A stretch of DNA of 50,274 bases from an uncultured cyanobacterium (GTDB lineage Bacteria > Cyanobacteriota > Cyanobacteriia > Cyanobacteriales > Microcystaceae), in the NCBI GenBank assembly GCA_903887375.1, contig CAISPN010000099.1:1-50274 (forward strand), given 5' to 3'. This document shows positions 1-50,274 of the stretch, one piece after another. The first letter of the stretch is position 1; each line of letters opens with the position of its first letter. The position numbers were made by a program, and so were the translations under genes. The notes beneath the pieces are model-generated. The model searched no databases. It was given only the letters and a program-made list of their open reading frames with translations, and was not told the DNA's origin.

Positions 1-137
1 AAGCTGCTAGTTTGATTGATCAAGGAAAACTAAATGTTCATTTGAGCGAGACTTATTCTTTAGAATCAGCAGCTAAGGCTCATGAAGTTTTAGAAAAAGG
101 CTCTACAACTGGCAAGATAGTTCTTTCGATAGATTAA
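1..137 (+). CDS. Zinc-binding dehydrogenase / quinone oxidoreductase (MDR family), C-terminal fragment
   Basis: The open frame enters from the left edge and stops with TAA at 135-137, leaving 44 residues. It contains LIDQGKLNVHLSETYSLESA and finishes KAHEVLEKGSTTGKIVLSID. This is the characteristic tail of medium-chain dehydrogenases of the NADPH:quinone oxidoreductase type, where the last helix (AxxAHxxLExGxxxGKIVL) packs against the catalytic domain. These enzymes reduce quinones or enones with NADPH. The catalytic and nucleotide-binding parts lie outside the window, so substrate and zinc content cannot be judged. The gene is cut only by the window edge. Confidence 0.8.
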   Translation, partial: AASLIDQGKLNVHLSETYSLESAAKAHEVLEKGSTTGKIVLSID

Positions 138-215
138 GCAGAGTTGTCTGTACATCTAATGCAATCTATACACCCAAGATGCAACTCCTCCAGAAATATT
201 CTTCTAGTGAGCTAG

Positions 216-662
216 ATTCTCCTTTTCCATTTACTTCCGCCAGAACTAATACCAGCAGAATGGCTACCTGCCTCTATGCTTTGCTCTGGTGATAGAGCTA
301 CCTGTAGTGGAATTTTGATCAATACTTCGGAAAAGATTGTAAATTTTTCTAAACTACTACAAACTACTAAATATGTTCTTCTGTTATTTACAGGAAAAGA
401 GCCTAACGAACAAACCTACAAAAAACTTTCAAACATAAGAGATACTATATCAACCAGTTATAATAAGAACATCTGTGTTCATATAATATCTAATCGGACA
501 GATAAAGACATTTTATTTGATTCTGATGGCACAATTCATCGTCTTTATGGAGCAAATAAAGACTGTCTCTATTTGATCCGACCTGATGGCTATATTGGCT
601 ATAGAAACTCTCAGGCAAATCTTGATTTGTTATTTGCTTATCTCAAAATTATTTTTTCTTGA
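216..662 (+). pseudogene. Remnant of an FAD-dependent aromatic monooxygenase (C-terminal thioredoxin-like domain)
   Basis: The frame is open from 216 after a stop at 213-215; the first ATG is at 276, giving a 128-residue product. It carries the landmarks of the C-terminal domain of PheA/TfdB/PgaE-type FAD monooxygenases: SGDRA near the start (family GDRAPD) and LYLIRPDGYIGYRN near the end (family LxRPDGYIGxR). The FAD and substrate domains, normally about 400 residues upstream, are absent, and only about 140 bp separate it from the previous gene. The GDRAPD motif itself is altered to GDRATC. I read it as the surviving tail of a deleted monooxygenase. A short expressed protein from ATG 276 cannot be excluded. 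Confidence 0.55.
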
Positions 663-928
663 GTTTTAATAAATTAAGCTACATACAAGACAAAAATTAT
701 CGAGCTCTAGGTCAAGTTTGGTAAAAATATAATTTAGAAAATCTAGCCCATAACAAAAATACTTTATCTCAAAAACCTGGAAAAGGATTGACTCCGAACA
801 AAAATCTTTAGACTTTATATCTCTGAGATTTGCATTATTAGTTCGAGCTATAATACCACAACTTTAGTCTCGAAATTATATAATTACTTAAAGCCTTGAA
901 TTAGTAATATATATAAATGTAAATTTTC

Positions 929-1462
929 ATGAAGATTCTGCAAATTTTGTCATTTATAGGTTTATTTGTCTTTACGCGTCCAGCTTTTGCTATGAACCTT
1001 AATTTAGGCTCAGGACAACAGTTTGATGCTGGGCTATCTTCTCAAGGATCATTGCTCATCAGTGGAGCAATGCCACTTTCAGCTCCAGCGCCTTTGCTAC
1101 TTCCTTTAGGCGGACTAATTGAAGTGCCTCCGGCCGCTCGTGATGTGATTGTTCCAGATAGTGGCAATATTATTGCCAATCCGCCTTCTCAGGCTATTGT
1201 TCCAGATGCTGGAAGCACAACAGGAACTTCAGCTTCCTCGATCATGCTCCCGATCATTGGCGCTTTGGCACTTGCTGGTATTATTGCTTTACTATTGAAT
1301 GATTCTTCTTCTAGTCCTCTGGCGCCATCATCAAATCCATCCCCAACTCCAACGCCTGAGCCCATCATTCCACCAATTCAAGAAGTTCCTGAACCCTCTT
1401 TCTTGCCAGGCATATTGGTCTTTGGTGGAGCTTTTCTTTTGTTATACCGTTTTCGAAAGTAA
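929..1462 (+). CDS. PEP-CTERM sorting domain protein
   Basis: This 177-residue exported protein begins with a signal peptide (cleavage probably after RPAFA near residue 21). A low-complexity Ala/Pro/Gly region follows, then a hydrophobic stretch at about 105-124 (LPIIGALALAGIIALLL), a Ser/Pro linker with PTPTPEP, and a C-terminal exosortase signal: VPEP, a hydrophobic segment, and the basic tail YRFRK. Such proteins are cut by an exosortase during surface delivery; the cyanoexosortase at 27.1-28.7 kb is the obvious processor. The extra internal hydrophobic stretch is unusual. The next gene begins 2 nt after the stop, so the two are almost certainly co-transcribed. Function beyond surface location is unknown. 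Confidence 0.8.
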   Translation: MKILQILSFIGLFVFTRPAFAMNLNLGSGQQFDAGLSSQGSLLISGAMPLSAPAPLLLPLGGLIEVPPAARDVIVPDSGNIIANPPSQAIVPDAGSTTGTSASSIMLPIIGALALAGIIALLLNDSSSSPLAPSSNPSPTPTPEPIIPPIQEVPEPSFLPGILVFGGAFLLLYRFRK

Positions 1463-1464
1463 CA

Positions 1465-2208
1465 ATGAAATATCTTAAATTTTGCTATGTTTTAGCAGCT
1501 CTTTTGGCAATATTTCTAGAAAGCCATAGCACTCAAAGCAAATCTTTAATTGAAAATATTTGCCAGCAAGTTGTGGTAAAAAACTCTTCTTCTAAAGATG
1601 AGCCAAAAGCTACCGAGCATGATTTCTGGAGCCAACTGGCTCATGGTTTAGGACTAGAACCTGTCAAGGGAGAGAAAAACAAACGCTGGAATTGTCAATA
1701 TACTGAAAATGACAAATGGTTTGGTTTATTTGATATGTCTGTTGAGCAAGGCAATCAGGTCATCACTTCAACTTTTCTGCCTAATTACAAGTTTAAGCCA
1801 AACCAAAAAAAAGCTGCTCTGACTTTCTTTACGACCGTAATTTCTCAGACTCTCTCTTTAGGAAATCAAAACCAAAAAAAAGTAAATGATGCTCTTGATG
1901 GCTATCTTACATTAATCGAGCAACGAAAGATTATTCCTCAAAAACTAGATAAAAGTACTCTTTCAAAAAAGTTACAAGATCTCAATATTCCAACAAGTCA
2001 AATCCCCACAAAAATCCCCGCTAATTGGCTAAATCACGATGCAATTACTGTGGATAAATTAGTGATCGTAGATGGTATCAAAAAGCCTCAAGCAGTTGCT
2101 TTCGTCTATATGGTTCCCATAATCGATATGCAGAAAAAAAGTATTCTTCAATGGGGAATCAATATAACTGTTAGCACCACTCCAGAAAAGGAATTTAAGT
2201 ACAAGTAG
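1465..2208 (+). CDS. Secreted protein of unknown function
   Basis: This is a 247-residue protein with a signal peptide (MKYLKFCYVLAALLAIFLES, cleavage near residue 25). The mature part is soluble-looking, mostly mixed alpha/beta in composition and rich in Lys and Gln, with two cysteines after the signal (ENICQQ and WNCQY) that could form a disulfide. I do not recognise a domain. It starts 2 nt after the PEP-CTERM gene and is followed 8 nt later by an L,D-transpeptidase, so it belongs to a three-gene envelope operon. A periplasmic or cell-wall role is inferred from context only. Confidence 0.65.
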   Translation: MKYLKFCYVLAALLAIFLESHSTQSKSLIENICQQVVVKNSSSKDEPKATEHDFWSQLAHGLGLEPVKGEKNKRWNCQYTENDKWFGLFDMSVEQGNQVITSTFLPNYKFKPNQKKAALTFFTTVISQTLSLGNQNQKKVNDALDGYLTLIEQRKIIPQKLDKSTLSKKLQDLNIPTSQIPTKIPANWLNHDAITVDKLVIVDGIKKPQAVAFVYMVPIIDMQKKSILQWGINITVSTTPEKEFKYK

Positions 2209-2216
2209 TAAGTTTA

Positions 2217-2717
2217 ATGAAGCGTATCTTTTTAAAGCGAACAGCTCTACATTTTTCTAAGTTATTTTTTGGAACTACTTTAGTCAGTTTGTTTTTTATT
2301 GGTAACGCTTTGGCTGTAGTTCCTCAAAAGATTACCTACAAAATGTCCCAACTGCAAAAGTCTCAAAAACGATGGCTTGAAATAAATTTAACAACTCAAA
2401 AATTAACTGCTTGGCAAGGAAATCAGCAAGTTTTTAATACTAATGTATCTACAGGCAAACCCTCAACTCCTACTCTTGATGGATTATTTGCCATTGAATC
2501 TAAGCAGCTTGTTGGGAGAATGCGTGGCAATGATTATGATGTTGCCAATGTGCCCTATATAATGTATTACTACAAGGACTATGCTGTTCATGGCGCTTAT
2601 TGGCACAACCAATTTGGTACAGCTGTCAGTAGAGGTTGCATCAATGTTGCGATCTTTGATGCCAAGCGTCTCTTTGAGTGGACCGCAATCAAAACAGCAG
2701 TAGTAATTCATCGATAA
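2217..2717 (+). CDS. L,D-transpeptidase (YkuD family)
   Basis: The product has 166 residues with an N-terminal signal or anchor (hydrophobic about 15-34, ending NALA). The YkuD domain follows: RWLEINLTTQKLTAWQGN is the typical first strands (I-x-V/L-x-x-Q-x-L), STGKPSTPTLDGLFAI the substrate groove, and HGAYWHNQFG...SRGCIN holds the catalytic His and the SRGC nucleophile motif. These enzymes cross-link peptidoglycan through 3-3 bonds or attach proteins to it, using an acyl-Cys intermediate in the periplasm. No LysM or other binding domain is fused, so it is a minimal catalytic form. It is third in an operon with a PEP-CTERM protein and a secreted protein, 8 nt after the latter. Confidence 0.9.
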   Translation: MKRIFLKRTALHFSKLFFGTTLVSLFFIGNALAVVPQKITYKMSQLQKSQKRWLEINLTTQKLTAWQGNQQVFNTNVSTGKPSTPTLDGLFAIESKQLVGRMRGNDYDVANVPYIMYYYKDYAVHGAYWHNQFGTAVSRGCINVAIFDAKRLFEWTAIKTAVVIHR

Positions 2718-2838
2718 AAAAAAATCAGTAATTTTGTGATCTTTAAAATACCAGTGGTTGAATTTTACTGAAAATTACTGTACATTTATTAAGATTTGTT
2801 TTAAAATACAAACCTTTAAACTTATACAATCAAGACAA

Positions 2839-3552
2839 ATGAAAAAACATCACGCTGCAATTTCCTTAACTCTAGCTACTGCTCTTGTAGCGCCAATGGG
2901 CTATTCTCTTGCACAGACTACAACAGTTCCCTCAGCTGTAAAATCAATTGTTCCTACTGCTACTCCGGCAAACGTAAAACCATTTACAGCAACTACTACA
3001 GCCCCAGCCGCCGTAAAATCTACTGTTCCGGCTACTACTACTGCTCTAATCAAAGCGGGAACCGTATTTACTGGCAAACTAACCAAGAAAATATCTAGTG
3101 GTAATGCACATAACAACGATAAATTTACCCTCAAAGTATCAACTCCCCTTTTTGGTGGTAATCCACTATTAAAAGGTGCCATTATTGAAGGACACGTTGA
3201 GGATGTAGTCAAAGCGCAAAGAGGCAAAAAGGCTTCTTTACACTTAGTGTTTGATGACATTATCTTCAAAAACAAACAAGGTCAATTTATAGACGCCACT
3301 TTGGTCAATACCAAGTTAGAAAAGCAAACCCAGGGAACTTTACTACGTAACGTAGCTATTTTGACTGCAGGGGCTGTTGCAGGGCACTATCTAGGTCAAA
3401 AAGCTGGACTGCCTACCGGAACTGGAGTAACTTCTGCTGCTGCCTTTGTTTTGACTAGTCCTGGTGGAGAAGTTGTGATTAATAAAGGAACCGATTTTAA
3501 ACTTAAGCTCAATAAAGACTTAGTTGTTAAAAATGCTATGGTCAAAAAATAG
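2839..3552 (+). CDS. Secreted protein with Thr/Ala/Pro repeats and a glycine-rich helix
   Basis: I prefer ATG 2839 over the upstream TTG because it yields a clear signal peptide (MKKHHAAISLTLATALVAP, cleavage after LAQ); the product is 237 residues. A Thr/Ala/Pro region contains two imperfect copies of a unit built on AVKS(I/T)VP. Next comes a beta-rich domain (AGTVFTGKLTKKISSGNAHN through TLVNTKLEKQ) whose layout, a property-like KI(S/N)SGNAxNxDxF stretch followed by GxIIxGxVEDV, resembles secreted proteins of unknown function in several bacteria. A glycine-rich helical segment (GAVAGHYLGQKAGLPTGTG) then resembles a glycine zipper. A strong hairpin terminator sits 29 nt downstream. Function is unknown. 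Confidence 0.65.
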   Translation: MKKHHAAISLTLATALVAPMGYSLAQTTTVPSAVKSIVPTATPANVKPFTATTTAPAAVKSTVPATTTALIKAGTVFTGKLTKKISSGNAHNNDKFTLKVSTPLFGGNPLLKGAIIEGHVEDVVKAQRGKKASLHLVFDDIIFKNKQGQFIDATLVNTKLEKQTQGTLLRNVAILTAGAVAGHYLGQKAGLPTGTGVTSAAAFVLTSPGGEVVINKGTDFKLKLNKDLVVKNAMVKK

Positions 3553-3580
3553 ACACAATAAACAATAAATAGAGACAATG

Positions 3581-3609
3581 AGGGAGAATCATCTCCCTTA
3601 TTTTTTTTT
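3581..3609 (+). terminator. Rho-independent terminator
   Basis: The arms GGGAGA (3582-3587) and TCTCCC (3592-3597) pair perfectly around a 4-nt loop, with one further A-T pair, and a T-rich run to 3609 follows. It should end the transcript of the secreted protein gene. The run stops only 3 nt before the ATG of the next gene. Confidence 0.8.
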
Positions 3610-3612
3610 CTT

Positions 3613-4740
3613 ATGGATCGATCCTATTTTGCTACTGTCGCCAAAGGACTTGAAGAAGTCGCTGCTAAAGAGCTGGAAACCCTTGGTGCTAGAGAAGTTA
3701 GAACAACTGTGACAGGAGTTCATTTTCAAGGAGATCAAGCCTTACTCTACAAAGTTAATCTTTGGAGCAGATTAATCTTTAAAGTCTTGATGCCCATTTT
3801 CCAAGTTGGATGCGCTACAGCCGAGCAGCTTTACTCCCAGGTTAAAAAACTGGATTGGTCAGAGTATTTAACTGTAGAACAAAGCTTTGCTGTTCAATGC
3901 ACTGGGAGCAATTATCAGCTCAACCATACCCATTTCACTGCGCTGGGAATTAAAAATGCCATTGTCGATCAACAAAAAGATCGCTTTGGTAAACGTTCAA
4001 ACATTGATCTCAAATTTCCAGATTTGCTGATTAATGCCCACATTGACCAAAATGTTTGCACAATCAGTCTTGATAGCTCAAGAGAAAGCTTGCACCGCCG
4101 TGGCTATCATTTGGCTATGGGCTTGGCACCTCTAAAAGAAACTCTAGCTGCAGGAATTATCCAAATTAGTGGATATAACGGAAAAGTTGCCTTCTATGAT
4201 CCTTTTTGTGGTTCGGGTACTTTGCCTATAGAAGCTGCCCTATTGGCACTCAACATTGCCCCTGGATTATCAAGAGAGAGCTTTGGTTTTGAAAGCTGGT
4301 TGGATTTCCAGAGCGAACTATGGCAAAAAATAAAAAAAGAAGCCTTGGAAAGTCGTTTAAAGACTCTCCGGGCTCCAATTATCGGAAGTGATTTAGAACT
4401 AAGTGTTCTACAGCAGGCAAGGAGCAATGCTCATCTTTGTAAACTTGAAGGACAAATTGAATTTCAAAGAAAAGCCCTAGCTGATGTTGAACCCAAAGCC
4501 AATGAAGGAATTTTGATCTGTAATCCCCCTTACGGTAAAAGAATAGGAGATAGTGAAGATCTCCGAGACCTTTACCGACAATTGGGAGATGTTTTGAAAC
4601 AACGTTTCAAGGGTTGGAGCGCCTATGTGCTTACAGGCAATAGAGAGTTAGCTAAGGTAATTGGACTGAGGAGTTCATCCCGCTACACCCTCTACAACGG
4701 TTCTATTGCCTGCGTGCTTCTCAAATATGACTTATATTAA
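3613..4740 (+). CDS. THUMP-domain 23S rRNA guanine-N2 methyltransferase (RlmL N-terminal-half/YpsC type)
   Basis: The 375-residue protein uses SAM to methylate a guanine N2 in RNA, in the cytoplasm. The N-terminal region (FATVAKGLEEVAAKELETLG) and the following THUMP domain (about 55-150) bind RNA. The UPF0020 methyltransferase domain follows, with the SAM motif FYDPFCGSGTLPIEAALLAL near 195-215 and the catalytic NPPYGKRIG near 305. The length fits the single-domain YpsC/RlmL-like family rather than the bifunctional RlmKL. The start is fixed by the conserved N terminus, yet the ATG lies 3 nt after a terminator T-run and has no Shine-Dalgarno sequence. Its 3' end faces lexA, 10 nt away. The exact target guanine cannot be read from the sequence. 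Confidence 0.88.
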   Translation: MDRSYFATVAKGLEEVAAKELETLGAREVRTTVTGVHFQGDQALLYKVNLWSRLIFKVLMPIFQVGCATAEQLYSQVKKLDWSEYLTVEQSFAVQCTGSNYQLNHTHFTALGIKNAIVDQQKDRFGKRSNIDLKFPDLLINAHIDQNVCTISLDSSRESLHRRGYHLAMGLAPLKETLAAGIIQISGYNGKVAFYDPFCGSGTLPIEAALLALNIAPGLSRESFGFESWLDFQSELWQKIKKEALESRLKTLRAPIIGSDLELSVLQQARSNAHLCKLEGQIEFQRKALADVEPKANEGILICNPPYGKRIGDSEDLRDLYRQLGDVLKQRFKGWSAYVLTGNRELAKVIGLRSSSRYTLYNGSIACVLLKYDLY

Positions 4741-4750
4741 GTACAATTGA

Positions 4751-5350
4751 CTAGACGCCGCGCCAAACGCCAACTAAAACACCCTGAACATCTACTTTAT
4801 CAGCAGCAACCTCTATGGGCTTGTATTTGCCATTGGATGGTTTTAAGGTGATCTTGTTTCCATCCTTGTGATAGTGCTTGAGAGTTGCTCCTTCACCATC
4901 TACGCGGGCTGCTACAATGGTGCCATTTTTGATATCTTCATTTTCTGCAGGTGGACGCAGGACAATGTGATCCCCTTCAGTAATATGAACTTCAATCATG
5001 CTATCGCCCGTAACTTTGAGTGAGTAGAAGTTAGAATGCTGCAAATTAGATAAATCTAATCTCTCTTCACTTTCAGTAAATGGCTCCACTAGACCACCTG
5101 CTGCAATTGCACCCAAAATAGGTATTCCTTGAGGTTCTGGTCTTAAAATCCTCAATGTTCTGGCTTTACCAACTGTCCAGTCAATATAACCTTTCGATCT
5201 CAATCGCTCTAAACGACTTTGAATAGGTGCAGGCGATTTTAAATTCATCGCCCTCATCATTTGACGAATCGACGGGGCATGCTGAGTAGTTCTTATATAC
5301 TCAATAAGCCAATCGTATAACTCTTTCTGTGCTTGGGTTAATGGTTCCAT
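4751..5350 (-). CDS. lexA: LexA transcriptional repressor, self-cleaving type
   Basis: I start at the internal ATG (5350), giving 199 residues beginning MEPLTQAQKELYDWLIEYI, the usual LexA start; an upstream in-frame ATG would add 14 atypical residues. The winged-helix DNA-binding domain covers about 1-65 (PSIRQMMRAMNLKSPAPIQS recognition region). The peptidase S24 domain retains the Ala-Gly scissile bond (GAIAAGGLVEP), the catalytic Ser (VTGDSMIEVHI) and the catalytic Lys (EGATLKHY). Family knowledge: some cyanobacterial LexA proteins have lost these residues and do not run an SOS response; this one keeps all three, so RecA-stimulated self-cleavage is expected. A possible LexA box lies upstream at 5430-5443, consistent with autoregulation. 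Confidence 0.93.
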   Translation of the reverse strand: MEPLTQAQKELYDWLIEYIRTTQHAPSIRQMMRAMNLKSPAPIQSRLERLRSKGYIDWTVGKARTLRILRPEPQGIPILGAIAAGGLVEPFTESEERLDLSNLQHSNFYSLKVTGDSMIEVHITEGDHIVLRPPAENEDIKNGTIVAARVDGEGATLKHYHKDGNKITLKPSNGKYKPIEVAADKVDVQGVLVGVWRGV

Positions 5351-5429
5351 AGATTTGATCTGTTGTGAAATTGAGCTGTGAGTGATTGCCAAGTTGTATA
5401 CATTGCATCACCGATCTCCAGTGTATCAA

Positions 5430-5443
5430 TGAACAAAAATACT
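5430..5443 (-). promoter_or_regulatory. Candidate LexA box upstream of lexA
   Basis: Read on the minus strand this is AGTATTTTTGTTCA. It resembles the cyanobacterial LexA consensus RGTACNNNDGTWCB, with mismatches at the C of GTAC and at the last base. It lies 80 nt before the chosen lexA start, in the divergent gap shared with the DUF2237 gene. The match is partial and the call tentative. Confidence 0.3.
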
Positions 5444-5560
5444 TGCAAGTACTTTGTATATTATAATTTCTTATATTATTTGCAATTATTTCTTATATAA
5501 ATTATGATCAAGGATAAAAATACTTAGTTATTTTCTCCAGATAGTCATTTGAGGTTAGGA

Positions 5561-5929
5561 ATGAGTCAGCAGCTTAATGTTCTAGGAAGTCCTTTGAAAG
5601 TCTGTTGTAGGTCGCCTTTGACCGGTTTTTATCGCGACGGAAGTTGCCATAGTGGTCCAGAAGATTTTGGAGTTCATACGGTTTGCGCTAGAGTTGATGA
5701 CAAGTTTTTAGAGTTCAGCAAGTCTATGGGCAATGATTTAAGCACTCCTATGCCTGCCTATCAATTTCCTGGACTTAAAGATGGAGACTGCTGGTGTCTA
5801 TGCGCAGCGAGGTGGAAAGAAGCATTGGATGCTGGATTTGCCCCGCCTATATTTTTAGAATCTACTCATGAATCGACTCTAAAATATGTTCCACTGGAAG
5901 TTTTACAAGAACATGCCTTAGAAAGATAA
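5561..5929 (+). CDS. DUF2237 family protein
   Basis: ATG 5561 is preceded by GAGG/AGGA purines and gives 122 residues; a TTG 12 nt upstream is a weaker start. The protein matches the small Cys-rich DUF2237 family: SPLTGFYRDGSCHSGPEDFG near the N terminus, VHTVCARV, then GDCWCLCAARWKEALDAGFA, with conserved cysteines that could bind metal. The ending FLESTHESTLKYVPLEVLQE is also typical. The molecular function of the family is not established. It is transcribed away from lexA and lies 7 nt before the cobA-hemD fusion, so it is probably the first gene of that operon. Confidence 0.85.
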   Translation: MSQQLNVLGSPLKVCCRSPLTGFYRDGSCHSGPEDFGVHTVCARVDDKFLEFSKSMGNDLSTPMPAYQFPGLKDGDCWCLCAARWKEALDAGFAPPIFLESTHESTLKYVPLEVLQEHALER

Positions 5930-5936
5930 AGCAAAT

Positions 5937-7445
5937 ATGCATCTTACAAATGTCAAGAAAGTTAACATTGTTGGAGCTGGTCCCGGTGGAATAGGCTATT
6001 TAACTACCAGAGCTAAGGAGATTTTAGCTAGTTCTGATGTTGTGGTATATGATGCCCTTGTAGATCCAGCTTTACTTGATTGTTGCACTGACTATTGTTT
6101 AAAAATAAAGATGGGTAAAAGAGGATCTCAAGAAAGCTCCTCTCAAGAGCAAATTAATCAAATATTAATTAAATATTGCTTAGCAGGAAAACAAGTTACA
6201 AGACTTAAAAGTGGGGATCCCCTTGTTTTTGGCAGAATAATTCAAGAGGTTAAAGCTCTCAAAAATGCCGGCTGTCACTTTGAGATAATACCAGGGCTAT
6301 CTAGCGCGCTGGTTGCTCCTATGCTTGCTGGGATTGCTTTGAGCGATCTCCAAAGATCTGGCTCTTTTACCATTTTGAGTGGTCATCAACCAGATTCTCT
6401 AGATTGGAACACTCTAGCCAAACTAGATACTTTGGTAGTTTTAATGGGCGGGGCAACTTTAGCCAAAATTGTAGAATCACTTCTTAGAGCCGGCTCTCGA
6501 GTTGATTTGCCAATTGCGATCATTTGCAATTGTGCCAGAAGTAATCAGCAAATCTACCGCGCTACGTTGCAAGATATCCTAGCCAAGGTAGCCGGATTGA
6601 GCTTGTCACCCTGTATCATTGTGATCGGTGAAGTCGTAGCAGGAGAAAGATTGATGTGTGATTCTCTGCCATTGGCTGGTAAAAAGATCCTAGTAACCAG
6701 GGCAATCGAAGGCTCTAAAATCTTTAGAGAACTTTTGCAATCCCAAGGGGCAGATGTTCTGGATATGCCAGCATTGGAAATTACTGAACCCTCTTATTGG
6801 CAACCATTAGATCAAGCTTTAGAAAAATTGCCACAGTTCGATTGGTTAATTCTCACTTCAGCTAATGCTGTAGAGTATTTTCTCAATAGACTAGTCAAAC
6901 AATCCAAAGATCTCAGGGACTTAGCCTGTCTCAAAATAGCAGTAGTTGGCAAAAAAACAGCCGAATATTTAATAAAAGAGCGAATCAGGCCAGATTTTAC
7001 TCCTCCAGATTATATTGCCGACTCTCTAGTTGAGAATTTTCCTGAAGATTTGCGCGGTAAAAAAATCCTCTTTCCCCGGGTCGAAAGTGGCGGCAGGGAC
7101 ATTTTGGTTAAAGAGCTCACTAAAGGCGGAGCCGAAGTGGTAGAAGTAGCTGCCTATGAGTCTAAATCTCCCAAAGATATCCCAGATAAAGTTAAAGAAG
7201 CTCTGATCAATCGACAAATTGATATCATCACCTTTGCTAGTTCCAAGACCGTAGCCAATAGTTATCATTTATTTGAGAAACATATTCCAAGTTTTTCTTT
7301 AGAGCTTTTAGAAGGAGTTAGTTTAGCCTCAATAGGCCCTGAGACTTCCAAAGCCTGTCAAAAATACTTTGCCCGGGTGGATATTGAAGCTGGGCAATAT
7401 ACTTTAGAGGGTTTAGTAGCTGCTCTTGGGCAAAGTTATGCCTAA
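5937..7445 (+). CDS. cobA-hemD: Fused uroporphyrinogen-III C-methyltransferase / uroporphyrinogen-III synthase
   Basis: The 502-residue protein joins two tetrapyrrole enzymes. Residues about 8-240 are SUMT (CobA): VNIVGAGPGGIGYLTTRA is the SAM-binding start, DALVDPALL and VTRLKSGDPLVFGR the core motifs; it methylates uroporphyrinogen III at C2 and C7 to precorrin-2, leading to siroheme and cobalamin. Residues about 245-500 are HemD: GKKILVTRAIEGSKIFRELL, FDWLILTSANAVEYF, then FASSKTVANSYHLF; it closes hydroxymethylbilane to uroporphyrinogen III for heme and chlorophyll. In most cyanobacteria I know of these are separate genes, whereas the fusion is common in Firmicutes. Its stop overlaps the pabB start (ATGCCTAA), implying translational coupling. 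Confidence 0.9.
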   Translation: MHLTNVKKVNIVGAGPGGIGYLTTRAKEILASSDVVVYDALVDPALLDCCTDYCLKIKMGKRGSQESSSQEQINQILIKYCLAGKQVTRLKSGDPLVFGRIIQEVKALKNAGCHFEIIPGLSSALVAPMLAGIALSDLQRSGSFTILSGHQPDSLDWNTLAKLDTLVVLMGGATLAKIVESLLRAGSRVDLPIAIICNCARSNQQIYRATLQDILAKVAGLSLSPCIIVIGEVVAGERLMCDSLPLAGKKILVTRAIEGSKIFRELLQSQGADVLDMPALEITEPSYWQPLDQALEKLPQFDWLILTSANAVEYFLNRLVKQSKDLRDLACLKIAVVGKKTAEYLIKERIRPDFTPPDYIADSLVENFPEDLRGKKILFPRVESGGRDILVKELTKGGAEVVEVAAYESKSPKDIPDKVKEALINRQIDIITFASSKTVANSYHLFEKHIPSFSLELLEGVSLASIGPETSKACQKYFARVDIEAGQYTLEGLVAALGQSYA

Positions 7446-8865
7446 TCTGCAACTCTATAGCAAAAAGCTAGATCTCTACCATGATCCAGAGCTAATATTT
7501 TGCAATATCTATGGACAGTCAAATCCTGCCTTCTGGTTGGATAGTAACGAGCTTTCTCGTTTTTCTTTTATGGGTGATGGGCAGGGAGCTAATAGTTTTC
7601 TAGTAGAGCATCATACTCAAGCTCAAAGTGAAAATATTTTTGACTATCTCAAAAGTGAAATTGCCAAAAGAAGTTGTAATTCTGAGACAATTCCCTTTGA
7701 TTTTAACGGCGGTTTTGTAGGCTATTTGGGCTATGAACTTAAAGCTGAATGTGGCTCAAGATTATTGCATAGATCTCCTTTGCCTGATGCTTCACTATTA
7801 TTTGCTGATCGCTTTTTAGCAATAGATCACCTAGAGAAAGTAATTTATCTAGTATGCCTAGTTGGGCAAGATCAGCAAAATCAAGCTGAATTCTGGTTTG
7901 AGCAGATTATCAAACAAATGGAAAATCTCTGTCCAATTCCAGAAATAGTGAGCCAAAGTTCTCTTGAAGAGCCTGTCACTTTTGTTCTGAGCCGTTCATA
8001 TCAGAACTATATCAGCGATATCGAGCAATGTCTCAGAGAAATTTATAAAGGAGAAAGCTATCAAGTCTGTCTCACTAATCAGATTAAGACTCCAGTTAGA
8101 CCAGATCCAATGCGATTTTACCTCAACCTACGTCGTAGCAATCCTGCCCCCTATGCGGCTTATTTGCGCTTTGGCGAAGTAGCTGTGATCTGCTCATCTC
8201 CAGAGTCTTTTCTCAAAATTGATCGCAATAATTGGGCCCAAAGTAAACCAATCAAGGGAACTATAAAGCGAGGAGAAACAAACTTGCAAGATCAATTAAT
8301 GCGAGAAAGTTTACGCAATAGCGAAAAAGATCGCGCCGAAAATCTGATGATTGTAGATTTGCTGCGCAATGATTTAGGTAGAGTCTGTGAAATTGGCACA
8401 GTTCAAGTTCCCAAATTGATGGATATTGAGACCTATGCCACTGTTCATCAAATGGTTTCTACTGTGCGAGGCCGTTTAAGAGCCAAATTGGATGTGACTG
8501 ATTGTTTAAAGGCAGTTTGGCCAGGTGGTTCAATGACCGGCGCACCTAAGCTTAGAACGATGGAAATTATAGATCGCCTCGAACAAGAATGTAGAGGTAT
8601 TTATTCTGGATCGATTGGCTATTTAGCACTCAATGGCACCTGCGATCTTAATATAGTAATACGAACTGCTGTAATCACCCCAGAAGGCACTTCAATTGGC
8701 GTTGGCGGTGGTATTGTGGCTATGTCTCAAGCTGAAGCTGAATACCAAGAAACTCTTCTTAAAGCCCAGGCTCTCATAAAGGCCTTAGTTGTGACTGTCA
8801 AAGGAACCTTTGATGAAGATCAATATCAAATTCTCACTCAAGATCTCAACAATAGTCAATTTTGA
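7438..8865 (+). CDS. pabB: Aminodeoxychorismate synthase component I (PabB)
   Basis: The ATG at 7438 overlaps the previous stop by 8 nt and gives 475 residues. The protein is a chorismate-binding enzyme. The N-terminal domain contains GGFVGYLGYELKAECGS and the C-terminal domain SYQVCLTNQI, VICSSPESFLKI, a NSEKDRAENLMIVDLLRNDL stretch and WPGGSMTGAPKLRTMEII. The motif PIKGTIKRG carries the Lys that forms the covalent intermediate in PabB; anthranilate synthase TrpE has Ala there (PIAGT). This distinguishes it as 4-amino-4-deoxychorismate synthase, feeding p-aminobenzoate and folate. It normally needs a glutamine amidotransferase partner (PabA/TrpG), which is not in the window. Confidence 0.88.
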   Translation: MPNLQLYSKKLDLYHDPELIFCNIYGQSNPAFWLDSNELSRFSFMGDGQGANSFLVEHHTQAQSENIFDYLKSEIAKRSCNSETIPFDFNGGFVGYLGYELKAECGSRLLHRSPLPDASLLFADRFLAIDHLEKVIYLVCLVGQDQQNQAEFWFEQIIKQMENLCPIPEIVSQSSLEEPVTFVLSRSYQNYISDIEQCLREIYKGESYQVCLTNQIKTPVRPDPMRFYLNLRRSNPAPYAAYLRFGEVAVICSSPESFLKIDRNNWAQSKPIKGTIKRGETNLQDQLMRESLRNSEKDRAENLMIVDLLRNDLGRVCEIGTVQVPKLMDIETYATVHQMVSTVRGRLRAKLDVTDCLKAVWPGGSMTGAPKLRTMEIIDRLEQECRGIYSGSIGYLALNGTCDLNIVIRTAVITPEGTSIGVGGGIVAMSQAEAEYQETLLKAQALIKALVVTVKGTFDEDQYQILTQDLNNSQF

Positions 8866-8879
8866 TATGCTGGTAAGAT

Positions 8880-9350
8880 ATGAGTAAACAAGACAATCAA
8901 GCTAGAATCAAAACTATCAGTGATAACCGCAAAGCTAGGTATCTCTACGAAATTCTGGAAACCTATGAAGCGGGGATAGAGCTGTTAGGAACCGAAGTCA
9001 AGTCAATAAGAGCAGGCAAAGTTAATTTGGCTGATGGCTATGCCCTGATCCGTAAGGGTGAAGCCTGTCTGCTCAATGTCCATATATCACCCTATGAAGG
9101 TAGCGGTGCTTATTTTAACCATGATCCTCGTCGCACCAGAAAACTGCTCTTACATCGCAAAGAAATCAATAAGCTCATAGGGTTGGTAGAGCAAAAAGGT
9201 CTAACCCTAGTTCCACTGAAAATGTATTTCAAAGACAGTTGGATTAAGCTATCTATAGCAGTAGGCCGTGGTAAGAAACTTCACGATAAACGCGAGGATA
9301 TTAAACGCCGCGATGATCAAAGAGAGATGGCTCGGGCGATGAAGCGCTGA
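8880..9350 (+). CDS. smpB: SsrA-binding protein SmpB
   Basis: The 156-residue protein has the SmpB hallmarks: [20 protein letters not shown] at the start, [20 protein letters not shown] as the OB-fold tmRNA-binding region, and [14 protein letters not shown] at the C-terminal tail that mimics codon-anticodon pairing in the ribosomal A site. It works with tmRNA to rescue stalled ribosomes. The ssrA gene is not visible in this window. It sits 14 nt after pabB in the same direction. Its last 50 nt overlap the 3' end of the convergent ictB gene. Confidence 0.95.
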
Positions 9351-10695
9351 GATTGGCTTTTTGAGGATATTGGCTGGCGATATAGCCTATTAGAATCCAC
9401 CAGATCACATGAATCTCTGGACGGTACCAGACAGTATCGACAAAGCCATGTCCCAGCATGCCAGCTAGCGCTGCTACTGCGCCAATCAACCAGAAATTTC
9501 CGGTTTTGACAATCTCTTTAACAGCAGTTCCAATGGTTACTACAATCAACCAGAGAAAAGACAATAGCCCAATAATTCCCAATTCAAGAGCAGTTTCAAG
9601 GTAGATGGAATAGGCGCCAAGAGCGCTGTAGCGAGCCTGCATATAGAGAGGATAGATCTTATTAAAAGTACCATGCCCCGGACCTATACCCAAAATAGGA
9701 CGATCTTTGATCATATTCAGGACCGCTAGCCAGACATTGATCCTGAAATTATTACTACTATCTCCCCTACCGAGAAATATACTCGATAACCTCAAACGCA
9801 GTGGTTCAACGAAGATAAAAGCTAATATCAGCAAAGTAGCTAAACCACCGAAGACCAGAGGAATCAGTGATACTCTCCAAAAGCGAGGTAATAGATGATT
9901 GTAAGCTGAGTAGCTTAAAAGTACAAAGGTTGTAAAAAGCAAGAAAAAACCAATCCAGCCACCGCGACTATCAGTAAAGTAAAGACAGATACTGTTAACT
10001 AGAGTCATCAAGATAGCCAAAAGCCTAGGTATCAATCTGGTCCAACTACAACAAGCTGCCAAACTCAAAGCAATGGCCGGCAACAGATACCCCGCTAGTA
10101 AATTGGGGTTATTTAAATAGCTATAGACTCTCTCATGCTTAGCCATAGGAGAGGCTGGATCATTCCAGGTAGCTAGAGGAGGAGCGCCGTGGATGGATTG
10201 ATATAGCCCGTAGGTGCTCACAATCAAGGCAACCAATAGCAAGATAGTCAATAAAATATTAGCCAAACGACGATTGCGAAATACTACAGCCGCTAGGGAA
10301 AATAGCAAAACAAATAAAGTGGTATTGCGCCAACCTTCTAAAGCAGCAGCGCGTACGGGCGAAAAAGCTGTAGCAACGCTGGCAATCGCCCAGTAAAGCA
10401 TCACTGGGATATGAATAGGCGTAATTTGAAAGCGCTGGGGACCTGAAAGGGTCAAAATCAACCAATATATAGCAACTGCCGAGAGCAAAACCCCCACCAA
10501 AGCTGTAGGCACAAAAGGACTCAAACCTATGACAATAGCCAAAAGGGCAGTAGCAATAGCGTAATCCCATTGCATCAAATAACTGGTTTGACGAAAAGAG
10601 CGCCAAATTCCAACTAATTTATGCAGCCGACTACTTTCTTGCCACTGTTGAGCAGAAAAGTTAGCTAGGGTCAGCCATTGCCAAGGTGAATTCAT
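9301..10695 (-). CDS. ictB: IctB family membrane protein (O-antigen ligase-like; putative bicarbonate-related)
   Basis: This 464-residue protein has a cytoplasmic N terminus (about 45 residues, [20 protein letters not shown]) and about ten to twelve membrane segments. The family signature is the Wzy_C/O-antigen ligase region with [20 protein letters not shown] (around 195-215), [13 protein letters not shown], and [14 protein letters not shown]. In cyanobacteria this clade is called IctB and was first linked to inorganic-carbon accumulation in Synechococcus; the true transport role is disputed and the fold is that of polysaccharide ligases and polymerases. The 3' end overlaps smpB by 50 nt tail to tail, so the last 16 or so residues are encoded opposite the SmpB C terminus. 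Confidence 0.88.
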
Positions 10696-10735
10696 AAAAA
10701 ATCAAATATCACTTAGAGATTCAAGTAATCTTAAC

Positions 10736-10757
10736 ATTTCTTGCTGCTAGAAGAAAT
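10736..10757. promoter_or_regulatory. Inverted repeat in the ictB/aroK divergent gap
   Basis: The arms ATTTCTT (10736-10742) and AAGAAAT (10751-10757) form a perfect 7-bp inverted repeat with an 8-nt spacer, between divergent ictB and aroK. It could be an operator or a weak stem-loop. There is no T-run on either side, so it is not a terminator. Confidence 0.3.
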
Positions 10758-10807
10758 TATGCGAAACTGAAAAGATATATTTTTCACACATAGGAGACAA
10801 AGAATAA

Positions 10808-11359
10808 TTGTTACAAGGTGTCAGTATTTATTTAATTGGCATGATGGGATCTGGCAAGAGCACCGTCGGCCATAAACTTGCCAAAAAACTAAACTATCGC
10901 TTTATTGATCTTGATAATTTGATTGAAAAAATCAGCAAACAGAGCATCAAGGATATTTTCAACCAGCAAGGCGAAGCTTTTTTCCGAGAATTAGAAAGCC
11001 AAGTTCTAGCAGAAACCTCTGCTTATACCAGAACTGTTGTAGCAACTGGTGGTGGTATTGTCTTGCGTAGGGATAACTGGAGTTATCTGCGCCATGGTTT
11101 GATTATCTGGCTCGATGCTCCAATAGAAATCTTAATCTCTAGGCTATCGCATGATAAAAATCGTCCTCTATTGCAAGTAGATGATCCTGCCCAAGTGCTT
11201 GCCGAGATCTTAGAAAAAAGACTACTGCTTTACCAGCAGGCTGATTTAACTATCAAGCAGAATCAAGGTCAAAGCGCTGATCAAATCGCTCAGGAAATCA
11301 TAACCAAAATTCCTACTGTCTTGAAACCTCAGCTTAAAGGTCCAGAGGAGCTCAATTAG
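10808..11359 (+). CDS. aroK: Shikimate kinase
   Basis: The protein has 183 residues and phosphorylates shikimate at O3 with ATP, step five of the pathway to chorismate (aroC is at 36.3 kb and chorismate-using pabB is nearby). The Walker A motif is GMMGSGKST, followed by the substrate-binding FIDLDNLIE, FRELESQVL and the ATGGGIVLR loop; the lid region is DKNRPLLQ. The start is TTG 10808: the AGGAG at about 10791-10795 and the tight distance to the P-loop leave no alternative ATG or GTG. The last 8 nt overlap prmA on the other strand. Confidence 0.93.
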   Translation: MLQGVSIYLIGMMGSGKSTVGHKLAKKLNYRFIDLDNLIEKISKQSIKDIFNQQGEAFFRELESQVLAETSAYTRTVVATGGGIVLRRDNWSYLRHGLIIWLDAPIEILISRLSHDKNRPLLQVDDPAQVLAEILEKRLLLYQQADLTIKQNQGQSADQIAQEIITKIPTVLKPQLKGPEELN

Positions 11360-12251
11360 CTACGCGATACAGTTCTAGACAACACCAGGGCTCTTTTTGA
11401 GCGATTGCGGTAACTAAATAGCCATTTTCTTTGGCACTTTGGCTTACTTGTTCTGCTTGATTGATGAGTAGACCACTGAGAACGGCCCAGCTTTTAGGTT
11501 TGGACAATTGAGAAAGCTCAGCCATTAAATCTATCAATACTTCAGCTAAGATATTGCAAACTATACCATCTACTCCTTGCGGTAGCATCTTGACTAAATC
11601 TGCGGCGCTTCCTTGGGCTACATAGAGAGAATCAGGGGCAATCAGGTTGAGCTCAGCATTGCTTTTGGTGGCATTTACAGCTAGAATGTCTGTATCAACT
11701 GCGTACACTTTGCCTGCTCCTAAAAGCAGAGATCCTATTGAGAGAATACCTGAGCCACAACCAATATCGGCGATCACCATATTCTCAGGATGATCTAGTA
11801 ATAATGCAGTCAGAGATTCTAAGCAAAGCTGAGTGGTAGGGTGAGTACCGGTACCAAAAGCGCTGCCAGGATCTAATCTTAGTATTATCTCATTAGTATC
11901 TTGTGAAGGGGTTAACCAAGCAGGATAGACAATCAACTCTAATCCAATAGGAGTTGGATGCCAATATTGTTTCCAGCTATTGGCCCAATCTTGTTCCTCG
12001 ACAGTTGACCAACTCACTTCGAGTTGATTGTCCAGATTTAAGGAAACAGCATCCTGCTTCAACAAATCAGCAAGGGCTACTATAGCGTCAGATTCAACCT
12101 TAATTTGAGCAATATAGGCTTTGATAATACAAAGCCCATCTTTGATCTCTACTGCGGTACCTGAACAACCGAAATTGTCCAATCGCCAATACACGGTTTC
12201 TTCTAATTGGGGATTGCAGTTTACTACAATTTCCCACCAGTTCACGCTCAT
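11352..12251 (-). CDS. prmA: Ribosomal protein L11 methyltransferase
   Basis: The 299-residue SAM enzyme trimethylates lysines of ribosomal protein L11. The N-terminal substrate-recognition domain starts WWEIVVNCNPQLEETVYWRL; the catalytic domain shows FGTGTHPTTQLCLESL, the SAM loop IADIGCGSGILSIGSLLLGA and VCNILAEVL. All the expected motifs are intact. It starts 14 nt after serA and is probably the second gene of a serA-prmA operon. Its 3' end overlaps aroK by 8 nt on the opposite strand. Confidence 0.94.
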   Translation of the reverse strand: MSVNWWEIVVNCNPQLEETVYWRLDNFGCSGTAVEIKDGLCIIKAYIAQIKVESDAIVALADLLKQDAVSLNLDNQLEVSWSTVEEQDWANSWKQYWHPTPIGLELIVYPAWLTPSQDTNEIILRLDPGSAFGTGTHPTTQLCLESLTALLLDHPENMVIADIGCGSGILSIGSLLLGAGKVYAVDTDILAVNATKSNAELNLIAPDSLYVAQGSAADLVKMLPQGVDGIVCNILAEVLIDLMAELSQLSKPKSWAVLSGLLINQAEQVSQSAKENGYLVTAIAQKEPWCCLELYRVAN

Positions 12252-12265
12252 AGATAGCCTAAGCC

Positions 12266-13843
12266 TTATAGTTTTACGGTATAGGCATCTCTGATTCCAG
12301 CTACTTTGCCGATTTCAGAGAGTAGACCTTCAGGTAGAGGATCATCTAGACTTAAAGCCATGACTGCATCTCCTCTAACTATTTTTCGTCCTACCTGCAT
12401 ACTGGCGATATTGACATTGAAGCTACCTAGAAGAGAGCCTATATTGCCAATGATACCGGGCATATCTCTATGCAGGGTAAAGACCATGTAATTGCTAGGT
12501 GGAACATTGATAGGAAAACCATCGAGATCTACTATACGGATCTCCCCATTACTGAGCAGAGCTCCTGTGACTGAATGCTCTCCAATATCTCCCCTAGCCG
12601 AAAGATGTAATGTTGCTGAATAGTCATGGGCAGAGGCATCTCGAGTTTCAATAACCTTGATCCCCCTCTCTTTGGCTTCTAGAGAAGCATTGACATAATT
12701 AACTCTTTCTCTAAGTGCTGGAGTCAGTAGACCTTTGATTGCAGCTACTACTATAGGTTTACTTTCATTACTAGCCAAATCTCCCTGCAAAGAGATATTA
12801 AACTGGTCAATTCTTCCACCAGCTAATTGACCTACTAGAGTACCTAATGTCTCAGCCAGTTTGAGATAATGTCCTAGTTTTGCCATCACCTCAGGAGTAA
12901 GTCCTGGAATATTCACCGCAGATCTAGCTGGCAGACCCAACAAAACATCACGAATCTGCTCTGCCACATCGATGGCAACATTAACCTGGGCTTCTGTTGT
13001 TGAAGCTCCTAAATGGGGAGTGAGGATCACGTTTTTTAGCGAACGCAATTTAGATTCTCCCAAGGGCTCTTGTTCAAAAACATCAAGAGCTGCCCCAGCG
13101 ATTCTCTCTTCTTGGAGGGCTTGTGCTAGGGCATCTTCATCGATGATCCCACCACGAGAACAGTTAATAATGCGTACAGTTGGCTTCATCTTGGCAATTG
13201 ATTCGGCATTGATCAAGTGGGCCGTCTCTGGAGTTTTGGGAACATGTAGCGTAATGTAGTCAGACTCGCTAAAGAGAGTATCCAAATCAACTAAGGTAGC
13301 CCCGAGTTGCTCAGCTCTTTCTTGCGAGATAAAAGGGTCAAATGCCAGAATTTTCATTCCCATTGCTCTAGCTACTGAAGCTACATGGGATCCAATTTTA
13401 CCTAGCCCTACTACTCCTAGCGACTTTTTGTAGACCTCAACACCGATAAAGCTCTTGCGATCCCATTTGTTGTCTTTGATAGAGAGATCGGCATCTGGAA
13501 TATGGCGAGAAAGGGCCAACATCATAGCCAAAGCATGCTCAGCAGCAGCAATAGTATTGCCTTCAGGTGAATTGACAACAATAATTCCATTGCGGGTTGC
13601 TGCTGGCACATCTATATTATCTACGCCGACTCCTGCCCGGCCAATGATCTTAAGCCCTTTGCCAGCTTCGATAATTTCTTTGGTTACTTTTGTACCCGAA
13701 CGTAACATCAAGGCATCATATTCGGGAATTATCTTTACTATTTCTTCAGCTTTTAACCCAACTTTTACATCAACTTGGGCAACTTGGGACAATATATCAA
13801 TCCCTATTTGATCAATTGGATCGGATACTAAAACTTTGGTCAT
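12266..13843 (-). CDS. serA: D-3-phosphoglycerate dehydrogenase, long form
   Basis: The 525-residue enzyme oxidises 3-phosphoglycerate with NAD to start serine synthesis. The catalytic and NAD domains show GRAGVGVDNIDVPAATRNGI, VNSPEGNTIAAAEHALAMML, the Rossmann loop VVGLGKIGSHVASVARAMG, NCSRGGIIDEDAL and TPHLGAST with the catalytic His. After about residue 320 comes the intervening allosteric substrate-binding domain, and the C-terminal ACT domain (about 450-525, FTLHRDMPGIIGNIGSLLGS) usually senses serine. The length fits the long type. A 12-bp GC-rich palindrome lies 30 nt upstream of the start, in the gap shared with guaB3. Confidence 0.96.
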   Translation of the reverse strand: MTKVLVSDPIDQIGIDILSQVAQVDVKVGLKAEEIVKIIPEYDALMLRSGTKVTKEIIEAGKGLKIIGRAGVGVDNIDVPAATRNGIIVVNSPEGNTIAAAEHALAMMLALSRHIPDADLSIKDNKWDRKSFIGVEVYKKSLGVVGLGKIGSHVASVARAMGMKILAFDPFISQERAEQLGATLVDLDTLFSESDYITLHVPKTPETAHLINAESIAKMKPTVRIINCSRGGIIDEDALAQALQEERIAGAALDVFEQEPLGESKLRSLKNVILTPHLGASTTEAQVNVAIDVAEQIRDVLLGLPARSAVNIPGLTPEVMAKLGHYLKLAETLGTLVGQLAGGRIDQFNISLQGDLASNESKPIVVAAIKGLLTPALRERVNYVNASLEAKERGIKVIETRDASAHDYSATLHLSARGDIGEHSVTGALLSNGEIRIVDLDGFPINVPPSNYMVFTLHRDMPGIIGNIGSLLGSFNVNIASMQVGRKIVRGDAVMALSLDDPLPEGLLSEIGKVAGIRDAYTVKL

Positions 13844-13872
13844 ACTTAGAGGTTAATTATTAGAAAGTATAG

Positions 13873-13884
13873 AGTGCCGGCACT
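13873..13884. promoter_or_regulatory. GC-rich palindrome between serA and guaB3
   Basis: AGTGCCGGCACT is a perfect 12-bp palindrome in a gap that is otherwise strongly AT-rich. The overlapping TGCCAT at 13884-13889 is repeated inverted as ATGGCA at 13912-13917. The position, 30 nt from serA and about 125 nt from guaB3, suits an operator for one or both. The binding protein is unknown. Confidence 0.35.
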
Positions 13885-14009
13885 GCCATTACTTAGCATA
13901 TGAATTCTATCATGGCAATCTAAAAAATGAGTCTCTCGGGTTTGGCCTTTACAATTATTCTAAAAAACTTTAGAGTGAATATTTAATATCTCAAAGCAAA
14001 AGGAAAAAT

Positions 14010-15173
14010 GTGAGTATTGTTATCGGTCGGGGTAAGAACTCCCGTAGGGCCTATGGGATCGATGAAATTGCGCTTGTTCCCGGAGCGCGCACTTTAGATC
14101 CAAGCCTAGCGGATACTAGCTATAGTATTGGCTCAATCAAACGAGAAGTTCCTATAATTGCCAGCGCCATGGATGGTGTTGTAGATGTGCGCATGGCGGT
14201 TCTTCTCTCAGAATTAGGTTCAATGGGAGTTCTTAATTTAGAAGGTATTCAAACCCGCTATGAAGACACTAACCCCATCTTGGACAAGATTGCTTCTGTG
14301 GGGAAATCAGAATTTGTTAGCTTGATGCAGGCTCTCTACAGCGAACCTGTTAAATACGAATTAATCGAGCTAAGAATCAAAGAAATTAAGGAAAATGGCG
14401 GCATCGCTGCTGTCAGTTTGACTCCTTTAGGGGCTGCTAAATATGGCCAAATTGTAGCCCAAGCAGGTGCTGATATAGTATTTATTCAAGCTACAGTGGT
14501 CTCCACCAATCACCTTAGCCCTGATGGGATAGAATCTCTAAATTTAGCTCAATTCTGTCAGGAAATGCCCATACCCGTAGTGCTCGGCAACTGTGTGACA
14601 TATGAGGTCTCATTGGAGCTGATGAAGGCAGGGGCTGCTGCTATTTTAGTGGGCATAGGGCCTGGCGCTGCTTGTACTTCAAGAGGTGTTTTGGGAGTAG
14701 GAGTACCGCAAGCTACAGCTGTTGCTGATTGCGCCGCTGCCAGGGATGATTTTCATACAGAGACCGGTAAATATGTGCCAATAATCGCTGATGGTGGAAT
14801 TGTCACAGGCGGAGATATCTGCAAATGTATTGCCTGCGGCGCTGATGCCGTGATGATCGGTTCACCTATTGCCAGAGCTAAAGAGGCTCCTGGGCGAGGC
14901 TATCATTGGGGCATGGCTACCCCAAGTCCAGTTCTGCCCAGAGGAACTAGGATCAATGTAGGGACAACTGGCACTATTAAAGATATCCTCATAGGCCCAG
15001 CCAAGCTTGATGATGGCACTCATAATCTTTTAGGCGCTCTCAAGACAAGTATGGGGACATTGGGGGCTCAAACTATCAAGCAGATGCAACAGGTTGAGGT
15101 AGTGATCGCACCTTCATTGTTAACTGAGGGAAAAGTCTATCAAAAAGCTCAACAATTAGGTATGGGAAAATAG
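14010..15173 (+). CDS. guaB3: GuaB3 family IMP dehydrogenase-related protein
   Basis: The 387-residue protein is a TIM barrel of the IMPDH/GMP reductase superfamily without the CBS pair found in GuaB. It starts MSIVIGRGKNSRRAYGIDEI with GTG 14010, preceded by AAAAGGA. ASAMDGVVDVRMA and the catalytic-Cys loop GPGAACTSRGVLGVG are intact, then IADGGIVTGGDICKCIACGA and the flap MATPSPVLPRGTRINVG. This GuaB3 form is typical of cyanobacteria and actinobacteria; work in Synechocystis supports IMP dehydrogenase activity for it. It would convert IMP to XMP for guanine nucleotides. The 3' end overlaps truB by 18 nt tail to tail. Confidence 0.93.
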   Translation: MSIVIGRGKNSRRAYGIDEIALVPGARTLDPSLADTSYSIGSIKREVPIIASAMDGVVDVRMAVLLSELGSMGVLNLEGIQTRYEDTNPILDKIASVGKSEFVSLMQALYSEPVKYELIELRIKEIKENGGIAAVSLTPLGAAKYGQIVAQAGADIVFIQATVVSTNHLSPDGIESLNLAQFCQEMPIPVVLGNCVTYEVSLELMKAGAAAILVGIGPGAACTSRGVLGVGVPQATAVADCAAARDDFHTETGKYVPIIADGGIVTGGDICKCIACGADAVMIGSPIARAKEAPGRGYHWGMATPSPVLPRGTRINVGTTGTIKDILIGPAKLDDGTHNLLGALKTSMGTLGAQTIKQMQQVEVVIAPSLLTEGKVYQKAQQLGMGK

Positions 15174-16034
15174 AACAATTTTTGGTAAAAGCTGTAAATC
15201 TTCTATTGTTCCCATTCCTAGAAAATTATCATTGCTGTAAACTAGCACCCTCTCAGTTGGGGGTGTTTCTTTTAGTTCGATTTTTCTACCTATACAAAAA
15301 TCCTTCGCTAGCTCAGGTGATAATTCTATTTTGCTTAGATGTTTAAGGGCAACTTCTGGGCTAATCAGGGAAAATTCTCCCAGTTCAATTTTTCTAGAGA
15401 GCTCCTCAAGAGAGATACTTTCAGAAAGGTTAAATCCCCCACTTTCTAAGCGAACTAATCCAGCAAGTGTAGCGCCAGTATTTAAAGATTCACCTAAATC
15501 GCGGGCAATAGATCTAATATAGGTACCACTTCCACAGGTAATTTCTAGGCTTAATTGGGGATAATCTCCTTCTTGCCAATCTAAAATGTTAAGATCATGT
15601 ATACTAACTTGGCGCTCAGGCACGGTAAATATCTCTCCCCTGCGAGCTTTTTGATAGAGGCGCTCTCCACCAACTGAAATGGCGCTATAAGCTGGAGGGA
15701 TTTGCTGGATCAAGCCTTTAAATTGGTTTAGATGAGGCTCAATTATCTCTAAAGTGAGCTTGTTAGCTGGTCTTTGGGCAATGATTTCCCCTTCCAAATC
15801 ATCAGTACTTGTAACTAGTCCAAATTGAATCAGCGCTCTGTATTTTTTAGTATCTGGTAAATAATTAAGCAGACGAGTAGCACCACCTAGAGCAATACTC
15901 AATACTCCACTAGCTGCAGGGTCAAGAGTGCCACCGTGGCCTACTCTTTTGGTTTTGGTAAGCTTTCTGACTCTGTAAACGCAGTCATGTGAGGTGATTC
16001 CCTTTGGTTTATTGAGGTTAATGAACCCAATCAT
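15156..16034 (-). CDS. truB: tRNA pseudouridine(55) synthase
   Basis: I start at ATG 16034 ([20 protein letters not shown]), the conserved N terminus; the upstream ATG at 16049 adds five atypical residues. The product is 292 residues. The catalytic Asp lies in [20 protein letters not shown], and the substrate motif [20 protein letters not shown] and the [16 protein letters not shown] strand are present. It isomerises U55 in the T-loop of tRNAs. It overlaps the end of tsaD by 17 nt in the same direction, so the two tRNA-modification genes are translationally coupled. Confidence 0.95.
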
Positions 16035-17061
16035 ATAATTGCAAAACATCAGTGATTGCCATGCGAGAAGATACCCCCAAGGTTAAAGGCGAAATGCGCC
16101 CTCTAGAAAGGTGCTCTGCCCCGGCATAAGCAATCATAGCTGCATTGTCAGTGCATAAATCCAAAGGAGGAAAATACACCTCTAGAGAATGTTTTTGGGC
16201 AGATTGGGTTAATTGTTGACGCAATTGGCTATTAGCTGCAACTCCGCCGCCTATTACAATCTTAGTGAAATTTTGATCTAAAGCGCAGTTAATAGCTCTT
16301 TTGGTGAGTGAATGGGCAACTGTAAATTGAAAGCTTGCACAGAGATCTTCTACAGGTAAAGGATCTTCCAATTTTTGCACTAGTTTCAATACAGCCGTCT
16401 TAAGACCGCTAAAGCTCATATCATAGGGATGAAAGCCGCCATCAGGTAAAGAGATTTTTCCTTCAGGTAGCTTAAAAGATTGGGGATCGCCTTTTTTAGA
16501 GAGCCGATCGATTACTGGACCGCCAGGATAGCCCAAGCCCAATAAACGGGCAACTTTATCAAAGGCTTCTCCTGCTGCATCATCTCTGGTAGTACCTAAA
16601 AGCTGGTAATCTGCCCAATCTTTTACTGCAATCAAGCAGGTGTGTCCTCCTGAAACTAACAGGCAAAGAAAAGGAGGATTTAATTGAGGATGGGCCAAAC
16701 AACCAGCAAAAAGATGACCTTCGAGATGATGAATGCCTAAAAAAGGTAGCTTTTTAAGTAAAGATAGGGTCTTGGCCGCGCTCAAGCCAACTAGCAAAGA
16801 GCCGACCAGACCGGGAGCTGCTGTCGAGGCAATAGCATCTATCTCAGACCAATTGATACCTGATTGAGTCAGGGCTTGATCTAAGCATATATTTATTTGC
16901 TCTAGATGATTTCTAGATGCTAGCTCTGGAACTACTCCTCCATAGGGCTGATGGACCTTAATTTGAGATGAGATAATATTGCTTAAAATGGTTCGGCCTT
17001 TAACTATGGCAACTGAAGTCTCATCACAACTGGTTTCTATAGCCAATACGGTCTTGGTCAT
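16018..17061 (-). CDS. tsaD: tRNA N6-threonylcarbamoyladenosine transferase
   Basis: The 347-residue protein transfers the threonylcarbamoyl group to A37 of tRNAs that read ANN codons, with TsaB and TsaE. It begins [16 protein letters not shown] (ASKHA fold). The metal-binding histidines are in ASRNHLEQI and HHLEGHL, the nucleotide loop is [14 protein letters not shown], and [14 protein letters not shown] and [10 protein letters not shown] are near the C terminus. It precedes truB with an overlap and follows a small membrane protein gene by 6 nt, forming a three-gene set. Confidence 0.96.
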
Positions 17062-17067
17062 TAAGGA

Positions 17068-17328
17068 CTAATTTTGGGAAAATTGAACTGGAAGGGCAAA
17101 AGCGCTATAGACTTCAAGTAAACCAGCAACGCTAGCTGCCAATAAGCCTACTCTCAATAATAGGGCAATATCTGAATCAAAGCGACGCTTGGCTTTTTGC
17201 AGGTATACATATATGTTTAGAGCCCCCAACATAAAAAATAGAAGAGACAGGAGGCTCATTTTTTTCTGCCTTTTCTCTGGGGAAGACATTGACCAGGTTT
17301 GTTGATTTTCCACGGTTACTAACTCCAT
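17068..17328 (-). CDS. Small two-helix membrane protein of unknown function
   Basis: The 86-residue product has a charged N terminus, then two predicted membrane helices (about 25-43, SLLSLLFFMLGALNIYVYL, and about 57-77, LLLRVGLLAASVAGLLEVYS) separated by a basic loop KAKRRFDSD. I do not recognise a family. It lies 6 nt upstream of tsaD in the same direction, so co-transcription is likely. In other cyanobacteria tsaD often lies near photosystem I genes (psaF/psaJ), but this protein does not look like PsaF or PsaJ. Confidence 0.6.
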   Translation of the reverse strand: MELVTVENQQTWSMSSPEKRQKKMSLLSLLFFMLGALNIYVYLQKAKRRFDSDIALLLRVGLLAASVAGLLEVYSAFALPVQFSQN

Positions 17329-17424
17329 TTAAGATGGGGCAATTTGATAATCCATTAATTATTCTGGACTATAAAGCTTATGTTAACTCATATCAAGGAA
17401 AAAGTAAAGTATTGTAAACTTTGT

Positions 17425-17452
17425 TTGACATGATTGCATAAATACATATACA
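17425..17452 (+). promoter_or_regulatory. Candidate sigma-70 promoter for rfbB
   Basis: A perfect -35 TTGACA (17425-17430) is separated by 16 nt from TATACA (17447-17452). Transcription would start near 17459, leaving a leader of about 125 nt before rfbB. That leader contains the palindrome CTCCTAGGAG (17559-17568) and a 5-codon ORF (17571-17588) that overlaps the rfbB ATG. Confidence 0.45.
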
Positions 17453-17584
17453 AAAAACAGGGCTTCTTTTCCAAAAAGTATGTTTTTTTCGCATTATTTT
17501 TGTAAATCAATCCAAAAACCAGATCTCTCTAAGAGGTATAATTCCAATCAATGACCATCTCCTAGGAGCGATGTTACTTAAGTT

Positions 17585-18679
17585 ATGACTCAAGACGATA
17601 CAAGAAAAGCTAGACGTATTATTATCACAGGTGGGGCTGGCTTCATTGGTTCAAACTTTGTCCATCACTGGTCCAAAAATTATCCCGAAGATCGCATAAT
17701 TGTTCTTGATAGCCTTACCTATGCCGGCAATCGAGCAACTTTAAAAGATCTAGAAAATCTAGAGAATTTTCGCTTTGTCCATGGTGATATATGCGATCGC
17801 CCTTTGGTAGATGAACTTCTTAAGCAAGAGAATATAGACACTGTTGCCCATTTTGCTGCTGAATCACATGTGGATCGTTCTATATTGGGTCCTGGGGCTT
17901 TTGTACAAACCAATGTAGTAGGGACTTTTACTCTACTTGAATCTTTTCGCCAATATTGGCTCGAATCGGCAAAACCAGAACATCATCGTTTTTTACATGT
18001 TTCAACTGATGAGGTCTATGGCAGTCTTGAGCCCAATGATCCTCCTTTTAGTGAAACTACTCCTTATTCACCTAATAGTCCCTATTCTGCTTCTAAAGCT
18101 GGTAGTGATCACCTTGCCAGGGCCTACTATCATACCTACGGTATGCCGACAATCATCACTAACTGCTCTAACAACTATGGACCTTTCCATTTTCCTGAAA
18201 AACTGCTCCCCTTAATGATCATCAATATCCTATTGAGTAAACCTCTGCCAGTATATGGAGATGGTCAAAATGTCCGCGATTGGCTCTATGTTAAGGATCA
18301 TTGTCAGGCACTTGATCTAGTGATTCACAAGGGAACTCCTGGTCAAACTTATAATGTAGGTGGTAACAATGAGGTAAAAAATATAGACCTTGTTCATCTA
18401 CTTTGTAAACTAATGGATGAACTAGCTGGAGATTTACCAGTTAAACCGGCAGAAAGTTTGATTACTTTTGTCAAAGATCGTCCAGGACATGATCGTCGCT
18501 ATGCAATTGATGCCAGTAAAATAAGACATGAATTGGGCTGGGTTCCCCAGAAAACTGTAGAACAGGGAATCAGAGAAACCATATTATGGTATTTAGAAAA
18601 CCAACAGTGGTGGCGACCACTGCTATCTGCTGATTACCAAGCCTATTACGAAGCATCCTACGGTCAAAAGTTCACATGA
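17585..18679 (+). CDS. rfbB: dTDP-glucose 4,6-dehydratase
   Basis: The 364-residue short-chain dehydratase converts dTDP-glucose to dTDP-4-keto-6-deoxyglucose, the entry to L-rhamnose and other deoxysugars for surface polysaccharide. The NAD loop is ITGGAGFIGSNFVHHW, HFAAESHVDRSI and VSTDEVYG (catalytic Thr-Asp-Glu) follow, and the YSASKAGSDHLARAYYHTYG segment holds the Tyr/Lys pair. The C terminus (NQQWWRPLLS) is typical. The other rml genes are not adjacent. The stop overlaps the thrB ATG (ATGA), an odd partnership between a sugar gene and an amino-acid gene. Confidence 0.94.
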   Translation: MTQDDTRKARRIIITGGAGFIGSNFVHHWSKNYPEDRIIVLDSLTYAGNRATLKDLENLENFRFVHGDICDRPLVDELLKQENIDTVAHFAAESHVDRSILGPGAFVQTNVVGTFTLLESFRQYWLESAKPEHHRFLHVSTDEVYGSLEPNDPPFSETTPYSPNSPYSASKAGSDHLARAYYHTYGMPTIITNCSNNYGPFHFPEKLLPLMIINILLSKPLPVYGDGQNVRDWLYVKDHCQALDLVIHKGTPGQTYNVGGNNEVKNIDLVHLLCKLMDELAGDLPVKPAESLITFVKDRPGHDRRYAIDASKIRHELGWVPQKTVEQGIRETILWYLENQQWWRPLLSADYQAYYEASYGQKFT

Positions 18680-19584
18680 AGCAAGTCACAGTTAAAGTTC
18701 CAGCAACTACTGCCAATATAGGTCCTGGTTTTGATTGTCTGGGAGCGGCTCTATCTCTTTACAATCGCTTTAAATTCACCCCAGCCGAAGAGAATACCAT
18801 TGAGATTACTGGCTCTCAATCACAAGGCGTTTTTTTAGATCTATCGCCAAACAATCTGCTCTACCATTCTTTCCTCAAGCTCTATAGGCATATTGATCAC
18901 TTTGCCCCAACAGTCAAAATATCGGTAGAGATTAATGTTCCTCTAGCTAGGGGTTTAGGCAGTTCTGCTACTGCAATTGTAGGAGGGCTTTTAGCTGGTA
19001 ATGCCATGGCCGGCAATCCATTGACTCCTAAAGAAATTAGAAATTTGGCAATTTCTATTGAAGGTCATCCAGATAATGTTGTCCCAACATTACTTGGCAA
19101 TTGTCAACTTTCGGTTGGCGGTGATGGTAATTGGCAAATTAGCCAAATTGACTGGCATAGCGATGTTATACCCATTCTGGCTATTCCTGAATTTAAACTC
19201 TCTACCGAGAAAGCCAGAGCAGTTTTACCAAGCCAATATTCTCGCCAAGATGCCATATTTAACATGAGTCATATTGCTCTTTTAATTAAGGGCTTGGAAA
19301 GCGCTAACCCTAAATGGTTAAAAGAAGCCCTGCAAGATCGCCTTCATCAACCTTATCGACAATCATTAATCCAGGGTTATGAAAATGTCTATAACGCCGC
19401 AATAGAAGCTAAGGCCCATGGCCTTGTGATCTCTGGAGCTGGCCCTACTTTGTTAGCTCTAGCTTCTCCTAGTTACAGCGATAATGTAGCTAAATCAATT
19501 GAGCAAGCCTGGCTCAGCCAAGGAGTGAAATCTCAGGTATTGACTCTAGCTATTGACCGTGAGGGAGCTAAGATTGAATCTTAG
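18676..19584 (+). CDS. thrB: Homoserine kinase
   Basis: The 302-residue GHMP kinase phosphorylates L-homoserine on the way to threonine. It begins VKVPATTANIGPGFDCLGAA, and the ATP loop is PLARGLGSSATAIVGGLLAG. IEGHPDNVVPTLLGNCQLS and the C-terminal ISGAGPTLLALA complete the family pattern. It overlaps rfbB by 4 nt and is probably translated by coupling to it. Its 3' end overlaps the DUF3493 gene on the other strand by 17 nt. Confidence 0.95.
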   Translation: MKQVTVKVPATTANIGPGFDCLGAALSLYNRFKFTPAEENTIEITGSQSQGVFLDLSPNNLLYHSFLKLYRHIDHFAPTVKISVEINVPLARGLGSSATAIVGGLLAGNAMAGNPLTPKEIRNLAISIEGHPDNVVPTLLGNCQLSVGGDGNWQISQIDWHSDVIPILAIPEFKLSTEKARAVLPSQYSRQDAIFNMSHIALLIKGLESANPKWLKEALQDRLHQPYRQSLIQGYENVYNAAIEAKAHGLVISGAGPTLLALASPSYSDNVAKSIEQAWLSQGVKSQVLTLAIDREGAKIES

Positions 19585-19819
19585 GGCGATCTTTGCTGAT
19601 TAACCAAATCATCAAGCTCATCACTCCTATTTGTAAAAAGAAATTGGGAATAGCTTCTTGTACATCACTTCCTGAGATGATTTTCACCAGAAAAACTATA
19701 GCCCCAATCAAGCCAGAACTACCAAGTGCTACATAGATAAACCAGCGAAAATAACGATATGGAGCTTTAGCCTCAGCGCGCAGCCTATCGTAGGGTCTGG
19801 GTTGTTTGGGTGATTGCAT
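19568..19819 (-). CDS. DUF3493 family protein (LPA1/Rep27-like membrane protein)
   Basis: The 83-residue protein starts PRPYDRLRAEAKAPYRYFRW and has two hydrophobic helices (about 26-46 and 55-73). This pattern is the DUF3493 domain, restricted to cyanobacteria and plastids; the plant proteins carrying it (Rep27/LPA1) assist photosystem II assembly and repair. A related thylakoid role here is inferred from family only. It is the last conserved gene before the tRNA breakpoint of the accessory island. Confidence 0.8.
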   Translation of the reverse strand: MQSPKQPRPYDRLRAEAKAPYRYFRWFIYVALGSSGLIGAIVFLVKIISGSDVQEAIPNFFLQIGVMSLMIWLISKDRPKIQS

Positions 19820-19858
19820 AAAGATATTTTTTTGATTTACTATTATATTTTAAAGCTT

Positions 19859-19895
19859 GCCGGTGTAGCTCAGGGGTAGAGCATTCGATTCGTAA
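19859..19895 (+). pseudogene. 5' half of tRNA-Thr(CGU), truncated in the anticodon loop
   Basis: The 37 nt contain the acceptor 5' strand GCCGGTG, TA, a D-arm GCTC-AGGGGTA-GAGC, then the anticodon 5' stem TTCGA and the loop TTCGTAA with anticodon CGT. Everything 3' of the loop is missing: the next bases are Uma2 coding sequence on the other strand, and I find no matching 3' half (TCGAA..., T-loop, CACCGGC) within the window. This is a broken tRNA gene marking the left boundary of the accessory island. The junction is ambiguous over a short A-run (about 19894-19899). ACG codons could still be read by a UGU tRNA. Confidence 0.8.
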
Positions 19896-19896
19896 A

Positions 19897-20216
19897 AAAT
19901 CAGGCAGGACATCTTCACCTGATAGTTCAGTAGGATTTTCCAATAGTTCTACTACTTGTCCTTTTCTATAGATTTCTACTTGATTATCTTGAGGATTAAT
20001 CAACCAACCCAAGAGAGCACCGTTATCGATATACTCTTGCATCTTCTCTCTGAGAGTATCTAAATTATCAGAAGGAGAACGCAACTCGACTACAAACTCT
20101 GGTGTAACCTGAGCAAAACCGCTTTTTTATTGAGTTGATAGAGAATCCCAAAGCTTGCGCGAAACCCAAGAAGCATCAGGAGAATTGTTTGGGCGATTTA
20201 AACTAGGAGCATAACC
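19897..20216 (-). pseudogene. Uma2 family (PD-(D/E)xK) nuclease, decayed copy 1
   Basis: On the minus strand the Uma2 core is readable: NRPNNSPDASWVSRKLWDSL (catalytic Asp in SPDASW), then an in-frame TAA at 20127-20129, then the continuation SGFAQVTPEFVVELRSPSDN with the ELRSPSD active-site strand, EYIDNGALLGWLINPQDNQV and ENPTELSGEDVLP. It is damaged three ways: the N terminus is missing, the TAA interrupts it, and the C terminus runs into the broken tRNA at about 19897. Uma2 genes are abundant and often decayed in cyanobacteria; their physiological role is unclear. Confidence 0.75.
19901..19940. repeat. 40-bp direct repeat, copy 1 (Uma2 C-terminal region)
   Basis: This matches 20941-20980 at 39 of 40 positions (C/G difference at 19928/20968). 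It encodes the NPTELSGEDVLP part of Uma2 on the minus strand. The two copies flank the toxin-antitoxin genes. Confidence 0.9.
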
Positions 20217-20289
20217 TTAAGTTTTGCCAACAATTTATTTAGGTGGCACAATATGAATATTATGACACTTCATAAAAACAATAGCAGAT

Positions 20290-20526
20290 ATGAAATTACG
20301 TGTCGGTGAGCAAGGGAGAATGGTAATTCCTTCAGACCTTCGTAAGCAGCTAGGGATAGATGTAGGAACTGAATTAGTAGCAAGGGTTGAAGGTGAATGC
20401 TTAATTTTAGAAACCCGTAAAGCGGTTTTGAATCGGCTCAAGAAGCTTTTTGCGCAAATTCCATCTGAGATCAGTATGGTTGATGAGCTGATTCTCGAAC
20501 GTCGTAAAGAGGCTGAAATTGAGTAA
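20290..20526 (+). CDS. AbrB/MazE-like (SpoVT-AbrB fold) antitoxin
   Basis: The 78-residue protein has an N-terminal swapped-hairpin DNA-binding domain with MKLRVGEQGRMVIPSDLRKQ, LGIDVGTELVARVEGECLIL, and a C-terminal helical tail (about 45-78) that would bind the toxin. The start is ATG 20290, and a weak GAGCAAGG-type purine stretch occurs only inside the gene, so the upstream RBS is poor. The stop overlaps the PIN toxin start by 8 nt, the usual arrangement for a VapBC pair with an AbrB-type antitoxin. It should repress its own operon and neutralise the toxin. Confidence 0.88.
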   Translation: MKLRVGEQGRMVIPSDLRKQLGIDVGTELVARVEGECLILETRKAVLNRLKKLFAQIPSEISMVDELILERRKEAEIE

Positions 20527-20899
20527 GTATATTTTAGATGCCTCAGCATTACTGGCTTCTTTACATAATGAGACAGGTTCAGAAATTGTAGATCTTCTTT
20601 TGTCAGAGTCCGCAATTTCTACAATAAACCTATCTGAGGTTATTCAAAAAGCTAGGCAAAGAAAAATCCCTACAGATCAAGTGGTCACTGGATTACAGCT
20701 ATTAGGTGTAGAGATAGTTGATTTTACTTTTGAACAGGCTGAGACAACAGCAGAATTATGGACAATAACTAAACCACTTGGATTATCATTGGCAGACCGT
20801 GCTTGTTTAGCATTGGCGAAAATACGAAATGCAGTGGCAGTCACTGGAGATAAAAGCTGGGCAGAAATCCAGGGCATATCTGTAAAGGTTATTAGATGA
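20519..20899 (+). CDS. PIN domain ribonuclease toxin (VapC-like)
   Basis: The 126-residue toxin starts with TTG 20519 inside the antitoxin gene. The acidic Mg-binding residues of the PIN fold are present: Asp in ILDASALLA, Glu in INLSEVIQKA, Asp in LSLADRACLALAK and Asp in AVTGDKSWAEI. VapC toxins cleave RNA, commonly tRNA or rRNA. All active-site residues and the reading frame are intact even though the surrounding sequence is decayed, suggesting the pair is still maintained. It lies between the two Uma2 fragments and upstream of the transposon-like end. Confidence 0.9.
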   Translation: MSKYILDASALLASLHNETGSEIVDLLLSESAISTINLSEVIQKARQRKIPTDQVVTGLQLLGVEIVDFTFEQAETTAELWTITKPLGLSLADRACLALAKIRNAVAVTGDKSWAEIQGISVKVIR

Positions 20900-20905
20900 A
20901 GCTAA

Positions 20906-21006
20906 TTAACCTATAACTCTTTTCAAATCCAGAGAGAAACCAGGCAGGACATCTTCACCTGATAGTTGAGTAGGATTTTCTAGGATTTCTACTGCTTATT
21001 CCTTTC
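20906..21006 (-). pseudogene. Uma2 family nuclease, C-terminal remnant (copy 2)
   Basis: On the minus strand this reads VEILENPTQLSGEDVLPGF followed by SLDLKRVIG and a normal stop (TAA at 20906-20908), the ordinary Uma2 C terminus. Upstream an in-frame TAA occurs at 20996-20998 and similarity disappears beyond about 21006. It is a second gene copy rather than the other half of copy 1, because the two share the ENPT(E/Q)LSGEDVLP stretch. Confidence 0.7.
20941..20980. repeat. 40-bp direct repeat, copy 2 (Uma2 C-terminal region)
   Basis: This is the partner of 19901-19940, 1,040 bp away in the same orientation, 39 of 40 identical. It could have mediated recombination, with the toxin-antitoxin genes between the copies. 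Confidence 0.9.
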
Positions 21007-21106
21007 TGATTAGTGTCTTTAGTTTTTCACCACCTGAAAACTCGCTTTGTTAAAACCCTTACTAAAAGGGCGTTTTAAAATCTTCCTTTGCCAGTGGGGA
21101 AAACTT

Positions 21107-21306
21107 CCTGACACTACCCTGAATGTGGGATTAAAATTAGTCGTAAAGTGTCAGGTCAACATATAAAGCTTTTTTAAACACGACACCTAATTTGGCTCCA
21201 TACAAACTAACCTTTAATTGTGCAAAATGGCTGTAACTTATATGAGCAGTTGATTACAGCCGATGACAGTAATCTGTCGTCACGTCATTTAATGTGGCAC
21301 TGTACA
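21107..21306 (+). mobile_element. Candidate Tn7-like / type V-K CAST transposon end
   Basis: The stretch ends CACTGTACA with TGTACA at 21301-21306, the terminal hexamer of TnsB-type transposons of the V-K CAST group. Just inside are an imperfect inverted pair GATGACAG/CTGTCGTC (21262-21279), containing the TGTCGTC/TGACA motifs of V-K TnsB sites, and GTCATTTAATGTGGCAC. Further inside are ACGACACCTAATTTGG (21180-21195), TAGTCGTAAAGTGTCAGG (21138-21155) and a facing CCTGACACT (21107-21115), which look like more TnsB-like sites. From memory the outer 45 bp closely resemble the ends of ShCAST. No tns or cas12k gene is present in the window, so this is an orphan end. The region 21006-21106 also holds a hairpin AAAACCCTT...AAGGGCGTTTT. 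Confidence 0.6.
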
Positions 21307-21626
21307 ATATAAAATTACGAATTAAATTCTCCTTTCAATCACTCTGTGTTTTTGATTGGTGATTTAGCTGGTTAAGGTTTATTTGAATTTTATATCGTAT
21401 TTAATCAATTCAATCAGAAAATCAAACAATCCCCTATTAGAATTACTATTACAGGTAAAATTATTAACCTGACTCAGATAAACAGTTCTTAAATAAATGA
21501 TTTGATTACAACAAATTCTAAGAATTCGGAGAAGATCTAAAAGAAGAGATTCGAAATATTTTCAATAAAGATATTTGCAATCTTTTACTGTAAATTAATA
21601 CTTTTGTAAAATTGGAAGAGGCAATT
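21307..21626. other. AT-rich intergenic stretch outside the transposon-like end
   Basis: This 320-nt gap lies between the TGTACA end and the lmo0937-like gene. I see no ORF of useful length, no RNA gene and no strong hairpin. The five bases after the end are ATATA and would be the target duplication if the other end were known. Confidence 0.5.
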
Positions 21627-21779
21627 ATGTTTGATCTCGCTTGGTCTATTATTGTTGTACTTTTTATCCTGTGGTTGATAGGATTCTCAATTCACATTGG
21701 AGGCGGCTTAATCCACCTGCTTTTGGTTTTAGTGCTTATTGGCATTGTCTACAACCTATTTACGAAACGAAGCATCTAA
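21627..21779 (+). CDS. lmo0937 family (DUF5670) small membrane protein
   Basis: This 50-residue ORF begins ATG 21627 with the purine stretch GGAAGAGG 7 nt upstream. It reads MFDLAWSIIVVLFILWLIGF, then a glycine-rich turn (HIGGGLIHLLLVLVLIG), and ends in a basic tail FTKRSI. Two closely spaced membrane helices with a central GGG-x-IH turn are the lmo0937 family pattern. These tiny proteins are widespread and often stress-linked; their function is unknown. A clear terminator follows at 21821-21858. A CsbD stress protein gene lies opposite. Confidence 0.8.
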   Translation: MFDLAWSIIVVLFILWLIGFSIHIGGGLIHLLLVLVLIGIVYNLFTKRSI

Positions 21780-21820
21780 TATAAAAGCGACTTTTGTATT
21801 AAATCAATTTTCAATAATTA

Positions 21821-21858
21821 GGTAGCTCATTAGCATTAACTAACAAGCTACCTTTTTT
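21821..21858 (+). terminator. Rho-independent terminator
   Basis: The arms GGTAGCT (21821-21827) and AGCTACC (21846-21852) pair perfectly, the loop contains a smaller TTAG...CTAA stem, and TTTTTT follows. It ends the lmo0937-like transcript; read from the other strand it lies just beyond the csbD gene. Confidence 0.8.
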
Positions 21859-21913
21859 ACTGCCAAAGCATTATAATCTTTGCTAGACAATCTTTCTAGC
21901 TCACTTGTCGCCC

Positions 21914-22102
21914 CTACAGGGCATCAAGAGTATCCTTGGACTTATCCTTTGCTTTTTCAACTGTCTGCTGAATTTTAGCTTGGGTTTGCTTGGCTTCGCC
22001 TTTAATTTTATCTTCTGTATTTCCAGTCATTTCTCCGTATGCTGATTGTAATTTACCTTCAACATTTTTAGCTGCTGCTTCTATTTTATCTTTAGCGTTC
22101 AT
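21914..22102 (-). CDS. CsbD family stress protein
   Basis: The 62-residue hydrophilic protein MNAKDKIEAAAKNVEGKLQS continues with AYGEMTGNTEDKIKGEAKQT and a Lys/Gln-rich helical tail. This is the CsbD-like domain (AKxVxGKxxExxGxxTGDxxxxxKGxxxQ). Family members are induced by general stress and nutrient limitation; no activity is known. It is preceded on its strand by a plausible RBS (CAGAGGTTA). It is convergent with the lmo0937-like gene. Confidence 0.88.
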   Translation of the reverse strand: MNAKDKIEAAAKNVEGKLQSAYGEMTGNTEDKIKGEAKQTQAKIQQTVEKAKDKSKDTLDAL

Positions 22103-22246
22103 AATTAACCTCTGTGTTGACTTACTATCCTCAGCATATCCAGTTGATGTTGCAGTTCATGTATAGGAGAGAGTTTGAGTTATCTTAGTTAATTATTGAA
22201 TCTACAGCAAAAACCCAAGATATAATTGTTAATAAACCAAAAAATC

Positions 22247-23206
22247 ATGTCATCAACAGTAAGTCTCCTGAGAGCAAACTCATATAATCTAAAATCTCTA
22301 AGAATCTCTATTGAGAATCTTCTAGAACCATTAGGGGGCATAGATTCTTTTGTTAAAAGAGGAGATCGGGTTTTACTCAAGCCCAATCTGTTAACAGCAG
22401 GTAATCCAGGGAAAGAATGCATTACCAGAGCTGAGATTCTGCATTGTGTGGCATCTCTGGTCTTAGAAGCTGGTGGCAAACCCTTTTTGGGGGATAGCCC
22501 AGCTTTTGGCAGTGCAAAAGGAGTGGCTAAAGCCAATGGTTATCTCCCTATGCTAGAGCAGTTAAATTTACCAATAGTTGAATTCCATGGAAAAAGCTAT
22601 GGCATAGACAATAAAGATTTCAATAATCTGAGACTTTCTAAAGAAGCCATGGAGGCAGATGTAGTGATTAATTTGCCCAAAGTAAAGTCACATATGCAAC
22701 TGACAATAACTTTGGGGGTTAAAAACCTTTTTGGCTGTGTTCCTGGAAAAATGAAAGCCTGGTGGCATATGGAAGCTGGCAAAGACAGCGAGCGCTTTGG
22801 CAAAATGTTGGTAGAAACTGCAAAGGCAATCGCTCCAGATTTGACCATCATAGATGGAATTATTGGTCATCAAGGCAATGGACCTAGTAATGGTGAACCT
22901 AGATTTCTCGGCGTTCTGGCAGCCTCTAGAGATGTTTTTGCGCTTGATTTAACGATGGCTGAAATTTTAGCAGTCAATCCTGATTTAGTCCCTACAATAG
23001 TTGCCCAAAAGGAATTAGGTTTAATTGGTGATATTGCCCAAATTGAATTTCCCTTGAGTCATCCTCGAGAGCTTTATGTTAGCGATTGGCAATTACCCAC
23101 TGCCATGATACCTATAGATTTCGGATTACCTCGGGTATTGCGCTCTACTTTTAAACACCTTTATATTCGCATAGTTAAAGAACCTCTAGAATCTTCTACA
23201 AATTAG
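22247..23206 (+). CDS. DUF362 domain protein
   Basis: I start at ATG 22247 (MSSTVSLLRANSYNLKSLRI), giving 319 residues; the upstream TTG adds seven unlikely residues. The DUF362 domain is shown by GDRVLLKPNLLTAGNPGKEC, AGGKPFLGDSPAFGS, VVINLPKVKSHMQLTITLGV then KNLFGCVPGKMKAWWHM, and DGIIGHQGNGPSNGEPRFLG. Many DUF362 proteins carry a ferredoxin-like Fe-S domain; I see no CxxCxxC cluster motif here, so this is the domain alone. The enzymatic role is unknown. Confidence 0.85.
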   Translation: MSSTVSLLRANSYNLKSLRISIENLLEPLGGIDSFVKRGDRVLLKPNLLTAGNPGKECITRAEILHCVASLVLEAGGKPFLGDSPAFGSAKGVAKANGYLPMLEQLNLPIVEFHGKSYGIDNKDFNNLRLSKEAMEADVVINLPKVKSHMQLTITLGVKNLFGCVPGKMKAWWHMEAGKDSERFGKMLVETAKAIAPDLTIIDGIIGHQGNGPSNGEPRFLGVLAASRDVFALDLTMAEILAVNPDLVPTIVAQKELGLIGDIAQIEFPLSHPRELYVSDWQLPTAMIPIDFGLPRVLRSTFKHLYIRIVKEPLESSTN

Positions 23207-23311
23207 CCAAAATTAAGAGAATATTGTTTTTTGGTTAATTTTAAAAAAAGTAGTTACAATTGTGCTTAATAGAGCGATATAACCTCGAGAGGTTGATTGA
23301 CTACTGAATTT

Positions 23312-23509
23312 ATGGAAGTACCTGAGCGAGAGAGCAATCCCCCTATCGGCAGATGGGCTAGTTTTCTGGGAACGTTCGTTGCAATGTTGACTTTGGTGTT
23401 ACCTGTAGTGGCTATCTCCTGTTTTTCATCTTCTGAACTTAGAGAAACTTCCAACAAGGTAATGATTTTAGGGGATAGCTCAAATGGTATGATTTTGGGA
23501 AAACCTTAA
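23312..23509 (+). CDS. Small single-pass membrane protein of unknown function
   Basis: ATG 23312 gives 65 residues (MEVPERESNPPIGRWASFLG...), with one hydrophobic helix at about 20-38 (FVAMLTLVLPVVAISCF) and a polar tail. I do not recognise it. It lies 21 nt upstream of the pyrophosphatase start in the same direction, so they may be co-transcribed. A 14-bp hairpin sequence AACCTC-GA-GAGGTT (23281-23294) sits just upstream, without a T-run. Confidence 0.5.
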   Translation: MEVPERESNPPIGRWASFLGTFVAMLTLVLPVVAISCFSSSELRETSNKVMILGDSSNGMILGKP

Positions 23510-23530
23510 AGACCATTGGGGAGAAATTTT

Positions 23531-24040
23531 GTGGATCTATCACGTATTCCAGCACAGCCAAAGCCTGGATTAATTAATGTATTAATTGAGATTCCAGCAG
23601 GTAGTCGCAATAAATATGAGTTTGACAAGGACATCAATGCTTTTGCACTTGATCGTGTACTTTATTCATCTGTAAATTATCCTTATGACTATGGTTTTAT
23701 TCCCAATACCTTAGCCGATGATGGAGATCCTCTAGATGGAGTGGTAATAATGGATCAGCCGACTTTTCCTGGTTGCGTTATAGCTGCTCGCCCTGTGGGA
23801 ATGTTGGAAATGGTAGATGGGGGAGATAGAGATGAAAAAATTCTCTGTGTTCCAGATAAAGATCCCCGCTATAGTCATGTTAAATCTCTCAAAGATATAG
23901 CCCCGCATCGCTTAGATGAAATTTCTGAGTTTTTCAAAACCTATAAAAATCTTGAGAAAAAAGTTACTGAAATTTTAGGTTGGCGCGATGTGGATGCCGT
24001 TTTGCCCTTAGTTGAGCAATGTATTAAAGCTTACAAATAG
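23531..24040 (+). CDS. ppa: Inorganic pyrophosphatase (family I, soluble)
   Basis: GTG 23531 with GGGGAG 7 nt upstream gives 169 residues, the usual length; the TTG at 23516 lies before that ribosome-binding site. The active-site motifs are present: [35 protein letters not shown] and [10 protein letters not shown] (the D-x-D-P-x-D signature), then DKDPRYSH and the acidic Mg ligands. The hexameric enzyme hydrolyses pyrophosphate from biosynthetic reactions. It is followed 19 nt later by ndhM, which has its own good RBS. Confidence 0.95.
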
Positions 24041-24059
24041 TAACTAAAGGAGAACTCCT

Positions 24060-24416
24060 ATGCTTTTAAAATCGACCACTCGTCATGTGCATATATTCAC
24101 CGCAGAGGTTAGCAATAATGAATTTGTCCCCAGTGAGAAAATGTTGACCTTGGATATCGATCCAGATAATGAATTTAACTGGTCTGATGAAGCTCTCCAG
24201 AAGGTCTACAGAAAATTTGATGAGCTGGTGGAATCATATGATGGTGAAGATTTGACAGAGTATAATTTGAGGAAAATAGGCTCTGATCTCGAGCATATGA
24301 TCCGCTCTCTTTTGGAAAATGGGGCTATTTCTTACAATTTGGGTTCAAGAGTTCTTAACTATAGTATGGGGTTACCCAAGCTTGAGAGTCCTGAGACCGA
24401 AGGGAAGTACAGATGA
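24060..24416 (+). CDS. ndhM: NAD(P)H-quinone oxidoreductase subunit M
   Basis: The 118-residue protein begins LLKSTTRHVHIFTAEVSNNE, with TLDIDPDNEFNWSDEALQKV, FDELVESYDGEDLTEYNLRK and SRVLNYSMGLP, all strongly conserved in cyanobacterial and chloroplast NdhM. It is a peripheral, oxygenic-photosynthesis-specific subunit of NDH-1 on the cytoplasmic (stromal) side of the thylakoid membrane, needed for respiration and cyclic electron flow. Its presence is good evidence for a photosynthetic cyanobacterium. An AAAGGAGAACTCCT Shine-Dalgarno region precedes the ATG. Confidence 0.95.
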   Translation: MLLKSTTRHVHIFTAEVSNNEFVPSEKMLTLDIDPDNEFNWSDEALQKVYRKFDELVESYDGEDLTEYNLRKIGSDLEHMIRSLLENGAISYNLGSRVLNYSMGLPKLESPETEGKYR

Positions 24417-24442
24417 GTGATTTCAAGATTTAAAAAGGTTTA

Positions 24443-26245
24443 ATGGAGAATTTTTCTGGCACGCTCCAATGTTTTTCTGAGGTGTGTCAAGCATTTAACC
24501 ACTTGAATTGCAAAATTTGTCATCGCTGTGGCTTGCCATTAGTTAAACGTTATCTTTGGGCTAGCAATAATTCTAGGTTTGTATTTAATACTGGAGAGTT
24601 AATAGCCCAAAGGTATATTTCTCGGGGTTCTAACGTATTTTTAGATACGATGCCCAAAATGTTACCAGAGCCCGTAGAAAACTTACCACGCTCTATACAG
24701 CCTTATTTGAAGCTATCCCATATTCTTCCACATATACCCCAAGTATTTGGCAAGCTAAGCAATGATGAAGATATTTGGCTATTGGAATATGGGACAGTCC
24801 CAATTGGATCTGATGGTGAACCAGTTTACTTGGAGCTTTTACCCACAATAGAGCAGCTATGGACCCAATCATCGCCTTTGCAGCAGATATCTTGGTTACT
24901 ACAGTTAACTAGATTATGGGAGCCTCTAAATAGCCAAGGAGTATTATCTACATTGCTCCACCCAAATCTTTTGAGGGTCAATGGTGATTTTGTCCAGCTT
25001 CTAGAGCTTAATTATGACCATACAAAGATTGTTAGCTTGGAAGATCTTGGCAAGGTTTGGCTTGGCTGGGTAGATGGAGCATCTTTATCAATCAAGACAT
25101 TTCTCTATGACCTCTGTCAAAAACTCGAGAATAGAGAGATTACTCAGATAGCAAATTTGCTACCTATACTCGAAAATGCCCAAAGGGAGATTTCTAGTCT
25201 CTATCACTGGTCTTATAGTCTCCATATTTTGAGTGATCAAGGGCCAAGTCGTGAGCAAAATGAGGATTGCTGTTATCCTCCAAGTGGAACTCTCTTGAAC
25301 TCAACGGAAACAGAGGACTTGTTAACCTTAGTCTGTGATGGTATCGGCGGGCAAGATTCAGGGGAAATAGCTTCCCAAATGGCCATAGACTCTTTGAAAA
25401 CTTTACCTGAATCTCTGACTCCAACAGATAATATTTATCAGGCTACCAAGAAAGCTATTTTTAAAGCTAACGATCTGATCTGCCAGCGTAATGATCGAGA
25501 GATGCGCTCCCAAAGACAACGCATGGGAACTACTTTGATGATGGGTCTGGTCAAATCAAATAATATTTATCTAGCCAATGTAGGAGATTCCAGGGTTTAT
25601 TGGATTACTCAAGATAGTTGCTTAAGACTTAGCGTGGATGATGATGTAGCTTCTCGCTCAGTCAAACTTGGCCTCTCTCTCTATAGAGAAGCTTTAGATG
25701 TTGTAAATTCTGGTGCATTAACTCAAGCTTTAGGCACAACTCCCTCATCTGAACTTTACCCAAATCTCCAGCGGCAACTTCCGAACCAAGACTGTATAAT
25801 ACTTTTAACCTCCGATGGTTTAAGTGACTATGATAGAATCGAGCAGTATTGGCAACCTGAATTGTTACCTTTGCTCAGAGCTGAAAAAGAACTAGCCCAA
25901 GTTGGAAAGAATCTAGTAAGCCTAGCTAATCTAAAAAATGGACATGATAATACTACTATTGCTTTAATTCTCTGCAGACTAAGTCAAAATCAAGATCTTA
26001 AAGACTTTAACTTGACTATTTCCACAATTGAACATTCAATCTTGCACCAGAATGATAAACCAAGGCAAAATAGAACCAAGCCAATAACAACGCCAGTGAA
26101 CAAAAAAAACAACAATAAAATTCATCGCTTGATCTGGCTTGCTGGGGCTTTTGTATTACTAGGGGCTGGATATTGGTATTTTCTCTCTAACAATTATTCT
26201 TCTAGACAAGAGACAACAAATACCTCTAAAATTCAAACACAATAG
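24443..26245 (+). CDS. PP2C family protein serine/threonine phosphatase with zinc-ribbon start and membrane anchor
   Basis: The 600-residue protein starts with a Cys-rich ribbon (QCFSEVCQAFNHLNCKICHR, then CG). A middle domain (about 50-250) looks like the kinase-like or pseudo-kinase scaffold seen in cyanobacterial regulators. The PP2C domain occupies about 265-520 with SDQGPSREQNEDC, VCDGIGGQDSGEIAS, MGTTLMMGL, ANVGDSRVYWI, LTSDGLSDY and HDNTTIALI, covering the metal-binding Asp residues. A membrane helix near 568-586 is followed by a short tail. It would remove phosphate from Ser/Thr; partners are unknown. It follows ndhM by 26 nt. Confidence 0.88.
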   Translation: MENFSGTLQCFSEVCQAFNHLNCKICHRCGLPLVKRYLWASNNSRFVFNTGELIAQRYISRGSNVFLDTMPKMLPEPVENLPRSIQPYLKLSHILPHIPQVFGKLSNDEDIWLLEYGTVPIGSDGEPVYLELLPTIEQLWTQSSPLQQISWLLQLTRLWEPLNSQGVLSTLLHPNLLRVNGDFVQLLELNYDHTKIVSLEDLGKVWLGWVDGASLSIKTFLYDLCQKLENREITQIANLLPILENAQREISSLYHWSYSLHILSDQGPSREQNEDCCYPPSGTLLNSTETEDLLTLVCDGIGGQDSGEIASQMAIDSLKTLPESLTPTDNIYQATKKAIFKANDLICQRNDREMRSQRQRMGTTLMMGLVKSNNIYLANVGDSRVYWITQDSCLRLSVDDDVASRSVKLGLSLYREALDVVNSGALTQALGTTPSSELYPNLQRQLPNQDCIILLTSDGLSDYDRIEQYWQPELLPLLRAEKELAQVGKNLVSLANLKNGHDNTTIALILCRLSQNQDLKDFNLTISTIEHSILHQNDKPRQNRTKPITTPVNKKNNNKIHRLIWLAGAFVLLGAGYWYFLSNNYSSRQETTNTSKIQTQ

Positions 26246-26312
26246 TTTTTAATATAAACTTGTGTAGAATATTGGGCGATATTATTTTTAGACAAAAAAC
26301 AAATTTCATTAT

Positions 26313-27086
26313 ATGCCACAAGAATCAGAATCATCAAAACTGCCAGGAATCACTCGTTACAAGGGCTTTGTTCTATCAGAAGGAATTGAGAGAAGGGGGG
26401 TTGAGCTACTTCGCAACATAGGCTATATCTTGCTGGGACTATTTTTGGTGGATTTTTTAGGTACATTGATTCCACCACATTTATTTGATCCCATATGGGA
26501 GCTTGGGATAGTCAACTCATTAGTAGATAGGTCTTGGCTTGCCTTGCTGGGGTTTGGTCTCATCTTTTTCTATAAGATAGATACTCAACTTAAGCGTGGT
26601 TTTTTGAGAGTGATTTACTACCTGTCTTGGGCCTCTTTGATTTTATCTATTTTTTATTTTTTACTTTTTCCTTTAACTATGTTTGATGGTTTTAAGATAC
26701 TTAATAGATATAAAACCGATAGTACTATTGCCATTGCATCATCTCAAGCCAAAGCTGAGCAAATAAGGGCTCGAATAAACCTTTCTAATTCACCTCAGCA
26801 GATTGCCTCTTTTATCCAAACACTTAATCCTCAAAAGTTATTAATAGACCAACCAAACCTTCAGCAACTTAAGGAACAAGCTAATAAAGAATTAGATATT
26901 GCCAAGAAAGATTATGCCAGTATTACTAATAGCCAAACAAGGGCTAAATCAATCCAGTTAGGTAAATCTTCCGTTAGGGCGGCATTGGGAACAGTTATTA
27001 GTGGCTTTGGCTTGGGTCTTATTTGGAGATCGACCAGATGGGTTAGAGTTTTATTCAAAAAGAATCCTGGCAAAAGTGATGATTAA
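26313..27086 (+). CDS. HpsJ-like protein, cyanoexosortase-associated
   Basis: The 257-residue protein has a soluble start, four predicted membrane helices within about 32-135 (RNIGYILLGLFLVDFLGTLI and onward), a coiled-coil Gln/Asn-rich region (about 145-215, QQIASFIQTLNPQKLLIDQP), and a last hydrophobic helix before the basic end. This is the layout of HpsJ-type proteins, which accompany cyanoexosortases and are linked to hormogonium polysaccharide in filamentous cyanobacteria. Its stop overlaps the exosortase start (ATGATTAA), so the two are translationally coupled. I infer the exosortase-A type from the neighbour. Confidence 0.75.
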   Translation: MPQESESSKLPGITRYKGFVLSEGIERRGVELLRNIGYILLGLFLVDFLGTLIPPHLFDPIWELGIVNSLVDRSWLALLGFGLIFFYKIDTQLKRGFLRVIYYLSWASLILSIFYFLLFPLTMFDGFKILNRYKTDSTIAIASSQAKAEQIRARINLSNSPQQIASFIQTLNPQKLLIDQPNLQQLKEQANKELDIAKKDYASITNSQTRAKSIQLGKSSVRAALGTVISGFGLGLIWRSTRWVRVLFKKNPGKSDD

Positions 27087-28692
27087 GCTTAAAAGCTCAT
27101 TAGAGCAATCTAAAGTTTCCAAAGAATACCTTGGGCTACTGACAAATCAAAAATTTTATCTTTTATTGATTGCTGTTTGTCTAGCTATATTACATTTTCT
27201 TGTAGCTTGGAAGTTCTCTGGAGTTGATATTAAGACTAATCGTCTATTGCCTACCGATTTGGTGTCCTTTGAGCTTCCTTTCTGGGCTACAATAATTTTG
27301 ATCTGCTGGCAAAGTCGTAATCTGGCTTTTTCCAAAAACAGTATTTGGCAAACCTACATAGCTTTGGGACTTTTAGCTTTTATACTAGTTAGATTTCTGT
27401 CTATTAGTTGGCTAGATGTAGATTTTTTTATATTGGGAGCTTATTTGTTGGCTTTTGTTTTTGCCTTGCTTTCAGTCGAATGGCAAAAACTTCCTTCATA
27501 TTGGATCTATGCCCTTTACTTGATTTTTATGGTGATACCCACCAATTCCCCTCTGTTTAATGAGTGGATCCATATTGATAAAATTACTGCGGCAGTTGCT
27601 GCTTTCATACTGCATTATTTGGGAAAAGAAGTGTCTTTCAGCGGTGCCAATTTAACCCTACCTACTGGAAGTGTGAGGGTTAGCTATATATGTGCTGGGG
27701 GCCCACTGACATTGATTCTTCTCAAGGTTACATTGCTGATGACCTTAATATATCCTTTGACTTTGAAAAGAAAAATATCATTGGCCTTAGGAGCTATAGC
27801 TGTAGGTTTTGGTCTGGGTTTTTTACGTGTAGCTTTTTTAGCGACAGTAGTTAACAATTCTAAGGTTTTTCACTATTGGCATGGCTCTCAAGGAGGACAG
27901 TTTTTCTTATCAGCTGCAACTTTAGGCTTTGTTTTAATTTGTAGTTGGCTAATTCCCTTAGAAGAGAATCAAAAATCAACTTCTCTTCTGTCTTCAGTTT
28001 TTGGGCAAGCCAAAGCTAGTAAAAACAGGCTGCAAAGTCTGATTATAGCTACAGGTCTTATTTTGCTCTCATCACTGTATATGTTTTTTGTTTCAGCTCC
28101 AATTCAAGGGCTCAAGGCAGATGCAGCAAAATTAGGTGATTTAGCCGTCAATAATTGGCAATTAGTCAGCACCAAAAATATAGAGACTCCAAAACTAGAT
28201 GTTACACCCCATTTTGAGGCTATGCTCTCTGGTCAGAAAGCACATTATGTTCAAGGCCAAGAGAATCTTGATTTAGAACGCTACTATGTAGTAAATACTG
28301 GCCAAAATCAAATGAGTAATTGGCTAAATTATTTAACAAATTTCAGTAAAGATATTCAAAAGAATATTCATCAGAATAAAGATGGTTATTATATTTTGAC
28401 TAATGATCAAAAGCAAGCTAATTTAATCAGCTGTCTCAATGCTGATGGCAGTAGCACTGTAACCCAAGAACAATTTAACCAAAATCATCAGAACTCTTAC
28501 TTTGCATTTAACAAAATAGTACCTTGGCTTCTAGGTCAAACTCTTCTGCAAGATGATCGTTGTATTTGGGTCAAACTATCTACCCCAGTTGAAAATGCTG
28601 ATAAAGAAAAAGCCGACCAACTTCTTGAATCAGTTTGGTCAGCTAATTATCCTAATTGGTCTAGCTATCTAAGTAAAAATAAAATAATTTAG
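27079..28692 (+). CDS. crtA: Cyanoexosortase A fused to its system-associated protein domain
   Basis: ATG 27079 overlaps the HpsJ-like stop by 8 nt and gives 537 residues. Residues about 20-315 are a multi-pass exosortase: SYICAGGPLT carries the catalytic Cys, GFLRVAFLATVVN the Arg, and FHYWHGSQGGQFF the His. After a further helix (about 320-345) a soluble, non-membrane domain begins (LGDLAVNNWQLVSTKNIETP, and DDRCIWVKLSTPVENAD), which resembles the separate cyanoexosortase A-associated protein that is normally its own gene. The enzyme should cut PEP-CTERM proteins after the PEP motif; substrates in this window are at 0.9 kb and 49-50 kb. The 3' end overlaps typA by 4 nt on the opposite strand. 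Confidence 0.82.
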   Translation: MIKLKSSLEQSKVSKEYLGLLTNQKFYLLLIAVCLAILHFLVAWKFSGVDIKTNRLLPTDLVSFELPFWATIILICWQSRNLAFSKNSIWQTYIALGLLAFILVRFLSISWLDVDFFILGAYLLAFVFALLSVEWQKLPSYWIYALYLIFMVIPTNSPLFNEWIHIDKITAAVAAFILHYLGKEVSFSGANLTLPTGSVRVSYICAGGPLTLILLKVTLLMTLIYPLTLKRKISLALGAIAVGFGLGFLRVAFLATVVNNSKVFHYWHGSQGGQFFLSAATLGFVLICSWLIPLEENQKSTSLLSSVFGQAKASKNRLQSLIIATGLILLSSLYMFFVSAPIQGLKADAAKLGDLAVNNWQLVSTKNIETPKLDVTPHFEAMLSGQKAHYVQGQENLDLERYYVVNTGQNQMSNWLNYLTNFSKDIQKNIHQNKDGYYILTNDQKQANLISCLNADGSSTVTQEQFNQNHQNSYFAFNKIVPWLLGQTLLQDDRCIWVKLSTPVENADKEKADQLLESVWSANYPNWSSYLSKNKII

Positions 28693-30482
28693 CGTTTAGC
28701 TAATTTCTTGCTAGCTAGTTTACGCAGACGGATTGATTTGGGGGTCACCTCAACTAATTCGTCTGGCCCAATATATTCCAAGGCTCTCTCTAGGCTCATA
28801 TCTAAAGGAGTTTGCAATTGAACTAATTCATCGCCGGTAGCTGAGCGGTGGTTGGTCAACTGTTTAGTCTTGCAAACATTTAACTCCACATCTTGGGGAC
28901 GATTATGCTCTCCTACGATCATGCCCTTGTAAACTTTAGTACTGGGGCTGATAAAGAAAACCCCGCGATCTTCAGCATTTTTAAGAGCATAGAAGGTAGT
29001 AACTCCTTCTTCAAAGGCAATCATCACGCCATTGTAGCGGGTTTCAAGATCGCCGCAATATGGGCGGTATTCATGAAAGCTATGGTTCATAATACCTTCA
29101 CCGCGAGTGAGGCGAATAAAATCCCCCCTAAAGCCAATCAAGCCACGAGCTGGGATCACAAATTCGAGTTGGGTACGACCGTTACCGCCGTTTTGCATAT
29201 CCTGCATTTCCCCTTTGCGCTGGCCTAGTCTTTCAATACAAGAGCCAACTGCTTCTTCGGGAACATCTAGAACCAAATATTCAAATGGTTCATTCGGCTG
29301 ACCATTGACCTGACGATAGATTACTTGAGGCTGAGATACCTGGAATTCATAACCCTCGCGGCGCATGGTCTCAATCAAAATCCCTAGATGTAGTTCACCT
29401 CGGCCTGAGACCAAGAACTTATCAGAAGAATCTGTCTCATCCACACGCAAAGCTACATTGGTTTCTAACTCGCGCATTAGACGATCTCTGATTTGCCTTG
29501 AAGTTACAAAATTACCCTCTTGACCAGCAAAGGGAGAGTCGTTTACAGAGAAAGTCATCTGCAAAGTAGGCTCATCAACTTTGATTAAAGGTAATGGTTG
29601 TGGATTATCGGCTGAAGTGATAGTTTCACCAATGTTGGCATCGGCAAAACCTGCTACAGCTACTATATAGCCAGCTGAAGCTTGTTCTAATTCAACTCTT
29701 TTTAATCCTTCAAAGCCTAGGAGTTTGGTGATTTTCCCTTTGACTATTGAGCCATCTTCTTTGACTAGAGCTGCTTGTTGTCCAGATTTAAGAACACCAT
29801 TATGGATTCTACCAATAATGATCCTACCTAGATAATCTGAGTAGTCAAGACTGGTTACCTGTAGCTGTAAGGCCTTATTAACATCACCAACTGGGGGTGG
29901 AACATGCTGTAAGATTGCTTCAAATAGCGGCTGCATATCCGCAGGTTCATCTTCTAAATTAGCCTTAGCATAGCCAGAGATACCCGAGGCAAATAAAGTA
30001 GTAAAATCACATTGATCATCATCAGCGCCCAATTCTACAAACAAGTCAAATACTTTGGTTACAGCATCATTGGGATTGGCTCTGGGGCGATCGATTTTAT
30101 TAATAACCAAAATAGGTCGTAGCCCTTTTTCTAGGGCTTTTTTTAAGACAAAACGGGTCTGGGGCATTGGACCTTCGTTGGCATCTACAATCAAGATACA
30201 ACCATCGACCATACCAAGTACTCGCTCTACCTCACCGCCAAAATCAGCGTGTCCAGGAGTATCTACAATATTGATCAGAGTATCTTTATAACGAACAGCG
30301 GTATTTTTAGAGAGAATGGTGATGCCTCGCTCTCTTTCTAGGTCGTTGGAGTCCATTACACATTCTGGAACTTCCTCTCCTTCTCGAAAGATACCCGACT
30401 GTCTTAATAGAGCATCAACTAAAGTGGTCTTACCATGGTCAACGTGAGCAATGATAGCAACATTGCGGATGGGCAGGGACAT
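28689..30482 (-). CDS. typA: Translational GTPase TypA/BipA
   Basis: The 597-residue GTPase begins [20 protein letters not shown] with the P-loop; [28 protein letters not shown] and NKIDRPRA follow, then domain II, the EF-G-like domains ([40 protein letters not shown]) and the TypA-specific C terminus ending in a Lys/Arg-rich tail. It binds 70S ribosomes and helps assembly and stress adaptation. A perfect AT-rich inverted repeat lies 19 nt before its start. Confidence 0.96.
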
Positions 30483-30500
30483 AACAAAAACCTTTAAATT

Positions 30501-30519
30501 AAGTTTAATAATTAAACTT
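30501..30519. promoter_or_regulatory. Perfect inverted repeat upstream of typA
   Basis: AAGTTTAAT (30501-30509), one base, then ATTAAACTT (30511-30519): 9-bp arms around a single A. It is a candidate operator, as a hairpin with a 1-nt loop is unlikely. The AT richness raises the odds of chance. Confidence 0.35.
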
Positions 30520-30578
30520 TTCTTAATGATTCTAACATTTAATTCACATGCTGAGCATTTTGTTTGTTTATAAACAAA

Positions 30579-31343
30579 TCAGCTGCCGCTGAAGTTATAA
30601 GGATCACTTGGGGTGGGAATTATTTTAATAGATTGGCTTAAAAGAACCAGTTGTCTTTTGCCACTAACTGCTTCTGGCTCCATCTTTCCTTCTACCTCTA
30701 GCCAACTGTCGGTTGGATATATTTTATTGCTGACAGGTAGTTTGACTGGAATACCTACTGGGTAAGCATCCACAGCGCAACAAGTAATCACAAAACGACT
30801 CAGTAAAAGATAATTTTCCGGTAATTGGGGCGAGTGAATTACAAAGCCGGTGATGTTAGCTTTTTGTCCTTTGTAAGCATTGGGCTCTGGATAGGCGTTG
30901 ATTGTTCTGACCCAGTCTAAAAGTGAACGATTTTCTGGTTTACTAAAACTGCGAAAAAGCTCAGGCTGACTGCGAGTCAGTAATGATGAGTCACTGACTC
31001 CGCGAGAGAGAGCCGTTTGACTAGTGAGAACCTTAGGTGAGATTAAAAAACCCAAAATTACCGCTGCTATCAAAATCCAACTACTCCAAAGAGATGGTAT
31101 GACAGAAAGATGTTGTATTTCAGATGCTCTTTTACCTTGTAGACATTCTCTGGCCTTAAGATAGCCTGCAACTAATAGAACAATGGCTGTGAACCAAACC
31201 AAGCCAATATAGTTAGGATTTATTAATAATTTCAGCTGCCCGGTAATTGTGTACTTAAGCAATAGAGTTCCCAAGGCGATCAACACTACAGCATCTAGGG
31301 TCTTTTGTAGTCCACTTCTTTTGAGGTTTTCCAGAACATTCAT
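30579..31343 (-). CDS. TIGR03943 family membrane protein (YcgQ-like)
   Basis: The 254-residue protein has two N-terminal helices (DAVVLIALGTLLLKYTITGQ, IGLVWFTAIVLLVAGYLKA) and a third helix near 90-105, then an extracytoplasmic domain. The domain contains the signature RFVITCCAVDAYPVGIPVKL with its CC pair. This family pairs with the permease upstream; in Bacillus and Streptococcus the pair is YcgQ/YcgR or SMU_747c/746c, membrane complexes of uncertain, possibly metal-related, function. It starts 11 nt after the permease stop, so the two are one operon. Confidence 0.85.
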   Translation of the reverse strand: MNVLENLKRSGLQKTLDAVVLIALGTLLLKYTITGQLKLLINPNYIGLVWFTAIVLLVAGYLKARECLQGKRASEIQHLSVIPSLWSSWILIAAVILGFLISPKVLTSQTALSRGVSDSSLLTRSQPELFRSFSKPENRSLLDWVRTINAYPEPNAYKGQKANITGFVIHSPQLPENYLLLSRFVITCCAVDAYPVGIPVKLPVSNKIYPTDSWLEVEGKMEPEAVSGKRQLVLLSQSIKIIPTPSDPYNFSGS

Positions 31344-31354
31344 GACATCTTTCT

Positions 31355-32338
31355 TTAGAAGAAAAAACTGTGACAGATAGCCAAAATAAAGGTCAGCTGA
31401 ACAGCCAAACCCAACATATAAAAAATAATTCTCGGCTTGAATACTGACAAAAGTAGGCTAATACTTTTAAGATCGACCATTGGCCCAATCACCAAAAAGG
31501 CAATTAAAGAGCTCGTTGTGAAAGTCGAAGCAAAAGAGAGGGCAAAAAAGGCATCTACAGTAGAACAGATAGAAACAATTGAGCCCAGTATCATCATAGA
31601 GATGATGGAGGTCAAAACACCACTTCCTAGATGCAGGATAATATCACGAGGGACAAATACTTGGATACAAGCAGCAATAGCACTGCCTAAGACCAACATT
31701 CCTCCTAATTCTCGCAACTCTTGGGTGAGGTTATCAACAAAAGTATCCCAACGTGATGGTACTAGAGTGATTGCCTCAGAATCAAGTTTGATTGGGTTGC
31801 CTGGGGTGCTCAAAAGAAAAGTACCAGGCTGCAAAAAAGAATCAGTACTGTATTTGGCAGTAACTGTTTTTTTACTATAAGCTATCTTGCGAGAGAGAAT
31901 AGGACTTAGCAGTACACTTATGTCCTTTTGAGTACTAAAAATTGAAGCTGCAATTGTTGCAATTAGCAAAGAAAATAGAACACGAAATATTACAATTTCC
32001 GGCTGATCTTTAAATGCTGTCCAAGTAGACCATATGACTATAGGATTGACTGTTGGAGCTGCTAACAAAAAGCCGACAGTCACCGCCGGAGGTACACCCT
32101 TGATCAAAAGACGACGGGCAACTGGAACATTGCCACATTCACATACTGGTAGCAAAAATCCAATAAAACTGCCCAACAAAGCGCCTGCTATGGGATTAGT
32201 GGGAAAGTGCTTGAGGAGCTGGTCTTCCTTGATAAGAACCAATAAAGCACTAGAAAAAATTACTCCCAACAGAAGAAATGGCAGGGCCTCCACCAATAAA
32301 CTCAAAAACAGTGAGAAGGCATCTTGCAGTTGACTCAT
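31355..32338 (-). CDS. UPF0718 (DUF318) family permease (YcgR-like)
   Basis: I start at ATG 32338 (MSQLQDAFSLFLSLLVEALP), giving 327 residues; a GTG 24 nt upstream is possible. There are about eight membrane helices in two bundles with a cytoplasmic linker (about 155-200) between them. The signature LLPVCECGNVPVARRLLIKG holds the conserved cysteine pair. The second bundle has TVDAFFALSFASTF. Family members include ArsP-like exporters; the substrate is not known. It is the first gene of the pair with the TIGR03943 protein. Confidence 0.86.
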   Translation of the reverse strand: MSQLQDAFSLFLSLLVEALPFLLLGVIFSSALLVLIKEDQLLKHFPTNPIAGALLGSFIGFLLPVCECGNVPVARRLLIKGVPPAVTVGFLLAAPTVNPIVIWSTWTAFKDQPEIVIFRVLFSLLIATIAASIFSTQKDISVLLSPILSRKIAYSKKTVTAKYSTDSFLQPGTFLLSTPGNPIKLDSEAITLVPSRWDTFVDNLTQELRELGGMLVLGSAIAACIQVFVPRDIILHLGSGVLTSIISMMILGSIVSICSTVDAFFALSFASTFTTSSLIAFLVIGPMVDLKSISLLLSVFKPRIIFYMLGLAVQLTFILAICHSFFF

Positions 32339-32410
32339 GAGTCTCTGTAATTTTACTAACACTCTTTTAGAGTATAGAGCTTTATGTGGTTTTGGTTTAA
32401 ACCTATTACG

Positions 32411-32740
32411 CTAATGGTGCTCCAAAACCTTTTCAGTGATTGGGGCTTCTCCTTTACCCTTAATAACTAGCAATTTAGAATCGATCTTATAATCTTTATC
32501 TTCCCAAGAGCCTTGGTATTTATTTTGGCTGAGCTCAACTGGAATTTTCTCATAACCAGTACCATCAATATAGGTCATAATCATCTGAAAACTTGCCTCA
32601 CCAGAGCAGATTGTGATCAAATGGTTCTTGGTTCTAAAAGATGCTTGTGATTTTTTTAGCCCGCACACACTATAGGCTTGAACTGGAAGCATTGTTGTTA
32701 GAAAAAGCAAGTAGCTAACTAAAGATATCTGCAAATTCAT
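32411..32740 (-). CDS. Small secreted protein of unknown function
   Basis: ATG 32740, with GGAGAAAATT immediately upstream as a good RBS, gives 109 residues with a signal peptide (MNLQISLVSYLLFLTTMLPV, cleavage after QA). The mature 85 or so residues hold two Cys (SVCGLKKS, ITICSGEAS) that may form a disulfide, and are mostly beta. I do not recognise a family. The gene stands alone between the permease and the P-type ATPase on opposite strands. Confidence 0.6.
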   Translation of the reverse strand: MNLQISLVSYLLFLTTMLPVQAYSVCGLKKSQASFRTKNHLITICSGEASFQMIMTYIDGTGYEKIPVELSQNKYQGSWEDKDYKIDSKLLVIKGKGEAPITEKVLEHH

Positions 32741-32858
32741 AATTTTCTCCATCTTGAAAAAAGCAGAAAAATTGATTGTAGCACTTCCAACTGTTCTCAA
32801 TTAGCTAGGTTAGAATCTAGTTAATTGTTTTTTTCACAATAGTATAGCTTTATTGTCC

Positions 32859-35621
32859 ATGTCAAAACAAAAGTGGTATAATTTTTCGCTTGATGAGTCT
32901 CTTAGGCTACTTCAATGTGATTCTATTAGAGGACTTGATAGTAACCAGATCAGCCAGCTTAGGGCAATTTACGGATTAAATGAAATCAAAGAAATTGCCA
33001 AAAGAAGCAACTTAAGTATCCTAAAAGATCAGTTCACTAATATAATGCTGCTGATGTTAATTGCCGTGGCAGTTATTTCTGGTGTAGTTGATTATATAGA
33101 TCTTCGTAATCACAGCCAAAGTGAAGGGGCAATTCCTTTCAAAGATACTATTGCTATTCTTTCGATCGTTATTCTCAATGGAATTTTAGGCTATGTTCAA
33201 GAAAGCCGCGCAGAAAAAGCATTAGAGGCACTGAAACAACTTTCTTCCCCCCATGTTGATGTAATTAGAGACGGGCAAAGACAAAATATCACAGCAAAAG
33301 AGGTAGTCCCGGGCGATTTAATGTTGCTGGAATCTGGAGATAGTCTTTGCGCCGATGGTCTTTTACTAGAAGGATTTAATCTCCAAGTCAAAGAATCAGC
33401 TCTCACAGGAGAAGCTCAAGCTGTTAATAAAAGTGTCACACCTTCTGGATTACCTCTAGATACTCCTTTAGCTGATCGGCTCAATATGGTTTTTACAGGT
33501 ACAGAAATTATCAATGGTAGAGGTAAAGTACTTGTAACAGATACTGCTATGGACACTGAGCTAGGGAAGATTGCCGCAATGATTCAAGCGGTACCAAATG
33601 AACCAACCCCTCTTCAGCAAAGGATGCAGCAACTTGGCAATGTCTTAGTGAGCGGTTCTCTATTAATGACAGCTTTAGTGATTGTAGTCGGACTTCTTAG
33701 ACATGGCATCGGAGCGCTCAAAGAATTAGTAGAAATTTCTTTGAGTATGGCAGTTGCGGTAGTTCCAGAAGGCTTGCCTGCAGTCATTACTGTTACACTT
33801 GCTCTGGGAACCCAGAGAATGATCAAGCGCAATGCCTTAATCAGAAAACTTTCAGCGGTTGAAACTTTAGGTTCAGTCAATACTATCTGCTCAGATAAAA
33901 CTGGAACCTTGACCCAGAACAAAATGATTGTTCAGAAAATTGAATTAATAGAAGAGTCTTTCACCATTACTGGAGATGGCTATACTCCAGTGGGGGAATT
34001 TAGCGATCCTAATGGAGTAAAAGTTGAAGTTTTCCGATATCCAGCCTTAGAGCTATTGTTGTCTTGCTGTATGCTCTGTAATGATGCCACCTTACAGTAC
34101 AATGAAACTGATAAATGGACCATCTTGGGAGATCCTACTGAAGGAGCTTTGATTTCCTTAGCGGCTAAAGCTGGCCTTGAACAATCCAAATTTAACGAGC
34201 TATATGAGCGTGTTTCTGAATTTCCCTTTTCTTCTGAACGTAAAAGGATGAGTGTAGTTACTCGAAATTCAGAAGATTCTCAGTCTTTTTTGGTCATGGT
34301 CAAAGGTTCAGCTGAGTTGATCTTGGAGAATTGTTCTAGCTACCAAACAGAAAGGCAAATTAAAAAAATTACCCAATTTGAGAAAGAAACGGTACTTGCA
34401 ACTACTAATAAAATGGCCTTAGCTGGTTTGAGAGTATTGGGCTTTGGCTATAAGATCGTGAGTGAACTACCAGTTAATGAGCAACAGGCCGAATCCAATT
34501 TAGTTTGGTTAGGTTTAGTAGGTATGCTGGATGCGCCAAGACCTGAAGTAAAAATAGCCATGCAAAAGTGTTTAGAAGCGGGAATGCGTCCAGTAATGAT
34601 TACTGGGGATCATCCTTTAACCGCCAAAGCCATAGCAGAGGAATTAGGTCTTTCTAGAGCGGGATCTCAGATATTAACTGGCGCTGAACTAGAACGTCTT
34701 TCTCAAGAAGATCTAGAAAACCGAGTTGAAAATACTGCAATCTATGCCAGGGTATCCCCAGAACACAAACTTCGTATTGTCGAAGCTTTGCAGAAAAAGA
34801 ATAAATTTGTAGCAATGACAGGAGATGGGGTTAATGATGCTCCAGCTTTAAAAAGAGCCGATATTGGCATTGCCATGGGGATCACTGGTACTGATGTTAG
34901 CAAAGGTGCCAGTGATATGATACTACTCGATGATAATTTTGCCACGATAGTTGCGGCAACTGAAGAAGGAAGAGTAGTCTATAGCAATATCAGAAGATTT
35001 ATTAAATATATTCTTGGCAGTAATGTTGGAGAGGTATTGACTTTGGGAGCTTCAGCGCTTTTAGGATTTTCTGGAGTACCCTTAACCCCACTGCAAATAC
35101 TCTGGATGAATTTGGTAACCGATGGACTGCCAGCTTTAGCTTTAGCAGTAGAACCACCAGAACCGGGAATTATGAGCTATCCTCCTTTTAGCCCAAAAGA
35201 GAGTATATTTGCCAGAGGGATGGGGTCTTATATTTTAAGAATTGGTGTAGTTTTTGCCGTCTTTAGTATAATTCTGATGATTTATTCTCATACCAATCAT
35301 CCTAAAACTTGGAAAACTATGGTTTTTACAACCCTATGTCTGGCTCAGATGGGACATGCCTTAGCTATTCGCTCCAATACCCTACAGATATGGCAAATTA
35401 ATCCCTTTTCCAACAAGTATCTCCTAGCAGCAGTAGTTGGTACCATAGCTCTACAATTGATGTTGATCTATGTACCTAGCCTGCAGCATTTTTTTGGAAC
35501 TGAAGTTCTCAATAGAAGAGAATTCAGTATCTGTGTCCTGTTTAGTTTTTCGATGCTTTTCTGGATTGAACTAGAAAAACTCTTTATCAAGATATTTCTC
35601 AAAAAGAAAATGGAAATCTAA
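32859..35621 (+). CDS. Cation-transporting P-type ATPase, Ca2+ (SERCA-like) type
   Basis: ATG 32859 gives 920 residues. The N-terminal cation-ATPase domain is followed by ten predicted membrane helices. The phosphorylation site is CSDKTGTLTQNK, the actuator loop SALTGEAQAV (TGE), the nucleotide site FPFSSERKRMSVV and KGSAE, and the hinge MTGDGVNDAPALKRADIGIA. Ion ligands match sarcoplasmic Ca2+-ATPase: PEGLPAVITVT in helix 4, GSNVGEVLTLG in helix 5 and NLVTDGLPALAL in helix 6 (Asn and Asp). I therefore favour Ca2+ export over Na+/K+ or Mg2+. Cyanobacterial homologues are PMA1/PacL. The 3' end overlaps the DUF3747 gene by 4 nt. Confidence 0.93.
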   Translation: MSKQKWYNFSLDESLRLLQCDSIRGLDSNQISQLRAIYGLNEIKEIAKRSNLSILKDQFTNIMLLMLIAVAVISGVVDYIDLRNHSQSEGAIPFKDTIAILSIVILNGILGYVQESRAEKALEALKQLSSPHVDVIRDGQRQNITAKEVVPGDLMLLESGDSLCADGLLLEGFNLQVKESALTGEAQAVNKSVTPSGLPLDTPLADRLNMVFTGTEIINGRGKVLVTDTAMDTELGKIAAMIQAVPNEPTPLQQRMQQLGNVLVSGSLLMTALVIVVGLLRHGIGALKELVEISLSMAVAVVPEGLPAVITVTLALGTQRMIKRNALIRKLSAVETLGSVNTICSDKTGTLTQNKMIVQKIELIEESFTITGDGYTPVGEFSDPNGVKVEVFRYPALELLLSCCMLCNDATLQYNETDKWTILGDPTEGALISLAAKAGLEQSKFNELYERVSEFPFSSERKRMSVVTRNSEDSQSFLVMVKGSAELILENCSSYQTERQIKKITQFEKETVLATTNKMALAGLRVLGFGYKIVSELPVNEQQAESNLVWLGLVGMLDAPRPEVKIAMQKCLEAGMRPVMITGDHPLTAKAIAEELGLSRAGSQILTGAELERLSQEDLENRVENTAIYARVSPEHKLRIVEALQKKNKFVAMTGDGVNDAPALKRADIGIAMGITGTDVSKGASDMILLDDNFATIVAATEEGRVVYSNIRRFIKYILGSNVGEVLTLGASALLGFSGVPLTPLQILWMNLVTDGLPALALAVEPPEPGIMSYPPFSPKESIFARGMGSYILRIGVVFAVFSIILMIYSHTNHPKTWKTMVFTTLCLAQMGHALAIRSNTLQIWQINPFSNKYLLAAVVGTIALQLMLIYVPSLQHFFGTEVLNRREFSICVLFSFSMLFWIELEKLFIKIFLKKKMEI

Positions 35622-36262
35622 TTTTTAGATTTGGTTTTTGTTGTCTTAGTTGTTTTAGGTTTAGCTGGGGTCGTAGGATCAGTTGAGGGCTCAACATTGG
35701 AAAATTCCAGATTGCTATTTTTGCTAAAGTAAAAATGACCTAGTTTTTTCCCTTTAAAAGCGCGCTTGGTAAAATGCCAACCCGGTTCAAGTTGGATTTT
35801 AAAAAAGCCACCGGGAGAGTATCCTTTGGTGCGTCCAACTATTATCTCTTCGCCGGTTTTGCGATTGACCCCAACTAGAACCAATTCATTCTCTGCATGG
35901 ACAACCTTTAGAAGAACATCCAAGCCGTAGTCTTCTCCGGCAATGCGAATTGAATAGCCGTTACTATCGGTAGCGCGGCTACAAATACCAGTAAAGTCAA
36001 ATTTTGTTAATAGAGGAACTACTTCAATAGGGTCTTGTCCTTTTTCAGCCCAGCATTGTTTTTTTGAGCTGATTTGCTCTACAACCAAAAGGTTGTATTT
36101 ATTCTCACCATAGGGACTAGCAATGGCAATCACCTTGGATTGATTGAGTGGAAGCTCACTAAAGCGAGATGGCTCAGATAGAGCAGATGGAATAACTTGA
36201 CAACTACTCAATCCTAGAATAGTTAAACCCAGACAATTTTTAAGGATATTGTTCATTTTCAT
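35618..36262 (-). CDS. DUF3747 lipoprotein
   Basis: The 214-residue protein has a signal with lipobox LGLSSC (lipidated Cys at residue 21, or 19 from the second Met). The DUF3747 core is clear: YNLLVVEQISSKKQCWAEKG, FDFTGICSRATDSNGYSIRI and LVGVNRKTGEEIIVGRTKGY, ending in a Thr/Lys/Pro-rich tail (PTTPAKPKTTKTTKTKSK). It is a cyanobacterial family, sometimes near surface-layer genes; function is unknown. It would be held at the outer or inner membrane surface. Confidence 0.85.
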   Translation of the reverse strand: MKMNNILKNCLGLTILGLSSCQVIPSALSEPSRFSELPLNQSKVIAIASPYGENKYNLLVVEQISSKKQCWAEKGQDPIEVVPLLTKFDFTGICSRATDSNGYSIRIAGEDYGLDVLLKVVHAENELVLVGVNRKTGEEIIVGRTKGYSPGGFFKIQLEPGWHFTKRAFKGKKLGHFYFSKNSNLEFSNVEPSTDPTTPAKPKTTKTTKTKSKN

Positions 36263-36309
36263 AAAACTAAAATGTAACTTTTTTGGTCAATACACCTAGA
36301 CATGCTCAG

Positions 36310-37419
36310 CTAAGAAGGTGTTCCATATTCAGGTAAATCTAACCCGCATTGCGCTCTTTGCCGTAGCAGATGATCACAAAGAACTAGGGCTACCATTGAA
36401 TCTACCATAGGAACAGCCCGTGGCAGAACACAAGGATCATGTCTACCCTTGGCTGCTAGAGTAGTCTGCTCACCGGTTGATGTTACTGTTTTTTGCTCCT
36501 TGCCTATAGTAGCTGTTGGTTTAAAAGCTACCCGCATTATAATATCTTCGCCATTACTGATTCCACCTTGGATTCCACCAGAACGGTTAGTATCGGTACG
36601 AAGCCGATCACCTTCAAGGAAGTAGCTATCATTGTGTTCACTACCTTTTAAAAGAGTTCCTGCAAAACCCGAACCAATCTCAAAACCTTTACTAGCAGGC
36701 AGAGACATCAGCGCCTTAGCCAGATCCGCTTCTAGTTTATCAAATACTGGTTCGCCTAAGCCCAAGGGAACTGACCTAGCTACACATTCTACAATTCCAC
36801 CAAGGGAATCTTTCTCAATCCTGATTTGATCGATCAATTCGATCATTTTGGCAGCAGAAATAGGATCAGGGCAGCGTACAATATTACTTTCTACTTGCTC
36901 TAGGGTTACATTAGATTGATCTACTTGGGCTACTATGTCTTTAATTTGTTTAACATAGGCGACTATCTCAACATTAGCCCAAAGTTTAAGAATTTTTTTG
37001 GCAATTGCGCCTGCTGCTACTCTACCAATGGTCTCTCTAGCGGAAGCTCTGCCACCCCCACGCCAGTTGCGAATGCCATATTTAGCTTGATAAGTAGCAT
37101 CAGCATGTGAAGGACGAAATTTTTGCGCCATTTCATCGTAATCTTGTGAGCGCGCGTCTTCATTACGCACCAATATAGCAATGGGGGTACCTAAAGTTTT
37201 GCCTTCAAATACCCCAGAGATAATCTCACAAGTGTCACTTTCTTTCCTTGGAGTGGTGATTCTACTTTGGCCTGGCTTGCGGCGATCTAATTCCCATTGA
37301 ATCTCTTGCTGTGAAATTGACAAATTGGGAGGACAACCATCAATTACAACGCCAACACCGCCGCCATGCGACTCTCCGAAAGTAGAAATACGAAACAGCT
37401 GACCAAAAATACTACTCAT
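36310..37419 (-). CDS. aroC: Chorismate synthase
   Basis: The 369-residue FMN enzyme removes phosphate from EPSP to form chorismate. The N-terminal [20 protein letters not shown], the [17 protein letters not shown] stretch, [20 protein letters not shown] and the FMN-binding [15 protein letters not shown] are all present, as is the C-terminal [15 protein letters not shown]. Its product feeds pabB (7.4 kb), and aroK (10.8 kb) acts two steps earlier; the three genes are not clustered. Confidence 0.96.
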
Positions 37420-37534
37420 GAATTGGTAATTGGACCCACAGAAAAACCATCATATCATCAATTCTGGCATAGACTCTTCCCAAGAAGTTAAAATTGTGGC
37501 AATATGGTAAAGGTGAATTTTTTCGGTATAGACA

Positions 37535-37783
37535 ATGATTAAACTGCGCTTAAAGAAATTCGGTAAAAAAAGAGAAGCTAGCTATCGCATTGTAGCTATG
37601 GTTTCTACTAGTCGCCGCGATGGTCGTCCCATTGAAGAGTTGGGCTTTTACAATCCTAGAACGGATGAGACTAAATTAGATGTTCCAGCTATTGTCAAAA
37701 GATTAAAAGAAGGTGCTCAACCTACTGAAACAGTACGTAGCATTTTGAGAAAATCTAAAGTCTACGAGCAAGTCGACGCCTAG
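37535..37783 (+). CDS. rpsP: 30S ribosomal protein S16
   Basis: The 82-residue protein [20 protein letters not shown] is typical S16, with [20 protein letters not shown] and the C-terminal [14 protein letters not shown]. It binds 16S rRNA early in 30S assembly. The KhpA gene follows 1 nt after its stop, a conserved bacterial pair. A short AT-rich divergent gap separates it from aroC. Confidence 0.97.
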
Positions 37784-37784
37784 A

Positions 37785-38120
37785 ATGTCGCAAATTTCCC
37801 GTCAAATTAAACCTAATTATACTGAACTAGTTAGATTCTTGATTGCGCCTCTTTTGGAATCTCCTGATACTCTAAGTGTAGATTGTGAAGAGTATAACGA
37901 AGGTCGTAGAGTCTGGCTGCGACTTGATTTTAATACGCAAGAGCGCGGCAAGGTCTATGGAAGAGGTGGTCGCAATATTCAGTCGATCCGCACGCTTTTA
38001 AAAACTGCAGCTAAAATTGCAGGTCAATCTCTCAGCTTGGAAATTCATGAAAATCCACAGCAGCAGGAGCGCTTTCGCAAAACTAGCAGCGCTCCTAAAA
38101 GGTCTTCTCCTAGATCTTAG
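37785..38120 (+). CDS. khpA: KH domain RNA-binding protein KhpA
   Basis: The 111-residue protein holds one KH domain with the RNA-binding loop GRGGRNIQSIRTLL (usual GKGGRxI). A basic C-terminal tail (SSAPKRSSPRS) extends past the family's core of about 75 residues. KhpA forms a dimer with KhpB in Firmicutes and helps control RNA levels and cell elongation. In cyanobacteria it also sits with rpsP. A gap of 104 nt separates it from the STAS gene. Confidence 0.92.
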   Translation: MSQISRQIKPNYTELVRFLIAPLLESPDTLSVDCEEYNEGRRVWLRLDFNTQERGKVYGRGGRNIQSIRTLLKTAAKIAGQSLSLEIHENPQQQERFRKTSSAPKRSSPRS

Positions 38121-38224
38121 AGCTACTTAAAAAAATTTTTATCTTGAGAGCTATCTATTTGCAAGATAACTATTTATAATGTAGTGAATTAATTTGAATC
38201 GATGATTTAGACTTTATTTTTGTT

Positions 38225-38560
38225 ATGCAATCTTCAATAAAAGTTGTCAAACCCTACGGCATTATGGATGGAACCCAGTCCAGCCAGTTCCGGCATGAGA
38301 TTTCTAGCTTACTTGAAGATAGTAATAGCAATAAATCAATACTGATCGACTTTCAAGATGTAACCTTTATGGACAGTTCTGGCTTAGGTACTCTAGTTCT
38401 ATGCTTGAAATCGGTGCGAACTGCCGGAGCTGAGCTCTACGTATGTTCTGTAAATGAACAGATCAAAATGCTGCTTGAGCTTACCAGTATGGACAAGGTA
38501 TTTGAGATTTACTCATCTGCTGAAGAATTAGAAAAAAAGCTCAGCCAAAAAGCAGTTTAA
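38225..38560 (+). CDS. STAS domain anti-sigma factor antagonist
   Basis: The 111-residue single STAS domain starts IKVVKPYGIMDGTQSSQFRH and has the regulatory serine in FMDSSGLGTLVLCLKS. In SpoIIAA-type partner switching, phosphorylation of this Ser releases an anti-sigma factor or kinase. No kinase or phosphatase is adjacent; the PP2C protein at 24.4 kb is a possible distant partner but this is conjecture. Confidence 0.88.
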   Translation: MQSSIKVVKPYGIMDGTQSSQFRHEISSLLEDSNSNKSILIDFQDVTFMDSSGLGTLVLCLKSVRTAGAELYVCSVNEQIKMLLELTSMDKVFEIYSSAEELEKKLSQKAV

Positions 38561-38561
38561 T

Positions 38562-38951
38562 TTAATTATCTCCCTTGAGAAAATTTGGCAGATCAAGGTT
38601 TTTAGACTTTTGAATACTTGTCTGTTGTGGGTTTCCCCAAGGCTGTATTTTTCTAGAGCGATCTGAGTTGCGCAAATTGTTACTAAGTACGAACTGTTGT
38701 TCTCTAAGAAGCTGGTTTCTTAGCTGATTTAACTCTCTATTTAATTCAGCTACTTTAGATTGACTTAGGCTTAGTTGTTCTCTCAAAGCGAGAACCTCTT
38801 GTTCTACTGGAGATTGTTGTTTGCTTTCTAGGGAATTTTCTAAATCTACTATAGTCTTGATTAATTCTTGGTTTTGTTGACGAAGTTCATTGGCTAAAGC
38901 AAACCACTTATTTTCCTGCTCTGGATGAATATTTTCTTCTTGCTGAGACAT
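38562..38951 (-). CDS. Coiled-coil protein of unknown function
   Basis: The 129-residue protein is almost wholly a coiled coil from about 15 to 90 (LANELRQQNQELIKTIVDLE and AELNRELNQLRNQLLREQQF), with an Asn/Ser-rich tail ending DLPNFLKGDN. No enzyme motif is seen. It lies 18 nt downstream of csaB in the same direction and may be co-transcribed. Confidence 0.6.
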   Translation of the reverse strand: MSQQEENIHPEQENKWFALANELRQQNQELIKTIVDLENSLESKQQSPVEQEVLALREQLSLSQSKVAELNRELNQLRNQLLREQQFVLSNNLRNSDRSRKIQPWGNPQQTSIQKSKNLDLPNFLKGDN

Positions 38952-38969
38952 ATTTATATATTTTAAAAG

Positions 38970-40007
38970 TTACAAAAAGCGAAAAAGCAGTTCTCTATGT
39001 AAATACGCCCGCTGGCAAAATAATTCTCTCTGTTGTTTGCTAAGGGGTTGATTATTACTATAGCACTCTAACCAGCTCTGGGCAATTTGCTCAGCAGATG
39101 AGGGAATTTCAGCAACTTTCCAACCAGGAATCTGGGCCTGTTGCATTAGCTGATCGACTTTGGGATCATAGCTCAGAGCAAAGGTAAGAGCTCCTTCCGA
39201 TGCAGCCATAATCAGACTATGGTATCGCATTCCAATGAGCATATTTATTTGTTTAAATATTCCTTTAAGTTCTCTGGGATCTTGCTTTTGTATGATTTCA
39301 TGTGGAACATCAAGTAAAGCAGAAAGGCTTTGGGCAATTGCCAGATCCTTTGAAGCTTGAAAAGGAACCAGTAGAATGTCAGTTTCGCTAGTTTGACTAA
39401 ACAAATTCAGAGCTTTAGCTAAATTTGTCAGTGCCTGTTGGCTCATTTGCTCGTGCGGACGAAGATTAACTGCTACTTTGCAACGAGCTAAAGATGAAAT
39501 ATTTCCTATCTTTGCGCTTTCTAATGCCCAAACTGGATCAGGAGCGATAAAAGAATCAATATCCCAATCGGATAAAAGTTTAGCTGAAGCATCGTCTCTG
39601 ACACTAATAGCTGAGACTTTTTTGAGAACCGATTTGCTGACAAAACGGGTTAAAGAATGATTGAGCGGGCCAATACCCTGGGCCCAGGCAATAGTCTTAA
39701 GTCCTAATTGAGTGCTTAATCTCATGAGCGCGCAATAGTAAAGGGGGCTAGCTAAACTACTGACATCTTGAAGTAGACTGCCTCCGCCCCAGATAAAAAG
39801 ATCAGCTTGTTTGAGAGTAGCTAAGACTTTAAGAGCAGATCGACTATGGCAGGTTTCAACGTGATGGCGCTTGGCAGTCTCTTGGGGATCATTGGAAAGA
39901 ACAATGGGCTCTATTTGCGGTGGCAGCATTTGCAGTAAGGTCGTTAAGAGTGCCTCATCCCCTGCATTGCCCTTACCATAATATCCACAAATGACAGCTT
40001 TCTTCAT
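38970..40007 (-). CDS. csaB: Polysaccharide pyruvyl transferase CsaB
   Basis: The 345-residue enzyme begins KAVICGYYGKGNAGDEALLT, with WGGGSLLQDVSSLASPLYYC and the C-terminal GMRYHSLIMAASEGALTFAL. CsaB uses phosphoenolpyruvate to add a pyruvyl ketal to cell-wall polysaccharide, in Bacillus the anchor for S-layer SLH domains. In cyanobacteria it may do the same for the envelope; acceptor unproven. Confidence 0.88.
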   Translation of the reverse strand: MKKAVICGYYGKGNAGDEALLTTLLQMLPPQIEPIVLSNDPQETAKRHHVETCHSRSALKVLATLKQADLFIWGGGSLLQDVSSLASPLYYCALMRLSTQLGLKTIAWAQGIGPLNHSLTRFVSKSVLKKVSAISVRDDASAKLLSDWDIDSFIAPDPVWALESAKIGNISSLARCKVAVNLRPHEQMSQQALTNLAKALNLFSQTSETDILLVPFQASKDLAIAQSLSALLDVPHEIIQKQDPRELKGIFKQINMLIGMRYHSLIMAASEGALTFALSYDPKVDQLMQQAQIPGWKVAEIPSSAEQIAQSWLECYSNNQPLSKQQRELFCQRAYLHRELLFRFL

Positions 40008-40036
40008 TGTTTGACTTTATTTAAGAATTTAAGAAA

Positions 40037-41578
40037 ATGCACTCTAATCATCTTAAAATTTGGTTACAGTTGTCAAGCTATCAATACTTAACTCTCACAA
40101 TCATGACAAAGATCGACAATACAATATTTAAGGCAAAAATATTTCAAGATCTATTTTTTTATTTTGTAATATTTTCTGCTCTGGTTGCTTGGGGAATTTT
40201 TAACCATGCCATGTGGAGAGATGAGCTAAATGGTTGGCTCATTGCTAGAGATGCGCAATCTTGGACAGAATTTTTTAATGCTGTTAAATATGAAGGTCAT
40301 CCTCTGCTTTGGTATTGTATTCTTGCTCTATTGAATAAATTGAGCCACGATCCTATTTTGATGAAAATATTTCATCTATTTCTTTCGATTATTAGTATAT
40401 ATTTATTTTTAAGATATGCGCCATTTAAAAAGTTAGAAAGGGTTTTATTTATCTTTGGCTATTTGCCAATTTATGAATATTCCCTAATCAGTCGCAATTA
40501 TATGATAGGGATATTATTTTTGCTAATCTTTTTAGTAATATATAGCTCAAGAAAAAATGACTATGGATCACAAATGCTCATTTTGGCAATTTTGGCTAAC
40601 ACCAATGCCTATTGCCTATTGATTAGTTTGGCTTTGGTTATATTTGTAATTCTAGAAAGTAAGCAACAACAACAAGCCTTCAAAAGTTTATTGCTATATT
40701 TGGTAGGCTTGGCTATTTCGCTTTATACCTTGCTTCCACCTAGTGATAGTAGATTGCAAGGCGGTGTTAGCCAATGGTTTTGGCACTTTGATGGGTATCG
40801 CCTAGCCCAGAGTATTACTAGAATTTGGAATGCCTATGTGATGATTTTGGTGCCAGGTGATGGAAAGATTTGGGATGTAACTGGTTTTTCTCTTTTATCT
40901 TTAGGGCTATTGGCTTTTACTATAAAGATTCTTTACAAAAAACCCTATGTTCTATTTTTCTATATTTTTGCCAGCTGGGAAATCCTATTGTTTACCTATC
41001 TGAAGTTTCTAGGCTCACCTCGCCACTATGGAATGCTCTATATTATACTGATAAGCTCTCTCTGGTTGGCTCAAAGTGGGAAAAGATTTGACTATAAACC
41101 AATACGCTATCAGCGCAGCTTCATCTTGGCTATTTTAATTGCTCAAGTCCTGGCAGGCCTTGTTGCCTATGTAAGAGATTTATCACTACCTTTTTCTGCC
41201 AGTAGAGAAACTGCTCATTATATTAAAGAGCATAAACTGGAAAATTCTACTCTAGTTGGCAGTGAAGATTTTGCAGTATCTCCTATTTCTGGCTATCTTG
41301 GTAAAAAAATTTACTATCCTGAAATCAAAGGCTATGGTAGTTATGTGCTTTTTAATGGCAACAGAAAAGAAGTAAATGATTTAGAAATTCTTCAACAGAT
41401 TAAAAATTTAATCAAAACTAAACAAGATAATATCTTGCTGATTCTCAATCATGCTATTGCTCCTAATATAACTAAAAAAGATATTCAAATTGAGCCAATC
41501 GAAAAATTTACTAATTCTTTAATATCCAATGAGCAATATTACTTATACTCAATAAAGAATGAAAAAAATAATCAATAA
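40037..41578 (+). CDS. Multi-pass membrane protein, GT39-like glycosyltransferase
   Basis: The 513-residue protein has roughly nine to eleven membrane helices. After the first helix it shows MWRDELNGWLIARD, the acidic Asp-Glu that lipid-linked sugar transferases of the GT-C class use, followed by EGHPLLWYCILALL. The C-terminal part is soluble. The start could be ATG 40037 or ATG 40103; the second removes a 22-residue extension without obvious purpose, but neither has a good RBS. It overlaps the next GT39-like gene by 20 nt. The sugar is unknown. Confidence 0.72.
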   Translation: MHSNHLKIWLQLSSYQYLTLTIMTKIDNTIFKAKIFQDLFFYFVIFSALVAWGIFNHAMWRDELNGWLIARDAQSWTEFFNAVKYEGHPLLWYCILALLNKLSHDPILMKIFHLFLSIISIYLFLRYAPFKKLERVLFIFGYLPIYEYSLISRNYMIGILFLLIFLVIYSSRKNDYGSQMLILAILANTNAYCLLISLALVIFVILESKQQQQAFKSLLLYLVGLAISLYTLLPPSDSRLQGGVSQWFWHFDGYRLAQSITRIWNAYVMILVPGDGKIWDVTGFSLLSLGLLAFTIKILYKKPYVLFFYIFASWEILLFTYLKFLGSPRHYGMLYIILISSLWLAQSGKRFDYKPIRYQRSFILAILIAQVLAGLVAYVRDLSLPFSASRETAHYIKEHKLENSTLVGSEDFAVSPISGYLGKKIYYPEIKGYGSYVLFNGNRKEVNDLEILQQIKNLIKTKQDNILLILNHAIAPNITKKDIQIEPIEKFTNSLISNEQYYLYSIKNEKNNQ

Positions 41579-43085
41579 ACCAGAAGTTTGGTTAACTGTT
41601 GCAGCGTTATTTCTTTATCTTTTTAATTTGGGTAATGTTGCGCTGAGGGATTGGGATGAAGGATACTATGCCACTGTTGGTAGGGACATGTATTGGTCAA
41701 ATAATTGGCTCTATCCGAGCTATTTAGGTGAGCCTTTTTTGCTCAAACCTCCTCTATTGTTTTGGTTAATTAATATCAGCTACCATTTAGCTGGAGTCAA
41801 TGAGTTTACTAGTCGATTGCCTGGCGCCTTGCTCAGTGCAATTGGCGTACCTTTACTCTATCTACTAGCTAAGGCAATCTTTGCTCAACCAAAAATGGCT
41901 CTTGCCAGTTCATTAGTTTATCTCACCCTCTTGCCAGTAGTGAGACATAATAGATTGGCAATGCTTGATGGAATCACTAATACTTTTTTGATTTTCTCTC
42001 TATATTCTCTATTTAAAGCCAGGCAAAAAAAGCCTTATTTACTTGGAGTTGGTGTAGGTTTGGGGCTAATTGCTTTAACTAAAGGAGTCCTTGTTTTATT
42101 ATTTTTGTTGATTTTGCTAGTTTTTTTAATTTGGGATAAACAGCTAAAAATACTGCTTCATCCCTATTTTATAACTGGAATAATCATAGGATTTACCCCT
42201 GCATGTATTTGGTATATATTGCAATATCTTCACTACGGTCAGACTTTCATTGATGTACATTTTGCTTCTCAAGTAGTAGATAGGGTAACTAAAAATTTTG
42301 AAGGGCATCAGAGGCCTATTTGGTATTATTTTTTAGAATTAATTAAATATAGCTCTCCTTGGTTGCTATTTTTACCATCTGGTCTGTCATATGCTAAAGA
42401 GTCTTTGCCTAAAAGCTGGGCTAAATTAGCTTTAGTTGGTTTGATTTTGTATTTTTCTATGATCTCTTTGATGCAGAGTAAATTGCCTTGGTATATTATT
42501 CCACTCTACCCATTTGTTGCTATTATTGTTGGCGCATGTTTTGGTAATTTATCTAAAAAAGCTAATCAAATAATATCTTTTTTTCTTTATTTGCTGAGCA
42601 TTTTAATTTCTGCTGGATTAGTTTATTTGTTGATCAAGCAGCCACAGATTCCTTTGATTACGCTCGCTATCGTACTATTGTTATCCTGTGGCTTAGCAGG
42701 CAATAGATTAAAACATTACCCAAGCCAATCGCTTGCATTTTTAGCTGGTGGTATGTATTTGAGCTTAGTTCTTTTGATGTGCTCCCCATCATGGTTATGG
42801 GAAATCAAAGAAGCTTTTCCAGTTAAACCTGTAGCTCAGTTAATCTTGCACAATACTCCTAATAAAGAAATAATCTATAGCTCTTTTGCCTATAACAGAC
42901 CTAGTCTAGATTTTTATAGTGAGCGCAAGGTAGAGGTTCAAGAGATTTCTAAGCTCAAAAAGATAGTTGAAGATGATAAAATTAATTATCTTTTGGTCAG
43001 TCCCTCAATTTTTAAAGAGCTCAACTTGCAAAAAGGTATCAAGTTAGGAGCTGCTGAGGGTTTTATATTATGGAAAACTAAATGA
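41559..43085 (+). CDS. ArnT/PMT-type glycosyltransferase, family 39
   Basis: The 508-residue protein has about eleven helices. The Asp-Glu motif RDWDEGYYATVGRDMYW follows helix 1, and FLLKPPLLFWLINISYHLAG and FTSRLPGALLSAIGVPLLYL are the typical next segments. It likely moves a sugar from a polyprenyl phosphate to an envelope acceptor. It overlaps the upstream GT39-like gene by 20 nt and the downstream CPBP gene by 4 nt (ATGA), making a tightly coupled operon. Confidence 0.88.
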   Translation: MKKIINKPEVWLTVAALFLYLFNLGNVALRDWDEGYYATVGRDMYWSNNWLYPSYLGEPFLLKPPLLFWLINISYHLAGVNEFTSRLPGALLSAIGVPLLYLLAKAIFAQPKMALASSLVYLTLLPVVRHNRLAMLDGITNTFLIFSLYSLFKARQKKPYLLGVGVGLGLIALTKGVLVLLFLLILLVFLIWDKQLKILLHPYFITGIIIGFTPACIWYILQYLHYGQTFIDVHFASQVVDRVTKNFEGHQRPIWYYFLELIKYSSPWLLFLPSGLSYAKESLPKSWAKLALVGLILYFSMISLMQSKLPWYIIPLYPFVAIIVGACFGNLSKKANQIISFFLYLLSILISAGLVYLLIKQPQIPLITLAIVLLLSCGLAGNRLKHYPSQSLAFLAGGMYLSLVLLMCSPSWLWEIKEAFPVKPVAQLILHNTPNKEIIYSSFAYNRPSLDFYSERKVEVQEISKLKKIVEDDKINYLLVSPSIFKELNLQKGIKLGAAEGFILWKTK

Positions 43086-44512
43086 AAATACCGCGTCAAA
43101 TTCTTATTATTCTTTCTGCTGTTGTTGGTTTTATATTTATTGTTATTTTGTTTGGTAGTTTCCAACAAGAGCAAATCCAAGGCGATTTAGAACTATATCA
43201 ATCTAATCTTCTGCTGCAGGCATCAGAGTATAAATTTAAAGATTTTAAACCTGAAGGGGTCTCTTATTTGCGTCAATCCCTTTTTGGTAAAGATCTTTAT
43301 AAGACCACAATAAAACAATATCAACAAGCTATTGATAGCAATATTAAAGCTAGAAATAAAGCTGAAAATAAAAATGAAAATATTCAAGCTACAGATAAGC
43401 TCTATCTTTCTTTAGGAATATTAGAATCTCAACAAGGACAAAATAAAGAGGCTATAGAAAACTGGAGCAAGATCAAAGATAGTAAAAAATATTCTAATCT
43501 AGCTAGGAGTTTTTCTGATGTAAAAAACACTGATAAACCTGTAGAGCTTGAACAAAAGATCAACCAAAACCTTAAAGGTTGGTTTCGTTATTCTGCTCTT
43601 AAGTCACTATATAAACAGCAAAACCGCATTGAAGATCTTAATTTGTTAGAAATTCAACAGCAGCATGATGCTCTCAATGCTCTATTTAAGCTAATAGTAA
43701 TTTCCATAGCACCTATAGCGGGAATAATCTTGGGTATTGGGATTTTGGCTACTATGATTTTAGGATGGGTTAAGAATGGCCCCCCTAGTTTCTCTAATTG
43801 GCAAGTATCTTGGAATTGGGAAATAATTTTGCAGGTCTTTGTAATTGGCTTTTTCTTGCTGAGTCAGGGAGTTGTCTTAGCCTTTTCTCCTTTACTTTTA
43901 AAAGCATTTAGCCTGATAGCACCAGAAAATGATTTGCTCTTACAATCTATCAGGGTTTTGATTACTTATTTTTTGATGGCAACAGTTGGCTTAGGCTTTC
44001 TGTATTTTTCTCTAAAGCCTTATTTACCTCTAGATAGTCAATGGTTTAAATTTGATCTAAAGAGTAATTGGATTGGGCAAGCAATAGCGGGTTATTTAGT
44101 AGCTTTGCCTTTAGTTGTCTTGGTTTCTCTGCTCAATCAACAAATTTGGCAAGGTCAAGGTGGCAGTAACCCCCTATTATTTTTGGCAATTGAAGCGCAA
44201 AATGGCTGGGTAATTTTTATATTTTTTATTACCGCTGCTTTGGCGGCTCCTTTCTATGAAGAAATTCTCTTTCGGGGTTTTCTTTTGCCTTCTTTAACTG
44301 CCTATATGTCAACTTGGAAGGCAATATTGCTCAGCGCTGTAATCTTTGCTTTAGCTCATCTTAATCTTTCAGAAGTATTGCCCTTGAGTGTATTGGGTAT
44401 AATTTTGGGCTTTGTCTATCAGCGCAATCGTAACTTACTTGCTTCTATGCTGCTCCACAGTCTGTGGAATAGTGGAACGCTATTGAGTCTTTTCCTGTTG
44501 GGCAATAGTTGA
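43082..44512 (+). CDS. CPBP family intramembrane metalloprotease
   Basis: The 476-residue protein starts with a membrane anchor, then a soluble alpha-helical region (about 30-200, resembling TPR units: DKLYLSLGILESQQGQNKEA), then about eight helices. The protease motifs are FYEEILFRGFLLP (Glu-Glu-x-x-x-Arg), FALAHLNLSEVLP and LLHSLWNSG. CPBP (Abi) proteases are related to Rce1 and cut within the membrane; substrates here are unknown. It is the last gene of the glycosyltransferase operon. Confidence 0.9.
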   Translation: MKIPRQILIILSAVVGFIFIVILFGSFQQEQIQGDLELYQSNLLLQASEYKFKDFKPEGVSYLRQSLFGKDLYKTTIKQYQQAIDSNIKARNKAENKNENIQATDKLYLSLGILESQQGQNKEAIENWSKIKDSKKYSNLARSFSDVKNTDKPVELEQKINQNLKGWFRYSALKSLYKQQNRIEDLNLLEIQQQHDALNALFKLIVISIAPIAGIILGIGILATMILGWVKNGPPSFSNWQVSWNWEIILQVFVIGFFLLSQGVVLAFSPLLLKAFSLIAPENDLLLQSIRVLITYFLMATVGLGFLYFSLKPYLPLDSQWFKFDLKSNWIGQAIAGYLVALPLVVLVSLLNQQIWQGQGGSNPLLFLAIEAQNGWVIFIFFITAALAAPFYEEILFRGFLLPSLTAYMSTWKAILLSAVIFALAHLNLSEVLPLSVLGIILGFVYQRNRNLLASMLLHSLWNSGTLLSLFLLGNS

Positions 44513-44524
44513 AAAAGTTTTAGA

Positions 44525-45199
44525 TTAGATGCGTTGAAGCAAACTTAAGCCATGTGAATCAGTACCACAGGTGTTGAATAGATTATATTTTTGAGTTAGT
44601 TGCATTACTAATTCAGTTTCCTTGCTACTTGGTTGCCAAGGTTTGGGATTGCCATAGGCATAGAAGGTTTCTACCCCATCGATTCCCAAATCATGGCATC
44701 TGGCAATGAGTTCTTCTGGTGAATGGTTATAGCGAACTGGGTGAGCAAGCACAGCTAAGCCGCCAGCATCATGGATATTCTCAATTACCCTACCAGCTAA
44801 TGCTATATCCCCAGAGGCTCTATCTCCTTGCAAATAAGGTATCAGGGACTCATCGCCGATTGAAAAGCCATAAGCTAGGATATGAACTTCTATATCAATT
44901 AATTGGGCTGTTATTTCCAATCCGCTCCAGAAACGAGGTAAATCAGGGTTATTTTGCTTTTGCAAATAGTTTTGTACAACTTGGTAGGCTTTTATACTAT
45001 GGTGATCTGTAATAGCTAGTCCCTTAAGTCCTATCTCAATTGCCTGCTCAATCAAAGCCAAAGGCTCTAATTTTCCATCGGAGCAGTTGGTATGCATATG
45101 GAAATTGTAGGACTTTGGACAACTATCTACATCAAGTTGGCTCCATACTCTTTTTAGTTCTGTAATGTCTTCTTTAGGCAAGCAGGGCTGGATTCTCAT
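44525..45199 (-). CDS. PHP domain metal-dependent phosphoesterase
   Basis: The 224-residue protein has the PHP metal motifs YNFHMHTNCSDGKLEPL, GLAITDHHSI, AVLAHPVRYNHS and CGTDSHG near the end. Proteins of this type act on 3',5'-bisphosphates, oligonucleotides or related phosphoesters; the exact substrate is not clear. It follows a small hypothetical gene by 31 nt on the same strand. Confidence 0.88.
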   Translation of the reverse strand: MRIQPCLPKEDITELKRVWSQLDVDSCPKSYNFHMHTNCSDGKLEPLALIEQAIEIGLKGLAITDHHSIKAYQVVQNYLQKQNNPDLPRFWSGLEITAQLIDIEVHILAYGFSIGDESLIPYLQGDRASGDIALAGRVIENIHDAGGLAVLAHPVRYNHSPEELIARCHDLGIDGVETFYAYGNPKPWQPSSKETELVMQLTQKYNLFNTCGTDSHGLSLLQRI

Positions 45200-45230
45200 T
45201 ATGAATGGCTATTAGAAGAAGGTGAAAAAT

Positions 45231-45614
45231 TCAAAATATTTCGCTCATGCGGGCTTCTAAAAGTTGAATAAGCTTATCTATGCTATTTTCTGATGGTTCA
45301 CTGAAATTCTCGATTTTGTAGTAAATCAGCTCAATTTCACTCTTGCCAATTGCAATTATAACGATTTCTTCATCTGGGTTGTAGCCATCTAAAATTCCTA
45401 GAATTTCTTGAATTTTAGAATCAACCTTCAAGTTAAGTGTTTCTATTGCTTCTCTATTACAGCGAACAAAATGTGGCCTTGGCAGAAGATCTATACCTAG
45501 ACAATCATTGGATTCTCCCCATTCTTTTCTCAGTGCTAGAGCTAAGTGGCTTAGCTCTGTTTTATTCTGCTGGACAAACTGGTTTAGTAGACGTTTTTGA
45601 TTTGGAATAACCAT
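45231..45614 (-). CDS. Conserved hypothetical protein
   Basis: The 127-residue soluble protein reads VQQNKTELSHLALALRKEWG then DLLPRPHFVRCNREAIETLN and DGYNPDEEIVIIAIGKSEIE. I do not recognise a named domain. The regular alpha/beta composition and lack of repeats suggest a real folded protein. It lies 31 nt upstream of the PHP gene and may be co-transcribed. Confidence 0.6.
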   Translation of the reverse strand: MVIPNQKRLLNQFVQQNKTELSHLALALRKEWGESNDCLGIDLLPRPHFVRCNREAIETLNLKVDSKIQEILGILDGYNPDEEIVIIAIGKSEIELIYYKIENFSEPSENSIDKLIQLLEARMSEIF

Positions 45615-45694
45615 ATAGACAAAATCTCCAAATTCTTGCTAAGAGATTAGTTTCTATGATAGCTAGTAAGTGTTCTGTATATACAAAATGTGCC

Positions 45695-46234
45695 ATGAAT
45701 CGCAAAATTATTTTGGTAACTGGGCCTGCTCGCAGTGGCAAAAGTCAATGGGCTGAAAATTTAGCCAGTAAAACAAACGATAAGGTACTCTATTTAGCTA
45801 CTGGTTATAGAGATCCCCAAGATCCCCAATGGTGTGAAAGGATCTCTATCCACCAACAGCGCCGTTCTAGTCTGTGGAGTACTACAGAAGAGATGATAGA
45901 TATTTGCCCAGTGATTCTCTCTTGTGAGCCTTCGACTTGTCTTTTATTAGATTCACTAGGCTCCTGGGTAGCCAATTTAATAGAGCAAGATGATCAAAAT
46001 TGGCAAGAACATGTCTCTAGATTTTTGCAAACTCTTCAAGATTGCCAAATTAATCTGATTTTAGTGGCTGAAGAAACTGGCTGGGGTGTGGTGCCAGCTT
46101 ATCCAATCGGGAGATTATTTAGAGACAGGCTAGGCGAACTGGTACAAAAAACCGCTCCGCTTTGTGATTCAGTTTATCTTGTCACAGCAGGCCATGCTCT
46201 CAACTTGAGCAAATTAGGAATTTTAATAACCTAG
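45695..46234 (+). CDS. cobU: Adenosylcobinamide kinase / adenosylcobinamide-phosphate guanylyltransferase
   Basis: ATG 45695 gives 179 residues starting KIILVTGPARSGKSQWAENL with the P-loop; the earlier ATG at 45656 adds 13 residues. The motifs VLYLATGYRDPQDPQWCERI, STCLLLDSLGSWVANLI and ILVAEETGWGVVPAYPIGR are typical. CobU phosphorylates adenosylcobinamide and transfers GMP for nucleotide-loop assembly of cobalamin or pseudocobalamin. It overlaps the phosphotransferase gene on the other strand by 12 nt. No cobalamin riboswitch is visible upstream. Confidence 0.9.
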   Translation: MNRKIILVTGPARSGKSQWAENLASKTNDKVLYLATGYRDPQDPQWCERISIHQQRRSSLWSTTEEMIDICPVILSCEPSTCLLLDSLGSWVANLIEQDDQNWQEHVSRFLQTLQDCQINLILVAEETGWGVVPAYPIGRLFRDRLGELVQKTAPLCDSVYLVTAGHALNLSKLGILIT

Positions 46235-47455
46235 CTCTAGCGTATCGTCTAAGAGGCTTTGATTTTCTATAGGGCTAAAGCTTCCCATCTCCATAGCCAT
46301 AGATAGTCCTAATAAAGAAATTTCTGGTGTAAATCTCTTACTATCGCCTAAATTCATCGTCAAAAAAGGACAACAAAATAGAGCCAATTTTAAATATTCT
46401 TGCCAGTTAGGCTCTAGTTGTTGGTGTTGTTGCAATTGCTCAACTAACGGTTTGAGAACGTTGTTAACTTTAGATTTTAAAAAATCTAATCTTATGGGAG
46501 ATGGTATAAAATTATGTTCAACCTCAATAGTATCTCCTTGAATTTGCCAATTTATAGTGAGATTTTTAGCAATCTCATTAGGATAATACATCCAGATAGC
46601 AAAAATATTGTGAAATAGGGGTTTAGTCAGATCCAAAAAGGGAGAATGTCTTCCAGCAAAGGCGGGATCAAAATAGATTAATTGATTTTCTTTTTGCTCA
46701 TAAAATACATTGCCATTGTGAGCATCTCCATGACCGATGATCGATGCTGTAGAATTGTTTGCTGGATTTAAAATTTCTGTTGCTCTATTGACTAAATCTT
46801 CTAAAGTATCAATGTATTTTCGACCATTGATTGTCCATTTAAATTGACATAAATCATCATAGTTCATGATCACTCCAGGTAGTTTAATATCAATATTTTG
46901 ATAAAATTGCTGGAACCTTCCACCAGTTAGACGATGATAAAACAATTGATGAATTGGCGCTTTGCTATGCTCTTGGGCTGAGATAACTTGTAAGCTTTTT
47001 TGGTAAAGTTGCCAAAGCTGCTGGTCTGCCTTGTTTTGAACCTTAGCTATCTTATCTTGTTGGTTTTTTTGATTTGGCTGGTTTTCTAGCTCCCAAACGA
47101 TGTTAAAAAGCGAGGGAGATTCAAAATAATCATAGATTAAAAGCTGTTTTCCCCATTGACTAGAGCGATAAATTGGCTGAATTACTGGATAACCTGCTTC
47201 AGCTAGTATACCGGAATTATAGTACTCATTGATGATACTCTCCGGCTCTATATGGGTTTTGAAAAAGAGTTTACGACCATCTTGAGTAGTTAAAAAACCA
47301 TTAATAGAGTTTAAAGAGACTGCCAGAGGTCTCACCTGAACTGTAGCTATATCAAAAGGAACAAAAGAGCTAAAAAAGTCCTTTAGCTTTTGGTTGGCCT
47401 GTTGGATATTGTGGAACTGGAGTGACTGGATCTCTTGTAGGATCTGGTCTGACAA
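46223..47455 (-). CDS. APH-fold phosphotransferase-like protein
   Basis: The 410-residue protein has the aminoglycoside-phosphotransferase/choline-kinase fold: GFLTTQDGRKLFFKTHIEPE (ATP Lys), HRLTGGRFQQFYQ, then IIGHGDAHNGNVFYE with the catalytic Asp and metal Asn, and YFDPAFAGRHSPFLDLTKPL with the DPxF metal site. The substrate cannot be deduced. It starts 7 nt after hisD and so shares its operon; the link to histidine is unexplained. Confidence 0.82.
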   Translation of the reverse strand: MSDQILQEIQSLQFHNIQQANQKLKDFFSSFVPFDIATVQVRPLAVSLNSINGFLTTQDGRKLFFKTHIEPESIINEYYNSGILAEAGYPVIQPIYRSSQWGKQLLIYDYFESPSLFNIVWELENQPNQKNQQDKIAKVQNKADQQLWQLYQKSLQVISAQEHSKAPIHQLFYHRLTGGRFQQFYQNIDIKLPGVIMNYDDLCQFKWTINGRKYIDTLEDLVNRATEILNPANNSTASIIGHGDAHNGNVFYEQKENQLIYFDPAFAGRHSPFLDLTKPLFHNIFAIWMYYPNEIAKNLTINWQIQGDTIEVEHNFIPSPIRLDFLKSKVNNVLKPLVEQLQQHQQLEPNWQEYLKLALFCCPFLTMNLGDSKRFTPEISLLGLSMAMEMGSFSPIENQSLLDDTLELGY

Positions 47456-47462
47456 AATGGCC

Positions 47463-48770
47463 TCACTTTAACAGGTTATTGCGTTCTCTGATGGACATGG
47501 CATGAGCAGGAAAGCCCTCATACTCAGCCAGTAGTTGAGTTGCACCTTTGAGACTATCAAAACCTTCTTTGGTCAGATAACCAATGCCGGTCCGCTTGAG
47601 AAAATCAAAGACAGAAACTGCTGAATAGGAGCGGGCAAACCCACCAGTTGGCAAAATTGCATTAACGCCAATGCAGTAATTGGCAGTTGGAATTGGGGTA
47701 TAAGGGCCTAGGAGAATCTCACCAGCGTTTTTAATTTTTCCCAAAACACTGATTGGGTCATTTACTAACACCTCTAGATGCTCAGGGGCATATTGGTTAA
47801 TAAAATCAAGTGATTCTTCCAAGCTGTTGGTCAAAATAATACCCCCATAGCTAGATAATCCCTTGAGGCAAAACTCCTTGCGCCAAGCAGGTAAAGTCTC
47901 TAGATATTCCATGACATGTTGAGAGGCTGCTTTAGCTAAAGATTCGCTATGGGTTACTAAAAGAGCTGCTGATTCTGGTCCATGTTCAGCCTCTACTAAA
48001 AGATCGAGGGCTGCTATACGAGGATCTGTTGTTTCATCAGCAAGAATAATTGATTCACTAGGTCCAGCTGGCAATCCAACATCCACTAAGCCATAGAGTA
48101 ATCTTTTGGCTGCTGAACCATAAACATTACAAGGTCCAGTGATTTTATCAACCTTGGGAATAGTTTTGGTCCCTATGGCCATAGATGCTATAGCCTGTAT
48201 TCCCCCTAATTTATATACATTCTCTACTCCAGCCATTCTAGCTGCAACTAAAGAAGCAGGCTCAACTTTACCCTGTTTATCTGGGGGGGTGCATACTATC
48301 ACATGTGGCACTTTGGTAACCTGAGTCGGTACAGCGAGCATGAGCATTACTGAGGGAAATGCTCCTTTTCCTCTGGGGACATAAAGCCCAGCACTGGCAA
48401 TTGGGGTAACTTTTTCACCGGCAAATACCCCAGGAGAGATTTCAGCAAAATGCATCTCCTCCGGCATCTGTCTTTGATGGACTTCCAATATGTTGTTATA
48501 GGCAAGCTCAATAGCTTTTTTGAGCTCGGGATCTATCTCTTGTTCGGCTTGTTCAAATTCTTTGGTAGTGACTTTTAAGTTTTCTCTTGAAGCTTCAGGA
48601 TAGTCAAACTTTCTCACATACTCAACTACACCATCATCACCTCTAGATTTAATTTGAGTAATTACTTCTTGGGCAACGGTAAGAGCATTCTCAATATCTA
48701 GCTCTGCCCTTTTTTTCAGGGTGGACAGTTCTGCGGCGGACAATTGTGACAGTTTGAGGGTTCGGATCAC
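47463..48770 (-). CDS. hisD: Histidinol dehydrogenase
   Basis: The 435-residue zinc enzyme oxidises histidinol to histidine in two NAD-linked steps. It starts GTG 48770 with AGGAGAG 6 nt upstream. The motifs are SAGLYVPRGKGAFPSVMLML, KITGPCNVYGSAAKRLLYGL, VDVGLPAGPSESIILADETT, EAEHGPESAAL, YAPEHLEVLV and TANYCIGVNAILPTGGFARS. Its leader and first two codons lie in a 71-bp repeat that recurs at 49867-49937. Confidence 0.96.
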   Translation of the reverse strand: MIRTLKLSQLSAAELSTLKKRAELDIENALTVAQEVITQIKSRGDDGVVEYVRKFDYPEASRENLKVTTKEFEQAEQEIDPELKKAIELAYNNILEVHQRQMPEEMHFAEISPGVFAGEKVTPIASAGLYVPRGKGAFPSVMLMLAVPTQVTKVPHVIVCTPPDKQGKVEPASLVAARMAGVENVYKLGGIQAIASMAIGTKTIPKVDKITGPCNVYGSAAKRLLYGLVDVGLPAGPSESIILADETTDPRIAALDLLVEAEHGPESAALLVTHSESLAKAASQHVMEYLETLPAWRKEFCLKGLSSYGGIILTNSLEESLDFINQYAPEHLEVLVNDPISVLGKIKNAGEILLGPYTPIPTANYCIGVNAILPTGGFARSYSAVSVFDFLKRTGIGYLTKEGFDSLKGATQLLAEYEGFPAHAMSIRERNNLLK

Positions 48771-48835
48771 AAGCTCTCTCCTATGATGAGCGATCTAGTC
48801 AGGCTTACGATTGTAGCTTAAATATCGCATCTTTT
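48765..48835. repeat. 71-bp direct repeat, copy 1 (hisD leader)
   Basis: This is identical over all 71 bp to 49867-49937. On the minus strand it holds the hisD ribosome-binding site, its GTG start and codon 2. On the plus strand it marks the left boundary of the duplicated PEP-CTERM unit. Confidence 0.93.
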
Positions 48836-48903
48836 CCATCGATCCCATCAATGAATAAATTGTTTAAATCTAGTTTACTTTACACAACGAATCGAAATAT
48901 TAC

Positions 48904-48931
48904 TTGATATAATTAAAGAAATATATATTAT
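48904..48931 (+). promoter_or_regulatory. Candidate promoter for the first PEP-CTERM/fibro-slime gene
   Basis: TTGATA (48904-48909), a 16-nt spacer, then TATTAT (48926-48931). The leader would be about 60 nt. The second copy has a matching pair at 50013-50041. Confidence 0.4.
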
Positions 48932-48997
48932 TTCTTAGTATTAAACAAAAATTATTGGTACATTTCTACCAATAATAAGGAGGCGTGAATAGCAATT

Positions 48998-49774
48998 ATG
49001 TTGAGAACAAATAAATATCTAAAGATAGGGGCTCTTAGTCTTTTAGCTAGCAGCATGGGAATATTGAGCCAAACTAGTTCCGTACTAGCTCATTCCTTAT
49101 TAAAAGTAGCAACAGAATACAAAAATTCTGCCAGCGGCGCAGATTTTAAAAATTACGATGATGACCAAGTAGTGTCCGGATTATTCCAAAATTGGTTGAG
49201 TTCCAATGGTCTTCCCATGGTTTCTGATTTGGGCAAAACCTACGGTGGTCCTTCTGGTCCTATAACTCAGTACGATCAAGTTACTCAAGAAGCTTATTGG
49301 TGGGAAAATGAAGTAGGTCCTCTCAATACTCCTTTAACAAAGGTTACTGTAGCTGGCATTGAAGGATTAGGGATTTCTTTTCCTAAAAATTTTTATCCAA
49401 CTGGCAGCAACAATGATAGTACTGAAATGGCGGCAGCTCACTGGCAGATAGATCTAGATATTCATAATCTCAATAAAAACCATTTGATCTTTGCTATGCA
49501 CGCAGATGATGATGCCTTGGCATATGTTGATGGTGAACTTTTTATTGATGATGGTGGTACTCATGCTATGTCAGTTCCTGCAGCTATAGGACAAAAAGAC
49601 CTTAGTGTTGGCGAACATACCCTAGATATTTTCTTTGCTGATCGTTATCCAGTTCAAGCGGGTATAGAGTTTTCTTATGTAGTGACTCCTGAACCAATTA
49701 ACTGCGTTGGTGCATTTTTAGCTTTGGGTCTTGGTGCTTTTGTAAAGAAGAAAACAAATTCAAAAATCAGATAG
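48998..49774 (+). CDS. PEP-CTERM protein with fibro-slime-like domain
   Basis: The 258-residue protein has a signal peptide (GALSLLASSMGILSQTSSVL, cleavage after LA near residue 31), then a domain whose end DDDALAYVDGELFIDDGGTH, DLSVGEHTLDIFFADRY and a terminal strand match the fibro-slime/PA14-like beta-sandwich (DxDxxxFxDGxLxxDxGGxH ... LxxGxHxLxxFxxxR). The C terminus is an exosortase signal: TPEP, a short hydrophobic run and KKKTNSKIR. The surface protein is probably an adhesin or sheath component. GGAGGCG upstream is a good RBS. It is followed by a terminator and a closely related gene. Confidence 0.85.
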   Translation: MLRTNKYLKIGALSLLASSMGILSQTSSVLAHSLLKVATEYKNSASGADFKNYDDDQVVSGLFQNWLSSNGLPMVSDLGKTYGGPSGPITQYDQVTQEAYWWENEVGPLNTPLTKVTVAGIEGLGISFPKNFYPTGSNNDSTEMAAAHWQIDLDIHNLNKNHLIFAMHADDDALAYVDGELFIDDGGTHAMSVPAAIGQKDLSVGEHTLDIFFADRYPVQAGIEFSYVVTPEPINCVGAFLALGLGAFVKKKTNSKIR

Positions 49775-49790
49775 TTTTTTTCAATTTGCT

Positions 49791-49827
49791 ATATACAGTG
49801 AGTTAAATTATCCCTGTATATTTTTTT
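49791..49827 (+). terminator. Terminator after the first PEP-CTERM gene
   Basis: ATATACAG (49791-49798) pairs with CTGTATAT (49814-49821), 8 bp perfect, around a 15-nt loop, and the T-run continues to 49827. The AT-rich stem makes it weak. Confidence 0.55.
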
Positions 49828-49866
49828 ACACAAATTTAAAAATCTCAGAAAAACCTCCAATGTCCA

Positions 49867-49937
49867 GATCACAAGCTCTCTCCTATGATGAGCGATCTAG
49901 TCAGGCTTACGATTGTAGCTTAAATATCGCATCTTTT
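49867..49937. repeat. 71-bp direct repeat, copy 2
   Basis: This perfect copy of 48765-48835, 1,102 bp downstream, lies in the 335-nt gap between the two PEP-CTERM genes. It has the hisD start context on the minus strand, but the frame there runs only about 27 codons and does not resemble HisD. Confidence 0.93.
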
Positions 49938-50012
49938 TTATCTATCTTATTTCTTATTAATGTATAAATTATGTAAAATTAAATTATTTTACATAACAAA
50001 TTGACATATTAC

Positions 50013-50041
50013 TTGACATTTCAGAATAAACAAGATATCCT
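50013..50041 (+). promoter_or_regulatory. Candidate promoter for the second PEP-CTERM gene
   Basis: A perfect TTGACA (50013-50018), a 17-nt spacer and TATCCT (50036-50041). The position relative to the ATG matches the first copy. Confidence 0.45.
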
Positions 50042-50109
50042 GTTATGCATGATAGGTGTTTTTTTTGATAGTATATTTTTACTAACAGTGAGGAGCGTAA
50101 ATAGCAATT

Positions 50110-50274
50110 ATGTTGAAAACAAGTAAATATCTGAGCGCAGGCGCTCTTTGTCTTTTGGCTACCACTATGGGAATGTTTAGCCAAACCAACTCTGTACTTG
50201 CTGATTCCATGGTAAAAGGAACAGAATACAAAAATTCTGCCAGTGGCGCAGATTTTAAAAATTACGATGATGAC
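50110..50274 (+). CDS. Second PEP-CTERM/fibro-slime paralogue, cut by window edge
   Basis: The open frame from ATG 50110 runs off the window after 55 codons. It begins MLKTSKYLSAGALCLLATTM with a signal peptide, and the next residues TEYKNSASGADFKNYDDD are identical to the first copy. GTGAGGAG precedes the ATG. It is a tandem paralogue of the 48,998 gene; more copies may follow. Confidence 0.85.
   Translation, partial: MLKTSKYLSAGALCLLATTMGMFSQTNSVLADSMVKGTEYKNSASGADFKNYDDD

Follow-up and report, generated by a model that had tools for sequence, protein, structure and literature searches.

A tRNA-Thr(CGU) gene broken in its anticodon loop as the probable wreck of a V-K CAST attachment site in a Microcystaceae genome

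Genomic islands that use a tyrosine integrase are found at tRNA genes, where the crossover often falls in the anticodon loop, so that the tRNA is restored and an orphan 3' half is left. V-K CASTs also meet tRNA genes, and they are generally regarded as safe for the host since they land beside them. In the cyanobacterial V-K CASTs with an anchor (homing) spacer described in PMC9938897, which cites Saito et al. 2021, the attachment tRNA points at the element, the PAM is GTN and a 17-nt anchor spacer follows a truncated repeat (R*), the layout being truncated repeat, anchor spacer and anchor protospacer. According to PMC11406308, V-K elements mostly target tRNA genes and form cointegrates. Among the papers listed by literature searches on Cas12k or CAST together with tRNA, the titles and the opening parts of the abstracts mention no broken attachment tRNA.

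The window analysed here is a stretch of 50,274 nt from the draft genome of an uncultured Microcystaceae cyanobacterium (G000; 2.93 Mb in 124 contigs, 99.99% complete according to the tool figure). It contains a locus resembling these anchor-spacer elements (PMC9938897) in several respects, namely a tRNA pointing at the element, a GTN PAM and a truncated repeat with a 17-nt anchor spacer, and it shares with V-K CASTs the TGTACA-type ends and the right-end sequence. Unlike them, the locus was found without a left end, tracrRNA, cas12k or tns genes; its attachment tRNA is itself broken, and the anchor relic is placed beyond the right end that remains. Remnants in Coleofasciculus MAGs (loci L141 and L197) are similar in that a CAST end at the same tRNA is soon followed by ordinary ORFs, as judged by eye from ORF lists, but these have kept the left end and an intact tRNA. 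With the tyrosine-integrase islands the locus has in common the presence of mobile DNA at a tRNA gene; however, a 5' half is left in the window and not an orphan 3' half, and no integrase was recognised by eye among the ORFs of 14000-30000.

Positions 19859-19895 of the window correspond to raw positions 1-37 of tRNA-Thr(CGU), i.e. the 5' or first half of the gene. The tRNA starts at G19859 and raw tRNA position n is thus window position 19858+n. The features on both sides of the break are as follows.

19568-19819, minus strand: DUF3493 gene, the divergent neighbour marking the locus (PF11998, E 4.9e-25); it adjoins tRNA-Thr(CGU) in relatives
19859-19895, plus strand: 5' half of tRNA-Thr(CGU), raw 1-37, identical to the intact G002 gene; the last A or two may belong to either side of the junction
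19876-19878, plus strand: GTA in the D-loop, the GTN PAM of the anchor protospacer; the spacers of L197 and L202 start right after it
19879-19895, plus strand: 17-nt anchor protospacer, tRNA raw 21-37, ending at the break; register taken from L197 and L202 and from 10 of 21 tRNA-matching spacers at other tRNAs
19896-20183, minus strand: Uma2 gene remnant whose C-terminal end is cut at the tRNA junction (PF05685; the alignment to the copies on contigs C31 and C100 starts at 19895)

All 37 nt of the half are identical to the intact tRNA-Thr(CGU) found at the orthologous place in a congener (G002), and the same DUF3493 and thrB genes flank the tRNA locus in G000, in G002 and in a further congener, G001. 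The break in the anticodon loop reported in the preliminary description is real: the gene stops after raw position 35, 36 or 37 (canonical 36-38), the exact bond being ambiguous because both partners can supply A's to a six-A run at the junction. Past this point Uma2 sequence follows directly, as had also been noticed (PF05685, E 1.3e-13), and three further Uma2 copies, 84-89% identical over 135-265 bp, are present in G000. ARAGORN and Rfam found no tRNA in the window, and hence no complete cloverleaf that could represent a functional tRNA-Thr(CGU). The possibility of a 3' half placed elsewhere had been raised at the outset. None was found in the window, where a 35-nt stretch with at least 21 matches was looked for, or with a genome-wide pattern allowing up to 3 mismatches, which tolerates little change in the T-stem and which a diverged copy could escape.

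To count the tRNA-Thr genes of the genome, as had been proposed, we ran a tRNA model on G000 (40 places, with 150 of 178 candidates scored) and ARAGORN, which reads 39 distinct tRNAs. The tRNA-Thr genes recovered are Thr(UGU), which is intact, and Thr(GGU); an intact Thr(CGU) is absent from these 39 tRNAs, a list that is incomplete since it has no tRNA-Ile. An additional pattern directed at the 5' part had only two matches in G000, taken as the half and the Thr(UGU) gene. The ACG share of Thr codons amounts to 4.5% in G000 loci (n=930), 5.8% in G001 (n=257) and 7.4% in G002 (n=163), and it ranges from 11.5 to 15% in three other sets, all of them small samples. It is plausible that tRNA-Thr(CGU) is dispensable in G000, ACG codons being rare and readable by tRNA-Thr(UGU). 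Elsewhere in the genome, a 3-kb contig (C8:365-548, L044) carries tRNA-Asn and tRNA-Tyr genes ending in CCA in addition to other Asn and Tyr genes, and this contig may be phage DNA.

The earlier proposal that a tRNA gene served as V-K CAST target holds for this very tRNA in relatives, as judged by CAST-type ends and anchor spacers. V-K CAST-type ends lie directly after an intact tRNA-Thr(CGU) in L141, L157 (=G019), L181, L197 and L202, and similar ends come after tRNA-Thr(CGU) in L209 and L128. An inverted repeat-spacer unit near the left end matches the tRNA in L197, L202 and L157. The anchor spacers of L197 and L202 match raw 21-37 at 15 and 13 of 17 positions, respectively, with GTA as PAM, and that of L157 matches raw 29-46 exactly, with GTT as PAM; two of the three anchor spacers read at this tRNA are thus directed to positions 21-37. 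An order-wide tracrRNA scan gave matches in 56 of 291 genomes. Thirty loci were read, 21 of which have a 17-nt spacer to a nearby tRNA (at most 2 mismatches) and nine do not. In ten of these 21, the spacer match begins behind a D-loop GTA or GTT and reaches into the anticodon loop or to a position next to it (tRNA-Lys in L233, Val in L241, Met in L236, Pro in L243, L249, L252 and L253, Phe in L248, L257 and L259). A repeat-based scan returned the same 21 loci plus L260, whose anchor spacer (ATGGGGCAAATTGAGAA) has a target that does not look like a tRNA and lies upstream of a TGTCGA-type end.

How widespread the break is was followed in the family and in the order. In the family set, matches came from 44 of 50 genomes, of which 30 yielded loci with the DUF3493 gene, and ARAGORN finds tRNA-Thr(CGU) in 27 of the 30. 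The three others are G000, G001 and L120, a 2,021-bp locus in which the regular expression for the 5' half also finds nothing. Within the best 80 of 147 related loci from named genomes, 41 match this expression, including three that are tRNA-Thr(GGU) (L139, L150, L185) and one that is the broken copy of G001 itself (L132). In the order scan of 388 genomes, the 5'-half pattern matches 276 and a longer pattern 296, both patterns also matching other tRNAs such as Thr(UGU) and Thr(GGU). Per-genome counts of the half and full patterns, compared by eye among the matches listed, flagged G000, G001, G004 and G102. G004 proved not to be a broken case, its tRNA being an intact variant, and G102 has an extra match with a CAT anticodon. 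With two cases recognised among the 388 genomes, the break is a rare one and, in what was surveyed, is limited to this genus. In another locus (L163, from a UBA8803 MAG, about 1475-1600 of the reverse complement), a degenerate tRNA 5' half (GCTGGTGTAGCTCAATGGTAGAGCATTGAATCCCTAA...) stands directly before an intact tRNA-Thr(CGU).

Further to the right, the window contains the following features.

20290-20526, plus strand: AbrB/MazE-type antitoxin gene, probable CAST cargo (PF04014, E 1.2e-9)
20519-20899, plus strand: PIN-domain toxin gene, probable CAST cargo (PF01850, E 1.7e-14)
20903-21007, minus strand: second Uma2 fragment, a C-terminal piece (alignment to C31 2887-2991)
21110-21306, plus strand: CAST right-end region with terminus TGTACA at 21301-21306, the element lying to the left (last 60 nt compared with L261; inner limit approximate, set by eye)
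21315-21331, minus strand: anchor spacer relic GAGAATTTAATTCGTAA, 14/17 to tRNA raw 21-37
21332-21347, minus strand: truncated repeat ACAGAGTGATTGAAAG, directly preceding the anchor spacer; compare the GGATTGAAAG-type ends in relatives
21385-21800, no strand assigned: chromosomal DNA common to G001 contig C75, with gaps (alignment by sequence comparison; left limit approximate)

The end at 21306 matches the right end of L261, a complete element and the sole complete right end used as a reference, at 46 of 60 nt in an ungapped comparison, versus 19-27 of 60 nt for ten left ends; we therefore read it as the tnsB-side end in its normal orientation, terminated by TGTACA as in V-K CASTs. The combination of truncated repeat and 17-nt anchor to a tRNA behind a GTN PAM (here GTA) is found as well, though outside the right end, the repeat-spacer relic (21315-21347) beginning 8 nt beyond its terminus. 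The relic spacer and the tRNA itself are the two 17-mers that the scan of the window reports with up to 3 mismatches. The repeat-plus-spacer motif gave eight matches in G000, the relic alone with 2 mismatches and the other seven with 3, and the reversed control gave two. The relic is best read as coming from a second, older insertion. If it represents an older tandem CAST, the left end of the latter vanished precisely, with 8 nt to the right end and no left end between. The DNA from about 21385 onwards has another left neighbour on contig C75 of G001. A hairpin-like stretch at about 21110-21160 was considered as a crRNA and rejected; part of it (21140-21168) recurs in G001 beside other DNA and, compared by eye with L261, seems to read as inner right-end sequence. 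The motif GTCGTAAAGTGTCA(A/G)GTCAACATATAAA of window 21140-21167 recurs in G001 on C117 (L213) and C73 (L214), one of these recurrences adjoining tRNA-Pro(CGG), which is a V-K anchor target in other genomes.

The other CAST parts were looked for and did not appear. No left-end motif is present in 19851-21400, and the same scan found it in 7 of 7 control loci; at the distance of 46-82 nt from the PAM, where V-K CASTs have their left end, none was found, the tRNA half being joined to Uma2. No ORF for cas12k, tnsB, tnsC or tniQ was seen by eye in the ORF list between the tRNA half and 21306, and a DNA query from G019 gave no tracrRNA match in G000. The ORF that occupies the tnsB position in L261 begins about 300 bp in from the right end (gene names by position, following PMC9938897); at this place the window has Uma2 and no such ORF.

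The congener G001 has a second break. On its contig CAIPYC010000045.1 the tRNA is cut after TTCGTA (raw 35-36), within 1-2 nt of the G000 bond, and is followed by different, unrelated DNA. The 1,464 bp that remain after this break contain no right-end, anchor or left-end motif, and a repeat located about 210 bp past it recurs near the start of several other G001 contigs. By our own reading of the translation the flank looks IS66-like; Pfam gave nothing for a 36-aa piece of it. A 21/35 match to the tRNA 3' half (L085 3489-3523) was judged to be chance and lies inside a 180-aa open reading frame, and anchor-motif matches on C195 and C129 were rejected, there being no repeat in front of them. The half is changed at 3 of 36 positions relative to the intact G002 gene in G001 and at 0 of 36 in G000, and third positions of thrB show 42 of 300 changes specific to G000 and 50 of 300 specific to G001. 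Had the half been broken since the species split, about five neutral changes would be expected in G000, and finding zero would have a probability below 1%, assuming no other constraint. The two breaks are probably independent, because the G000 half is undecayed where about five changes are expected and that of G001 has three. The PAM place of the half tRNA in G001 (L085 2314-2316) reads CTA and not GTA, which would abolish the anchor target. Measured from the PAM-distal edge of the anchor protospacer, both breaks are no more than 1-2 nt away. What is new here is a break at this edge, with that of G001 within 1-2 nt of it and probably of independent origin; that both stop there may be due to chance, to selection on a DUF3493 promoter or to an effect of the R-loop.

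Repeated CAST insertion, decay and deletion is the most economical account of the locus, and we give a probability of about 0.6 to its being the wreck of a V-K CAST attachment site, in which a deletion from the anticodon loop into the CAST cargo took the tRNA 3' half, the left end and the core. CASTs would have taken the D-loop/anticodon part of tRNA-Thr(CGU) (PAM GTA, protospacer raw 21-37) as landing mark, with insertion immediately behind the gene, which stayed intact. One element or more would have decayed to its right end and cargo (Uma2, the AbrB/PIN toxin-antitoxin pair, Uma2), and a second, older insertion would have left the anchor repeat-spacer beyond the right end. A deletion would then have fused tRNA 35-37 to Uma2, with loss of the tRNA 3' half, the left end and the CRISPR/Cas12k/Tns core, and the loss of the tRNA would have been tolerated owing to the reading of ACG by tRNA-Thr(UGU). 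Such a deletion had been suggested from the start, and the attachment site in relatives, the right end, the anchor relic and the lack of left end, 3' half and core before 21306 all speak for it. The event itself we infer, because an empty-site allele sharing the right flank of the window did not turn up: the comparison proposed in the preliminary description did not yield one, other DNA following the intact tRNA in G002 and the right flank of the window lying elsewhere in G001. No intermediate allele was found either. Two observations go against the account. An older CAST in tandem would be expected to begin with about 140 bp of left end, and an extra deletion must be assumed because the relic sits 8 nt from the right end without it. 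Moreover, a single private deletion is not the whole story, since the G001 break falls within 1-2 nt of this one and the 1,464 bp that follow it show no CAST motif, and two breaks so close to each other are not predicted by plain deletion.

Another explanation could be an ordinary deletion bounded by the neighbouring gene, with a breakpoint in which the CAST has no role. With the divergent DUF3493 gene starting 40 bp to the left, the tRNA 5' half may contain the promoter of this gene, and selection would act against any deletion extending further in that direction, which would explain the similar length of tRNA kept in two lineages; the short A-run overlap at the G000 junction also fits microhomology joining. 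However, no sigma-70-like promoter was found in 19780-20000, where 0.9 is expected by chance, and the G001 half does not appear strongly constrained because three of its 36 positions have changed, and we consider this explanation unlikely. We find it distinctly unlikely that the anchor directed the breakage, i.e. that the 17-bp Cas12k R-loop, or a collision of a fork or of transcription with it, caused a double-strand break at the PAM-distal edge, the broken end being rejoined to other DNA, and that this happened separately in two species. The coincidence of positions is in its favour, with breaks after raw 35-37 in G000 and raw 35-36 in G001 and a protospacer ending at raw 37, as are the apparent independence of the breaks (no change in G000 versus about five predicted, three in G001) and a chance of about 0.002, calculated after the fact, of two breaks uniform over 72 nt both falling within 1 nt of the edge. 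Yet the nuclease domains of Cas12k are naturally inactivated (PMC9938897), the 1,464 bp next to the G001 break lack any motif of an anchor or of either CAST end, the two breaks recognised by eye among 388 genomes belong to one genus, and the position is also simply the anticodon loop. Taken as a general rule, the idea that RNA-guided homing damages its own landing site, with a fragile R-loop edge and attachment tRNAs repeatedly cut after their first 36-37 nt, strikes us as quite improbable; the G000 half keeps the PAM and the whole 17-nt target.

Recombination between spacer and protospacer, which form inverted 17-bp repeats, could have flipped the segment between them and split the tRNA. The tRNA and the relic do share ATTCGTAA in inverted orientation, and both are interrupted right after it, and we favoured this inversion for a while; it was dropped when the end at 21306 turned out to be an ordinarily oriented right end and not a flipped left end. 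The 3' half, which should stay beside the relic, is absent there, leaving the inversion a very small probability. An assembly chimera could be suspected in a draft of 124 contigs at a junction with Uma2, a repeated family, but the sequence common to both sides of the junction is limited to a few A's, the other Uma2 copies, at 84-89% identity, are not identical to this one, and G001, which comes from a separate public assembly, shows the break at the same place, so we regard such an artefact as hardly credible. Finally, the break at canonical 37/38 coincides with the usual site of tRNA introns, and an intron-interrupted or trans-split tRNA could be envisaged. The chance of this is close to negligible: Rfam, searched up to E 1, matched neither window 19780-21700 nor the G001 flank, the 3' half was seen neither in the window nor by the genome-wide pattern (up to 3 mismatches), and the G001 half has changed at three positions.

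In two related species the attachment gene itself is gone, broken at the edge of the 17-nt stretch matched by the guide. The locus offers a natural case for asking whether RNA-guided homing carries a cost at its target, and a case for how cyanobacteria shed a redundant tRNA. In addition, the anchor relic outside the right end may show how to read successive insertions at one attachment site.
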